NCBI GenBank assembly: GCA_021234155.1
Contig: JAJEKV010000084.1
Location: 124,001 to 188,000, forward strand
Length of the DNA: 64,000 nucleotides
Source of the DNA: Isoetes taiwanensis
Taxonomy: Eukaryota > Streptophyta > Lycopodiopsida > Isoetales > Isoetaceae
Direction: 5' to 3'
The position numbers and the translations under genes are program-made. Under the pieces are notes generated by a model. It did not search any database. It had not been told where the DNA came from and worked only from the letters and a program-made list of their open reading frames with translations. Positions 1-64,000 of this stretch are shown piece by piece. Each line of letters opens with the position of its first letter. The stretch's first letter is position 1.

Positions 1-735
1 GATGTGGACCTTATAGAGGACGAAGAGGAAGAGGAGGAAGAAAACTGGGTCGACCCTGTCCTTAATTCACCAATCAAGTATGAGCTACTGACGGCGCATA
101 AGGGGAGGCTGAATAAGTACGGGTTTTCTTTGGCCCTTTCGAGTTTTCTGATTGAAGCCTTCTGCCCTTTAGAGTCAACGTGTTGGGAGTTTCATGTTGG
201 AGGTTATGTCGGGCGGGAAGCTCTGAAGCTAGCTAGGAAATGCCAAAGTGTAGTCTTTGATGGTCAAGCCAAGGACTTCCTTGATATTTTTTTCGAGAAA
301 GTGCTAGAGGTGGAACCTAGGGGTCCGATAGGTAGTGCAAGAAATAAAGCTTCCACCTCTAAGGTCGAATTACCTTTAGATCTGGCTGCAGAGCAGGAGG
401 ACAAGAGAAAGCAGATGGAGCAGATAAAGATGAATTTCGACAACCAGCCGGTTAACTATGCGGCCGAGATCGTGCCTATACTTCCAATCACATATGAAAA
501 TCCGACGGAAGGGGATGTAGAGAACGCAAACCAAGAAGACAAAATCCAAGATGATACAGTGGAATCGGAAAGCTCTAGTCAGGTTAGCATAAAGAGTAAT
601 GAAGTATCAACCATAGTTCAAACACTAAGTGATGTGGTTGACACTTCTGGCAGACCGAAGACAACCGAGAGTAAGCTCATCATTGCGGAAGTTGAACAGG
701 TCAACCTGAAAGGTATGTTCTTCAAACAGAAATGA
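1..735 (+). CDS. Acidic hypothetical protein, 5' end outside window
   Basis: The frame is open from the window edge to a TGA at 733-735, about 243 codons, so the start lies to the left. No family is recognised. The N-terminal part has a run of glutamates (residues about 5-13), then a segment with mixed hydrophobic residues that looks globular (about 20-105), then a polar, Glu/Gln/Ser-rich tail that looks disordered. No signal peptide, membrane segment or zinc motif is visible. An FCP1-like phosphatase ORF follows 80 bp downstream in another frame, and the two could be pieces of one gene broken by a frameshift; a palindrome sits exactly at the junction. Coding status is plausible because of the length and the absence of stops, but no homology supports it. 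Confidence 0.4.
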   Translation, partial: DVDLIEDEEEEEEENWVDPVLNSPIKYELLTAHKGRLNKYGFSLALSSFLIEAFCPLESTCWEFHVGGYVGREALKLARKCQSVVFDGQAKDFLDIFFEKVLEVEPRGPIGSARNKASTSKVELPLDLAAEQEDKRKQMEQIKMNFDNQPVNYAAEIVPILPITYENPTEGDVENANQEDKIQDDTVESESSSQVSIKSNEVSTIVQTLSDVVDTSGRPKTTESKLIIAEVEQVNLKGMFFKQK

Positions 736-756
736 AAATCGCGCCAGGCGCGATTT
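736..756. repeat. Palindrome AAATCGCGCC-A-GGCGCGATTT
   Basis: This is a perfect 10-bp inverted repeat with a one-base spacer, just after the stop of the first ORF. A near-copy lies at 1955-1975 and a half-copy (GGCGCGATTT) at 2256-2265. It could act as a hairpin terminator or be the end of a mobile element; neither is shown. Confidence 0.6.
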
Positions 757-814
757 CAATTTTCTTTTTCCTTGTCTCACAAACAGACCTAAACCGGTTT
801 CCTCCAAAATTTTG

Positions 815-1426
815 ATGTTTGATTTGAATGGAGTCCTCCGCAAAACGTTACCTAAAGCAACATTCGACCTATTATGGTATGCACAGAAACCATTTGAGAC
901 ACGTACGAAATGGGTATATCCGCGGCCGTATCTGAAGGAGATGTTAGACCAAGCTTTTACTTTATTTCGTTGTGCAATTTGGTCGTCGATGGAGAATAGA
1001 AATATACAGGAAGTTTTGAGAGTAGTTCCTGAATTACATAGAGATTGGACATCTGTTTGGGATCAGAGCAAATGTAAGTCATTTAAAAACCCGAAGGATC
1101 CGTCAGGTAAGAATATATTTGTGAAATGCTTGAGCGACATGATGGATGACTTGGGCATTCAGGAGAAGGAAGGCATCATTATAGTTGAAGTTGATGATGA
1201 CGCCTTGAAGTGTTGCTTCAATTAGTCACAGTCACTAAATCCACCATCCTATCATCCTGATATGGTTACCACAGATGATTTTCTGCTAAGCTTCATTGGT
1301 GTCATGCAAGAAATAGCTTCAGGAAAAACGGTCGAAGATATACAAACACTATACCCGCAACTTGATCAGACAGGGGAAATTGACAGGGACCTTGAGAAAA
1401 TCGTTCTAGAAAGAGAACTCTTTTGA
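815..1426 (+). pseudogene. FCP1/SCP-like HAD phosphatase, broken by an in-frame TAG
   Basis: The reading frame carries the layout of the FCP1 homology (NIF) domain of HAD-superfamily protein phosphatases: a motif I (KILMFDLNGVL, with Asn where most members have the second Asp), the PRPYLKEML segment, motif II CAIWSS, then VWDQSKC, and a late acidic motif EVDDDALKC. A TAG at 1223-1225 interrupts it, but the same frame continues as NPPSYHPDMV and on to a TGA at 1424-1426, which is where this family normally has its conserved Asn-Pro-Pro. I read this as a nonsense mutation in a once longer gene. The frame is also open upstream of the ATG, so the true start may be earlier. Such enzymes dephosphorylate Ser/Thr residues, for example on the RNA polymerase II tail. 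The family call is fairly firm; activity is unlikely. Confidence 0.65.
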
Positions 1427-1623
1427 TATATATGTATACCGGAAATACACTTTCCATAAAAGTTTGAATATGAAATATACTTTACACCAAAGGTTTTGAA
1501 TATATATTGTGTTCTTGTAGCAGCATTATTGGTACTGTGTACGTATTGTATTATTATATTATGTGTATAGTTTGCTATACTTGCAATAATTCGTATGTAT
1601 ATACCGTTAATAATTCAATTGTG

Positions 1624-1632
1624 TATAAATAG
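1624..1632 (+). promoter_or_regulatory. TATA box TATAAATAG
   Basis: This TATAAATAG sits 56 bp before the ATG of the 73-codon ORF, a normal distance for a plant core promoter with a short leader. It is the main reason to take that small ORF seriously. Confidence 0.5.
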
Positions 1633-1687
1633 ATATGCATGAAATTGCCAAACCATCGGCTTCGGCCTCCGCCTGCTTCTTGTTATT

Positions 1688-1909
1688 ATGGCACATTCTA
1701 TTACCTGCAAGATGACCCATGAGGACCTCTGCAGGTGCCGCCAGCTAGAAATAGAACTTGAGGACTGGTTGACTATCGTTGCTATGAATCCCGTCCGCTT
1801 CTATCCTGATCCCTTTGATGTTGTAATCCATCTTCAATGGAATCCAGAGCATGCTTTGTTTATGATGGAGAGGATCTCAGGAGCGTCTGTCGACGATGAA
1901 TCGGATTAG
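1688..1909 (+). CDS. Small hypothetical protein, 73 residues
   Basis: This is an ATG-to-TAG ORF of 73 codons preceded by a TATA box and followed by a T-rich stretch. The protein has a Cys-rich start (ITCKMTHEDLCRCR) and an acidic end, with no recognised domain, signal peptide or membrane helix. It lies between two copies of the AAATCG-type palindrome, as do the preceding ORFs, so the whole 1-2.3 kb block may be one inserted unit. Function unknown; coding status is uncertain. Confidence 0.35.
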   Translation: MAHSITCKMTHEDLCRCRQLEIELEDWLTIVAMNPVRFYPDPFDVVIHLQWNPEHALFMMERISGASVDDESD

Positions 1910-1954
1910 TTTTTTTAGTTTATATTCTATTATAATGCTATATTTATGCCAATG

Positions 1955-1975
1955 AAATCGTGCCACGCGCGATTT
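1955..1975. repeat. Imperfect copy of the AAATCGCGCC palindrome
   Basis: It reads AAATCGTGCC-A-CGCGCGATTT and lies about 45 bp after the stop of the 73-codon ORF, the same relation to an ORF end as the copy at 736-756. That repeated position favours a terminator or 3'-end role, or element ends. Confidence 0.45.
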
Positions 1976-2398
1976 GAACCACGAAAATCTCTGTTTTGTA
2001 GCAACTTGCTTGCCGTTATTTATTCGTAAAGCACTAAAATTTCAATCTATAGATTTCGTTGTCGTCTGTGATCGTACGAAATAATAAGCAATTTCCTACT
2101 TTTTATATTGCCAACATTCTGTCATAATATGGGTGATTTGCATCGAATATTTGAATGTCTTTCCATTTCAACACAAAATGCATCTTCCTAGCCCGAAAAT
2201 AAACTCAGTGCAAGGTGTGGTTAATTCAATATAATGGTCAATAAAAGGCTTATACGGCGCGATTTTGGAATAGACATAATCCCAATTTAATTGAATGATG
2301 GTTCTACTCCTCACAGTGGCAAAGGTACATGTTGTTCTTTGTAAGTTTGTCCGTGATACATTCTTCTTTGATACATTTGTGACAATTGTTCTTTGATA

Positions 2399-2403
2399 CA
2401 TTC
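2399..2403. repeat. Target site duplication of element A, left (CATTC)
   Basis: CATTC directly precedes the TGTGACG start of the 5' LTR and is repeated directly after the 3' LTR at 12244-12248. This fixes both borders of element A. Confidence 0.9.
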
Positions 2404-4222
2404 TGTGACGTTCCAGCACAGTATACGCTCCCAGGACGTATATTGTACTGCCACGTCACGCGTACACGCCACCCCGATTGACGTGTACGCCAACGTATAG
2501 CCAAGTGGGTAGCCCTAGGGGGCAACTTGCTAAGAATGTGCATTAGTATTAATGTGCACATTTTCCAATGTACACATTAATGTGGGCACACATTTCCATG
2601 TGGCCACTTGATGCCAAGTGGGCCATACCCATAGGTGCAAGTAATGTGCACATTTTCCAATGTACACATTCATTAATGTGCACACATTTCCATGTGAGCA
2701 CATTTTGGTGCACACATTTCCATGTGGGCACATTTGGCCACCTAGCCCTTAAAGGCAAGTGGGCCCATTACCAATTATCCCACATGCCAAAAGGGGATAA
2801 TTGGAAACCCTAGCCACCCCCCTTGTCTATATAGGGTAGGAAACCCTAACTAACCTAATTTTCGATTTTAGGGTTTCAGAACTCTGTTTTGGCTGCCTCA
2901 ACATTAAAACCGCATCCCGACTTCTGCTTGGGAGAATTACATCCTCGGTTTCTCGAGATTGACGTTCAAACGGGATGGTCGAGCTCAGGTCAGGAGGAGC
3001 CCCTCAAGGATCAGGTATTTGGCCAATTAGATAGTCTAAACCCTATTTTAGGCATTGAATCAGTAGGTTTAGCCTATTAGATTGCCCATAGCAGCCCTCT
3101 AGAACTCTAGATAGCAGATTCTAACTAAAGAACCTAACTCTATGATATAGATTAGATCTTGTTCTTTAGTTCTTCTGTGATGTATATGGATGATGTATCT
3201 CTGTGAACTCCTTGTATTGGGAAGGGGGGTAGAGACCTAAAGCTTGGTAGTTGATGCTCCTAGAGTAGCCTCTCTAGCACACTTTGTAGATCGACTGCGT
3301 GCAATAGCCCGCTTGTGTTGTGTTCTTAGGGGTCAGGGCCAGGTTGATAAGGGTGGGCGTGTCCATAGCGGTTGCTCTCTCGGGATGTAAAGTCTGCGGA
3401 GAGCACTGCAGACTAAGCGCTTTTTAATACTTTCGGGGACTGCGTGCACCACGAGTATGAGTTCGACACCGTTGGGGATAAGAAGCGCGTGCTGGCGGCG
3501 GTGCCACCGAGGGTTTCAGCCGAGGTCACGTAATGCGGTGGTTGTCTTTGGCACGGGGTGGGACCGATCGTGGTGGTAGTTCCCTTCAAGTGGGTTAAAA
3601 GTCGATGCGGACGGTTGGTGTCCTCTAGTCCGCGCACTGCTATGGCATTGATCATCACGGTGGGAGAGAAACCTCCCTACACGCCTCATCGGTGCAGGGA
3701 GATGTAACGGCTATAGCCCCTTTGGCTATGATCCCGGCGACTCTGGTCCAACCCGAAGTTCTTCAACCTATCTCGCAAAGTGTAATGCAGGGGAGGGCGG
3801 ATGGAGTGGACAACCCTAAGCCATGTTCATGTGCCAGCCAAATCCATTGCCATGAATTGATTCTGCAATGAACTCACGGAGACCCAAGCCGTCGATCATC
3901 CCTTTGAGTCCGAGCCTTGGGTAGGATTCCCTATGTGATGTGCTGATCTTTGTCTATCTGCGAATATGTGGAGGGCCATCCTTCGTGATGGTCATATGAT
4001 ATTGATGTATGTGCTCTTGACATGTATGTTTACGCTTCAGCGACTAGGTAGGCCACGGGGAGGCGGGGTGCAATGACCCTTCCACTCTTCCCACTTTGGA
4101 ACCCAAATCACGGTTGCGGTGTCATGTGGAGGGCCCAGTATTAGCATGGAGCTGGTATGGGGGATGAACTCCTGTTTGTATCACGGTGAGGGCACGCGTA
4201 TCACGAGTAGGGGACGTCCGCG
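2404..4222 (+). repeat. 5' LTR of element A
   Basis: About 1.82 kb, starting TGTGACGTTCC. The last bases are damaged (GACGTCCGCGG where the other LTR has GACGTCACA). A TATA-like TCTATATAGGG at about 2824-2834 precedes the likely transcription start. The region 2540-2750 is an internal minisatellite of TGTGCACAT- and TTTCCATGTG-type words that is absent from the LTRs of element B. The tails TGTGACGT/ACGTCACA of the LTR form an inverted repeat. Short ORFs inside are chance products of the repeats. Confidence 0.9.
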
Positions 4223-4223
4223 G

Positions 4224-4241
4224 TGGTATCGAGCTATGTTC
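4224..4241 (+). other. Primer binding site of element A (tRNA-iMet)
   Basis: TGGTATCGAGC begins one base after the LTR and matches the usual TGGTATCAGAGC primer site for initiator tRNA-Met with one deletion. Element B has TGGTATCAAAGC at the same place. Confidence 0.8.
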
Positions 4242-4424
4242 TTGGAGACCAAGAGCAAAGCAGCCCATGTTCCCGATAGCACTAACTTGATAGGATCCTC
4301 AAACCTCGAAAAAGCGAGAAATTTTTTTTCTCATTTTTGTAGTTATGCTAAGCTAGTAACGATTAAAAGGAATAGAAACGTAAAAGACTAAAATTGATGA
4401 GCCAACATCCAAAAAAGTAGGGTG

Positions 4425-4755
4425 GTCTCACCGCGTTCGCCGGAATGATTTCTACATTTTAGAAATCGGGGCATAGCGATGTGAGACATTCACTTTGACA
4501 CCAAAAAAAAGTTGTAAATCACAATAAAATATCTTGATAATTTTAAATTTAAGCTAAGAATTAGTAGATTTAGCATGTTACATGTTAATTTAATAGTGGG
4601 CCCCACCATGTCTCACGTCGGCGCCAGAGGCGGGTTTCTAGATTCTAGGAATCGGGCTGGGCGAAGCGTGAACCTAACTTATTAAGTGTTTTAGATGCCT
4701 TAGACAACCCAAAAAGGTAGTTTAAAAGTTGACCTAAAATTGGCCCTATAAATAG
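4425..4755 (+). promoter_or_regulatory. Internal promoter module of element A: two palindromes plus TATA
   Basis: Two long imperfect palindromes (4425-4487 and 4610-4672), each starting GTCTCAC, are followed by CTATAAATAG at 4746-4755. The box lies about 104 bp before the ATG of the histone-H3-like remnant at 4859. Element B has the same module in front of both of its accessory genes, with the identical 10-bp box. The inner arms here differ (TTTCTAcaTTTTAGAAA type) from those in B, while the symmetry is kept, which suggests the fold or dyad matters. Confidence 0.65.
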
Positions 4756-4858
4756 AACCTGGACCCCTCCCATTTTTCCCGTTCTTCACGAGAACTTAAA
4801 CAATATTGTCAAAGGCGATCTCCTAGCCCAGCGTAGCTCAATCGACGAACGAAAAATG

Positions 4859-5692
4859 ATGGCCCCGCGACAAAGCGCATCGCTAGGAAGCCTCGTGAGG
4901 AGCGATCCTCCAATACTCGCCGCTTCGCCTTGTTCATAGGATTCTTCGAACGCTTTCTCCGCGGGCCGACGGATCTTCGGCTGAAGCGGCGGGAATCGGG
5001 TCGGACAGGAGCCACTATACAGAGATCTTGGAGGACGACGAATTCGCATCGTCATGAGCCAGATCCTCAATGAAATTGAACGCAGAGGCGTAAAGTGAGC
5101 AAAGCCGGGAGCAACACCAAGGGACGCCAACCCACGTGTGAGGAGCAGAGGGAACAAAGTAACCCACCCATAGGCCAAGAACAATCCCGTGATGAGATCC
5201 ACCGCAGGAGGAGCAGTAACGAGGAGCAAAGCGCTTAACTCACCCCGAGGAAGAGGCCGACGAAGCACGCCATTCCACAAGTACGGTGTCATGGAGCCAC
5301 GGGGAGCGAGATCGGGGATCGTGAAGACACCGCTGACCCAAGAAGAGGAGGGCCAAGGCCATCAAAGGCGGGCAAGAGGAAGCTCGTGAAGGTTGGGAAG
5401 AGAGCCGAAGGTCCGGTCATCAACGCCGTCGGGAGGGGAGACCCCGCCACTACCGACGATTCGACCAAGACTACGTGCCGGGCGCAGACGGGGGCGAGCT
5501 CTTCAAAGCCCCCTCGTTGTTGAGGAAGAGGTGCAACGAAAGCGGCCCAAGAGCAGAGGAGGAGGCGGGCAGGTGGCTAAGCCCCCACCATTCCGGCGTG
5601 GGATAGGGTCAAGGCCCCACGGCCGCAGCTGGAAGCCTACGTGATAGACCCCTTAAAGGTCTATGAGAAGATCCAGAGGCTATAAGCTTGCA
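4859..5692 (+). pseudogene. Histone H3-like gene remnant of element A (fold deleted)
   Basis: The first codons are frame-broken by two single-base insertions, but the residues ARTK, then IARKPR, can be read across them, matching the H3 tail with Lys at both positions 4 and 9. The following region is charged and broken by several stops. Near the end the segment AWDRVKAPRP then YVIDPLKVYE matches the middle of the element B protein (TWDRNKAPRP, YVIDPIRVYQ). At about 5692 the sequence jumps straight to the end of gag, so the histone fold, the 513-codon ORF and most of gag have been deleted. The gene lies directly behind the palindrome-TATA module. It cannot make a histone as it stands. Its value is that it shows the H3-like gene is part of the family. 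Confidence 0.7.
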
Positions 5693-6560
5693 AGGGTCAG
5701 GACCTGGAATAGCGGGCACAAGCAGCAGTACTTCCGGGGAGAAAGGCAAGGCGACAGAAGCTATAGCCCCAGCGCAGCCGGTCCCCGAGTCCAGCTAGAA
5801 CACAATATGGTGGGAACCGGGGGAAGCAGCAGGGGAGAAGAAGCGAGGTGTCCTTCAAGGACAAGCGGGAGAGGTCAAACTACTCCAAAAGCGGTGCAAT
5901 CCTTTTGCAAGCAATGCCCAAGAAAAAGAGCGGGAGTGCATAAAAAAATTTATTGCTTGGTGCTTCCAGCCGGAACCATAGGACAAAAACTGCCCCTCGT
6001 CATGAGTGCGGCTCTAAGCGGAGTTGGGAGATTGGGAAGCCACGGTCGGACGGCGACAGGCGAAGAGGCCAGCGACTACATTCGAGGGTGAGTGTCACAT
6101 CTTTGCCGCAATAGATCTGAGCAAGCCGAGCCCCGGTATAAGGTAATTTCCACGGTAGGGAAGGCTAAAGCTAAGTCCTTCATAGTCTTGATAGACTTCG
6201 GGGAAGTAGCCATAACTTTGCATCCCCGGAATGGTTCGGATGTTAAAGTTGAAGCCGCTAAAGTCAAAACCAAGACCCGTTGTTTTAGCAAAGTGGTGCG
6301 ATAAAGCCGGGGCGGGCAAGAGAATTAACCGACATCGACTTGCGGGATTAATATCGGATGGGAGCAGAAGTAATGGGCATTGGAAAGTATGACTTGATCA
6401 TAGGAATGGAGTACCTTGGGCCCAGCGAGGGGCCATTATCGGCTAATGAAGCGAAAGGTGACCTTCCCAGCGCCCGGCGGCAAGATCATTGAGATAACAA
6501 AATGCGAAGTTGTTCCCATCATGCGGTGCATGTCTTCTAAACAATTTGTTCAAGTGCATC
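5693..6560 (+). pseudogene. gag C-terminus and protease remnant, element A
   Basis: Broken frames match the C-terminal part of element B gag: SFKDK, SNYSK, a ruined zinc knuckle at about 5880-5970 (B has CFRCFQPGHRTANC), then GECHIFAAID and the protease region. The active-site Asp-Ser-Gly segment near 6185-6215 is frameshifted, while IGKYDLIIGMEYLGP at about 6378-6422 is still readable. The nucleocapsid would bind RNA and the protease would process Gag-Pol, but no open frame longer than a domain survives. Many breaks coincide with CAG or CTG sites of the B copy. Confidence 0.8.
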
Positions 6561-8130
6561 AAGAGTGAGCAAGTGGCATACATCTTCAAGCTTGAGATTA
6601 GTGAGCGGAATCAGAAGGAAGCAAAAGGAAGACAACGCCTCGGCAAGTTGCGAAGCAAGTATCTCGGCTAATCCGCGGAGTTCCATGATCTCTTTCCGGA
6701 TGAGATCAAGCAGCTCCCTCCTTATAGAAGTCGAGTGCGAGATAGCACTTTCGAACACAGGAACAAAACCAACAAGTAAGGCTCCATATAGAATGACAAC
6801 CACGGGGTTGCCGGGCCTGAAAAGCGATTCGCGAGGGCTGCTTTCGACCTAGGTTTCATTAGACCTAGCGTCTCGCCGTTTGGAGCGCCCATTCTTTTTG
6901 TCAAGAAGAAGGATGGATCTTTGAGAATGTGCATAGACTATAGGCAGTTGAATAAGCACACCATTAAGAACAAAATCAGCGCTCCCAAGATCGGGGCGAC
7001 TTGATGGATCAGCTCCAAGGTGCAAAGATCTTCTCCAAAATCGACTTAAAGTCGGGGATATCATCGGATCGGGATAAAGGAAGAAGATATCCATAAGACC
7101 GCCTTCCGAGCCTTGGTATGGGCATTATGAGTTCCGCGGTAATGCCTTTTCGGCTTATCAAATGCCCCACTAGCGTTCATGAGGCTCATGAGCGATATCT
7201 TCGAGGAGTTCACGGACACCTTTGTGATTGTTTTCTTTGGCGACATTTTGGTGTATAGCGGATCCCTTGAAGAAACGCATACAACACTTGAGAAGAGTGC
7301 TAGAGAAGGCTGAAGAGGCACCGTTATGCGCCAAGTTGTCCAGTGCCACGCCGCCTTGAAAAAGGTGGAGTATCTAGGTCATGTGATCTCAGCGAAGGCA
7401 TCTCAACAGACCCGCCAAGATTGAGGCCGTCATTCAGTGGGTCGCGCCGAAGAATGTGCATGAAGTCGAGAAGTTTCCTCGGCCTAGCGAGGGGTACTCT
7501 GAGGAAGTTAAGTGAAGAACTTTGCTAAATATAGCAGCCCGATTAACGGACGGCGAGGGCGTAGAAGGTGAAAGATTGGGTAGAGCATTGGCGGAAAAGC
7601 CCAAAAGGGGTTTGAATTGTTGAAGGAAGCTTTAACAACAGCCCGATTTAACCTGGGGACCGGGGAAAAGATAAGCTTGTAACAGCAGTCATTAAGATAG
7701 CTCTGAGTCGCGGTGCTTATGCAAGAAGAGTGTGGTAGCGTATGATTCGGGGAAGATGAAACGGCCTTGAGGGCCGCTACCCAACGCCGCGATCGGGGAG
7801 TTGCTTGCGGTTGTCGGGGCATTAAGAATATGGAGGCATTATCTCTTGGGAAGGAAGTTCGGTTGGATCTGAGACCATGAGCCTCCAATATGTATTCACG
7901 CAACCACACCTTAATCTGAGGCCGGAGATGGATGGAGTTCCTCGAAGAATATGACTTTGATATAGTCTACAAGCCGGGAAGCTCAATGTGGTAGCGGATC
8001 GCTTTCAAGGCATCCCACGACAACTAGAGTGCATTGCAATGCAATTTCGGCGCTCTCCGGCAACTTTGGTAAGAGGATTGAAGAGTCCTTGCCAGCGGGC
8101 GTGGATTTCAAGGAGGTATGGGCAAGCCTT
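6561..8130 (+). pseudogene. Reverse transcriptase and RNase H remnant, element A
   Basis: In-frame islands match the element B enzyme: [19 protein letters not shown] at about 6877-6935, [17 protein letters not shown], then [11 protein letters not shown] at about 7225-7257, where the first Asp of the YxDD-type active site reads Gly. RNase H pieces follow to about 7990 (HYLLG, YVFTQPHLN, WMEFLEEYDFDIVYKPG). Frames shift at least every 100-200 bp. The enzyme would copy the RNA genome into DNA and degrade the template strand; this copy cannot. Confidence 0.85.
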
Positions 8131-9572
8131 TCTAAGGAGGCTAGAAACGGATAAAGAGCGGGGAGGCCTTCAAGCATTATAAGAAGGAAGGCAACTGTTT
8201 ATACCATAAGAACAAGTTGTCGCGTATCAATCATCGGGTGTAAGGAAGTTGATCCTCCACGACACGCTGCTTGCCCAATAGCCGGCCATCGCGGGATTCA
8301 TGAAAACATATTTCAAAGTCTTGCAGGCAGCTATTATTGGCGGGGAATGAAGAAGCAAATAGCTTCGCTACATCAAGGAATGCCGGCTATGCCAGCGGAG
8401 GGCGAAGGCGGCAGCGGCAATTCGGGGCATTAGAGCCATTAGCGGTGCCAAGCGCTAAGTGGGAGGTAATCGGCATGGATTTCATCACGGGACTCCCAAG
8501 GGCGGTGAGAGGCAAGGATGCCTTAATGGTAGTGGTCGACAAGTTGTCGAAGATGGCACATTTGTGCCTTGCGGAACTCCGAATCTGACCATGGATACAA
8601 AGAAAGCTCTTCACCAAAGAGATCTTGGGGCTTCATGGCATGCCAAGGGAGATCATCTCCCACGAGGGATCCAGAAGTTCATGAGTGCCTTTTGGCAAGA
8701 CCTCTTTCGCGACGATCCGGACGAAGCTATCCATGAGCACGGCATATCATCCTCGGACGGATGGCGGGCGGGCGGGACCAACGAGGATTTTAGAGGACAT
8801 GCTCTGAAACTATATGCGGAATAAGCAAGGTATGTGGGAAGAATTTATTCACTTGGTGGAGTTTGCATACAATAGCACCAAGCGGGAATCATCCCAAATG
8901 TCGCCGTTTATGATCAATTACGACTATCGATTGCTAACTCGGACACTTGGCACAACCACGTGTCAAAAGTGGAAGTTTCGCGGCAGATGTTGGCCGATAT
9001 CGCGGCGGCTTGTAGAGGAAGTTCGTGGCTATCTGCTAAGCGGCAAAAGTCGTCAAAAGAGCATCGTAGACAAGCATCGAGCGATAAGAGAGTTCGAAGT
9101 TGGAGATGATGTTTGGCTCAAGATTAAGGTGAAGCGGTGGCTTCGGGATGAACAATTGCAAGAAGCTTGCTCCAAGGTGGGCTGGACCTTCGGAATAGTC
9201 GAGAAACTAGGCAATCAAGCCTACAGGCTAGACTTGCCCGGCCACACCTAAAGATTCATAAGGTCTTCCACGTGAGTTTCTTTGAAGAGGCATACCCCAA
9301 ATCGGGGCGAAGTCTTGGATTATGTTATTGTTGGAAATGATGCGGAGGAACATTTGGAAATAGTTCGAAATTGATTCTTGATAAAGCTTTCAAAGAAAAC
9401 GAGGAGATCGAGAATTCCTCCAGATTATTTGGTCAAGTGGAAACACTTACCGGTGGAAGACGCGGCGTGGGTACTTAAGAAAGATTTAGTAAAGCGGTAC
9501 CCACGGTTTATGGAGCAATGGGGCGGCAAGGTCATCTCGAAGAAATCGGCTCGGGCATGTCGATTTGTGTAG
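8131..9572 (+). pseudogene. Integrase and chromodomain remnant, element A
   Basis: The zinc-binding start (GHRGIHENIFQ-like region at about 8260-8410) is damaged. The catalytic core is traceable: KWEVIGMDFITGLPR (first Asp) at about 8459-8500, MVVVDKLSKMAH, EIISH (second Asp position now His) near 8650, and KLSMSTAYHP near 8735. The last two ORFs, 8814-9251 and 9378-9572, carry the C-terminal integrase part (FAYNSTKRESSQMSPFMINY) and the chromodomain (YLVKWKHLPVEDAAWVLKKD). Unlike element B, this copy still contains the middle of the integrase core. The chromodomain would steer insertion to marked chromatin. Confidence 0.85.
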
Positions 9573-10436
9573 GTTAATTCTTATAATTAAGATTAATCTC
9601 GCATGCCACTGCGCTTGGTATGGGTGCATCGTGTTACCGATGATGGGACCACTACGGTGATCTCTAGGGCGTGGTGTAATGTCAATGTAGGCATGACCGC
9701 GTTTCGCTTTGGGCGTGGAAGGTAGATTAGAAAGTCTACTTACGTCCCGCGAGTAGGCGACCTCGAAGAAAGGAGGTCATTGAGGAATGCATTCATAGGA
9801 AAAGCACCTTTAGCCCCATATATGCTTTGATAGGAGGAATCTATCCTTAGCCCCCCCACTTGAAGGATATCCTCCTGTTGAGCAACTAGAGGTGTAGGCA
9901 TGGCGGCATATAGGCATGTAGGCTTTGTCTCCGGCGGCCATAATGGAAGATTCACCCTCTTCCTGTAGGAGATTAGCCATGCATCCATGTAGATAGGTGG
10001 GTTGGTCACCATATAACCAAAAATTTTAATTAATAATTAAATGGTACTAACGTAGTGTCGACTGCACAGCCAAGCGATGGCGCTCCCGAGGGCAAGGAGG
10101 TCGAGCTCACGAAGACTTGCAACACAAATTTTGTTGGAATGTGTTGCAAGGAAGGAAAAAGAGTGCCTCGAGCGTTAATTTTAAATTTTGATAAACTTAA
10201 TCGTAATGTTAAGTGAAGTTTGGAGTAAATTGTCTAGTAATATCATTGAATTGATAAGTTATTTCATAATATAATGATGTAATAATGTCATAAAAATATT
10301 ACCTTGAGGTAATTGTAATAAATGTGTAAGTATTATAGGAGCATATCGCATGCATCGGGTTGATTGCGGGTTAGGAAGATTCAAGGTGGGAGAACCCGCG
10401 ATCTTTGCGGACGACATCATTTCAAGGTGGGGAGAA
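9573..10436 (+). other. 3' non-coding region and polypurine tract, element A
   Basis: No gene is visible between the chromodomain and the LTR. One stretch (about 9645-9700, containing GATCTCTAGGGCGTGGTGTA) is shared with the same position in elements B and C, so it is a conserved 3' region. The polypurine tract AAGGTGGGGAGAA at 10424-10436 abuts the 3' LTR and primes plus-strand DNA synthesis. Confidence 0.75.
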
Positions 10437-12243
10437 TGTGGCGTTCGGCCACGATTATCTCGCTCGGGGCGTATATTGTACTACCACGTCACGCGTTACC
10501 GCCGCCACCCCGATTGACGTGTGCGTAGCGTATAGCCAAGTGGGTAGCCCTAGGGGGCAACTTGCTAAGAATGTGCATTAGTATTAATGTGCACATTTTC
10601 CAATGTACACATTAATGTGGGCACACATTTCCATGTGGCCACTTGATGCCAAGTGGGCCATACCCATAGGTGCAAGTAATGTGCACATTTTCCAATGTAC
10701 ACATTCATTAATGTGCACACATTTCCATGTGAGCACATTTGGGTGCACACATTTCCATGTGGGCACATTTGGCCCACCTAGCCCTTAAAGGCAAGTGGGC
10801 CCATTACCAATATCCCACATGCCAAAGGGGATAATTGGAAACCCTAACCACCCCCTTGTCTATATAGGGTAGGAAACCTAACTAACCTAATTTTCGATTT
10901 TAGGGTTTCAGAACTCTGTTTTGGCTGCCTCAACAGCCAAAACCGCATCCCAGACTCTGCTTGGGAGAATTACATCCTCGGTTTCTCGAGATTGACGTTT
11001 CAGCGAGGATGGTCGAGAGCTCGAGTCGGAGGAGCCCCTCAAGGATCAGGTATTTGGCCAATTAGATAGTCTAAACCCTATTTTAGGCATTGAATCAGTA
11101 GGTTTAGCCTATTAGATTGCCCATAGCAGCCCTCTAGAACTCTAGATAGCAGATTCTAACTAAAGAACCTAACTCTATGATATAGATTAGATCTTGTTCT
11201 TTAGTTCTTCTGTGATGTATATGGATGATGTATCTCTGTGAACTCCTTGTATTGGGAAGGGGGGTAGAGACCTAAAGCTTGGTAGTTGATGCTCCTAGAG
11301 TAGCCTCTCTAGCACACTGTAGATGCGGCCTGCGTACAATAGCCCGCCTGTGTTGTGTTCTTAGGGGTCAGACCGGTTGATAAGGGTGGCTGTGTCCATA
11401 GCGGTTGCTCTCTCGGGATGTAAAGTCTACCCGGAGAGCACTGCAGACTAGCGCTTAATACTCAGGGACTGCGTGCACCCTGAGTATGAGTTCGACACCC
11501 GTTGGGGATAAGAAGCCGTGCCTGGCGACGGTGCCACCAGGGGTTTCAGCCGAGGTCCTGTGTGCAGTGGTTGTGCTGGCACAGGGGTCGGGACCTGATC
11601 GTGGTGGTAGTTCCCTTCAAGTGGGTTAAAGTCGAAAATGACGGTTGGTGTCCTCTAGTCCGCCTGCTATGGCATTGATCATCTGGTGGGAGAGAAACCT
11701 CCCTACCGCCTCATCGGTGCAGGGGAGATGTAACCTGGCTATAGCCCCTTTGGCTATGATCCCGGCGAGGCTCACGGTCCAACCCGAAGTTCTTCAACCT
11801 ATCTCGCAAAGTGTACGCAGGGAGGGGCGGATGGAGTGGACAACCCTAAGCCATGTTCATGTACCCGGCCAAATCCATTGCCATGAATTGATTGCGCAAT
11901 GAACTCACGAGACCCAAGCCGTCGATCATCCCTTTGAGTCCGAGCCTTGGGTAGGATTCCCTATGTGATGTGCTGATCTTTGTCTATGCAGATATGTGGA
12001 GGGCCATCCTTCGTGATGGTCATATGATATTGATGTATGTGCTACTGACATGTATGTTTACGCTTCCGCAGCTAGGTAGGCCCTGAGGGAGACGGGGTGC
12101 AATGACCCTTCCACTCTTCCCACTGGAACCCGTCACGGTTGCAGTGTCATGTGGAGGGCCCTGTATTAGCATGGAGCTGGTATGGGGGATGAACTCCTGT
12201 TTGTATACGGTGAGGGCACCGTATACGAGTAGGGGACGTCACA
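10437..12243 (+). repeat. 3' LTR of element A
   Basis: About 1.81 kb, from TGTGGCGTTCGG to GGGGACGTCACA, followed by the TSD CATTC at 12244-12248. It matches the 5' LTR along its length. The differences cluster at CAG/CTG sites in both copies. Confidence 0.92.
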
Positions 12244-12248
12244 CATTC

Positions 12249-12480
12249 TTCCCTGATACATTCGTGACGATCTTCGTCATTACAAATCTTTGTTCTTTCT
12301 TCTTAGGTACCAAGCTTTTGTCCAGTGCAAGACCTTTATCCGATTCTTACCGTCAGCATTTGAAACATGCACTCTTGATATATTCGTGATGATCATGCTC
12401 ATTACGAACGTTTGTCCTTCCTTTATAGGTACCACGATTTTGTCGAGTGCAAGATCTTCATCCGATTCTTACTGTCAGCG
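12249..12480 (+). repeat. Tandem duplication of an exon-like unit, about 118 bp
   Basis: Two diverged units, each with GATAyATTCGTGA, an AGGTACCA junction that looks like a splice acceptor, and GTGCAAGA-CTT-ATCCGATTCTTAC. Element A inserted at the left edge of this array; similar GATACATTC words also occur just left of the element at about 2355-2403. Confidence 0.6.
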
Positions 12481-12499
12481 CGTATGTTCTAGAGTTCTT

Positions 12500-12828
12500 C
12501 TTTCCCAGACCTATCTGTTACCACTTCTTCCTTTACCACTTCCTGCCATTCATCACAGAGGAAGTATGACTCTGGAAGCTGGGACAGCTATGTGGTAGAT
12601 TTGGAGCATGATTCTAAAAAGGCTCGGAAGCAGCAAGAGTTAAATGTTGAGAATGATGGCGAGTTTATGAGACCTTCTTTTGTAAACTGGACCAAAGAAC
12701 TGGCTAATACTGTGTCTTTAATTGGCACTGTCAAGGGTGATGTAGAGAAGAAATCCACGAGCAATGGAAAGCCATATACCCGTTGCAGTTTATCCGTTTG
12801 GAAGACCTTTTACTGTCTATTTTTTTAG
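12500..12828 (+). pseudogene. OSB/SSB-like single-strand DNA-binding protein fragment
   Basis: The frame running through 12541-12828 contains a Ser/Tyr-rich stretch, then NWTKELANTVSLIGTVKGDV and GKPYTRCSLSVWK, which resembles the start of the OB-fold of plant organellar single-stranded DNA-binding (OSB) proteins, whose typical text is WxKELANSVxLIG. Those proteins bind organelle DNA and limit recombination. Only the first strands of the fold are present; the frame then ends at TAG (12826-12828) with no obvious splice donor before it, though AAGGTAAG occurs at about 12860. Element A has inserted about 300 bp upstream. It is either a first exon of a gene whose other exons I cannot find, or a relic. 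Family call moderate. Confidence 0.5.
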
Positions 12829-12829
12829 A

Positions 12830-14225
12830 TCCAAATCTGATCTTCACGCACAACATCTAAGGTAAGATGAATGCTACATCCTGAGCATGGCGAACATTAT
12901 TTCTTTACAAGTAATGCAATAAATGAAAGAACTTTCTGCTTTGCATAAAATAAAGATTTCCTGCAATGTACATGTTATGCAAAAAAGTTTATCAGGCTTT
13001 TCCTTTGCGCTACTATAAGATTCTTGAGAATTTGTTTGTTTTTGAGAACGCCACATTATATGGTGATTTTGGCAATGATGTTTTCATCTAAAGCTTGAAT
13101 TATTTGACACAGTTTAGGAATATGATGCAATTTTAGCTATGTCATCAGCTATGCATTTTGGCAGTTGGTAGCAATACATAAAGCATTAGTGACTTTAGAG
13201 ATGGTGACCTTTAAACTTCTGAAAATTTGATCTGTAGCACAAGGGATATTCACATTATTTACCCTCACACTATATTTGATGAAGGGACTAGAGAGTTGAG
13301 TGCTGGGATGCAAATTTGACAAACTGATTTGGCTAGATCCGAAAGAGGAAGCATTGTTTTATTTATGATTTGCTTGGTAGGCATTTATATGTCAGTAGTA
13401 TTTTAGAGCATAATTTTGCCCTAGAATTGTCAACTCAACTATTGGCTCTAACCATTGTCTCTGATAGCTTACAATTGCTTCCTTGCATTTGCAGATTTTC
13501 AAGGCTATGCATTAGTTCTGACATGTGACCTGAGGCAGTGCCGTAAGGATTACACTTCTTTGGTCTCCTGTTGAGTGTCTAACCCACAACCTCTTCAAGC
13601 CATTGTTTCTATGACATCATTGGCAGCCTAGATTCTCACACCTATGTCATTATTTCGACACAGAAATGGGTTCAAGATTTCTTAGGATATAATTATCTTG
13701 GATGATGAAAAAGTTTTCAATTTCAAGTAGATTCCAGGTACTTTAGCTGGGTTTAAAAAGTAGCCCTGGAAATGGAAGATATATAGTGTTAAAATTGATG
13801 TAATTGAAGTCTAGAATCTCAGATGAGTCATTCTGTCTGAAAATGCGCAGATAATCTTTTTTCCAGTGACAAGCACAGCAACATCTAGATGGTCATATGA
13901 TCAGTAATTCTGAATGTCTATTCTGCCATGCTGAACTTTTTCTCTGGCATATAACTTTTACCTTCAAGAAATGCACTGATTAACATCTTGACCCTCTGAC
14001 ATACTTTGGACTATTGACAACATGCAACTATTTTTCTGGTTGTATGTGGTTATTGGTGTTTATTTGGCATGATAGTTCCGCAGGGCCATGCAAAAAAGAT
14101 TCCCCTTTTAGTCTGAAAATAAGCAGAAAGCAGGCAATTGCTGGCTTATAGGCTCACAACTGTTTGTCTCTGAGATGTGGGGCACTATTCAGAAAATACA
14201 GCCAGCTCTTTATTCGAAATGAAAT
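12830..14225. other. No gene recognised
   Basis: AT-rich sequence with no long ORF, no repeat unit and no domain match on either strand. Confidence 0.5.
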
Positions 14226-14990
14226 TTGACAAATCTTCATATGTTTTACAAGCATGGTGTTAAAGACTTTCTAGTGCAGGCACACAGATGTGGACCAGTG
14301 CATACACCGAAGGAACGCGCTGCCTTGAAGCAGTACTTGGATGCTTGCTTCATGGCCAAGCTTTGGGATGCAGGTGCCCTGTCACATGTCAAGGTGGCAA
14401 ATTATCGACAACAGGTTAATCCCATGCTCACGAGGGGCCCACACCACTACCTGCGCACCCATCTACCCATGAAAAAGCGCAGGGTGATTGCTTCCATTCG
14501 CACAGGTGCACACCACCTCCGCATTGAGACAGGGAGATGGATTCGGGAGCCGCGTGAGGACAGAGTCTGTCAGTGCTGTCAACAGGGCGCCATTGAGGAT
14601 GAAAGTCACGCCCTCCAGGCCTGTCCGGCGTACGAGCATATCCGGGCTCGGTATGCTCGGTTAGTTGTGCCCCATCAGGCCTTGCATGAGCTACTGAGCA
14701 CGGCCTCTGTAGGCTTGTTGGGATCGTACCTCCGGGAGGTAATGGATACGCGGACTCAGTTATGCCCCCCTGTCCGACATTAACCTCAGCTGTACTTGTG
14801 ATTATGTATATAACTGTGCAGTATGTCAGCATCCTTATTGCTACTAAGGTTTTTCCCCGAAAACCCTTCGGGGCGGGGGTTTTTTAATCCTGGTAGTAAT
14901 ACGCCTGCTGCTCTCTCTTTGTACTTGGGTCCCATAGGCCAGTTGGTCTCCGTGGACGATAAAATCATATTCTATTCTATTCTGTTCATC
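14226..14990 (+). mobile_element. LINE-1 copy, 5'-truncated 3' end with (TATTC)n tail
   Basis: The ORF at 14226-14783 is the C-terminal part of a non-LTR retrotransposon ORF2: RTGAHHLRIETGRW, then a zinc-binding CQCC...DESHALQACPAYEHIR segment typical of zf-RVT endings. The 3' UTR holds a GC-rich hairpin (AAAACCC...GGGTTTT, about 14855-14890) and the line GGTCCCATAGGCCAGTTGGTCTCCG is shared, in part, with two other copies in the window. The element ends in a short ATTCT-type repeat. 5' truncation is usual for target-primed insertion. Confidence 0.8.
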
Positions 14991-18005
<3,015 letters not shown>

Positions 18006-18011
18006 GTACGC

Positions 18012-22448
<4,437 letters not shown>

Positions 22449-24060
22449 GAATAGAATAGAATAGAATAGAATAGAATAGAATAGAATAGAATAGTTTTTT
22501 TAACGTCCACGGAGACCAATAGGTCATGGGACCCATATAATGGGCTAGTACAATCATTACTACTAGGATTAAAAAACCCCTGCCTTGAAAAGTTTTCAAG
22601 GGAAAAACCTTTGCAGTAATGATGATACTAGACAAGCTTAGATAATGACTACTGAGGGCTCAGTAATTGCAGACGTTTATCTAGAACCTCAAGTATGTAT
22701 AATGCCAAGTCATGCACAGATGGTGCGCTGAGAAGTTGTGGAAGCGTGGAATGGAATGCTAAGGTCGAAAAAATGATTCCTGACTATCTCAAAAGCGGGG
22801 CAACCGAGGAAGAGTATGGCTTTCATCTTCAATAACTCAGAACTAGCAACAGGCACATAGTTCTCACGGCAATTCGCGGCGCTCCCATCTACCCGTGCCT
22901 CAATCCGTAGCACTGTGGGACCCCGCGTAATTGATGCAATGCAATAGCTACAAGCTTGTTCCCGGACAATGAAGCAAGCAAATAAGCTTGGGGCCCCGTG
23001 CCAAAGTGGGATTTATGTGTACATGATAATGACCGGTTTTCACTTGGGCCAAAGTAATCTGCGTCCCATATCTTTTGAGAAAAAACGACCATTAAGATAT
23101 TGTTGCAAAAGCTCGGGATCGAACCGGCAAGCATAAGGCGGTGCTCGTTGCACCCCAACGAGCAAACCATGTAGTGCAATGCTCTTTCCAACATCGTTCA
23201 AACGCCGAGGAGATTCAGCCATGGCAAGTGCAAGAACAGGATACCTAACATCATCTATGTGGTGCACTTTGCAGATATAGTGGAGATGGCGCTTCATGGC
23301 AAAATGTTGAAGAGGCCAAAAACCTGTCTCTTGTAAAAGAATAGCATAGGGCACACCGTTGTTTTAACTCCAAGGTCGTAAGTGAGAAAGGACTTTTGCA
23401 CCCGCCCAAGCTCTCCCAAGCACTAGCACTAATGGCGTGCCCCACACTTCGTAACCATACAAGAAAAAGTGCTCGCCAAAGCTCGAAACAAGTGGGCTTT
23501 CCGTGGCCAATCATGAATTTCTCGCGAAAACAATTGTTTTGCATTGCATAGAGTGCTCTCCATCCAAAGACCACACCCGCTTGGTAATACAATCGTTCCC
23601 AAAGTGTGTTCTTACTGCATTCTACACCAAGATACTTGTAGCTATCTACAACTTCAACTTCGCAGCCTATCATAGTGCATAGGGGAACATTGTGACGAGA
23701 ATATTGAACTACCAAAAGCTTGGTCTTTTGCGATTAACACGACACTTTGTGTTCTCACGTAAACCGTGCGAGAGCATGTAAATGTTGCCGCATACTAGCA
23801 AATGTATGTGCCGGCGTGAAACATCATCAAAGATACATAAGTTGCCTAATGATATAGTGTGCCAAATGTGGACCTCCGCCGCCATGATTATCAAGCCATT
23901 CTTCCAATTGATCAATGTACAAGCCAAAGAGTGTAGGAGATAAAGGGCAACCCTGCCGAACTCCAATATTGCTAGTGATTTGAGTACCTGATGCTGGAAA
24001 TTTAGAGCCGATAAACTGCATTTTGAAGTTCTTGTGGAAAACCCTATAAAGTTCCATTGG
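22449..24060 (-). mobile_element. LINE on -, 5'-truncated, (GAATA)n tail
   Basis: The tail is (AATAG)n at 22449-22494 on the plus strand, i.e. (TATTC)n on the coding strand, as in the copies at 14226 and 24745. The 3' UTR has a perfect hairpin CCTTGAAAA/TTTTCAAGG at about 22583-22601. Coding remnants on the minus strand run from the RT core (GVRQGCPLSPTLFGLYIDQL at about 23905-23965), through DSYKYLGVECSKNTLWERL (23600-23650), to a damaged zinc-binding end near 22800. The frame is broken several times, so it is inactive. Upstream ORF2 and ORF1 are missing. Confidence 0.82.
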
Positions 24061-24191
24061 CTCCCTCTCAAATTTGCAAACTATTGTATATAAATTTCAT
24101 AGTGGCCTACAATAAAATTGTACTCCCTCTCAAATCTGCAAACTATTGTACATATGTTTACAATTTCATGGTGGCCTACAATAAAATTGTA
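24061..24191. repeat. Tandem duplication, two units of about 65 bp
   Basis: CTCCCTCTCAAATyTGCAAA ... GTGGCCTACAATAAAATTGTA occurs twice head to tail, directly at the 5' breakpoint of the LINE. Confidence 0.8.
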
Positions 24192-24744
24192 CCTACGCCC
24201 GTAAACTGTTAGATACTTATGTAAAAGGTCTAATGCAAGATTGAATCTACAAGTAAGGGTATATACGCACTGCTCATTCTAAATGTATCATAATGAAAAA
24301 TCCTAAGGCAAAAGGCACCTATTATATGAAATGCATAAATGTCGTATACAAGCAACACAACCCCATGTAACCCTTGGCCACCAACTAGACTACTTCTAAA
24401 CATTTGTTAAAGAAACAACAGATGCGATGAATAATTAGATCATGTATGTAATAAACCAAAAGATGGGGTAGAGACGGTTCTCACCCCAAACTACCATACA
24501 AGGCCCACATTCGAAGAATGAAGTTACCTTGAAAAATATAGTCTCGAGGATTATGACCTGATCAAGGGCCTTTGGACAATACCAAACTCACAAAGTTGAA
24601 GCCCAAGAAACATCTTTAAAATATAAGAACTTCGGATAGCAGAGAAAGCAAAACTTCGGATTTTTTTCCGTATACATATTCGAGTAGGACACCAAAATTC
24701 CGTTCGAATTTATTTTCCAATTTACTTTTGGTATGTTCGACTAC

Positions 24745-25079
24745 TAGTGCCTGGCCAGCCGTTGCATCAGTTATTGACTACAACGTCAGTGGGTTTGTTG
24801 GGGTCATACCTCCAGGAGGTTATGGATGCACGGACTCGTTTGTGTCCTACGGGACGGTCTTGAACTGTCCTATGCAATTGTACAGTGTGCCAGCATGCTT
24901 ATTACTGCTAAGGGTTTTCCCTCGAAAACCCTTCGGGGCGGGGGTTTTTTAATCCTGTCAGTAATACGCTTGCTGCTCTCTTTTTGTTTGGGTCCCATAG
25001 GCCAATTGGTCTCCGTGGACGCTAAAAACCTATTCTATTCTATTCTATTCTATTCTATTCTATTCTATTCTATTCTATT
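24745..25079 (+). mobile_element. LINE 3' end with (TATTC)n tail
   Basis: This short copy contains only the last codons and the 3' UTR of the LINE family seen at 14226: GGTTTGTTGGGGTCATACCT, the GC-rich hairpin around 24920-24950, GTCCCATAGGCCAATTGGTC, then about ten TATTC units at 25031-25079. Severe 5' truncation. Confidence 0.82.
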
Positions 25080-26640
25080 ATCATACTATCCATGCCCATC
25101 ATGCCACCTCATGGGGGGCCATTATGACAATGGCATCTAACATGCCAGCTCACCACCCTGAAAGACGATATGTTATAGGCTTATGTAGTGAAGATTCCAT
25201 TAAATAGCTTTACTATAGGGGCTATAACACAATGGTAATGTAAAATTTCATTCTCCAAAAAATTAGGGGCTTTTCAAGAAATAAAAAATACGACGAAATT
25301 CAGCTCTAAAGCCAAAAAAACTAAATTCAAATTTTTCACCAACACAACTAGGTTTTAAAGTAAAATTGGTTGTCATTTAATCATTGTTTTGCGAAAGCGA
25401 AGCAATTGCCACAAAACATAATATAGCTCAATAGGGAAGCAAGGTTAGTTATTTTTCGACCTAGTTGTTGAACAAAAAATCAAAAGCACTTGTTGAAAAG
25501 AATGTCATTGTTAATAAACCACAAGTTGTATCTCATATTTGTTAATTATTTGGGAAGGAAAAAAGGTTTCTTGAAAGCAAAACACATATGATGAAACGAG
25601 CAAGGTCACCATTCCTGAGATCAAGCCCAAATGCTGGAAGACAAGCATGTAAAAATTGGAATAAATTTACTTCTCTCCGTTTCATGATTATAGCCAATGA
25701 GCTTGGACCATAGGTGATCTTTGTATACAATCTATTGCGGGAGCATGGGCACACTCCATTTCTTATTAGCCCATTATGTGCTGAAGTGGTCAGTTCACAG
25801 ACAATGTCTCCATATTCTACATTCTGATCTTGAACTAACTGTGCCAAATGAGCACGATTCTTGTACATGCCATACTTGCATCTGAAGGGCCCAATATGAG
25901 GAGGAAACAGGTCCTCACTACAATATTTATAAAAGAGACGCAAAACAATTTGCCAAATTAAGTAGAATGGAACCAGATAGGCTTTCAAACACACGTAACT
26001 AGGCATATTTACCTCATGCTTTGCTTTTTCAAAGGCTCACATTCACCTGGACTATAGTTCCAAATGCCTTAGTTGTGGATCCTAGTAAAAATATGGATCC
26101 CCAAATAAATCTGCAAAACTATGGTAAAAGTGCAATCAGCCGGGATTTGAAAAGATCGACGAGCGCCCTGTGCGCATCCATCTACACAAGAATTTCTACA
26201 TTAGTACAACATATGGCAAAAGCGTAGATAGAAGTTTTGGCTACTGTAGATCAATTTTGTGAAGTACAAATAATACTCAGATTGATGTCTTTTATAGACC
26301 TTAATATCCATTGCATTTTGAATCTGAAGCATAAAAATCGCCATTTCAAATCACAGAGAGCACTAGAATAATCAAAGAGAATGAGTTTTACTACCTTCCC
26401 AATAACAGAATGCAAGCTAAGGGAATGATAAGCTTCTACTTGAGCAACTTCACCAGCTCCAGCTTCAAGATTCACTGCATCTTTTAAATTGTTATTAGCA
26501 ACGATGAGAATGGTTAGGGTACTCACACCTCTCAAATTCTACGAGATATATTATCATGCCTGGTGTCAACGGTGCTAGAACTAACGACGACAATTTGCAG
26601 CATCATTGTAATTATTGTAATACTATAACTCCTACCTTGG
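25080..26640. other. Unassigned; possible minus-strand exons
   Basis: Minus-strand frames at 25542-26006 and 26390-26490 (DAVNLEAGAGEVAQVEAYHS, followed by a GT donor) look exon-like in codon texture, but no protein family is recognised and no gene model can be joined. Confidence 0.25.
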
Positions 26641-26647
26641 TGACATT

Positions 26648-27001
26648 TTAAACGAGGTAGGACTGGAAGGCAAACAGAGAACAAATGCCATCCTTCAGAA
26701 GTCCTAGCAAGTACAGGTTGACTACATGCTGCGGAGAATAAACAATGGAAACACCATCAATAAGTGGCGATTTGAGGCTTCCGACTGTGTCAAGTTTGAG
26801 TTGAAAAATGCCATGCCCAGCAATATTGTAATCCAATATATTGCCAGCATAAGCATTTAAAGCACTTACAAACGTGATGTCATTCAGTTTTATATCTTCC
26901 TCCTGGAACATCCCATAAAATAGGTTGACAGGCTCTTTTGCTATTTCCAAGTTGTCCATCCAAGATATCTTAGAACATGTAGCTTGTGCAGAGGCATACA
27001 T
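26648..27001 (-). pseudogene. PLS-type PPR protein relic
   Basis: The minus-strand frame holds AKEPVNLFYGMFQEEDIKL and NDITFVSALNAYAG, which is the text of a pentatricopeptide repeat of the PLS class (usually EALxLFxxMQxEGIKPNxxTFxSxLNACA). The preceding LEIA and the following GHGIFQLKLD, LKSPLIDG and IVYS correspond to further decayed repeats. PPR proteins bind organelle RNA for editing or processing. Only about three repeats remain, with key positions changed, and no start or C-terminal domain, so this is a fragment. Confidence 0.6.
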
Positions 27002-27026
27002 TGAGCTTTAGAAATATTGATGCCAT

Positions 27027-27960
27027 ACCAATTTGCTGAAGAGAATGACTGGGTCGAATGGCATACCATACCAATTTGCTGAAGGGAATGGCTGGGTCGA
27101 ATGGCATAGAAAAAGATCCATAGAAGTCCCCGAGTTTACCTATCATGTTAAACTACTCGCCATAGAAAAAACCATGTCTTCATAACACCAGCTGATGGAG
27201 CAAGTCTTTCATAAGCTGTAACAAATTCAAAACGCAAGGACAAAATCATGAGCTACACAGAGCCTGAACTCTTAGTATACATGTGGCTCGAAAACATGAA
27301 GCTCCAAATGAGTGCTCTTGGCTCAAGACTATAAAATTCAAAGATGATACTATCATTAATCATGTTGCACCGAACAACTACTTTTACAAAGCATCACCAT
27401 GAAAAGGAAGCAAATCTAACAAAAGATGGTTGTTTAAAGAAATCCTTGGGCGAATTTAAATAACTTATATGTATGCGTAGAGCGTAGAAGCAATGCATGA
27501 ACATCAAATTTAGAGAGAACTCAAACATTAAGGTTACCTACAAATCCGAGTGTAGAAGCAATGCATGAACATCAAATTTAGAGAGAATTCAAACATTAAG
27601 GTTACCTACAAATCCGAATAGTTGAGATGAATGCAAATTGACATGAGGCATCTCTATAATATATTGACTCTGAGGACTTGCATCTCTATAGTAATCTTCA
27701 TAGAATCTAAGGGAATATAGGAGAACCTACATAGAATCTTAAAGAATCTAGAGGAATCTTGGGATAATCTTTGAAAATTTAGGAGAATCTTATAAGAATC
27801 TTGGAGAACCCTTAAGAATCTTTATCGAATTTAGGGAATTTATGGGAATCTTCATATAATCTTATGAAATCTATGAAAAGTTTTATAGAATCTTAGGGAA
27901 TTCAAGACAAGCTAAATAAAATTTCAAGGGAGCAAGGGAATCTTGGAGAAATCCAAGTAC
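27027..27960. repeat. Short tandem duplications and AGAATCTT-rich minisatellite
   Basis: Three repeats lie here. A 43-bp unit (ACCAATTTGCTGAAG...CGAATGGCAT) is doubled at about 27027-27112. A 67-bp unit (GTAGAAGCAATGCATGAACA...) is doubled at about 27482-27615, with one or two differences. A degenerate array of AGAATCTT and GGGAATCTT words runs from about 27655 to 27960. No gene is seen. Confidence 0.75.
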
Positions 27961-30082
27961 AATTTTGTACTGTGTTATCTTTCGTAGGCCCTAAACTTAA
28001 TAATTTCTTGTATATATATAATATACCTAGAGATATGCCATAGTGCCAATGTCAACAACTACCTGGCATTTTCTAGATGCTATTTATAAACTTTACACAA
28101 TTTGTTTCATATTGGGGAATGGTATTTCTCGATGGTTTGGACTATGATTTCGGTATGGTATGGTATTGTATTAGAATTCATATATTTAGTGAAAATGAGT
28201 AGCTTATGAGTAGCTTATCTAGTTTGTCCATGTTACCTATATTTTTTATTTCTGGGGGGTCCTTTTTTTTGTAAAGGCCTGCAAATGGAAAGTCATGGAC
28301 ATGCAGATAGGATTGTATGGTCTTATCTTCATGCTGGTTTGACCAGTGTTGTGCTCCAGGAAAACCGACTTCTCGTTCCAATTTGTTCATTTTCTGTGGC
28401 TTGTGCATTTTGTTGTTTTCGCATAGGTTCATGACACCTTTGCACTAAGGGGTTTGGTTTGAGAGTGCATGCCTGGGTTTTTCCAAATGGAGAATTTTCC
28501 AGATATTTGAAGAGACTGGGGAACATGACAGGTTAGAAACAACATTTTGGGCCAAAAATGGTTGCTTTAGAGGCAGTTGACGCAACAGAAGTCTATTGGT
28601 AGATAGATTCTTGTAGGGTCAGATTCTTCAGGCGTTGGTGCTTTGTGGAGGTTCTCGAGCTTGCTTGGTTTGGGGGGCTTTAATTGGTGCCAAAGGATGG
28701 AGGTGCTTCATCTGCCTCACTGCTAGATCCCGAACTGTTGATGGGTTGACTTGGCATAAATGTCAAAATATTCGCCACATCAATGGTTAGAAATAAAGAA
28801 TGCCGAAAAATTGCACTTTTGAATGGCATCCATATCCTTTTCTAGTTTTCATACGAGTGGATAGAGTTTTGTCCCGAGATGCACTTTGAGTGGATGTTTG
28901 TTATGACATGTGACAGTAATACTGGGAAAACAAGACAAAATTGTGTTGTGAAAGGTGAACAAGAATACAAAGATGACGAATGTTGGTGGTCATACTTTCC
29001 ATTTTCTAGGTTTGCATGGATTGGAAATATTGTCGAATGGGTGTTGCGCTGTTCTAAGGTTAGGAAATGCAGTTGTCATGCACACTTTCTAAGGCAATGG
29101 ATAGAAAATATTTCTTCTGTCAAACCCTAATGCTCTGACACATCACGAGGAAGAAAGCTACGCAGGGACGTCGGAGCGCTTCGAAGCTTCCGTTTCATGT
29201 TTAACAAGCAAATAACTTGGTGCACCAGAGTCTTTTGTCAGTGTCATCACAAAAAGCAGGCTTGCGCTTCACGAATCAAGTTAAAATATGGACATCAATG
29301 CTGAACATAACCACGTTTTGATCGGGTAATAAACACGAAAACTCTGCTCTGTCTATTTTTATATGTATTTCTTTAGTCTGCTGCACTACATTATCTAGTG
29401 CAGTTCCTTGAAAGCCCAGATCCAGGGGTTCCTTTATCCTTTAGGGTTTCTAGGTTTTGTTTGAATACTTCTTTGTCCTTTGAGTTGCATCACATTGAGT
29501 GGACTTTTTAGAGTTTAGGATTGTAAGATTTCGCCAGTCAAGCAGACATACTGGTCACTTGTGCCTTGGAATTTGTGCGGAAATCCTTCAATGTTGGCTG
29601 GGAACCAAAAAATTTCAAACAATGCATAAATTTATTGTTTAGCAAAGTATGGAGAATTACCAAAATGCACAGCAATACGTGTTGGGGAACCATAAGACAA
29701 ATCTTTGCAAATAAAAGTTTCATAAATTTTCTCCTGAAACAACACCCTGTTATTTCTTCTTTGCAAATAGCTGTCCTGATCATCCATAAAAATAGACTCA
29801 GATTCACTAGTTTAAAATGTTCTGGCATGTTCTGTCCCTGTACACACACGATATGTTCCTATCGTCAAATCCAATTATACATTTTTTCAAGCCATCATAT
29901 CCAGAGTATAGATCTGTTTCTGTGTATAACTTAAAATATTGATCAATATCTGTCAAGTTAGAAGTACTTGCCTCCACAATCAACACTACATCCAAAGGAG
30001 AATGACTATTCTGCAGTACTTCCTGTAAAATACATCATCAAATTGAGCTTGTGTTTTGTCTTCCTGTATGAAAAACAGTGTT
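27961..30082. other. No firm gene; possible exon at 29838-30022 (-)
   Basis: On the minus strand a frame preceded by a pyrimidine-rich stretch ending in ACAG reads LDVVLIVEASTSNLTDIDQY and on to GLKKCIIGFDDRN. It looks like an exon, but I do not recognise the family. A plus-strand ORF at 28879-29130 (83 codons) has no recognised domain. Confidence 0.3.
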
Positions 30083-31222
30083 CTAGCTGAAAATTCTTTT
30101 GATCTCCTTTCTAAGCTTTGCTCTCAATCGTCTCAATGCCTTGGAGACGCAAGGCATTTTACGTTTTCGAAACCACCCGAATTTAGATCCATACGAAGAT
30201 GTATTTCTCCACTGTGATGAAGAATATGTAGAAGAACCATTTCTCCAATCTGATGAAGAGAATTTTGAATATGTACTTCTCCAATCTGATGATGGTATCT
30301 TAATCCAATCTGATGATTCAGTTTCTACACTTCTCCAGCTTCCAGCTGAAAATGCATTCACATCTGTTGAAACCCTAGACACAAACATTTCTGAGTCTTT
30401 TCCTTCATTTGCAAGCTTAGAAACCCAAGAATTTACCCTCTGTTCTTTCATCTGATCAAGATGAGATCCAAGCTCCCGAGGCTTCAAACAAGCATTTTGT
30501 GATAGATCAATGGATCCGACTTTGTTCTGCACATCAAAAGGTTTAATTTTATCTACAGTCTTATCTTCAGAATCATTAATCTTAGCATTGATATCATCTA
30601 CAAACTTTTCATCCTTAATGGGATCACTCTTCTTAGCACCTGCTTTAGTAAAACCTGCAAATTTCCACTCTCCATCTTCCTCCGTAATTCCCATACAAGG
30701 AGCATAATCTTTACTAAAATTTCTCCCACAAAAGTCCTCTTCTGCCATATCTAATCCACCATCTTCATCACTAAAATCAGCCCTCATTCCTTCTTCTGAA
30801 ATATCACTTGAAAAGTGGCTTTCAGATATGCAAATGATATCACGGTAAACTTCTATTCCTTTTACCCAATCAACCCATCTACGGTTTCTTCTCCTTCTAG
30901 ACCAAGGAGGTCTGCCTTGCCTGATTACAAGGCTCCTTTGAACAGGCTGCCTATGATGGGCAACAAAATCTGCAGCTGCCCTTGCATTTGAAACAGCAAC
31001 TTTAAACTGTCTTTCTTCTCTGATTTTTTCTATCTGTGGACCAATGCTTACCAGAGCAATAACACACAGGGCCGTAGAAACAAGAAGGGGGCTGAAAAAC
31101 AGAACAATGTGGACAAGGGGGGAGCTGAAGATCAGAATCACAACACCTGCTAGAACTGGCCGGCTCCATAGTAGCTCTAAAATCTTCGCTCCCAGAGCAT
31201 TTGACCAATCTGCAAGGCCCAT
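30083..31222 (-). CDS. Predicted membrane protein with SSDWR repeats, 379 residues
   Basis: A single uninterrupted ORF, ATG at 31222 to stop at 30083. Residues about 22-61 are strongly hydrophobic and would form two closely spaced membrane helices or a hairpin. After a basic patch (RPPWSRRRRNRRW, about residues 104-116) the protein is acidic and probably disordered. Residues about 306-345 hold at least three Ser-Ser-Asp/Gln-Trp repeats (SSDWRSTYS, SSDWRNGSS, SSQWRNTSS). The last 30 residues are strongly basic (RKRKMPCVSKALRRLRAKLR). No enzyme motif is seen. The layout suggests a protein anchored by its N-terminus with a long cytoplasmic tail. It is the best candidate for an expressed host gene in the window, being long and free of stops between mobile elements. 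Function unknown. Confidence 0.75.
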   Translation of the reverse strand: MGLADWSNALGAKILELLWSRPVLAGVVILIFSSPLVHIVLFFSPLLVSTALCVIALVSIGPQIEKIREERQFKVAVSNARAAADFVAHHRQPVQRSLVIRQGRPPWSRRRRNRRWVDWVKGIEVYRDIICISESHFSSDISEEGMRADFSDEDGGLDMAEEDFCGRNFSKDYAPCMGITEEDGEWKFAGFTKAGAKKSDPIKDEKFVDDINAKINDSEDKTVDKIKPFDVQNKVGSIDLSQNACLKPRELGSHLDQMKEQRVNSWVSKLANEGKDSEMFVSRVSTDVNAFSAGSWRSVETESSDWIKIPSSDWRSTYSKFSSSDWRNGSSTYSSSQWRNTSSYGSKFGWFRKRKMPCVSKALRRLRAKLRKEIKRIFS

Positions 31223-33267
31223 TCTTCAATCAACCAGATTTGAATTCAAACATCTCTGCAGCAGCATAGTCACAAAATGGATGAGAAAAAAACGAAGGAG
31301 ATGCAGTGCATTATGGATTGATTGGATCCTTGGAGAAGGAAGCTATGGAGGCAGAATGACAGAGTTGATTTTGAGTTTAGGAGCGGCCATATCTGCTTCT
31401 GCTCCTTCCTTCTAGGGAGGACTTGCTGTGTATCTGCGGTTGGAGAGGTTATGGCGGTAGGTGTCGACTTACACACGCACGGGCGCAAGGACTGTTCTTC
31501 TCTTTTTTTTTTTTTGCCTTTTGATAATGGGACCCGTGAACACACAGCATTTAGCACCTTAAAGATTTCTTGCACCTACATGGTACATCACACCAGTATG
31601 TGGGACACCCTTAGTCCCAATTCTTCTAGGCAATATCCTGCAAAGAATTTGATCCACAACACCAGCCGTCTGAGTGGGAACAATTCTCTGCATGTTCTTC
31701 CTAGCTCCTGTATTAGCATGTGTCATTGTGACATTCATAGATGAGCTAATCTTCCCATGTTCTTCTTAGCTCCTATTCTGCCTATCATGTGTCAGTATTA
31801 GTAGTATTTGCCTTCACTCTGTGTTGTCAACGCGGAAAAAACATGTTCAACTTGTGTGTTTAGTCTTTAACTATAACTCTAGATATTGACATTGAATAAA
31901 AAACATCTACAACTTGTGTGCCTAGTCTTTAACTACAACCTTAGATATCGACGTTGCCTCCCCGAGAAGTTTTAAGTATAGCGTGTTGACTGTTCTTGGG
32001 TCTGTGTTTTAATGTTACTAGCCCATCCAATATTAGTCTAGAAGACATTGAAAATTCTAAGATGGGTCCTAGTTCTTTGGCTTAGTCATATTATTAATAC
32101 AAGCCATATGACAAAACATCATGTCGTCTTAACATAAACAATAACAATCATGTGTTACTTACTACTAACTATCGCTTTCGTTCAGATCTTGCAATATTCT
32201 CGCTACAGCTTCCACCCAAACTTTAAAACACATTAAACAAAAGAAAGATTTACAAGTAACTGGAAAGGAATTGGACTTTGTCTTGCATAAAATCTTTATT
32301 TAATACATGTTTTTAAATTCTTAACTAGAAACTTGGCATGTATCTAGGAGGAGTCCTTTTCTATCTATTCGTTAGCGATATTATGTTTGATATTCTTTGT
32401 TGTTTTATACAACGATGGGTTGTAAGACACTCTATCCTCATTTATCTGAAGATAATGGTGTCATGGCTACCATACACAATCTGAGCTTCCGTGAAGACAT
32501 TTGATTTGCACTTGTATCCAAATAGTGTTCTTTATTGTTTGTTTGCTACAATACCTAATTTTCTATGTTTTCTTTGTTGTTTGTTTACTACAATACCTAT
32601 TTTTCTATGGACTGTTCAAAGATTATGCACTTGGATTGAACTTAAAATAGAATTATTTATGTCACCATTCTATTATTTTGCCCTTGGGGGAAACTTTTAT
32701 AATTTGAGCCCACGATATTTTTTGTCATAGACTTATAGCTATATTGGGTATCCGTGATTGAAAGTTGGTTAGGTCACTTGCTCTACATGGCTGTAGGTTT
32801 GAGTGCTCAAAAGGACCTACAATGCAAGGTATAGGAAATGGAGAGAGGGTAAGAAAAAAACTTGCAAACTTACTTTTAGTTATGATATATGTAAGACCCA
32901 AATAGTTATAAACATCCTCCTACAATAAGGCTTTGTAGTTTGATATTCACTTTCAAACTTCCTTACTTCATCGATGCAATTGGACATTAGATCCAAAAGT
33001 ATTGTACATGTTGTGGTAAAAATACAAGTACATGCATATGTAAGTAGAGAAGGTTAATATATATGTTTAAAGTTGATCAACAAATACATTTTATCAAAGA
33101 AATTATTGTTGTGTACTTAATTTCAAGTTGATTAAATACATTTTATCAAAGAAATTACCGTTGTGTACCTAATTTGTATTCAATTTCTATTTAGCCTTCC
33201 CCAGCTACTGCATCAAATTAAGTCTACAATCGATTTTGCTCCCAAACCAACAAGCATAACTCACTTT
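31223..33267. other. No gene recognised; three short duplications
   Basis: Upstream of the 379-codon gene the sequence is AT-rich. Diverged head-to-tail duplications occur at about 31845-31955 (CAACTTGTGTG...AGATAT), 32520-32610 (TTGTTTGTTTrCTACAATACCTA) and 33060-33175 (ACATTTTATCAAAGAAATTA). No domain is recognised. Confidence 0.5.
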
Positions 33268-33484
33268 TGTTATGAAATAGAATTCTGCGGAAAAATGTAT
33301 ATATTCAGCCAAATAGCCTGGATTGTGGCTTTACATAGTGTGTGAAGAGATGTGAATGCATCTCTTCATGAATGGACACATTCCACATCATCATGTCATT
33401 TGGCATGGATCGATGATGTGTACAAGCACAATATCATTTGTGTTTGTTCATGGAGATTAATCTCTTATTCATTTCTGTTAATAC
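33268..33484 (-). repeat. 3' LTR of the small LTR element
   Basis: About 217 bp. It matches the right copy except for an extra stretch around 33375-33450 (CACATTCCACATC...). Confidence 0.75.
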
Positions 33485-34634
33485 TCCCCCTTAATCTTCA
33501 TGAACAAACCTTCATATAATCTTCTTCTTGAGAATTTTGTAGCGGCTTCTTTATCTTCTTTTTCAAAGATACGACATGCTGATTCTAGAAGAAGTGACCA
33601 AGTTCTTCATGAATCATCATTGTAAGGAAGATTGCTTTGTTAAAAGCAAAAAGAAATTGTATGAGACGGTTTGGAGGAGCCATGGCTGGAGGAAACGCAG
33701 GTGCATCTGTTGAGGCGCAAATCGTCTGTTAAGGCGCAAGTGTCGCCTACATGGATGCCACTTGGCATACATTTTCCAAAAAAATTATTTGTAACGAAAA
33801 ACCGGTGTCCCTCTGGTTGTTGCTGCGACTTGTTTCTGGTCGGCCAGATACAGATGAGACAGGAAACTTTTGCTTCCTTCGGCTGCCCTTGTTCAAAAGG
33901 AGTGGCGAATTTTTGTTGCCCTCCAAAGATAAGTAGATCCAAGAAAACCAGGCTTGCACCTTTTTCAATTTCCTTTACATAAAGAAATTGTCTGTGGCTT
34001 TGTATGAGACCAATTGATCGCTGCAATCCATCTGATCAAGCCATAATTTTGGATTTACCTCCATGTGTTAATATGGGGCTTGATTAATCCTGAAATTTGG
34101 CTAAGGTGTTGCTTCTCTGCAACTTGGTCTGGATCTGAATGTAAGTTGGATCTGATTGCTTGATGGATCTCTGCAATTTTCTTCTGCAATTTCCATCCTC
34201 GGCATGGTTCTTCAAAGAGGCATCTCACTTGAAGATCTTCATGCAATTTGATGCATGATCTTCAGTGTCTTGTTCACAAGAATAACGGGCTGAGCATCAT
34301 TTGATTGCTTCAGCATAACTTACGGTCTACACAGCCTTCATTGCTGGGACCTTGTGATGAATTTGGCAGGGGGGATGCCAATTCAAAATCTTGTATAGAA
34401 GCCTTAAAAATTTGCTTCGATGAGCAATATAGTGGCAGCATGATCTCGCTGCTCTATGTGTACTTGCTTAAGATTTAAAGAAAAAAATTTAAGATTTGAG
34501 TAAACCTTAATTTCTTCTGCATTGTTGTGTCCACGATCGTTTGCTTCCATTGTTTGAATTGCTTGGGCTGCTTGCTGGGCTGCTCTACAAGGCAGCCCTC
34601 GATTTCTTTGGCCTTTAACGAGGCTCTAATACCA

Positions 34635-34790
34635 TGTTATGAAATAGAATTCTGCGGAAAAATGTATATATTCAGAGTTAATCCAAATAGCCTGGATTGT
34701 GGCTTTACATAGTGTGTGAAGAGATGTGAATGGCATCTCTTCATGAATGGTTCAGGGAGATTAATCTCTTATTCATTTCTGTTAATAACA
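34635..34790 (-). repeat. 5' LTR of the small LTR element
   Basis: 156 bp, TGTTATGAAA to TTAATAACA, next to the primer binding site. Compared with the other copy it has a short insertion GAGTTAAT near 34676. Confidence 0.78.
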
Positions 34791-37120
34791 TTTAGCATCT
34801 CCATCTCCATGCCTTCCCTATTTTGAACTGTATTATGGTGCTTTGATTGCTCGCAACAATCACCTCCATATGTTGATGCACCTCAATGGCATTATTGCAT
34901 TGTTCCCCTCCTCTTGCATGCAATTGAAAATGTTGACATGTGAAACACTGAAAAGAAGAGCTTTTACATGCACTTAGATGGTTGGATTATAATACAATAA
35001 TAATGCTCGGCATAATTTCATTCTTTGGATTTCTTTAGGGAGATTTACCTCCATAGTGTTGACTCTAATAGCTCATTTTAAGCTCGGTGGGTGTATTACA
35101 CCGTTCATCTGCTCTTTTTGACATGCCAAACACTGAAACAAAGAGCTTTTACATGTAATGTTAATAGTAAAAATAATATGGTTGGTCTATATGTAGAATG
35201 TGGCTCAAGAATTAAGTCGACCCAATACCAGCAAAATTCCCTCTCAAAAAAGCCTCATTTTTTATATATATCTTTATATTAAAGGGAATAAATGGCATGG
35301 CCTGATAAGACAAGCATGTCTTGCTTTTAAAGACATAAACTGATTCTCTTGAAGTGGAGTTTGATCTGTATCCAACAGCAGCTTCATGATAAAAGTCACA
35401 TATGACGAAGATGATCTTGCGTATGTATGGCCCAAAAGACAACTTTGCATTGTAAAGTCGCAGATCTAACAATGATGTAGAAATGTAGAGTGCTCTTTAC
35501 GCTACCAAGGAATTGTCATGGCAAATAAAATAAGTGGTTGTAATGAAAGGTATTATTTATGATGACTAGAAAGCAAGTGTTGAGGTCAACATTATTTTAT
35601 TTTAATTATCGTAAGTGACAACTAGAAGAGGAAGAAAAAGGAGGCTTTACTACGAAAGAATATGTGTTCCACAAATAGGAGCCATAATGGACTCCACCAA
35701 CCCAACAAAAGAAAGGCAATGTCCAGAATAAATTTCAGAAGGAATGGGGTTTGGCGTGCTGCATAGTATTTATTGGTTAAGGAAATCATGAGACCAATAT
35801 GATATCTGCCACCACCACGGCTCTCAAGTACAACATGCAATGTCCGCCTCTTTCTTGTCCACAAAAGACCTGGAAAATGCATGCCTTTTTTTGTCCACAT
35901 CCAAATGCTACTTGCATCCATCTGCTGCATGCCAATTTGAGCCTTGCTAGTATGTAGGATTTTAGAGTCCAAACTTTTTGGTCATTTGTCAGCAATTCAA
36001 ATGCCAAGTAGTGGAGTTTATAATGGGAAAATCATTTTCAATCTTTCAACCCCTTGCTGAAGGCGTAATAGGCCACGGAGCGCAGATTCAAGGCAGCTTT
36101 TGTGTCATATCACTTGTTCAAGTCTTGTCTTTCGTAAGGATTGCTTACTAGAAATTGCTTCTTCTCGAAGATGTTTCAGTCTTTCTCCTCAGAATTTTAA
36201 ACAGACTCAGAAAGCTTTGACAAAACACGCCAAAACTAATCTTCCTTAACATTTTAATCATATGCCAGATTAACTATCCATATCCAAAGCGTCCCTAACA
36301 AGCTTCCCAGTTGAGCCAATTCAGAACAAACTGAATACTTACAACTAATGAAACGATTGATTTGATTTAGCGAAGATAAACCTTATATTTCATTCCCAAA
36401 AAACTCCCCGATCATTTACATGTCAACTCAGATATTGTAATTGCAAACTGATAGAGTTGCAACAGAGAGCATATTAAGCCAGTTAAAATTGCTTTATATT
36501 AGACGCCATTATGAGAATAGAGTTCCAAAATGCCACCATACAATCTTTCAGGGGCCAATGGAGGCAACGAAATTGGAGTTACAAAGTGCTCATTGGCGAT
36601 TCACCTGACATGAAAATGTTTTGCTATTTTGCCAGTATTGCCTGGGCATAAAAAATGCATATGAAGTACACAAAACCAAGATGATGCCATTACATCCTAA
36701 TTTTGCTGTCACCAACTTCCTCAACCCTGAGCATCAGGTTAGTGCCATCGAGGCCACATCTTCGACATGTAAGAATATTATCCTTCCAGTGATCTTCTAG
36801 CACTTGCTGTTTGTGATAAATGTGCAAGAATCATGCCAACACGAGTTGTATGGTTTAATTAAATAGAGAAGCCAAATACTGTCACAATGCAATACATGCT
36901 CTTATTCTCCCAACGAATAGTTCGACTACCTATGAAAAAATAGCATCTCCATTAGCTTTCAAATAATTTGTTGAGCATAGTATCAGCCTTCAAATAGCTT
37001 TATACAGATATTTGGAATGCATATTGGGACTGCAAAGTGGCATCCAGTATTTAATAACAATAGATTCAATATCTTTTGTTGATTGCAACAGATCATGATT
37101 GCAATGGGCAAGGTACATAC
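34791..37120. other. No gene recognised
   Basis: A diverged pair of GAAACACTGAAA...AGAGCTTTTACATG blocks occurs at about 34945 and 35130. Minus-strand ORFs of 86 and 116 codons at 35212 and 35622 have no recognised domain. The last exon of the dynein light-chain gene would be expected in this interval but was not found. Confidence 0.4.
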
Positions 37121-37751
37121 CATCAGTTGAACTATCCCAATAGCAAGAGTTTGCAGTGACCATTCCAGCACCATTTTTCTGCATTATTATGCATGTCACT
37201 GCAAAACTAGCAGATTCAGTCATCATTTACATGTAAATAAAATAAAGACGGAAAAATCGAAAATCTGTTGCTACTCTTAATTGTAAGATACTGTGGAGTT
37301 GAACCACTTTAAACCACCACTAAAATATAGCATTCCTGTTATCTAAGTTGCATAAATAAACACCTCAAAAATTCGATAGCATCCACCACACGGACCTCCA
37401 AATTTGTACTCCAGCACTGCCTCATAACTTCAGCTATGGAATTTATTATATGTTCCTCATTCCCACAAAGCTTAAAACAGCAGGGACTAGAGGATGCAAC
37501 CTACCAACATACTTAAAGGGCTTGTTTAGTGCAGCTAAGCGCGCCATGCAAACTTCACAAATTTTTGCAGTCCAATGTCCAACCTGCACAAGTTCCAGTA
37601 CCATGCACTATATATAAAGATATAACTTTGTAAGCAGCTCCATATAAGATTCTTTAAAATTTACCATGTCATGTCTAAACTGATGACTACCAAGAGCTTC
37701 GTCAAGTGAGGCTTTTATTATAAGCGTAATTTGTTCCGTAATAAATCTTGG
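37121..37751 (-). CDS. Tctex-type dynein light chain, three internal exons
   Basis: Three minus-strand exons join in phase with GT-AG borders. Exon 37751-37665 reads [20 protein letters not shown]. Exon 37583-37505 reads [20 protein letters not shown] and ends in YV. Exon 37198-37121 continues with [20 protein letters not shown] and DSSTDG. Joined, they give the Tctex1 order, including the [24 protein letters not shown] signature that spans the second splice. These light chains dimerise on dynein intermediate chains, in cytoplasmic or axonemal motors. Flowering plants have lost dynein, so the gene argues for a lineage with motile sperm. The first exon and the exon coding the final beta strand after DG were not found, so the gene may be partial here. 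Confidence 0.75.
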
Positions 37752-38505
37752 CTGCAGTCCAATGCAAACACGACTTCACGTGAGAATTCCATCTAAGACA
37801 TACAAAGGAATAGCTTCTGTTAATCAATAATTTCTAAATGTAAGAACAAAATAAAAAAGAGCTCTATATCTTGTACTGTATTCAGCAATCACAAATTTTA
37901 AGTACCAGCTCCAAACAAACAAGGAATGTCCATACCCTCTGATAAGCATCCACAAGTAAAATTTGACCATATTGAAATACCACTTATATGATTCTAACTC
38001 TGTCAATTACTCTTAGCTTCAATGGCAAGCCTAACCAACCAGACTTTTCCCAAATGTCATAAAATTCCAAGACAGCATTAAATCATGTGTGTTGGTGGTA
38101 ATTACTGATACTTTCGGTAACCGTTTATTTTATTCTTATCTTTTGGAATCCCTGCCATATCTTTTATTATCTTACATCAATTGGCGGTGGCCCTTCGCCT
38201 TCCATTTATTTGTTCCAAATCACATATGCGCCACAAATCTGGAAAAATTCACTAACACGAATGAAATAGTATTTTACTTATCTAGATTAAAAGTCCCTTT
38301 TCTATCACGCGCTTCCTGGATGAGCTACCGAAGAAGAAAAAAACCTGGAAGAGTAAATGCTACGCGCTCTCCGCCATCGACAGACAAGATCGCCGTCTAT
38401 TAGAAACGGAGTTTCGCACGTCTACTGTGGCTAACGTGCTAACAAATTGGTAAGGTAACTACCGATTTATAGATAAAAGAGAATTATACTGATTTCAAAT
38501 AATCT

Positions 38506-38579
38506 GGTCCCGTAGCTCAGTTGGTTAGAGCGTTGGTCTTATGAGCCGAAGGTCGCGGGTTCGAGCCCCGCCGGGACCA
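38506..38579 (+). tRNA. tRNA gene, anticodon UAU (Ile) by position
   Basis: A 74-nt intron-free cloverleaf: 7-bp acceptor GGTCCCG/CGGGACC, D arm GCTC/GAGC, anticodon stem TTGGT/GCCGA (with two G-T pairs), T arm GCGGG/CCCGC and discriminator A. The internal promoter boxes TAGCTCAGTTGG and GGTTCGAGCCC are good pol III A and B boxes, and TTTTT at 38612-38616 is a likely terminator. The loop CTTATGA places TAT at 34-36. Guanine at position 37 is unusual for an anticodon ending in U, and the two wobble pairs weaken the stem, so isotype and activity are less certain than the tRNA call itself. Confidence 0.85.
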
Positions 38580-38584
38580 TTCCT

Positions 38585-38960
38585 CCAACGCGTGGTTTCA
38601 GGCATTAGTTCTTTTTACTACAATTATGGTATTTGGGTCACATATTCTGGTGGTTTCAGGCACTTATCCAACGCGTGGTTTCACGCATTAGTTCTTTTTA
38701 CTACAATTATGGTATTTGGGTCACAAAATTTTGGTGTGGGTTATTTTGGTGCTGCCATGTGGCAGCCAATTCTGTTGAAGAATGGTAGTTTTGATACAAT
38801 ATGGTATTTGGGTCACAAAATTTTGTTGTGGGTGGTGCCATGTGGCAGCCAATTCTATTGCAGAATGGTAGTTTTGATACAAAATGGTATTTGGGTCACA
38901 AATTCTGTTGTGGGTTATTCTGGTGTTGCCATGTGGCAGCCAATTCTATTGCAGAATGGT
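38585..38960. repeat. Two interleaved tandem repeats after the tRNA
   Basis: A unit CCAACGCGTGGTTTCA...GTATTTGGGTCACA of about 84 bp occurs twice (from 38585 and 38669). It passes into three copies of a unit with TGCCATGTGGCAGCCAATTCT and GGTATTTGGGTCACAAA (about 38745-38960). Spacing varies between 70 and 95 bp. The ORF across it is a by-product. Confidence 0.85.
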
Positions 38961-39340
38961 AGTTGAGTCTACCATTCCGTGCTTACAAGGCATAGTAGGT
39001 TTACATGCAAAAACACTTTTCTGAAGTAATTTTTGCACCCGTATTTGGTTTCTAGAGCTTTTTTTTTTAATCCATATTTGCAAGTTTAAACAGATCACAA
39101 TCTTGAAGTTTAAACAGATAACAACATTTAGAACATTCAAAACACATCCAAGTTTGCTGGATTTTCATGTTCCAAGTGTCCAACTTCTATTTCAAATTAA
39201 ACCTTCAGATTTAAACCTTTAGTCTTCAACTCCAATTTCAGATTAAATCTTCCAGGATCTCTGACTAGCAGCATTTTTTCTATAACACAATAGAAACACG
39301 TGAGATTGTAACATATAACAAAGCAAAACAATATAAAAAC

Positions 39341-40324
39341 TTACAATTTTTCAGCCAATGCTCCAGCTTCAGACATACTTCCAACATTAATGACAAGGTG
39401 TTCAATTTTATTACCTGTCAAAATGATATTCTTAGAGGAAGAATCTGCAGCACATGTACCGACATGATCAGAAACAGCATCAGGAAAGTAATACTTTAAC
39501 TCTGGCCTCTGCTCTAATATAGCAGCAAAATCCCGCCGCGTGTACTCATCATCTACTAAAATCGGTGGAATAGAATTTGTCACATCGCTCAAAGGCCTGG
39601 ACAAATCTGCAGCCTTTCCAGCACTTGTACTAGCCAAACCAACATTGAGATTTTCAACATTATCTTGAAAAGACTCCGAATATTTTTTCCCACTAGACAA
39701 CACATCCATCGTTGAAGCCTTAGCTACCACACCACTTTGGTTGTACCTCTTGTATGACTCCGGGTTCTTATGCCCTGTAATCGCCATACCAACCTCTATA
39801 GGAACTCCAGAGGCTAACATCTGCGTAATTGTTATATGCCTGCAACTCTTATTCGTGAAATGACCTTCAATGTTACAAACGCTGACCATATCATTCAGCC
39901 AATTAGAAATGGCTTTCTGCGATGCATGGTTCGTCTGATAGCATGTATTAGACCTGGGACGATTAATTGCAGACAAGAAGATAAACCTACCACCTCTTTT
40001 ATCCTTGACTTCATAAGTCGGAAGATGAAACAATAGAAGCTTTCAAGTGTTAATAACATCCGGTTCATAACAACGGACTGGCTGCCTAAAATCCTCAGTC
40101 TTGCACTTATTTATCGTGCATGTCCAATTCTTAGAAATGGTCTCATAGTATTCAATATAATCCCTTACAAAATCTTTTCCAACATTGAATTGAAAATCAC
40201 GAACCTTGCATAGGTCTTTACCACCATGGATGAGAAACCTTGTCATGCAATAAAAGGCGTAGCTCTTTTGCAAACTTGTATTAACTCCAACCTGATGCAT
40301 TGGATGTGCCAATGTTATCTCCAT
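39341..40324 (-). pseudogene. Crypton-like tyrosine recombinase (DUF3504 type)
   Basis: One minus-strand frame, interrupted by a single TGA at 40043-40045, reads through 40324-39341. Upstream: SYAFYCMTRFLIHGGKDLCK, KNWTCTINKCKTEDFRQPV. Downstream: KAISNWLNDMVSVCNIEGHF, then TNKSCRHITITQMLASGVPI, TGHKNPESYKRYNQS. This is the catalytic order of eukaryotic tyrosine recombinases of the Crypton/KIAA1958 kind: Arg in SCRH, His in TGHK and the nucleophile Tyr in YKRY. The position of the classical first Arg is not clear (LIHGGKD). The TGA could be a CGA-to-TGA change. The frame ends at TTG-TAA, where GTAAGT could also be a splice donor. A MITE sits just upstream. Such enzymes integrate Crypton elements; some hosts reuse them. 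Confidence 0.75.
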
Positions 40325-40341
40325 CCATCAAAGCGACCCCT

Positions 40342-40660
40342 GGGTAAAAGCATGTTAGGGTGTCCCTTAAAAAGTATTATTTAGTGACCAAAAAAGTACC
40401 TAAAAAGGTACCCAGGACTGGGTACTGGGTACCTGTGTAAAATCTCAATAAAAGGTACATTCTAGAACTTTTATATATATTTTGGTCTCCAGTAGCATTA
40501 TCTTTATCTTAACTTTGAATATTAATGCGTCCTTGACTTATTTTGGATTTTTGTACTAGTATTAATGAAAATAAAAATGAGAAAGTACCCAGTTCTGAAG
40601 TACCTAGTGTATGTACTTTTGCAGGTTCCAAAAGTGGTACACCCTAACATGCTTTTACCC
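40342..40660. mobile_element. MITE, 319 bp, 22-bp terminal inverted repeats
   Basis: Both ends begin GGGTAAAAGCATGTTAGGG (22 identical bases in inverted order). CCCT flanks it on both sides (40338-40341 and 40661-40664), a possible 4-bp target duplication. The inside is AT-rich with repeated GGTACC words around 40405-40435. It interrupts the coding sequence between the acidic exon (40644-41039) and the recombinase core. No transposase is encoded. Confidence 0.85.
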
Positions 40661-40664
40661 CCCT

Positions 40665-41818
40665 GGCCCAATTATCAGTAGTTTCGGATGAGCTACTAGA
40701 CACGAAATTTACCTTCTCCAATAAGATTGGATCTAAATCCTTAAAACCCTGAATCTTCAAAGGCTTCTTGCCAAAACGACAGTCAACAGGCTTAACAACT
40801 GCGCATTGATCCTGATTCTCTATGCATCCTTTCTGATTCTCAACATGCAACTTATCAACATCTTGTTCTCTTTCTGCCTCCTCTTCCAGATCATTCTCAA
40901 CTACCATTCTCTCAACTACATTACCAAGACTAAATGAAGGATCGTCTTCAATGTCAACAATACCTATATGCATAAAGAAACATATTATTTGAAGCTCAAC
41001 ATACAATAAAAGTTTGAAAAAAAGTGGAAGTATTTTCACATACCTATAGCACCAAGAGCTGTATTATTCTGGCTTTCAAAAATTGCATCATTCTGACCTT
41101 CAACACCTGCACACACGAAAATTAGAAAATGAAAACCTAGAATTAAAAACTAGAGGTAAAGAAACTAAGATATTAAAGTCTAGAATCTATGCCTAATGTA
41201 GCTTCATTATGGCCTTCAACAATAGCAGGGGCTTCACCAATATCTGCATGCACAAGAAAATACGAAATGAAAACCTATAATCTTAAAGGCATGCAAGAAC
41301 ATTCCAAACTATATGTGATTTTACCTGTTTCTTGAGTAATCTCTGCTTGAGCCATCATATTTCCGTCAAATATCACTATAAAACATAAAAAACACATGAG
41401 ATTTACTAAAATCTTGCAACCGAATCTACAATAATAACCATAAGACTCCTACCCACATTCGAATCCACTGATTTGGAGCCGCCAGAAGCATGCAAAACTA
41501 CTTGAACCATCATATTCCCATCAAATGTCACTGTAAAACGTCAAAAACACATAAGATTTGCAGCCCAATCCACAAGTTTTATCAAGATTCTTACCTGCAG
41601 TCGAATCCATTCATTTGGAGCTACCAAAAGCATGCAAGACTGAATGAATAGAAAATAATAGCAAACATAGCTTCAATAAGCTTGCACAGACGCAATGATG
41701 CAAGAAAAATGGCAGAACTGCCTTTATTTCGCTTCCTTTGTTGTCGTGCCATAGCTTTTGCCCTTTTTATCCCAAAACGTTCAAAACTGTTGCCAAGACT
41801 TGCAGAACCGGCTGACAT
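40665..41818 (-). pseudogene. 5' exons of the recombinase gene, with duplicated small exons
   Basis: Minus-strand coding blocks lie between AT-rich introns: a basic first exon (ERFGIKRAKAMARQQRKRNK, within 41818-41650), several short exons, and an acidic exon (IVDIEDDPSFSLGNVVERMV and following, about 40964-40680). Two exons with the text of TTTGATGGGAATATGATGGT occur at about 41365 and 41520 in a head-to-tail duplication, and two others carry VEGxNxAxxE-type repeats (about 41085 and 41210). The block ends at DNWA just before the MITE. Joining to the recombinase core is inferred from order, strand and spacing, not from homology. Confidence 0.45.
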
Positions 41819-41938
41819 CGTCGTTGAAGGGAGGTTCTACTTGGCGCCATCCCTGCAGGATCTCAAGATGGTCTGGCGCCTCAAAAATCGTATGGGAAAG
41901 CAAGCGCAGACAAATTTTGCTCCCCAAATACCATATTG

Positions 41939-42037
41939 TGGGTTCATGGTATTTGGTCTGCCATTCTGGCATGTACCGTTGTCGGTCACGGGACTACTGG
42001 TACATGCCAGAATGGCAGACCAAATACCATGAACCCA
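41939..42037. repeat. Perfect 39-bp inverted repeat, 21-nt loop
   Basis: Arms 41939-41977 and 41999-42037 are exact reverse complements (TGGGTTCATGGTATTTGG...). A smaller dyad CCAAATACCAT/ATGGTATTTGG overlaps the left arm from 41925. RNA from either strand would fold into a long hairpin. It lies 11 bp from the TSD of element B. The word GGTATTTGG also recurs in the tandem repeats at 38585-38960. Confidence 0.92.
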
Positions 42038-42048
42038 TACATAAAAGC

Positions 42049-42053
42049 AAAAC
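42049..42053. repeat. Target site duplication of element B, left (AAAAC)
   Basis: AAAAC here is repeated at 57663-57667 on the other side of element B. Confidence 0.88.
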
Positions 42054-43425
42054 GGTGACGTCCCCTACTCATATACAGTGCACTCACCGTATACAAACAG
42101 GAGTTCATCCCCCATACCAGCTCCATGCTAATATAGGGCCCTCCACGTATCACTGTAACCTTGGAATGTTCCAGTGGGAAGAATGAAGGGGTCATTTACC
42201 CTGTCTCCCTCAGGGCCTACCTAACTGCGGAAGAGCAATATACATGTCAGTAGTACATACATCAATAACATATGACCACCACGAGGGGTGGCTCACCACA
42301 TATCTGCATAGACAAAGATCAGTGCATCACATAAGGGAGTTCTACCCTGGCTCAGACACAAGGTTGGACTGACAAGCTTGGGCCTCCAGAGATCAAGCAG
42401 ACAGAGTGCAATAACAGTGGAGTTGGCTGGCAAAGGAACATGGCAGTTGGGTAGTCCGCTCCATCCGCCCCTCCTGTGCATACTTTGCAGAGTAGGTTGA
42501 TAAGTCTTGGGACTGGACTGTAGCCCGCCGGATGCATAGCCAAATGGGCAATTCCTGGGTTGCATCTCCCCAGTTCCGATGGGGCATATAGGGATTTCTC
42601 CCACCAGAAGCTAGCATGCTGACTCAAGGCGACTAGAGGGCCACTGCCCTTACTCGACTGAACTCCATGGAAGGTGTATACCACCCCAAGAGTGTCGAAC
42701 CCATGCAACAGCCCGCACGCAGTGGCAGTGCATTAGATCTAGTGCGCGGAAGTCCCCGATAGGCCTTACTACCAGAGGGACAGTTCATGAATCGGGACAT
42801 GAGCTTCCTTATAAGCCAGTCTGGCCCCTCCATCCACAACCAGATTTGGTTCTTGTACACAGGCCGAATATTAGTAGTGCACTAAAGGGACTAGCTAGGA
42901 GCATCAACTACTAGGCTTGTAGGTCTCTACCCCCCTTCCCAATACAATGAGTCCACAGAGATCATCCATACATCCATATCATCAAAGAACTAAAGAATAA
43001 TATCTAATCTACATCATAGAAGTTAGGTTCTTTAGTTACGGCTCCCTATCGAGGGATTTTTTTTAGAGGGTTTTTTTTACGATGGCAAAGAGGGTTAAAT
43101 ACCAAAAAAAATTGGTAGACTTTATAAATTTGCACCTCACAATTTAGAACGAATAAACATGTCATGAGACGTAGTGCACACTTTGCTTAAGAATTAATAT
43201 GAAGATAACATTAGCATATAGAAATAATTTCAAAGAGATGTTCCGAAGGATTAATGATGTAACGTTCCTAACCGACATGCCCTTAACCAACTGGGCAAAA
43301 CCGTCTAGACGTTTATGAGTAGTCGTTTCTACCCATTTATGCCGGTGTCTCGGGAACGCCCCACAGGCACATTCAAGGTTCGAATACTCGAGCGGTCTAC
43401 CATGGGCCCGTTACAAATGAGGACA

Positions 43426-44406
43426 TCATCGAAGGATTAAGCGCAAGACATCCTCTGTGATCACAGGTTGGATCACGTCTAAATACAATCTAGGATCATG
43501 GTTCAATATCTTGGCTAGAATATACATCAAATGTTTGCATGGTGTATATTGTTGTTTTGCTGTTCTAGCCAAGAAATCTGCACATGTGCACTCTGGATAT
43601 TTGCAGATTCTCACCTTGTAGGTTTCATTTGGTCTTCTAATACAGTATTCAACATCTAATTGAGGTGTGATGACTTTTGTTGAAAGCAGTTGACATTCGA
43701 ATTGCAGAGCTTGTTCAAGTCTGACTTCTGCTTCTTTCCCCAACTTTGTTCTTTTATTCATACGTTTTCCAAACCGCACCATAAATGCCGTAGAGTTGCT
43801 CGCCTTGGTGGAATCATTTTCCATGGAAGGATTGCATGGGTTGATCCCTCTAATTGAGTAGTTCCCCTTCTCTAATACTCCCAACTCTTCACTGCTTAAT
43901 TTGACCCCAGTACTGACTGGCCAATCAGCTGGCCTAGCCGGCACATGTAATATGTTAGTAGAGGGATACCAAGTATGCTGCACATGTTCAGGACAAAACC
44001 AAAACTTCTGTATGACCTCCCTTCCATTTGCTGTCCTTGCCCCTGTAAAACATGGTGCTGCTGTTGATCTAGTAATGATCTTATTGATAAGAGAGTTGCA
44101 CTTCCTACCATTTGGTCCTAATTTTCCCTGGCACTTCACTCTACTACCTGGCTCAGTTCTTCTAATAGCCCACTCTTCTTGAGGCACATCAAACTCATGA
44201 ACAATATAAGTAGCTTCATCAAACACTATGTTACGTCTTATTGATGCATCAACTCTAATTCTAGATTGAGTATAAGCCCTCTTATCTGGTCGATGGCTAC
44301 CTGATCCCTTGTCCCTATTGTACTCTGAACTATCTCTAGTCCGCTTAAGAACTGTCTGATTATTCCCTCCAGAACCTGGATTTGTGGCACGAATTCCAGT
44401 ATTCAT
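43426..44406 (-). CDS. SWIM zinc-finger protein, 326 residues
   Basis: An uninterrupted ORF from ATG at 44406 to a stop at 43426. Residues 1-60 are basic and polar. Around residues 90-145 there is a likely second metal site: CQGKLGPNGRKCNSLINK ... FWFCPEHVQHTW. Near the C-terminus CKYPECTCADFLARTAKQQY then TPCKH gives the CxC...CxH pattern of a SWIM zinc finger, with a longer spacer than usual. SWIM domains occur in MULE transposases, FAR1-type factors and other DNA- or protein-binding proteins. No DDE transposase core is present. It lies divergently, with a 34-bp overlap, to the methyltransferase-like exon. Its open frame in a mobile element suggests recent function; the role is unknown. Confidence 0.7.
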   Translation of the reverse strand: MNTGIRATNPGSGGNNQTVLKRTRDSSEYNRDKGSGSHRPDKRAYTQSRIRVDASIRRNIVFDEATYIVHEFDVPQEEWAIRRTEPGSRVKCQGKLGPNGRKCNSLINKIITRSTAAPCFTGARTANGREVIQKFWFCPEHVQHTWYPSTNILHVPARPADWPVSTGVKLSSEELGVLEKGNYSIRGINPCNPSMENDSTKASNSTAFMVRFGKRMNKRTKLGKEAEVRLEQALQFECQLLSTKVITPQLDVEYCIRRPNETYKVRICKYPECTCADFLARTAKQQYTPCKHLMYILAKILNHDPRLYLDVIQPVITEDVLRLILR

Positions 44407-45403
44407 CTATTACTTCACATGTGGATGTTCAGATTGTTTGTGATGATGTTCTACGTGCTTACGAGCAATATACTAAGAAGCTAGATTGTCCGTGCTTTAA
44501 CGAAGTCAGGGAGTTTGCAAAAGTTCATTCCAGGGACTCTCACAAATATAGCAGAAGCGGAGTTACAAGAGATTGGGGCTATGATTTAGTTATCATTGAC
44601 TTTCCCACACATGACTTGCAAAGCAACGAACATTTGGAGGTTCCAGAGTGGAACAAGTGCACCCACAGCTTGGTGCAAGCTGCATTCTCCTTTGGAACCC
44701 TATGTTTAGATGATGATGGTTGGATAGTATCTATTTGTTCACCAGAGCAATTGAAGATAATAGAGAAAGAGGCAAGGTTGAAATGCCTAGAAGCTACAAG
44801 GACTTATTTTCTGCAACAAGATGGGGCTTTAGGCTACACAAAGGATAGATTGGGGGTGTTTGAGAATAATGTGCTTATTGTTAACTTGTGGTCAAGAAAG
44901 GGAACAAAACCATCTCTTCAAGCAAGTCGTATTTCCAAAGGTAAGCTTGATTGTCGAATATTTTTATTTCATATAATCAATGTTAAAGCTATATGGTAAC
45001 AATCTTATGAATCTTTTCAGGTGATAGTTTTTCATGTGCCAAAGCTTCATTGAAACATTTCTTTACACCTGGAAGTAGACTTCTTGCGAGTCAATTAGCA
45101 CCAGCTAGAATGTTCATTGAGAAATCAATTGACTTCATGAAATTCATCATCGAGAACATGAGTCCCGAAGAAGGTTTGATATTAGATGTATTTAGTGGAA
45201 CAGGTTCTACATTAGTTGCATCAGCTATTTTGTCTCGCCATTGTTATGGGATTGACAATGATAAGGCACTTGTTGAGCATGTGAGATTTTCTCGTTTATC
45301 AAAACTTCAAAAAGTGTCTCATACGACAATTGAGAAGCACAATATATCTTTGGAGGAAGAATCTGAGGATGAAATGCCTCAAGAAGATGAGGAACCTGCT
45401 TAG
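44373..45403 (+). CDS. Beta-class DNA methyltransferase-like exons, 5' end missing
   Basis: Two exons join in frame across a clean GT-AG intron (44941-45020). The first has DLVIIDFPTHDLQSNE, at the place of the catalytic (D/N/S)PP(Y/W) motif IV; the second has LILDVFSGTGSTLVASA and CYGIDND, the SAM-binding motif I. Motif IV before motif I is the beta arrangement of N6-adenine/N4-cytosine methylases. DFPT is not a canonical catalytic motif, so activity is doubtful. The first exon has no ATG; AG at 44371-44372 is a possible splice acceptor, so an upstream exon is needed, or the gene was captured without its start. The frame ends DEEPA at TAG, just inside a GTAAGT; a possible third exon follows at 45498-45598. 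Confidence 0.6.
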
Positions 45404-46500
45404 TAAGTGTATATGAAAGTGGTTTTCTTCTTTTTGTTGTAATAATGGTTACTCTGGTTATTAGCTAATTATTATAGTGTTCTTCCTATCTATGCAGAAT
45501 CTATGGCTCGCTTTTTAGTTGGATCAAAAACTCAGAAAGTAAAAGATAAAAGGCGTAGACGATGTTTCCTTGTAGATGATGAATGTGAGCAGGGTTGAGA
45601 TGTTTTCATCATAATATGTGTAAGACAAGAGCTTTGAGTTTTACTTTTTCTCCTTGTATGTTTAAGGGCTTTCTTTACTTCAAGATTTAACTCTAAATAT
45701 GTCTTTTTTAGTTAAATTCAGAAGCTCTAAAATCCTTTTTGCAAATTCAAATACGATCTATAACATTAACGTTTTTTGTGATATGAATAGGTCTTGTTGA
45801 AATAGTAATTAGTTGTGATATGAATAGTTCTTGTGAAATGGTAATTAGCTTGAGCTTTAGTCTTTCAACAATTTACAATGTGTTGCTAATTGGTGACATA
45901 AATATATCGTCTCCAAACCACTCTCATTCATATGGGTGCATTTAAATGCACATTTTAAAATATACACAAAAAAAACCCACTAAACCATCCTAAAGAAAAC
46001 CCTCTAAAAATTTGCACTCCTATCTATCTAGAGTTCTATGTGGCTGCTATGGGCGATTCAATAGGCTAAACATGCTAACTCTACGCCCGGCAGGCAGATT
46101 AGGCTATTGAATTGACAAAATACCTCCTCCTGCTCGGAATGCGTCCATGTCGCTGTCTTGCTTGGAGATGCAGTCGGAAAGGAAATCTGACGAGCTAGGG
46201 TGCTCAGGCAGATCTTGGGAGTCGGGATTGACTCTTGAAGCGCGCGAAACGGAGCTCGGAAGGACTGTGGACGAAAAAGAGAAAGTTAGGGTTTGGTTGC
46301 CTTACATAGGCTATCAGTTACCCTTGGTATGCCCACTTAATGGTTAGTGGTCTAAAGTGCGCACATTAATAAGTGTGCGCACCCTTGCAAATTGCCCCCT
46401 ATGGCGCCACTTGCTTGGCTACTCGATTGGAATGGCGTGTACACGTGATGGTGCAGTACGGTATACGTCTTGAGACCGTATATCGTACTGGAACGTCACA

Positions 46501-46513
46501 TTCTCCCCACCTT
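46501..46513 (-). other. Polypurine tract of element B
   Basis: On the minus strand AAGGTGGGGAGAA directly precedes the TGTGACG of the 3' LTR, identical to element A. It primes plus-strand synthesis. Confidence 0.88.
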
Positions 46514-47328
46514 AAAATGATGATGTCCGCAGCATCGTGGGTCTCCCCACCTTGGGATCTTCTTGTCCTGCAAGAACTTGATGCATACACTTTATTATTA
46601 TTACACTTATACATTTATTAACATTAAGTAATACTTTAAAACATTATTATTTAATCAATAAGTTAAAACAATATTTGTATTTATTCAAGTCTATCATAAC
46701 TATTATGTTTTTGGCGGTACTCTTCATTCCTTGCAACACATTCCAATTACAATTGTGTTGCAAGTCTTTGTAGCTCGACCCATTTTTGCCCTCCAGAGTG
46801 CTCTATTGGTCTGCAGGTCGATACTACGTTAGTACCATTTCAATAATTAATAATATTATGGTTATAAGGGGACCACCCATCTAATTAACTAAGTGGATGC
46901 ATGACTAATCTTCCGGCATAGGAACAGGATGCTTCTTCCATCGTGGCCGTGGAGACAGCGCCCTATAATGCCTACATGCCGCTCGTGCCTACATCTTTAG
47001 TTGCCCAAGCGTGGAGGATAGAGTCCTTCCCATAGTTGGGGCGTGAAGGATGGGGTTCTCCCCGTAGGCATTGGCTAGAGGTGCTTCCCTATCCATGCAT
47101 TCCTGAATGACCTCTTATCTCTCGAGGTCATCTACTTCCGTGAGACGGAAGTAGACCTTTTAATCTACTTTACAGCTAATCCAAGCAGAACTGCGGTCAT
47201 GCCTACAATGACATTACACCACGTCCTAGAGATCACCGTAGTGGTCCCATCATCGGTAACAACGCATGCAACCCATACCTAGCATAGGTTGCATGCGTAG
47301 ATTAATTCTATTTAAAACTCAAATTAAT
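46514..47328 (-). other. 3' non-coding region of element B
   Basis: No gene is seen. The stretch around 47205-47260 (CACCACGTCCTAGAGATCACC) is conserved with elements A and C. Confidence 0.6.
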
Positions 47329-48585
47329 CTACACCACTATCGACATGTCTGCGTCGATTTCTTCGGAGATGATCTTGCCATCCCATTGCTCTATGAATTC
47401 CGGGTACTGCCTTATGAGGTCCTGCTTAAGTACCCACGTCGCATCTTCCACTGGCAAGTGTTTCCACTTGACCAAGTATTGGAGAAATTCCGATCTCCTT
47501 GTCTTCTTGATTGCTTTATCAAGGATCAAGTCTGGGACTATCTCTAGCTGCTCTTCTATCATTTCCAACAAGATTAGTGTGTCCAAGACTTCTTCTGGGT
47601 TTGGAGTATTCTTCTTCAACAGACTCACGTGGAAGACCTTATGAATTTTCAGGTGTGCTGGCAGGTCCAACTTATAGGATTGATTACCTACTCTCTTGTC
47701 TATTCTGAAGGGACCCGCCCACCTTGGAGCAAGCTTCTTGCAATTTCCGATGCGGAGCTTTGCCTGCTTTACCTTGATCTTGAGCCAAACATTGTCACCA
47801 ACTTCAAACTCTCTGACTGTTCGGTGCTTGTCGGCGATGCTCTTTTGTCGACTCCTTGCTGCGAGAAGATATCCTCGAACCTCTTCCACCAGCTGCTGCA
47901 TGTCGGCCAACATTTGCTGCGAAACCTCTACTTTTGACACTGGATTGTGCCAAATGTCTGGAGTTAGGCATTGGTAGCCGTAGTTGATCATGAACGGCGA
48001 CGTTTGGGATGATTCCTGCTTGGTGCTATTATAAGCGAACTCCATCAAGTGAATAAACTCTTCCCACATACTCTGCTTGTTCCAGACATAGTTTCGTAGC
48101 GTGTCTTCTAAAATTCTGTTGGTCCGTTCCGTTTGCCCATCAGTCTGAGGATGATAGGCCGTGCTCATTGACAGCTTCGTCTGAATTGTCGTCTGAACTG
48201 TCCTTGGAAGCCCTGTTATGAAGTCCATGCTGATGACCTCCCACTTAGCGTTTGGCACCGCTAATGGTTCCAATGCTCCGGGAATTCGAAGCTGCTCTGC
48301 CTTTGTTTGTTGACACAACTGGCACTCCTTGATGTAGCGAGCTATCTGCTTCTTCATGCCTGGCCAGTAATAACTGCTTTGAATTTTGAAGTATGTCTTC
48401 ATGAATCCCGCATGGCCAGCTATTGGGCTGTTGTGGGTGTCGTGAAGAATCAACTTCCTCACTCCTGATGACTCCGGCACGCACAACGTATTCTTGTAGT
48501 ATAAGAGGTTACCTTCCTTCTTGAAATTCTTGAAGGTCTCCCTCTCCTTGTCTATTCTTGCTTCTTTGCACAAACTCGCCCACAC
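47329..48585 (-). CDS. Integrase with deleted core plus chromodomain, element B
   Basis: Minus-strand ORF of 418 codons. The zinc-binding HHCC region is intact (HDTHNSPIAGHAGFMK ... CQLCQQ). The catalytic core starts with EVISMDFITGLPRTVQ, the first Asp, but then passes directly to QTKLSMSTAYHPQTDGQTER with the last Glu. Element A has about 70 more residues between these, including the second catalytic Asp, so this copy has lost that residue in an in-frame deletion. The C-terminal domain (RQKSIADKHRTVREFEVGDN) and the chromodomain (YLVKWKHLPVEDATWVLKQD) are complete. The protein would bind DNA and chromatin but should not cut or join DNA. Upstream it is out of frame with RNase H. Confidence 0.88.
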   Translation of the reverse strand: MWASLCKEARIDKERETFKNFKKEGNLLYYKNTLCVPESSGVRKLILHDTHNSPIAGHAGFMKTYFKIQSSYYWPGMKKQIARYIKECQLCQQTKAEQLRIPGALEPLAVPNAKWEVISMDFITGLPRTVQTTIQTKLSMSTAYHPQTDGQTERTNRILEDTLRNYVWNKQSMWEEFIHLMEFAYNSTKQESSQTSPFMINYGYQCLTPDIWHNPVSKVEVSQQMLADMQQLVEEVRGYLLAARSRQKSIADKHRTVREFEVGDNVWLKIKVKQAKLRIGNCKKLAPRWAGPFRIDKRVGNQSYKLDLPAHLKIHKVFHVSLLKKNTPNPEEVLDTLILLEMIEEQLEIVPDLILDKAIKKTRRSEFLQYLVKWKHLPVEDATWVLKQDLIRQYPEFIEQWDGKIISEEIDADMSIVV

Positions 48586-48618
48586 TTCCTTGAAATCTGC
48601 ATCTGCAGCAAGGTTTCT

Positions 48619-50154
48619 TCAATCTTCCTTCCGAAATCGCTGGTGAGCGTGGAGATTGCATTGCAATGGACTCTTGTTGTCAGGGGGTGCCTTGAAAGTG
48701 CATCTGCTACCACATTGGAGTTTCCCCGGCTTATAGACTATGTCGAAGTCGTATTCTTCGAGGAATTCCATCCACCTTCTTCGCCTCAGGTTGAGGTGTG
48801 GTTGCGTGAACACGTATTGGAGACCCTGATGATCTGAGTCAAGTTGGAACTTCCTTCCCAACAGGTAGTGCCTCCAAATCCTTAATGCCCTGACAACTGC
48901 AAGCAATTCTTGATCATGAGTCGGGTAGCGTGTTTCGGCGTCGTTCATTTTCCGCGAATCATATGCTACAACTCGCTCTTCTTGCATCAATACTGTGCCT
49001 GTAGCAATTTTACTTGCATCCGTTGCTACAAGCTTGTCCTTCTCGGGGTCTGGCAAGGTTAGGACGGGTGCGGTTGTCAAAGATTCCTTCAACAAGTCGA
49101 ATCCCGCTTGGGCTTTCTTCTGTCAGTGCTCTGCCCAATCTTTCACCTTTTCTGCCCTTGTCAGATCTGTTAGCGAGGCTGCTATCTTTGCAAAGTTCTT
49201 CACGAACTTCCTATAGTACCCTGCTAGGCCGAGAAAGCTTCTGACCTCATGGATGTTCTTTGGCGCCGGCCATTGTATTACTGCTTCGATCTTGGCAGGA
49301 TCTGTTGAAATTCCCTCTGCTGAGATTACGTGCCCCAGGTAGTCTACTCTCTCCGTTGCGAAGTGACACTTTGACAACTTCGCGTACAACTGGTGCCTTC
49401 TGAGCTTCTCCAGCACTTTTCTAAGGTGTTGTACATGTTCTTCTAGGGATTTACTGTATACTAGAATATCGTCAAAGAATACTATGACGAATGCGTCTAG
49501 GAACTCCCTAAAGATGTCGTTCATGAGTCTCATGAACGTTGCTAGGGCATTTGACAATCTAAACGGCATCACGGTGAATTCATGCCCATATTGGGTTCTG
49601 AATGCAGTCTTGTGGACGTCCTCTTCCTTGATCCTGATCTGATGGTAGCCCGACCTCAGGTCTATCTTGGAGAATACCTTTGCACCTTGGAGTTGATCCA
49701 TCAGGTCGTCCGATCTTGGGAGCGCATACTTGTTCTTGATGGTGTGCTTGTTTAGCTGCCTGTAGTCTATGCACATCCTCAAGCTACCATCCTTCTTCTT
49801 CACAAAGAGGATGGGTGCCCCAAATGGCGAGACACTGGGTTTGATGAAGCCTAGGTCGAGCAACTCCTGCAATTGCTTCTTCAACTCGATTAGCTCTTGC
49901 GTCGTCATCCTGTACGGCGCTTTGCTTGTTGGTTTTGTCCCTGGTTCGAGTGCTATTTCACACTCGACTCCCCTGTAAGGAGGAAGCTTCTTGATCTCGT
50001 CTGGAAAGAGATCATGGAACTCCTTTACCAACTTAGCTATCTGTTTTGGTAGCTTGTTGAGTACCTTATCTTCTTCACTTTCTCCTAACTCAGGCTCTTC
50101 CATCTGTAGCTTGAAGATATAGGCTATCTGCTCGTTCCTTATGCACTTGAACAC
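48619..50154 (-). pseudogene. Reverse transcriptase and RNase H, element B
   Basis: One frame with a TGA at 49123-49125 ([23 protein letters not shown]), where relatives have Trp. The RT part has [38 protein letters not shown] and [14 protein letters not shown] with both active-site Asp residues. Two conserved positions are changed ([12 protein letters not shown] for the usual MPFGLTNAPATF). RNase H follows with VATDASKIATG, THDQELLAVV and LDSDHQGL, then loses its frame after DIVYKPGKL. The ORF overlaps the protease ORF by 16 bp in another frame. The enzyme would be nearly complete but for the stop. Confidence 0.9.
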
Positions 50155-50986
50155 AGGCGCTTACTAGACATACATTGCATGATAGGCACGACTTCTTTAC
50201 CTGTAATTTCTATGATTTTGCCATTGGGCGCCGTGAGGGTCACCTTCCGCTTCCCACAATCAATGATGGCTCCTGCTGGGCCGAGGTACTCCATGCCGAT
50301 AATTAAATCGTACTTGCCAATGTTCATCACCTCGGCTCCTATGGGGATGTTGATTCCTGACAAGTCGATGTCGAAGTTTATCCTCTTGCTGGCCGTGTGC
50401 CTTACTCCCCCGTTTGCTAACACCACGGGTCTCGGCTTTGACTTCAGCGGTTTCAGCTTCAGCATGTCAACCATCTTTGGGGATGCAAAATTGTGGCTAC
50501 TTCCCGAGTCTATCAGGATTATGAATGACTTGTCCTTGGCCTTCCCTACTGTGGATATTACCTGATACTGCTTCTCTGCTTGTTCTGTATCTATAGCGGC
50601 AAAGATGTGGCACTCACCCTGTATGAAGTCGCGAGCTTCCTCGCCGTCGTTGTCAGAGGGAGTCTCCCATCCGCCCATTTCTGCTAGAGCCGCATTCATG
50701 ACAAATGGGCAGTTCGCTGTCCTGTGGCCCGGTTGGAAGCACCTGAAGCAGAGTTGCTTCTCGATGCACTCCTTCCTCTTTTCTTTAGGTATTGCCTGCA
50801 AAAAGGACCGTACCGCCTTCGAATAGTTCGATCCTTCTTGCCGCGATTTATCCTTGAAGGATACCTGCTTCCTTTCTTGCTGCTTCCCATAGTTGCCACT
50901 GTATAGGGCCTTTGCTGGTCCCGGACTAGTTGCTCTAGGGCTGTAGCTGCCCGATGCTTGGCCCTTGTCCTTGTAGTATTGCTGTT
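50139..50986 (-). pseudogene. Nucleocapsid zinc knuckle and aspartic protease, element B
   Basis: The frame is open from about 50986 (NSGLKQQYYKDKGQ) through the knuckle CFRCFQPGHRTANC (CX2CX4HX4C) to the retroviral-type protease active site FIILIDSGSSHNFAS and IGKYDLIIGMEYLGPAG. It ends at 50139. The gag N-terminal ORF is in another frame and stops at 50987, and the RT is in a third, so Gag-Pol is not continuous. Element A breaks at the same places by different amounts, so I do not see a conserved frameshift signal. Confidence 0.85.
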
Positions 50987-51970
50987 TCAGCCCACTGTTT
51001 GGAGGTCCAGATCCTTGCAGGCTGACGGGCTTTGATTCTGCCTCTGAGACTGTTCAGGGTTGATTGCCCTCACCAGCTTCCTTATTTCGTCATTCAGCCC
51101 TTCAATGTATCCTTCGACTGCATGCCGTTCACTTAGCTTTGGCACATACAGCCTCAGCCTCATGAATTCTTCCGTGTATTTTTGCAGGGACTTATTTCCC
51201 TGCTCCAGCCTGTAGAACTGTTGCATCATATGGCATTTGTGCTCTCTTGGCACATAGTGTCGCTTGAATGCCTTGGAGAACTTTCGAAACCTGCAGCTGT
51301 CTCGGCTTAGCTTGTGCGACTTGGCATATCCCTTCCACCATATGCGCGCTGCCCCCTTGAGGTTGGCTGTGGCCACCTTACCCTTGTCCTTGTCCTTCAT
51401 TCCATAGGCATTGCCGTACTCGTTCATCTCATCGAGCCAGGCCTCTGCTTCCATGCCTGACCTGTTGTCGCCCGAGAACTGTTCGAGCTTTCTTGCCTTC
51501 CACACATTGCTGAGTGCGGAGTCTATCTTCTTTTGATAATCTGAGGCCCCTGCTGTCCTGAGCCTGCCCTCTCTGCGGTCATGCACTTCTTCCTCGGAGT
51601 CAGAGTCCGATTTTGAGCTAGTGTCGGAGGTGTCTGTGCTAGGAGACCTCCTTCTCTTGCTCCTCTTCTTATCTTTCCCCGACTTTCGAGGTGTTGCTTG
51701 CGGCCCTTGAGCGTTGTTATCCGGTCCGACTGATGCTTGTGCCGCCAGTAGGGCTTTTATTTGCTGAAGTTCCGACTTCATTTGCGACATTTCTTCTTCT
51801 GGGGTTAGAGGGCCGTATTCCTCGAACAGGTTCCTTGCAATGGGTTGCCTGTCCGGGGTCTCTTCATCTCTGTTGGCTCTCCTGTCTTGCTCGACTGTTC
51901 TTTGATCCCTAGCTGCATATACAGTTGACCATAGCCTTACGGTTAGATTTATTTGCTTTATTGCATTCAT
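50987..51970 (-). CDS. Gag capsid region, element B
   Basis: ORF of 327 codons. It contains an acidic/basic low-complexity stretch (KKRSKRRRSPSTDTSDTSSK) and then a typical plant Ty3/gypsy gag domain: AEAWLDEMNEYGNAYGM, AARIWWKGYAKSHKL, FKRHYVPREHKCHMMQQFYR, KYTEEFMRLRLYVPKLSERH, YIEGLNDEIRKLV. It assembles the particle and packages RNA. The zinc knuckle is in the next frame. The start at 51970 is only the first ATG; a likely splice acceptor (TATGCAG before CTAGGGATC at about 51905) suggests the real gag mRNA may be spliced from the leader. Confidence 0.85.
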   Translation of the reverse strand: MNAIKQINLTVRLWSTVYAARDQRTVEQDRRANRDEETPDRQPIARNLFEEYGPLTPEEEMSQMKSELQQIKALLAAQASVGPDNNAQGPQATPRKSGKDKKRSKRRRSPSTDTSDTSSKSDSDSEEEVHDRREGRLRTAGASDYQKKIDSALSNVWKARKLEQFSGDNRSGMEAEAWLDEMNEYGNAYGMKDKDKGKVATANLKGAARIWWKGYAKSHKLSRDSCRFRKFSKAFKRHYVPREHKCHMMQQFYRLEQGNKSLQKYTEEFMRLRLYVPKLSERHAVEGYIEGLNDEIRKLVRAINPEQSQRQNQSPSACKDLDLQTVG

Positions 51971-52089
51971 GCATTTGCCGATATAGTTGTGGAACCAAAT
52001 ACATTAACAAAACATTTTAAAATTGGCAACAAAATATATTTATCATATATAATATTTTAATTACAATGCTACTGGGATTAAGAATCTAA

Positions 52090-53631
52090 CTATTCTTGAA
52101 ATCGCCGGTAGGATTGATTATCCTCAAGAAACTTCTTAACTTGGGTTGTTCCTACCGAACGTCCCAAGTTCTTGAGGATATTTGTTGATGACCCGCCCTG
52201 CAAGGCTGTCACCAATTCCTCTACCCTGCAGTCGGAAGTGTAGGCCGCGGTTACTGCTAGTCTTCCCTGCCGTCGGTAGGGCACGGCGAAGTCGAAGATG
52301 TCAAGTGCCATCGTTCTCTTGACTAAGATGGCATAGTCGGTGTTTGAAGCCAGCCGAGCATGCCTGCCAAAGTCTGAGAGTGCGATGAGCATGAATACTC
52401 CTTCTTCGCCCATGGGGCTGAATTTGCGGTGTATTACCGCTATTCTCTCGTCCATCAGCAGGGGAAGATAGTATCTTAGCGACCTGTCGTTGTGCGACGT
52501 TGTTGATTCGTCGTCCCCTCGGGCTCCGGCTCTATGTCTCCCTGCATACTCATCGACGTCGATTTCTGTGATTTCTCCATAGTCTCTGACTATCGATGTG
52601 ATTCGCCGCAGGTCGATCTCGCCTCTTCTCTGAACACCTGCGGGGGTTGTTGTCGAAGAACTTGGCATCAGAATGTTCGTGCTCTTGCCACGGATCCTCA
52701 TCCATTCTTGGATGGCATAAAACTCTTCTTCAGATGGCAGCTCCCGAGCTTCCATCATTTGGCGGATGCTGCTATACGCCTGAATGTCCGAAGTTGACTC
52801 TCCGGTGTAGGTGTCGGCTTCTCTGACCTGGATCGGGAAGTCGGAAGCCTCCCAGTCGATGAAGTCATCCAGATCTTGCTGTTGCCGTAGAAGATACAAC
52901 AACTCGTCGAGTCGGTACTCCTTGTTCCTGCATTCGGGGAGGTTCAGGATGTCACTAAGGAGCAAGTACTCCTGGCCGTCGATGATGATGGGGGCTAGGC
53001 TGGTGATACCTAGCCCGAGCGGGGGAGCGATTCTGAGGGTCCGCTGGTCCTGTTCGAAAATTGGCATCACCTGTTCCGCTAACTGCCGCTCTTCTTCGGG
53101 GTCGAGCTCGACGTAGTCTTCATCGTCTGAGTCGACCGGTTCCTCCTCTGCTCTTCCTTCTTGTTCCGCTTGGTACTGCAGTAAGAGCTGATCATGTGCT
53201 GAAGAGGCCAAGGGATCTATATCCATGGGAGGGATAGAGGTTTCCCTAATGGGGTTCTGGGCCCGGTGAGAAAGGAAAATGGCTAGGACAGCGGTGTATG
53301 AAAAATACTTGTTTCTATTAGCTGTCAAGACCATGTAGTCTGGTAATCTAGCAGCTTTATTGGTCAGATATTTGGCGATGTTGGGGACATCACCTAAGGC
53401 TGCTTGGAGGGATTGCCTGGGGACAAAGTATCCTGTGCATGGGGGAAGCTGTACTAGGGACGGTCCTACCCTAGCTTGGAATTCAGACATGACCTCCATG
53501 TAAGCTGGGGTTGCTTGCAACGTGGCTTGGACATCTAGCTCTTTGCGGAAAACCTGAAAAATTGCATTGATATCGGCTTCAGCTGCATGGGCACTGGCGC
53601 TGTACCATCGCCTGAAGTCAGCAGTTGCCAT
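52090..53631 (-). CDS. Accessory ORF2 of element B, 513 residues, unknown
   Basis: A single uninterrupted ORF between the H3-like gene and gag. Its N-terminal part (about 1-130) looks globular and helical (DFRRWYSASAHAAEADINAI). Residues about 155-182 are very acidic (EEEPVDSDDEDYVELDPEEE), a feature shared with many histone chaperones but also with many unrelated proteins. The C-terminal half is mixed and ends VKKFLEDNQSYRRFQE. No known domain is recognised and it does not look like gag or an envelope protein. It has its own palindrome-TATA module 113 bp upstream. Element A has lost it. Being the longest intact frame in a damaged element, it may have been kept by selection until recently. 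Function unknown. Confidence 0.7.
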   Translation of the reverse strand: MATADFRRWYSASAHAAEADINAIFQVFRKELDVQATLQATPAYMEVMSEFQARVGPSLVQLPPCTGYFVPRQSLQAALGDVPNIAKYLTNKAARLPDYMVLTANRNKYFSYTAVLAIFLSHRAQNPIRETSIPPMDIDPLASSAHDQLLLQYQAEQEGRAEEEPVDSDDEDYVELDPEEERQLAEQVMPIFEQDQRTLRIAPPLGLGITSLAPIIIDGQEYLLLSDILNLPECRNKEYRLDELLYLLRQQQDLDDFIDWEASDFPIQVREADTYTGESTSDIQAYSSIRQMMEARELPSEEEFYAIQEWMRIRGKSTNILMPSSSTTTPAGVQRRGEIDLRRITSIVRDYGEITEIDVDEYAGRHRAGARGDDESTTSHNDRSLRYYLPLLMDERIAVIHRKFSPMGEEGVFMLIALSDFGRHARLASNTDYAILVKRTMALDIFDFAVPYRRQGRLAVTAAYTSDCRVEELVTALQGGSSTNILKNLGRSVGTTQVKKFLEDNQSYRRFQE

Positions 53632-53743
53632 GGATCTAGAGCGGGTTGGACTAACAAACAGATGCAGAAGCGCCTCAGGGAGCTGGAAGATCGCCTAGAA
53701 GGTCGGGAGCAATTTTGTAGTGTGCTAAGTGAGAAATGAGGGC

Positions 53744-54212
53744 CTATTTATAGACAAAGGAAAAACCCTAATTTTTGGGTAGCTTGAAACAATCTTAGTG
53801 TTGGGCGATTCTTACCTATCTTGGGATCAAAATGAGGATTGGGAAGCTACTTTGAGGTTTTATGCATGAATAGGATGGTCTAATGAACCTGTTGCAACAA
53901 ACTAGAGGTCAATTGGGTGTTGGGTAAAAGAGAAAATGCTAGAAGGTCTCACACGATGCGCCTGGGGCTCGACCTAAATTTTAGGTTTGGCTTCTGGCGC
54001 GACGTGTGAGACATTTGGCCTATCGTGGTGAAAACTTGTCCGATTTGGGTGAACTATAGGTCAAATCACGCTAGTCTCATCGAGTTAGGCAAGATTGACT
54101 CCTTACTTGGTCGATTTGGAGGTGTTTTGGTCTAGTTTAGATATGAAGGTCTCACAGATGTGCCAGGGCTCGACCTAAATTTTAGGTTTGGTCTCTGGCG
54201 CGACTGTGAGAC
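53744..54212 (-). promoter_or_regulatory. Promoter module of ORF2: two palindromes plus TATA
   Basis: CTATAAATAG (53753-53744 on the minus strand) lies about 113 bp before the ORF2 ATG. Upstream are palindromes at 53946-54012 and 54149-54212, each with outer arms GTCTCACA...TGTGAGAC and an inner dyad ACCTAAATTTTAGGT. The sequence between TATA and ATG resembles that before the H3-like gene (CCCTCATTT, TTGCTCCC, GAGGCG in the same order), so one module was copied from the other. Confidence 0.7.
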
Positions 54213-54356
54213 ATTCTTCACTACTTGCTCTAAATATATCCAATTTAACTGAAACAAAAGCCATTACTCGTTAATTCAACTTAGTTAAGTTCATTTATAC
54301 ACATAATTTACTCAAAAAGATACTTTGTATTAAACAAAATTTTATTATTTACAAAA

Positions 54357-55638
54357 TTAATAAGGCTCTCCTTTGATATGACTGGCCAAGTGCATATCTT
54401 TCTTCATTAAGGTTACCCTTTTTGCGTGTACCGTGCATGCTGTTGCATCTTCAAAATGCTGCACAAGTTTCAGCTCCGCTGTTTCTTGTAGGGCTAGCAG
54501 CATCTCACCTGTTACCCTCATTTCGGTGCTATATTCTTGGACAACTTCTTTTACTAGCCTGGCGAAGGGAGCACGGGGGATAAGGAAGCCGAAACTCCTC
54601 TGGAAGTGCCGGACCTCCCTTATTGCTCGATTCAGCTTTGACTGGGCTTTCCTCTTCGGCGGCTTCTTTGGAAGTTTGGGCTTCTCTGGCAGCGGCTTTA
54701 GGGTCTGCTTCTTCGATGGCCGTCCACCTTCGACAATTCTGACCCTATTCTCCTGGTAATAGGCGTTGTAGGCTTCCCACTTCTTCATAAACGCATTGTG
54801 TTCCTTGAGCTTCCTCTGGTAGACCCTGATAGGGTCTATCACGTATGATTCCCGGGCAGGTCGCGGCGCTTTGTTTCTATCCCAAGTCGGGTAAGGCGGG
54901 GGCCCCTGCACCTGCTGTGGCTGCTCTTGGTCTTGAGCTCCCTGCTCGTCACCTGGGGGCTTGGAAGAACTTCCTTCTTGATGATGGGCCGTTGTAATCC
55001 TCATCCTCCGAGTCATCCGAGGATGATGGGGGCTGGTCTGCTGGCCGCTCTTGAATGACAACCTTTGCCAAAGGAGTCTTCTTTAGTCTTCTCTTGGGCT
55101 GCTCGACGCCTTTGCCCTTGAGCTTCTCCTTCAATTCGGCCTTCTTTGCTTCTTTTTCCTCCCTCTTCCTCTTCTTCTCCGCCTTTTTCTTCGCTCGGCG
55201 CCGCTCTTTTGCTTCATGCATCCGGATCCATGCCTTGAGGTGCTCCTCCTCAGTCGGCTCGGGGTTTGGGTCCCTCTGCTCTTCATGTACTTTGGCGTCT
55301 CGCTCCTGCTCCACCTTTTGTTGTTTCTCCCTCTCCATCTACTCGAGGACTCTCTGGATTTGGTCGTCTCCTTCTTCCTCGAGCACTTCAGTTGCGGCAT
55401 CTGAGTGCACCTCCTCTTCGTCCCCCTACTGGTTTACCTCCTGGTCGATGATGTTGGCGGGGCCATCCTGATCTCCTTGCTGTGATCCTTCTGCTTGGTG
55501 CTCCTCTGACTCTGTCCCGCTACTCGACAAAGGTTGGTCTCCTCCGGCAAGAAAACGCTCCTGAAGCATTCGCTGGAGTAGGGCGCTGGCAGTTCCGTCT
55601 CCTCGAGGGACCCTAGCAGTTTGCTTGGTTCTCGCCAT
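54357..55638 (-). pseudogene. Histone H3-like gene of element B
   Basis: The ORF starts MARTKQTARVPRGDG: residues 1-8 of the mature H3 tail are identical, Lys4 is kept, and Lys9-Ser10 become Val-Pro. A long charged insert follows (Glu/Ser-rich, then a Lys/Arg-rich coiled segment KERRRAKKKAEKKRKREEKE, then Pro/Gln-rich). The last 88 residues (54623-54360) are an H3 histone fold: AIREVRHFQRSFGFLIPRAP, RLVKEVVQEY, LALQETAE, HFEDATACTVHAKRVTLMKK, DMHLASHIKGE. By my hand alignment about half of the residues equal canonical H3, with no gap. Loop 1 has no CENH3-type insertion. TAG codons at 55426-55428 and 55339-55341 and one frameshift near 54950-55060 break this copy. A protein like this could enter nucleosomes or recruit H3-tail readers; that is inference. 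Confidence 0.88.
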
Positions 55639-55739
55639 GACTTACGGCTCGTCGATCGGAGGTTGGGCACCCAAAAATCGCCTCAGAGAGGGGGAGCAAC
55701 TTTCTAAACAGGAAACCTACAAATGAGGGGGGCCTAGAT

Positions 55740-56130
55740 CTATTTATAGCTTGGACAATTTTAGGTCAAAATTTAAGTTGCTCTTTTTAATGTGCCAAGG
55801 CCCCTATTGACTTAAAACATGTACTTATTTCAGAGTTTTCTAAGTACTGGTCTCACACGATGCGCTGGAGGCCCGAGCTAATAATTAGATCAAGCTTCTG
55901 GCGCGACGTGTGAGACATTTGTGCATTTTTGACTAAATTATGTAACTTCTAGGCATATTCCTAGGGATGTAATATACAAATCTAGCTAATTCTTACCTTA
56001 AAACTCGATCTAGCATGCTATCTTATTAAAATTCATCAAGTATTAAGGTGATTTTGACCTAATGTCTCACACGATGCACCCAGGGCTCGACCTAAATTTT
56101 AGGTTTGTGCTCTGGCGCGACGTGTGAGAC
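55740..56130 (-). promoter_or_regulatory. Promoter module of the H3-like gene: two palindromes plus TATA
   Basis: CTATAAATAG at 55749-55740 (minus strand) is about 102 bp before the ATG at 55638. Palindromes at 55850-55916 and 56064-56130 have GTCTCACACG...CGTGTGAGAC arms. The outer one has the inner dyad ACCTAAATTTTAGGT; the one nearer the gene has a different, weaker centre. The TATA box is identical to those of ORF2 and element A. Confidence 0.7.
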
Positions 56131-56321
56131 ATTCTTACCTTTAGAAAGATTTGGCTGAAGTTTTTAGTCTTTTTATGTTCCAATTTGCCTAACTGTTACT
56201 AGCTTAGCATATACTACAAAAAATGAGAAAAAAGTTTCCCATTTTTTCGAGGTTTAAGGATCCTATCAAGTTAGTACTACTGGGAGCATGGCCAGTGCTT
56301 TGCTCTTGGTCTCCAAGAATA

Positions 56322-56335
56322 TTGCTTTGATACCA
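56322..56335 (-). other. Primer binding site of element B (tRNA-iMet)
   Basis: On the minus strand TGGTATCAAAGCAA follows the 5' LTR by two bases, close to the usual TGGTATCAGAGC. Confidence 0.82.
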
Positions 56336-56337
56336 CA

Positions 56338-57662
56338 GTGACGTCCCCTACTCATATACGGTGCACTCACCGTATACAAACAGGAGTTCATCCCCCATAC
56401 CAGCTCCATGCTAATATAGGGCCCTCCACGTATCACTGCAACCTTGGAATGTTCAGGTGGGAAGAATGAAGGGGTCATTTACCCTGTCTCCCTCAGGGCC
56501 TACCTAGCTGCGGAAGCGCAATATACATGTCAGACACAGGGTTGGACTGACAAGCTTGGGCCTCCAGAGGTCAAGCAGACAGAGTGCAATAACAGTGGAG
56601 TTGGATGGCAAAGGAACATGGCAGTTGGGTAGTCTTGCAGAGTAGGTTGATAAGTCTTGGGACTGGACTGTAGCCCGCCGGATGCATAGCCAAAGGGGCT
56701 ATTCCTGTGTTGCATCTCCCCAGTTCCGATGGGGCAGGTAGGGATTTCTCCCACCAGAAGCTAGCATGCTGACTCAAGGCGACTAGAGGGCCACTGCCCT
56801 TACTCGACTGAACTCCATGGAAGGTGTACACCATCCCAAGAGTGTCGAACCCATGCAACAGCCCGCAAGCAGTGGCAGTGCATTAGATCTAGTGCGCGGA
56901 AGTCCCCGATAGGCCTTACTACCAGAGGGACAATTCATGAATAAGGACATGAGCTTCCTTATAAGCCAGTCTGGTCCCTCCACCCACAACCAGGTTTGGT
57001 TCTTGTACACAGGCCGAATATTAGTAGTGCACTAAAGGGACTAGCTAGGAGCATCAACCACTAGGCTTGTAGGTCTCTACCCCCCCCTTCCCAATACAAT
57101 GCGTCCACAGAGATCATCCATACATCCATATCATCAAAGAACTAAAGAATAATATCTAATCTACATCATAGAAGTTAGGTTCTTTAGTTACGGCTCGCTA
57201 TCTAGAGTTCTATGTGGCTGCTATGGGCGATTCAATAGGCTAAACATGCTAACTCTATGCCCGCAGGCAGATTAGGCTATTGAATTGACGAAATACCTGA
57301 TCCGTGGCTTGCTCCTCCTGCTCGGAATGTGTCCATGTCGCTGTCTTGCTTGGAGATGCGGTCGGAAAGGAAATTTGACGAGCTAGGGTGCTCAGACAGA
57401 TCTTGGAAGTCGGGATTGACTCTTGAAGCACGCGAAACGGAGCTCGGAAGGACTGTGGACGAAAAAGGGAAAGTTAGGGTTTGGTTGCCTTACATAGGCT
57501 ATCAGTTAGGGTTAGGGTTTCCATGACCCTTGGTATGCCCACTTAATGGTTAGTGGTCTAAAGTGCGCACACTTGCTTGGCTACTCGATTGGAATGGCGT
57601 GTGCGCATGACGGTGCAGTACGGTATATATCTTGAGACCGTATATCGTACTGGAACGTCACA
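56338..57662 (-). repeat. 5' LTR of element B
   Basis: About 1.33 kb, TGTGACGTTCCAG to GGGGACGTCAC. It is shorter than in element A because the TGTGCACAT minisatellite is absent. It also lacks a block around 42250-42350 of the 3' LTR, so the two LTRs differ by small deletions. The TSD AAAAC follows at 57663-57667. Confidence 0.9.
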
Positions 57663-57737
57663 AAAACCGTATGTTTTGTACTCTCAATATGGAGAAGCAA
57701 AACTGATAATTGTTTATCGTATTCCACACATTATAAC

Positions 57738-57835
57738 ACGTTTTGAGATTTTGGCATATGCACACTTGCACAAATGCATAGGGCATTTTGAGATTTTGGC
57801 ATATGCACACTTGCACAAATGCTTAGGGCATGCCT
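57738..57835. repeat. Tandem duplication, two 49-bp units
   Basis: TTTTGAGATTTTGGCATATG...CACAAATGCwTAGGGCA occurs twice head to tail with one difference. Confidence 0.85.
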
Positions 57836-60065
57836 TCCTCCTCCTACGCTATGAATGCAAATCTTCTTTTTGGATTGCCCCCTTAAAACTCATTATTTTT
57901 CGTACTCAATATAGAAAACCAAAATTGTTTATCATATTCTACACATTTTAACTCGATGCACATCGAGGTGCAGAACAACCAGTTTGATGTTACCCGATGT
58001 AAATAAAAAATGTTATCCAATGGATTTATAAACATCCAGCCTTAGAACTATATACAATTTTTGCTGGACATTTTAACCTAAAGCTAAATAACTATGTACA
58101 CAACATCCTTTTTTTTGAACCTTATCTAGGAAAATCATAAATTGAGGACTTAAGCTCGCAAATAGGCTAGATCACCTATAGCAGCCTTATCAGGCAATCA
58201 ATGCATGCATTGCCTTCCATCCTCTTGTTGCCCTCATTTCCTCCAAACCTCTCACTGCCACGCATAGATTCCATTGACATCCAGTTGATAACTATAGTGT
58301 TTCCATCATATGCAGTTTCAACAAGCATTACACAAGTGCACAAGTTCATAAGGGTCAATAAGTTCTATTCAGTTTTCTATTTTCCACGCTTGGCTCTAGA
58401 AAACAACTCTCAAAACCTTAAATGGTGCACAATTGGCAATGACAAGTTCTTTCCAATAGTTCATTTCATCTCCCACTAAAGGGAAACATAACACAATATA
58501 TCTACGTGACAAAGTCCCCATACATCATGGAATCGAAGGCCAACCTACCTTCAAACCGTTGATGGCTGTCATCCAAAATGCCAAATCAGATTAGGATGGC
58601 AAAGTAAGAACCCTATGTGTCTACAGCAGATCATGTACAATATACAACATATCGTTCCACACAACATATGCTTATGCTTGGCAGAGGAAGGATGTTACAA
58701 AGTAGTTGAGGCCATAACTGAATGAAAAGTAGCAGAATCTCACTGTTAGACATAAATTGCATTCACACCCACTTGAAAAATAATCAAGCTCTAGATAAAC
58801 ATTGACAAAACTGGCCATATCGCAAAAAGGGGGAAAACATGCTGACCATCTCGAGGAAGGCTATAATCAAAGGAAAAGTGGCATACGACGCAAAAAAAGA
58901 TTTGCACCATGGCAGTGCCGGTTAGTCGATTTGCACAGCAACCGTTCAGCAACACTGACGACCGCCAGTTTACAGGCAACAACAAGTTTGGAGCGGTTTT
59001 TGGTATATTCTAGGCATATTTCCACATATACTTAGAATATGCTGAAAATCCACGAGCGAGGGTTTGCCCCCCTAGGGACAACAAAAAAAAACCCCTCTCT
59101 CAGCCAACCATTGCCCAAATCATAAAGCTCATTTCGGAACCTTATGATTTATATACATGACAAGCATTAAGAATTCTTTATGCATTATTAGCTAATTAAA
59201 AGTGTGGTCTACGTAATAGATAGGTGTCATTCTGCCCTCGCGTCCAATCCTGTGCCGCCATATAGCACTTTTCGCCATACTTTCTTTTCCATGAAATTCA
59301 TCTACTAACATTCTTGTTTTTATACCTGATTTTTTTGCTTCAACTGATAGATTGGCAATATATGGGATAGAATAGACGCCTATCTGTCGTCCACGTAATA
59401 GAAAAGTCCATTTAGTGAACTTTCCTGATATGTCAACCTGCCTCCGCGCTATTAATGGACTTCTCTATATACGGAATTTTATTGCTAGTTTTGGGAGATA
59501 CTTTCTTTGCACAGAAAATAGTAGTTTTATTATCTGCTACTATGCCATTCTGCTACTAGACCACCTAATGGAACGTCTTTTCTAAAATGACAGTTGGTTT
59601 TCTCCTTGCCGTAGCCAGATCTTTGGGCCTGCTAGCTTGCTTTGCAGTTCACGACCACGACTTTGGAGAATGGATTCGGAATTCCGAGACTGCTAGCAAC
59701 ATTTTGATTACTATCTTGGTGGAGGAAGGTCCTTCGGGATCTAAGAAATGGAACCAGTGGTGTGATAATATGCTAGATTTTTCTTTAGAAAGTTCGTCTT
59801 GCAGCTTGCTGGTAGTAACGACACTCTACTCATTTTGCAGCTTGCTGGTAGTAATGACAATCTACACTTTTGTGGTGTGGAATGATTGCATTTTTTATTT
59901 GTCTCCTAGAAGAATGCACTTTGGTAGCCGTTGTAGAAACTACTAAAAGTTAGCAGTGTAAGTTTTGCAGATAGTCATTGTTGAAATGTGTTTCGGGCAA
60001 CCATAGCCGAAACAGAATCTAGCTTTTCACCTGAGCAACAAATGGCTACTGAAGTATGTGAAATT
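57836..60065. other. No firm gene
   Basis: AT-rich. A plus ORF at 59587-59946 (119 codons, WNQWCDNMLDF) has no recognised domain and contains a 34-bp tandem duplication (TGCAGCTTGCTGGTAGTAA, about 59800-59865). Confidence 0.4.
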
Positions 60066-60069
60066 ATGG

Positions 60070-60240
60070 GGTAGATAACGCCCTGGGCTGAGGGCGTTAC
60101 CATGGGGTAGATAACATGCAGGGCGAGGCGTTACCATAAAAATGGCCAAATGGCATGGCCAAAATGGCGCCCGTCGCGTATTTTGGCCATGCCGAGATTT
60201 TTTTTTTATGGTAAGGCCCGAGGGCCAGGGCGTTATCTCC
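60070..60240. repeat. Foldback repeat
   Basis: GATAACGCCCTGG...CGTTACCAT at about 60074-60103 is met in inverted order by ATGGTAAGGC...CCAGGGCGTTATC at about 60208-60237. A nested pair ATGGCCAAA.../TTTTGGCCAT lies inside. This may be a small foldback or MITE-like element. Confidence 0.7.
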
Positions 60241-60284
60241 CTTAACGCTCTGGTCCGAGGGTTTGCACCTTGGGCCGGAAGCAA

Positions 60285-60460
60285 GGGCGCCAGATCGATC
60301 GAGGAAGCAGGGGCCGGGCAGACCGATCGGGGAAGCTGTGGGCCTAATCGGGGCACCGGATCGCGGCAAGAGGCCGATCTTGGAAGCAGGGTCGTTGTGG
60401 TTTTAAGCAGGGATCGATCTAGGAAGCAGGGGCCGGGCGTAAAGACCGATCGCAGAGCAA
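60285..60460. repeat. GC-rich imperfect repeat of GATCG...AAGCAGGGGCCGGGC
   Basis: Units with GATCGAGGAAGCAGGGGCC and GATCTAGGAAGCAGGGGCC and weaker copies between them. The 183-codon ORF over it (60142-60693) has no domain match and is probably incidental. Confidence 0.5.
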
Positions 60461-60864
60461 AAGCAGTTCGAAGCAGAAGTATACCGGAAGCGTGGGCTTT
60501 GCCAGGCGCATACAGAATGGAGTTTTTTAGTAGCTTGTTTGCAAGGGAAGCCCCAGCCTTATTCCGCGAAAAGTCGGCAAATGGCCCCGCTCGTAAAAAT
60601 CCTAGGGTGTTATGGCGGTCGCGCAGAAGGGCGGAAAACCCTAGGGTTTATGGACCGGTTTCCATAAATTTTCAAGAACACGCGTGTTACTAGCTGATAA
60701 CAGTTGCCAAATGAACGGTCCAGATTAGATCCGATCGTGTAAACCCGAGGACCAGTGCGTTAAGGGGATGTAATACACGTTTGGTTGAAATTATTGGTAT
60801 ATCTAGAAAATTCTTTTCTGCCATCTGCAAAACGACGGTCTCTTTCTGTGCCCTTCTCTTCCGA

Positions 60865-62475
60865 TGTGACGCTCCCAGAATATATACGACCCTCGGACGT
60901 ATACATACGGGGACTTTCCCATCCCATGGCAATCATCTCACCATGAGCAGGGCCCTCCGTCTATTTCGGGCCATCTATGAAATGAGGCCCGAAAGAAGGA
61001 CACGAAGGGGTCATTCGGCCCACGCCTTCAATGGGACTCCTACGTCGCGGAAGCATGAATACAAGGGTTAGCACACAGCATGAATATACATAAATAACCA
61101 CCACGAAGGGTGGCGAATCCATCTAATATAGCTACGGCATAGAATATGCATCTAATCCTAAGAAAACACCCAGAACCCAGGTTCTACCCCGGCTCAGACT
61201 CCCGTGAGGATCGACTGACGGCTGGGCCTCAAGAGATCAGCAGACCGAGTCTTGGCATGGCGTTGGCTGGCATAGAACATTGGCTAGGGTTGTCCACTCC
61301 ATCCGCCCCTCCTATGCACACTTTGCAGATGGGTCAATTCATGCTATGGCTTCCGCTATAGCCTTCCTCCTGGGCGCAAACTCGGGGCATCACCCTCACG
61401 AGCCTACTCGAGGTTCATGGCCTTTGGTCCGAGATGAGGCGAGGTCGGGGGCGTCCCTTCCGTAATCACAGTGGTTCCATGGGTGAGCTAGAGAATACGT
61501 GCCACATCAGCGACCCAGCATCCGTTCCTGACTTACTCACCCTAAATCTACTCAAAGTGCGGGGGTGCTCCATCTGGATCACACCTCTACACCCGGGGAG
61601 TGTCGACCCATACCCGGCCCTCTCGTGGACCGGCTATCGGGGCCTAGCCCACCATAGGAGTCTCGGGGGAGCCTTGTATGCTCGTGCAAGACCCCACCCC
61701 TCATGTCACCACTGTGTGTTCCTTTGTCCGGTGCTAAGCCATACCATAGCATCTAGGACCCGTGGGTTCTTGTGCACATGCCGTGATTTAATAGGACTCT
61801 ACATGGCTTTCTAGGAGCATACTACAATACACGGCTCGAGGTCTCTACCCCCGTAATCCCCTCGTTTGGTCGATTAACAAAGAATTAACAATCCATCCTT
61901 TCAGGTAGAAACCAGAATTGAATATAAAGAGAACTTGCTTGTACAATCAAGGGTTAGTTTCTATGATTGAATCACAAAGAGAACAGAGAAACGGACACAA
62001 CCAAAGCGTTATCTAGAATCCACATAACCACCTACCCCACTTCTGGCCGGACTCGTTTCCATGGGGCCTCCATCTCCCAGGGAGTTGAGAATTCAGTTGT
62101 TACTTCACAGGGGACGGTCGTTATGGTGATTCTCTGCAGTGTATGATGGCTCGCAGCTCCCCGCCTTCCTTGGTCGATCTTCCGTGAGTCAATCCCGGGG
62201 ATAGGGGTCAAGTTGGCATCCAAACTTGGCAATCCCCATGCTGCCCAATCGATTGGGGCGGTGGCCTTCCCAAATGGTAATTAGCCTAATTTCCTAGGTT
62301 ATAGGTTATTATTATTAATGTGTTAAATTAGCATAGCTAATTTAATCCTTTTAAGGTAACCCCTAGGTTGCAATTAAGTTCCCATACCCCATGGTAGCGT
62401 GGTGGACGTGCTTGTATTTGTATGTGTCCCGTACAAATACATGGCGTGAACCGTATAACTACATGGAACGTCACA
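60865..62475 (-). repeat. 3' LTR of element C
   Basis: About 1.61 kb, TGTGACGTTCCATG (minus strand, at 62475) to GGGAGCGTCACA at 60865. The left flank TCCGA (60860-60864) would be the TSD; its partner is outside the window. Confidence 0.85.
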
Positions 62476-62491
62476 TTCTCCCCTCCTCCTT
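62476..62491 (-). other. Polypurine tract of element C
   Basis: AAGGAGGAGGGGAGAA on the minus strand, next to the LTR; a longer version of the A/B tract. Confidence 0.85.
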
Positions 62492-63004
62492 AAAAATAAT
62501 GTTGTCCTCGGCATTGGGGTTAGTTAATTCAAGACATATCGTGAAGCAATCAATTAGAAAATGAAGTTAAGAATATAACATTAATACGTTGAGATTATAG
62601 TAGTTCGGATAGTAATACATTGAAGTTAAAATATCAAAGTACAAGCACCAGGGTGCCCGATACGAACTTATCATCAAAGGAGTTTAGGACCGAAGTCCGA
62701 TTTAAAACATTCGACAACGTAATTCATACATGTAGACAAAACCAATACGGGGAAAAGTTGGGTCATCAAAGAACCCTCTATACAAGGCGGTGTGACTTGT
62801 TCATTGGCACTCGCACACAACCATATACCCGTAGGTTAATAATATGATTAAGTTGTGGTTGAAGGGACCACCCCCTACAAATAAAAGAAAAAATATCTAG
62901 AAGGGAATCTATCATGTGTACGGCTTGCAATTCATTGTGGCATAAGGAATGGTTGAGTTCCCCGTGATAGCCTAATGAACGCATCCTATTTACTAGATGC
63001 CTTT

Positions 63005-63937
63005 CTAGCAATTCGCGGTCATGTCAACATCAACAATACACCACGTCCTAGAGAACACGAAGGTGATCTCATCATCGGTTATTATTATCATATACGATGC
63101 ATCTACCCCTCTAGAACATGATTCTCGGTAAATCAAGCCTTCAAGCTTACCGCCGGGAGCGGGGTTGATAGCATCGTTGATGGTGCGGCCTTGAGATTCC
63201 CGCATGAAGTCCGGATAGTGCTTCTCAAGGTCTATCTTCATCACCCAGGTAGCATCCTCAACTGGTAAGTGCTTCCACTTGACCAAGTATTGTAACATTT
63301 GAGTCCTTCTGGTCTGTTTGTAAGCTCGATCAAGAAGAGCTTCAGGCACTATTTCCAGCTGCTCTTCAGTCATTTCTAGGAGAGTTGGGGTATCCAAAAC
63401 CTCCTCTGGGTCAGGGGTGTGTTGCTTCAGAAGACTCACGTGAAAGACCTTGTGGATCTTCAAGCGGGGTGGCAGGTCCAAGCGATATGCTTGTTCTCCG
63501 ACGCGTTCAGTAATCTTGAACGGCCCAGCCCATCTGGGTGCCAACTTCTTACAGTTACCAATTTTAAGCTTGGCTTGTTTTACTTTGATCTTAAGCCAAA
63601 CCGATTCGCCCACCTGGAAGATCCGTGGGGTTCGGTGCTTATCCGCTAGACTCTTCTGACGACTGCGTGCGGCCAATAAGTAGCCCCGAACTTCCTCCAC
63701 CAAGGCCTGCATTTCTAAAAGGAGTTGTTGAGAGACCTCCACTTTAGAAACAGGGTTATGCCACGTGTCTGGAGTAAGACATTGATAGCCATAATTTATC
63801 ATGAAGGGAGACATTTTAGAAGACTCCTGCTTTGTACTGTTATAGGCGAATTCTACCAAGTAAATATAATCCGCCCATTGTGACTGTTTACTCCATACAT
63901 AGCTTCGTAGCATATCTTCGATAATCCCGATTGACAC
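63005..63937 (-). pseudogene. Integrase C-terminus and chromodomain, element C
   Basis: A long open frame reads FAYNSTKQESSKMSPFMINY, KQAKLKIGNCKKLAPRWAGP, KIHKVFHVSLLKQHTPDPEE and the chromodomain YLVKWKHLPVEDATWVMKID, then about 60 further residues without match. Just upstream the integrase core ends STAYHPQTDGQT and then meets a TAA at 63940-63942, with a shifted frame at the point where the third catalytic residue (Glu) is expected. The integrase of this copy is therefore inactive. The remainder of pol is outside the window. Confidence 0.85.
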
Positions 63938-64000
63938 GCTTACGTTTGACCATCTGTCTGAGGATGGTAGGCTGTACTCATGGCAAGCTTGGTCTGGATG

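Follow-up and report, generated by a model that had tools for sequence, protein, structure and literature searches.

A lineage of Ty3/gypsy chromoviruses in the lycophyte Isoetes taiwanensis has, to judge from its sequence, taken up histone H3 as a gene of its own, placed between the primer binding site and gag. The H3-like fold and, in the family designated A, also the N-terminal tail show the substitution pattern of purifying selection, and the family A gene lies behind a TATA box that is predicted to be its own. A selected H3 gene suggests that these elements alter DNA packaging for their own benefit. The window analyzed here is a stretch of 64,000 nucleotides (assembly GCA_021234155.1, contig JAJEKV010000084.1, positions 124,001 to 188,000) that contains a family A copy, and the whole I. 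taiwanensis assembly (1,658,258,908 bases, 1110 contigs) was searched for others.

The H3-like Gene of the Window Copy

The H3-like ORF of the window is found on the minus strand, with its ATG at 55638 and its end at 54357. It begins with the tail MARTKQTAR, continues with a long charged linker and ends with an H3 fold. The preliminary description had read this region as a single ORF which opens with the exact H3 tail and in whose fold about half of the residues match canonical H3 without gaps. The tail was found to be exact, whereas the single ORF had to be given up because the tail frame contains two stops and the fold sits in another frame. The window copy is therefore broken by two stops and one frame change. 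The stops of the tail frame fall at residues 71 and 100, its last residues reading ...FFQAPR before the stop, and the frame of the fold is open across 54357-55061. Three minus-strand pieces can be distinguished: an N-terminal piece read from the translation (55429-55638), which comprises the tail and the beginning of the linker and ends at the first in-frame stop; a middle piece, also read from the translation (54949-55338), which holds charged linker in the tail frame beyond the second stop; and a C-terminal piece (54357-55061), which holds the remaining linker and the fold in the other frame and is defined by Pfam and PDB matches.

The C-terminal piece gave a strong match to the Pfam Histone profile (E=2.5e-24), the check proposed with the original claim, and to a PDB H3.3 chain (E=3.5e-23). 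Based on the PDB match and the alignment, the fold itself occupies 54360-54626 on the minus strand and corresponds without gaps to H3 residues about 47-135. Of 30 fetched family A copies, 22 have a fold free of stops, and the residue most frequent among these is that of canonical H3 at 46 of 87 gapless positions, in keeping with the proportion of one half estimated earlier. A shallow AlphaFold run on the H3-like protein returned a low-confidence model (pLDDT 58) with the helix order of H3, and a Foldseek search with this model matched H3 chains at a TM of about 0.3, which adds little.

The Element Carrying the Gene

The genes of the element lie on the minus strand in the order H3-like ORF, ORF2, gag, protease, reverse transcriptase (RT) and integrase with a C-terminal chromodomain. 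The element is flanked by a 5-bp target site duplication (TSD), AAAAC, at 57663-57667 on the 5' side and 42049-42053 on the 3' side. Its paired minus-strand LTRs (5' LTR at 56336-57662, 3' LTR at 42054-46500) diverge by a K2P distance of 0.034 over 1305 sites. The primer binding site TGGTATCAAAGC, which we take to be initiator-tRNA-like, is found at about 56324-56335 on the minus strand. Downstream, all on the same strand, follow ORF2 (52090-53631, 513 aa), gag (50987-51970; Retrotrans_gag E=4.7e-17), a protease identified by Pfam and accompanied by a zinc-knuckle match under the Pfam cut-off (50139-50801), RT (49123-50154; RVT_1 E=1e-34), an RNase H region assigned by position only (48619-49095), and the integrase (47329-48585; Integrase_H2C2 3.1e-20, Chromo 1e-10). 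The H3 gene had been placed between the primer site and gag of a TSD-bounded element, and this location stands, but ORF2 also precedes gag.

One or more later insertions interrupt the 3' LTR. The main insertion, at about 43054-46023, has near-duplicate 8-bp ends (CTATCGAG/CTATCTAG) and contains ORFs at 43426-44406 and 44382-44999; it is perhaps a DNA transposon. Outside the element and adjoining its 5' LTR, two tandem 45-nt copies, 98% identical, lie at 57741-57830. A minus-strand ORF at 39341-40033 contains a stretch (HITITQML...GHKNPESYKRY) which, by eye, we take to resemble a tyrosine recombinase.

Copies and Families in the Genome

At least 150 copies of the family A H3-like gene were found in the assembly; here and below, genome-wide totals of H3-like loci are lower bounds. 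Among 150 scored copies, 24 (counted by eye) are free of stops, with an open frame of at least 400 aa, and of the 30 copies that were read, 5 (L003, L009, L020, L022, and L023) show no interruption between the ATG and the end of the fold. A canonical H3 query, entered by hand, recovered 15 full-length loci at 96-98% identity, presumed to be the host genes, and at least 135 further loci with H3 folds at 71-86% identity. Fifteen of these 135 were read and were assigned to two more families, 13 to family B and 2 to family C, several of them truncated or broken. Family B proteins begin, where the start was seen, with MA-x-TK or alike, followed by an N-terminal part of roughly 300 aa and then the fold. 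Only a trace of the tail is left in families B and C (MA-x-TK, METVK), and their folds match Pfam Histone at 2.4e-40 and 5e-42, respectively. Downstream of B/C-type H3 ORFs, either an ORF2-like ORF (L064, L086) or pol (L063) was found. The RTs of families A and B are 81% identical over 313 residues, and the two elements are therefore close relatives. At the edge of the window (63005-64000) lies another element (L086, C1094:191500-197500), which has a frame-shifted H3 ORF of the family B type upstream, beyond the window.

Relatives of the H3-like proteins were also sought elsewhere. With the family A C-terminal part as query, five H3-like proteins of 129-180 aa without the long linker were found, and with full-length family B the matches were swamped by ordinary H3. 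Residues 1-230 of family B had no match at E<=0.001 among 2428 candidates, and scans of IMG/VR returned no relative; these searches ran outside assembled lycophyte genomes and do not imply absence elsewhere.

ORF2 yielded 85 matches in the genome from 84 scored candidates. No Pfam domain above cut-off and no PDB relative at E<=1 was found for it, and its single-sequence structure model (pLDDT 34.7) was useless. The ORF2 proteins of families A and B did not match significantly by BLASTP. A profile comparison aligned them from residue 1 with a probability of 18% (E=0.0014 for one comparison), which is only suggestive of homology between the two.

Linkage of the H3 ORF to the Element

Among the matches listed, at least 24 H3-ORF2 pairs were found in the same order and on the same strand. 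Their spacing is 710-746 nt in 22 of the 24 listed pairs, the remaining two measuring 117 and 797 nt. RT was found within 9 kb downstream of the H3 ORF in at least 14 pairs among the matches listed, and no H3-ORF2 or H3-RT pair among these matches was reversed or on opposite strands. Moreover, an ORF2 match, in some cases partial, is present in 28 of the 30 fetched family A H3 loci. Had the H3 ORF been a private insertion, other members of the family should lack it, as the preliminary description pointed out. Eight ORF2 copies without a listed H3 match were picked. Each of the eight is preceded by an A-type fold, which in one case is interrupted by a frame change; five of the eight also show a tail-like start (at least 6 of 9 positions). 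No empty site for the H3 ORF was seen in the loci examined.

The window contains a related chromovirus on the plus strand at about 2401-12242. In this element the linker is matched at 5470-5670 and a TATA box lies at 4746, but the fold, ORF2, and gag have no counterpart at E<=1e-3; it is probably an internal deletion derivative.

Selection

Pairwise dN/dS (Nei-Gojobori) was calculated among 30 family A copies, with stop codons skipped and pairs set aside where dS was undefined or under 0.05. The median was 0.059 for the fold (317 of 435 pairs usable), in agreement with purifying selection near that on RT, for which the median was 0.035 (423 of 435 pairs; 30 of 118 listed copies). The linker gave 0.193 (435 of 435 pairs), and the wrong-frame controls for the fold gave 1.39 and 2.59. 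For the B/C fold the median was 0.023 (78 of 91 pairs of 13 family B sequences and 1 family C sequence), and for the family B N-terminal domain dN/dS was 0.087 (32 of 36 pairs of 9 sequences). Since the pairs are not independent, the medians are descriptive and do not amount to a test. For each of 14 B/C folds, dS relative to the host H3 gene was saturated.

An additional ORF is thus common to many copies, sits at a fixed place and is under selection, the features by which a captured ORF is recognized. Homology, constant order and spacing in many copies, and selection close to that on RT bear out the central claim of the earlier analysis, namely that the H3-like gene belongs to a Ty3/gypsy element.

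Conservation of Tail and Fold Residues

The tail MARTKQTAR is matched at 7 or more of its 9 positions by 27 of the 30 family A copies, and exactly by 20; the counts that follow leave out the 3 copies without such a tail. K4 and A7 are each present in 27/27 copies. R8 is present in 26/27 and is encoded by five codons, and the tail is accordingly conserved at the amino acid level and not at the codon level. Histone position 9 is V in 24/27 copies, with K, L, and P once each, and one of the 27 tails contains a stop. Most of the remaining H3 tail is unrecognizable by eye. The preliminary description had suggested that the protein could act on nucleosomes of the element's own DNA or compete for readers and writers of H3K4; the loss of K9 together with the retention of K4 fits such a role, short of proving it.

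In the family A fold, R49, E94, H113, K122, D123, L126, and I130 were found in 22/22 copies, and C110, K115, R116, and T118 in 21/22. These include residues which we take to serve H3-H3 and dyad contacts. R63 is replaced by P in 22/22 copies and K56 by R in 20/22, and none of the 22 retains K79 or R129. A nucleosome containing the family A protein might be weakened by P63, R56, and the loss of K79 and R129. The folds of families B and C retain R49, C110, H113, K115, R116, T118, K122, D123, L126, and I130 in 15/15 copies, and the residues checked in these 15 copies are canonical except D77 and E105. Because families B and C retain the fold and merely a trace of the tail, presentation of K4 cannot be the function common to all.

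Promoters and Palindromic Modules

The promoter-like module said to precede the H3 ORF was recovered in many copies. In the window, the TATA box of the H3-like ORF, CTATAAATAG, is found at 55740-55749 and that of ORF2 at 53744-53753, both on the minus strand. A regular expression located the H3 ATG in 23 family A copies, and CTATAAATAG precedes it in 18 of them, at -111 to -114 in 17 cases and at -89 in one. Before ORF2, CTATAAATAG lies at -98 to -123 in 24/24 found among 30 loci.

Two 73-nt palindromic modules were found upstream of each of the two ORFs in the window, at 55847-55919 and 56061-56133 for the H3-like ORF and at 53943-54015 and 54144-54216 for ORF2 (all minus strand). They fold far better than shuffled sequences (z -7.1 to -8.3). 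A survey of 38 loci, including L001-L030 and L082-L085, identified 66 modules with intact ends in 33 loci. Arm positions 8, 9, and 10 form Watson-Crick pairs in 63, 48, and 55 of the 66 modules, respectively, despite letter changes, and pairing is kept much less at positions 11 and 12. Conservation of the outer ends is built in because the search pattern required it. Within a locus, 34 of 48 module pairs have an identical 6-nt arm variant, versus 442 of 2097 pairs between loci. Such a pattern would be expected if the modules were recognition sites evolving together with a cognate factor. In eight B/C loci, some with short upstream sequence, no palindromic module was detected by a short pattern, and a TATAAA-like site was found upstream of the start in one of the eight.

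Origin of the Captured H3

In a tree of 48 folds, families B and C were joined (98/89) near canonical H3, and family A was placed on its own long branch. A single capture for A, B, and C was rejected, as a tree of 24 folds that holds the three together failed the AU test (p=0.017) on fewer than 100 columns and with long branches. Two separate captures into the same slot, one for A and one for B/C, are likely rather than demonstrated, the alternative being that the A lineage evolved faster. As to a possible derivation of A from CENH3, the grouping of A with Arabidopsis CENH3 had a support of 36/0, and a tree constrained to unite A with both CENH3 rows gave an AU p of 0.1.

Proposed Role and Alternatives

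Plants silence transposons via marks on histone H3. In the reading that we prefer, with a probability of roughly 0.45, the H3 variant would be made from the element's gene, pair with host H4 and enter nucleosomes or tetrasomes on the element's own DNA. There the family A tail could still be marked at K4, as in active chromatin, without offering the K9 silencing site, and the chromatin of the element would resist silencing. If the fold represents the common function, the family A tail may be a refinement, given families B and C. A more far-reaching version is tentative, with the odds against it: the lineage would have captured H3 at least twice and would build its own chromatin, K4-docking and, in A, K9-unmarkable, so that host silencing loses its substrate, with the H3 gene and ORF2 of family A controlled through palindromes that change in concert.

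Other roles for the protein can be envisaged. The ARTKQTAR end could act as a decoy that occupies host readers or writers of H3K4 off chromatin, with fold and linker serving stability, dimerization, or nuclear retention. Conservation of this end in family A, where most of what follows it in the H3 tail cannot be recognized by eye, is in its favor, as are the known virus-encoded histones (PMC9145170) and the existence of a review devoted to viral mimicry of chromatin proteins (PMC10208167). A decoy is nevertheless unlikely, as the fold is more constrained than the linker and retains the H3-H3 and dyad contact residues, and in families B and C the fold is conserved but the tail is not. A role in the particle or in integration is doubtful as well. 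Here the H3-like protein would condense the cDNA of the element or tether the pre-integration complex to chromatin, together with the chromodomain of the integrase, at a stage that precedes any nucleosome on integrated DNA; the integrase does carry such a terminal domain, and the H3 ORF belongs to the same element, just before ORF2 and gag. However, the family A ORF stands apart from gag-pol and has a TATA box to itself, an arrangement more in keeping with independent expression than with a component of the particle, and the chromodomain is by eye without the aromatic residues Y24 and Y48, making methyl-lysine reading questionable. Group II chromodomains lack these two residues (PMC3350952).

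The possibility that a captured host H3 is passively amplified with the element and has no function was judged highly improbable. LTR elements do acquire host sequence and most of the copies read are broken, yet among copies of a passenger without function dN/dS should lie near 1. This is contradicted by the fold values of 0.059 and 0.023, with wrong-frame controls above 1 in family A, and by the conservation of the TATA box and of a tail that has accumulated synonymous changes. Chance resemblance or an assembly artefact has a probability close to nil and was ruled out by the E-values and the copy number.

Relation to Known Systems

Extra ORFs in plant Gypsy elements (PMC9289625) and histones in DNA viruses (PMC9145170) are already known. 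With plant Ty3/gypsy chromoviruses the present elements share LTRs, a 5-bp TSD, an initiator-tRNA-like primer site, gag, protease, RT, integrase, and the chromodomain. They differ in that gag is preceded by two additional ORFs, of which the first is a histone H3 fusion, and in family A each of these has a TATA box and paired palindromic modules. Orchid Gypsy elements bear an additional AlkB/2-ODD ORF (PMC9289625) and likewise retain a captured host-type domain as an additional ORF; here, in contrast, the domain is a core histone found in several families and many copies, possibly from two captures. Viral histones include bracovirus H4, the single H3 of giant viruses, and those of Marseilleviridae and medusavirus (PMC9145170). 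A core histone fold in a mobile or viral genome is common to both, and several viral histones have extended or altered tails; the carriers covered there are DNA viruses or their descendants, whereas here the carrier is a retrotransposon. The string "retrotranspos" does not occur in the main text of PMC9145170.

CENH3/CENP-A also combines an H3-derived fold with a long divergent N-terminus, and some residues of the family A fold presumably recall CENH3. CENH3 has a longer loop 1 than canonical H3, whereas in family A loop 1 has the canonical H3 length (gapless alignment). Identity of the window copy is 51.7% with host H3 versus 45.2% with an Arabidopsis CENH3 sequence entered by hand.

No histone-encoding retrotransposon was found among the titles and abstract starts listed in searches of the open literature, a scope outside which most subscription papers fall. 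The word "histone" does not occur in the main text of two Isoetes genome papers (including PMC8566536), nor was it found by term search in PMC7264820, which deals with additional ORFs in plant LTR elements.

If the preferred reading of an element-made H3 variant is true, elements which supply H3, a gene kept by selection and present in at least 150 copies, would target what silencing acts on and not its enzymes, and histones would be a weapon in the conflict between transposon and host. Selfish histones would then extend from DNA viruses to retroelements. Whether a mobile element can determine which histones make up its own chromatin thereby becomes a testable question. Moreover, element copies may inflate the number of histone genes counted in such genomes.
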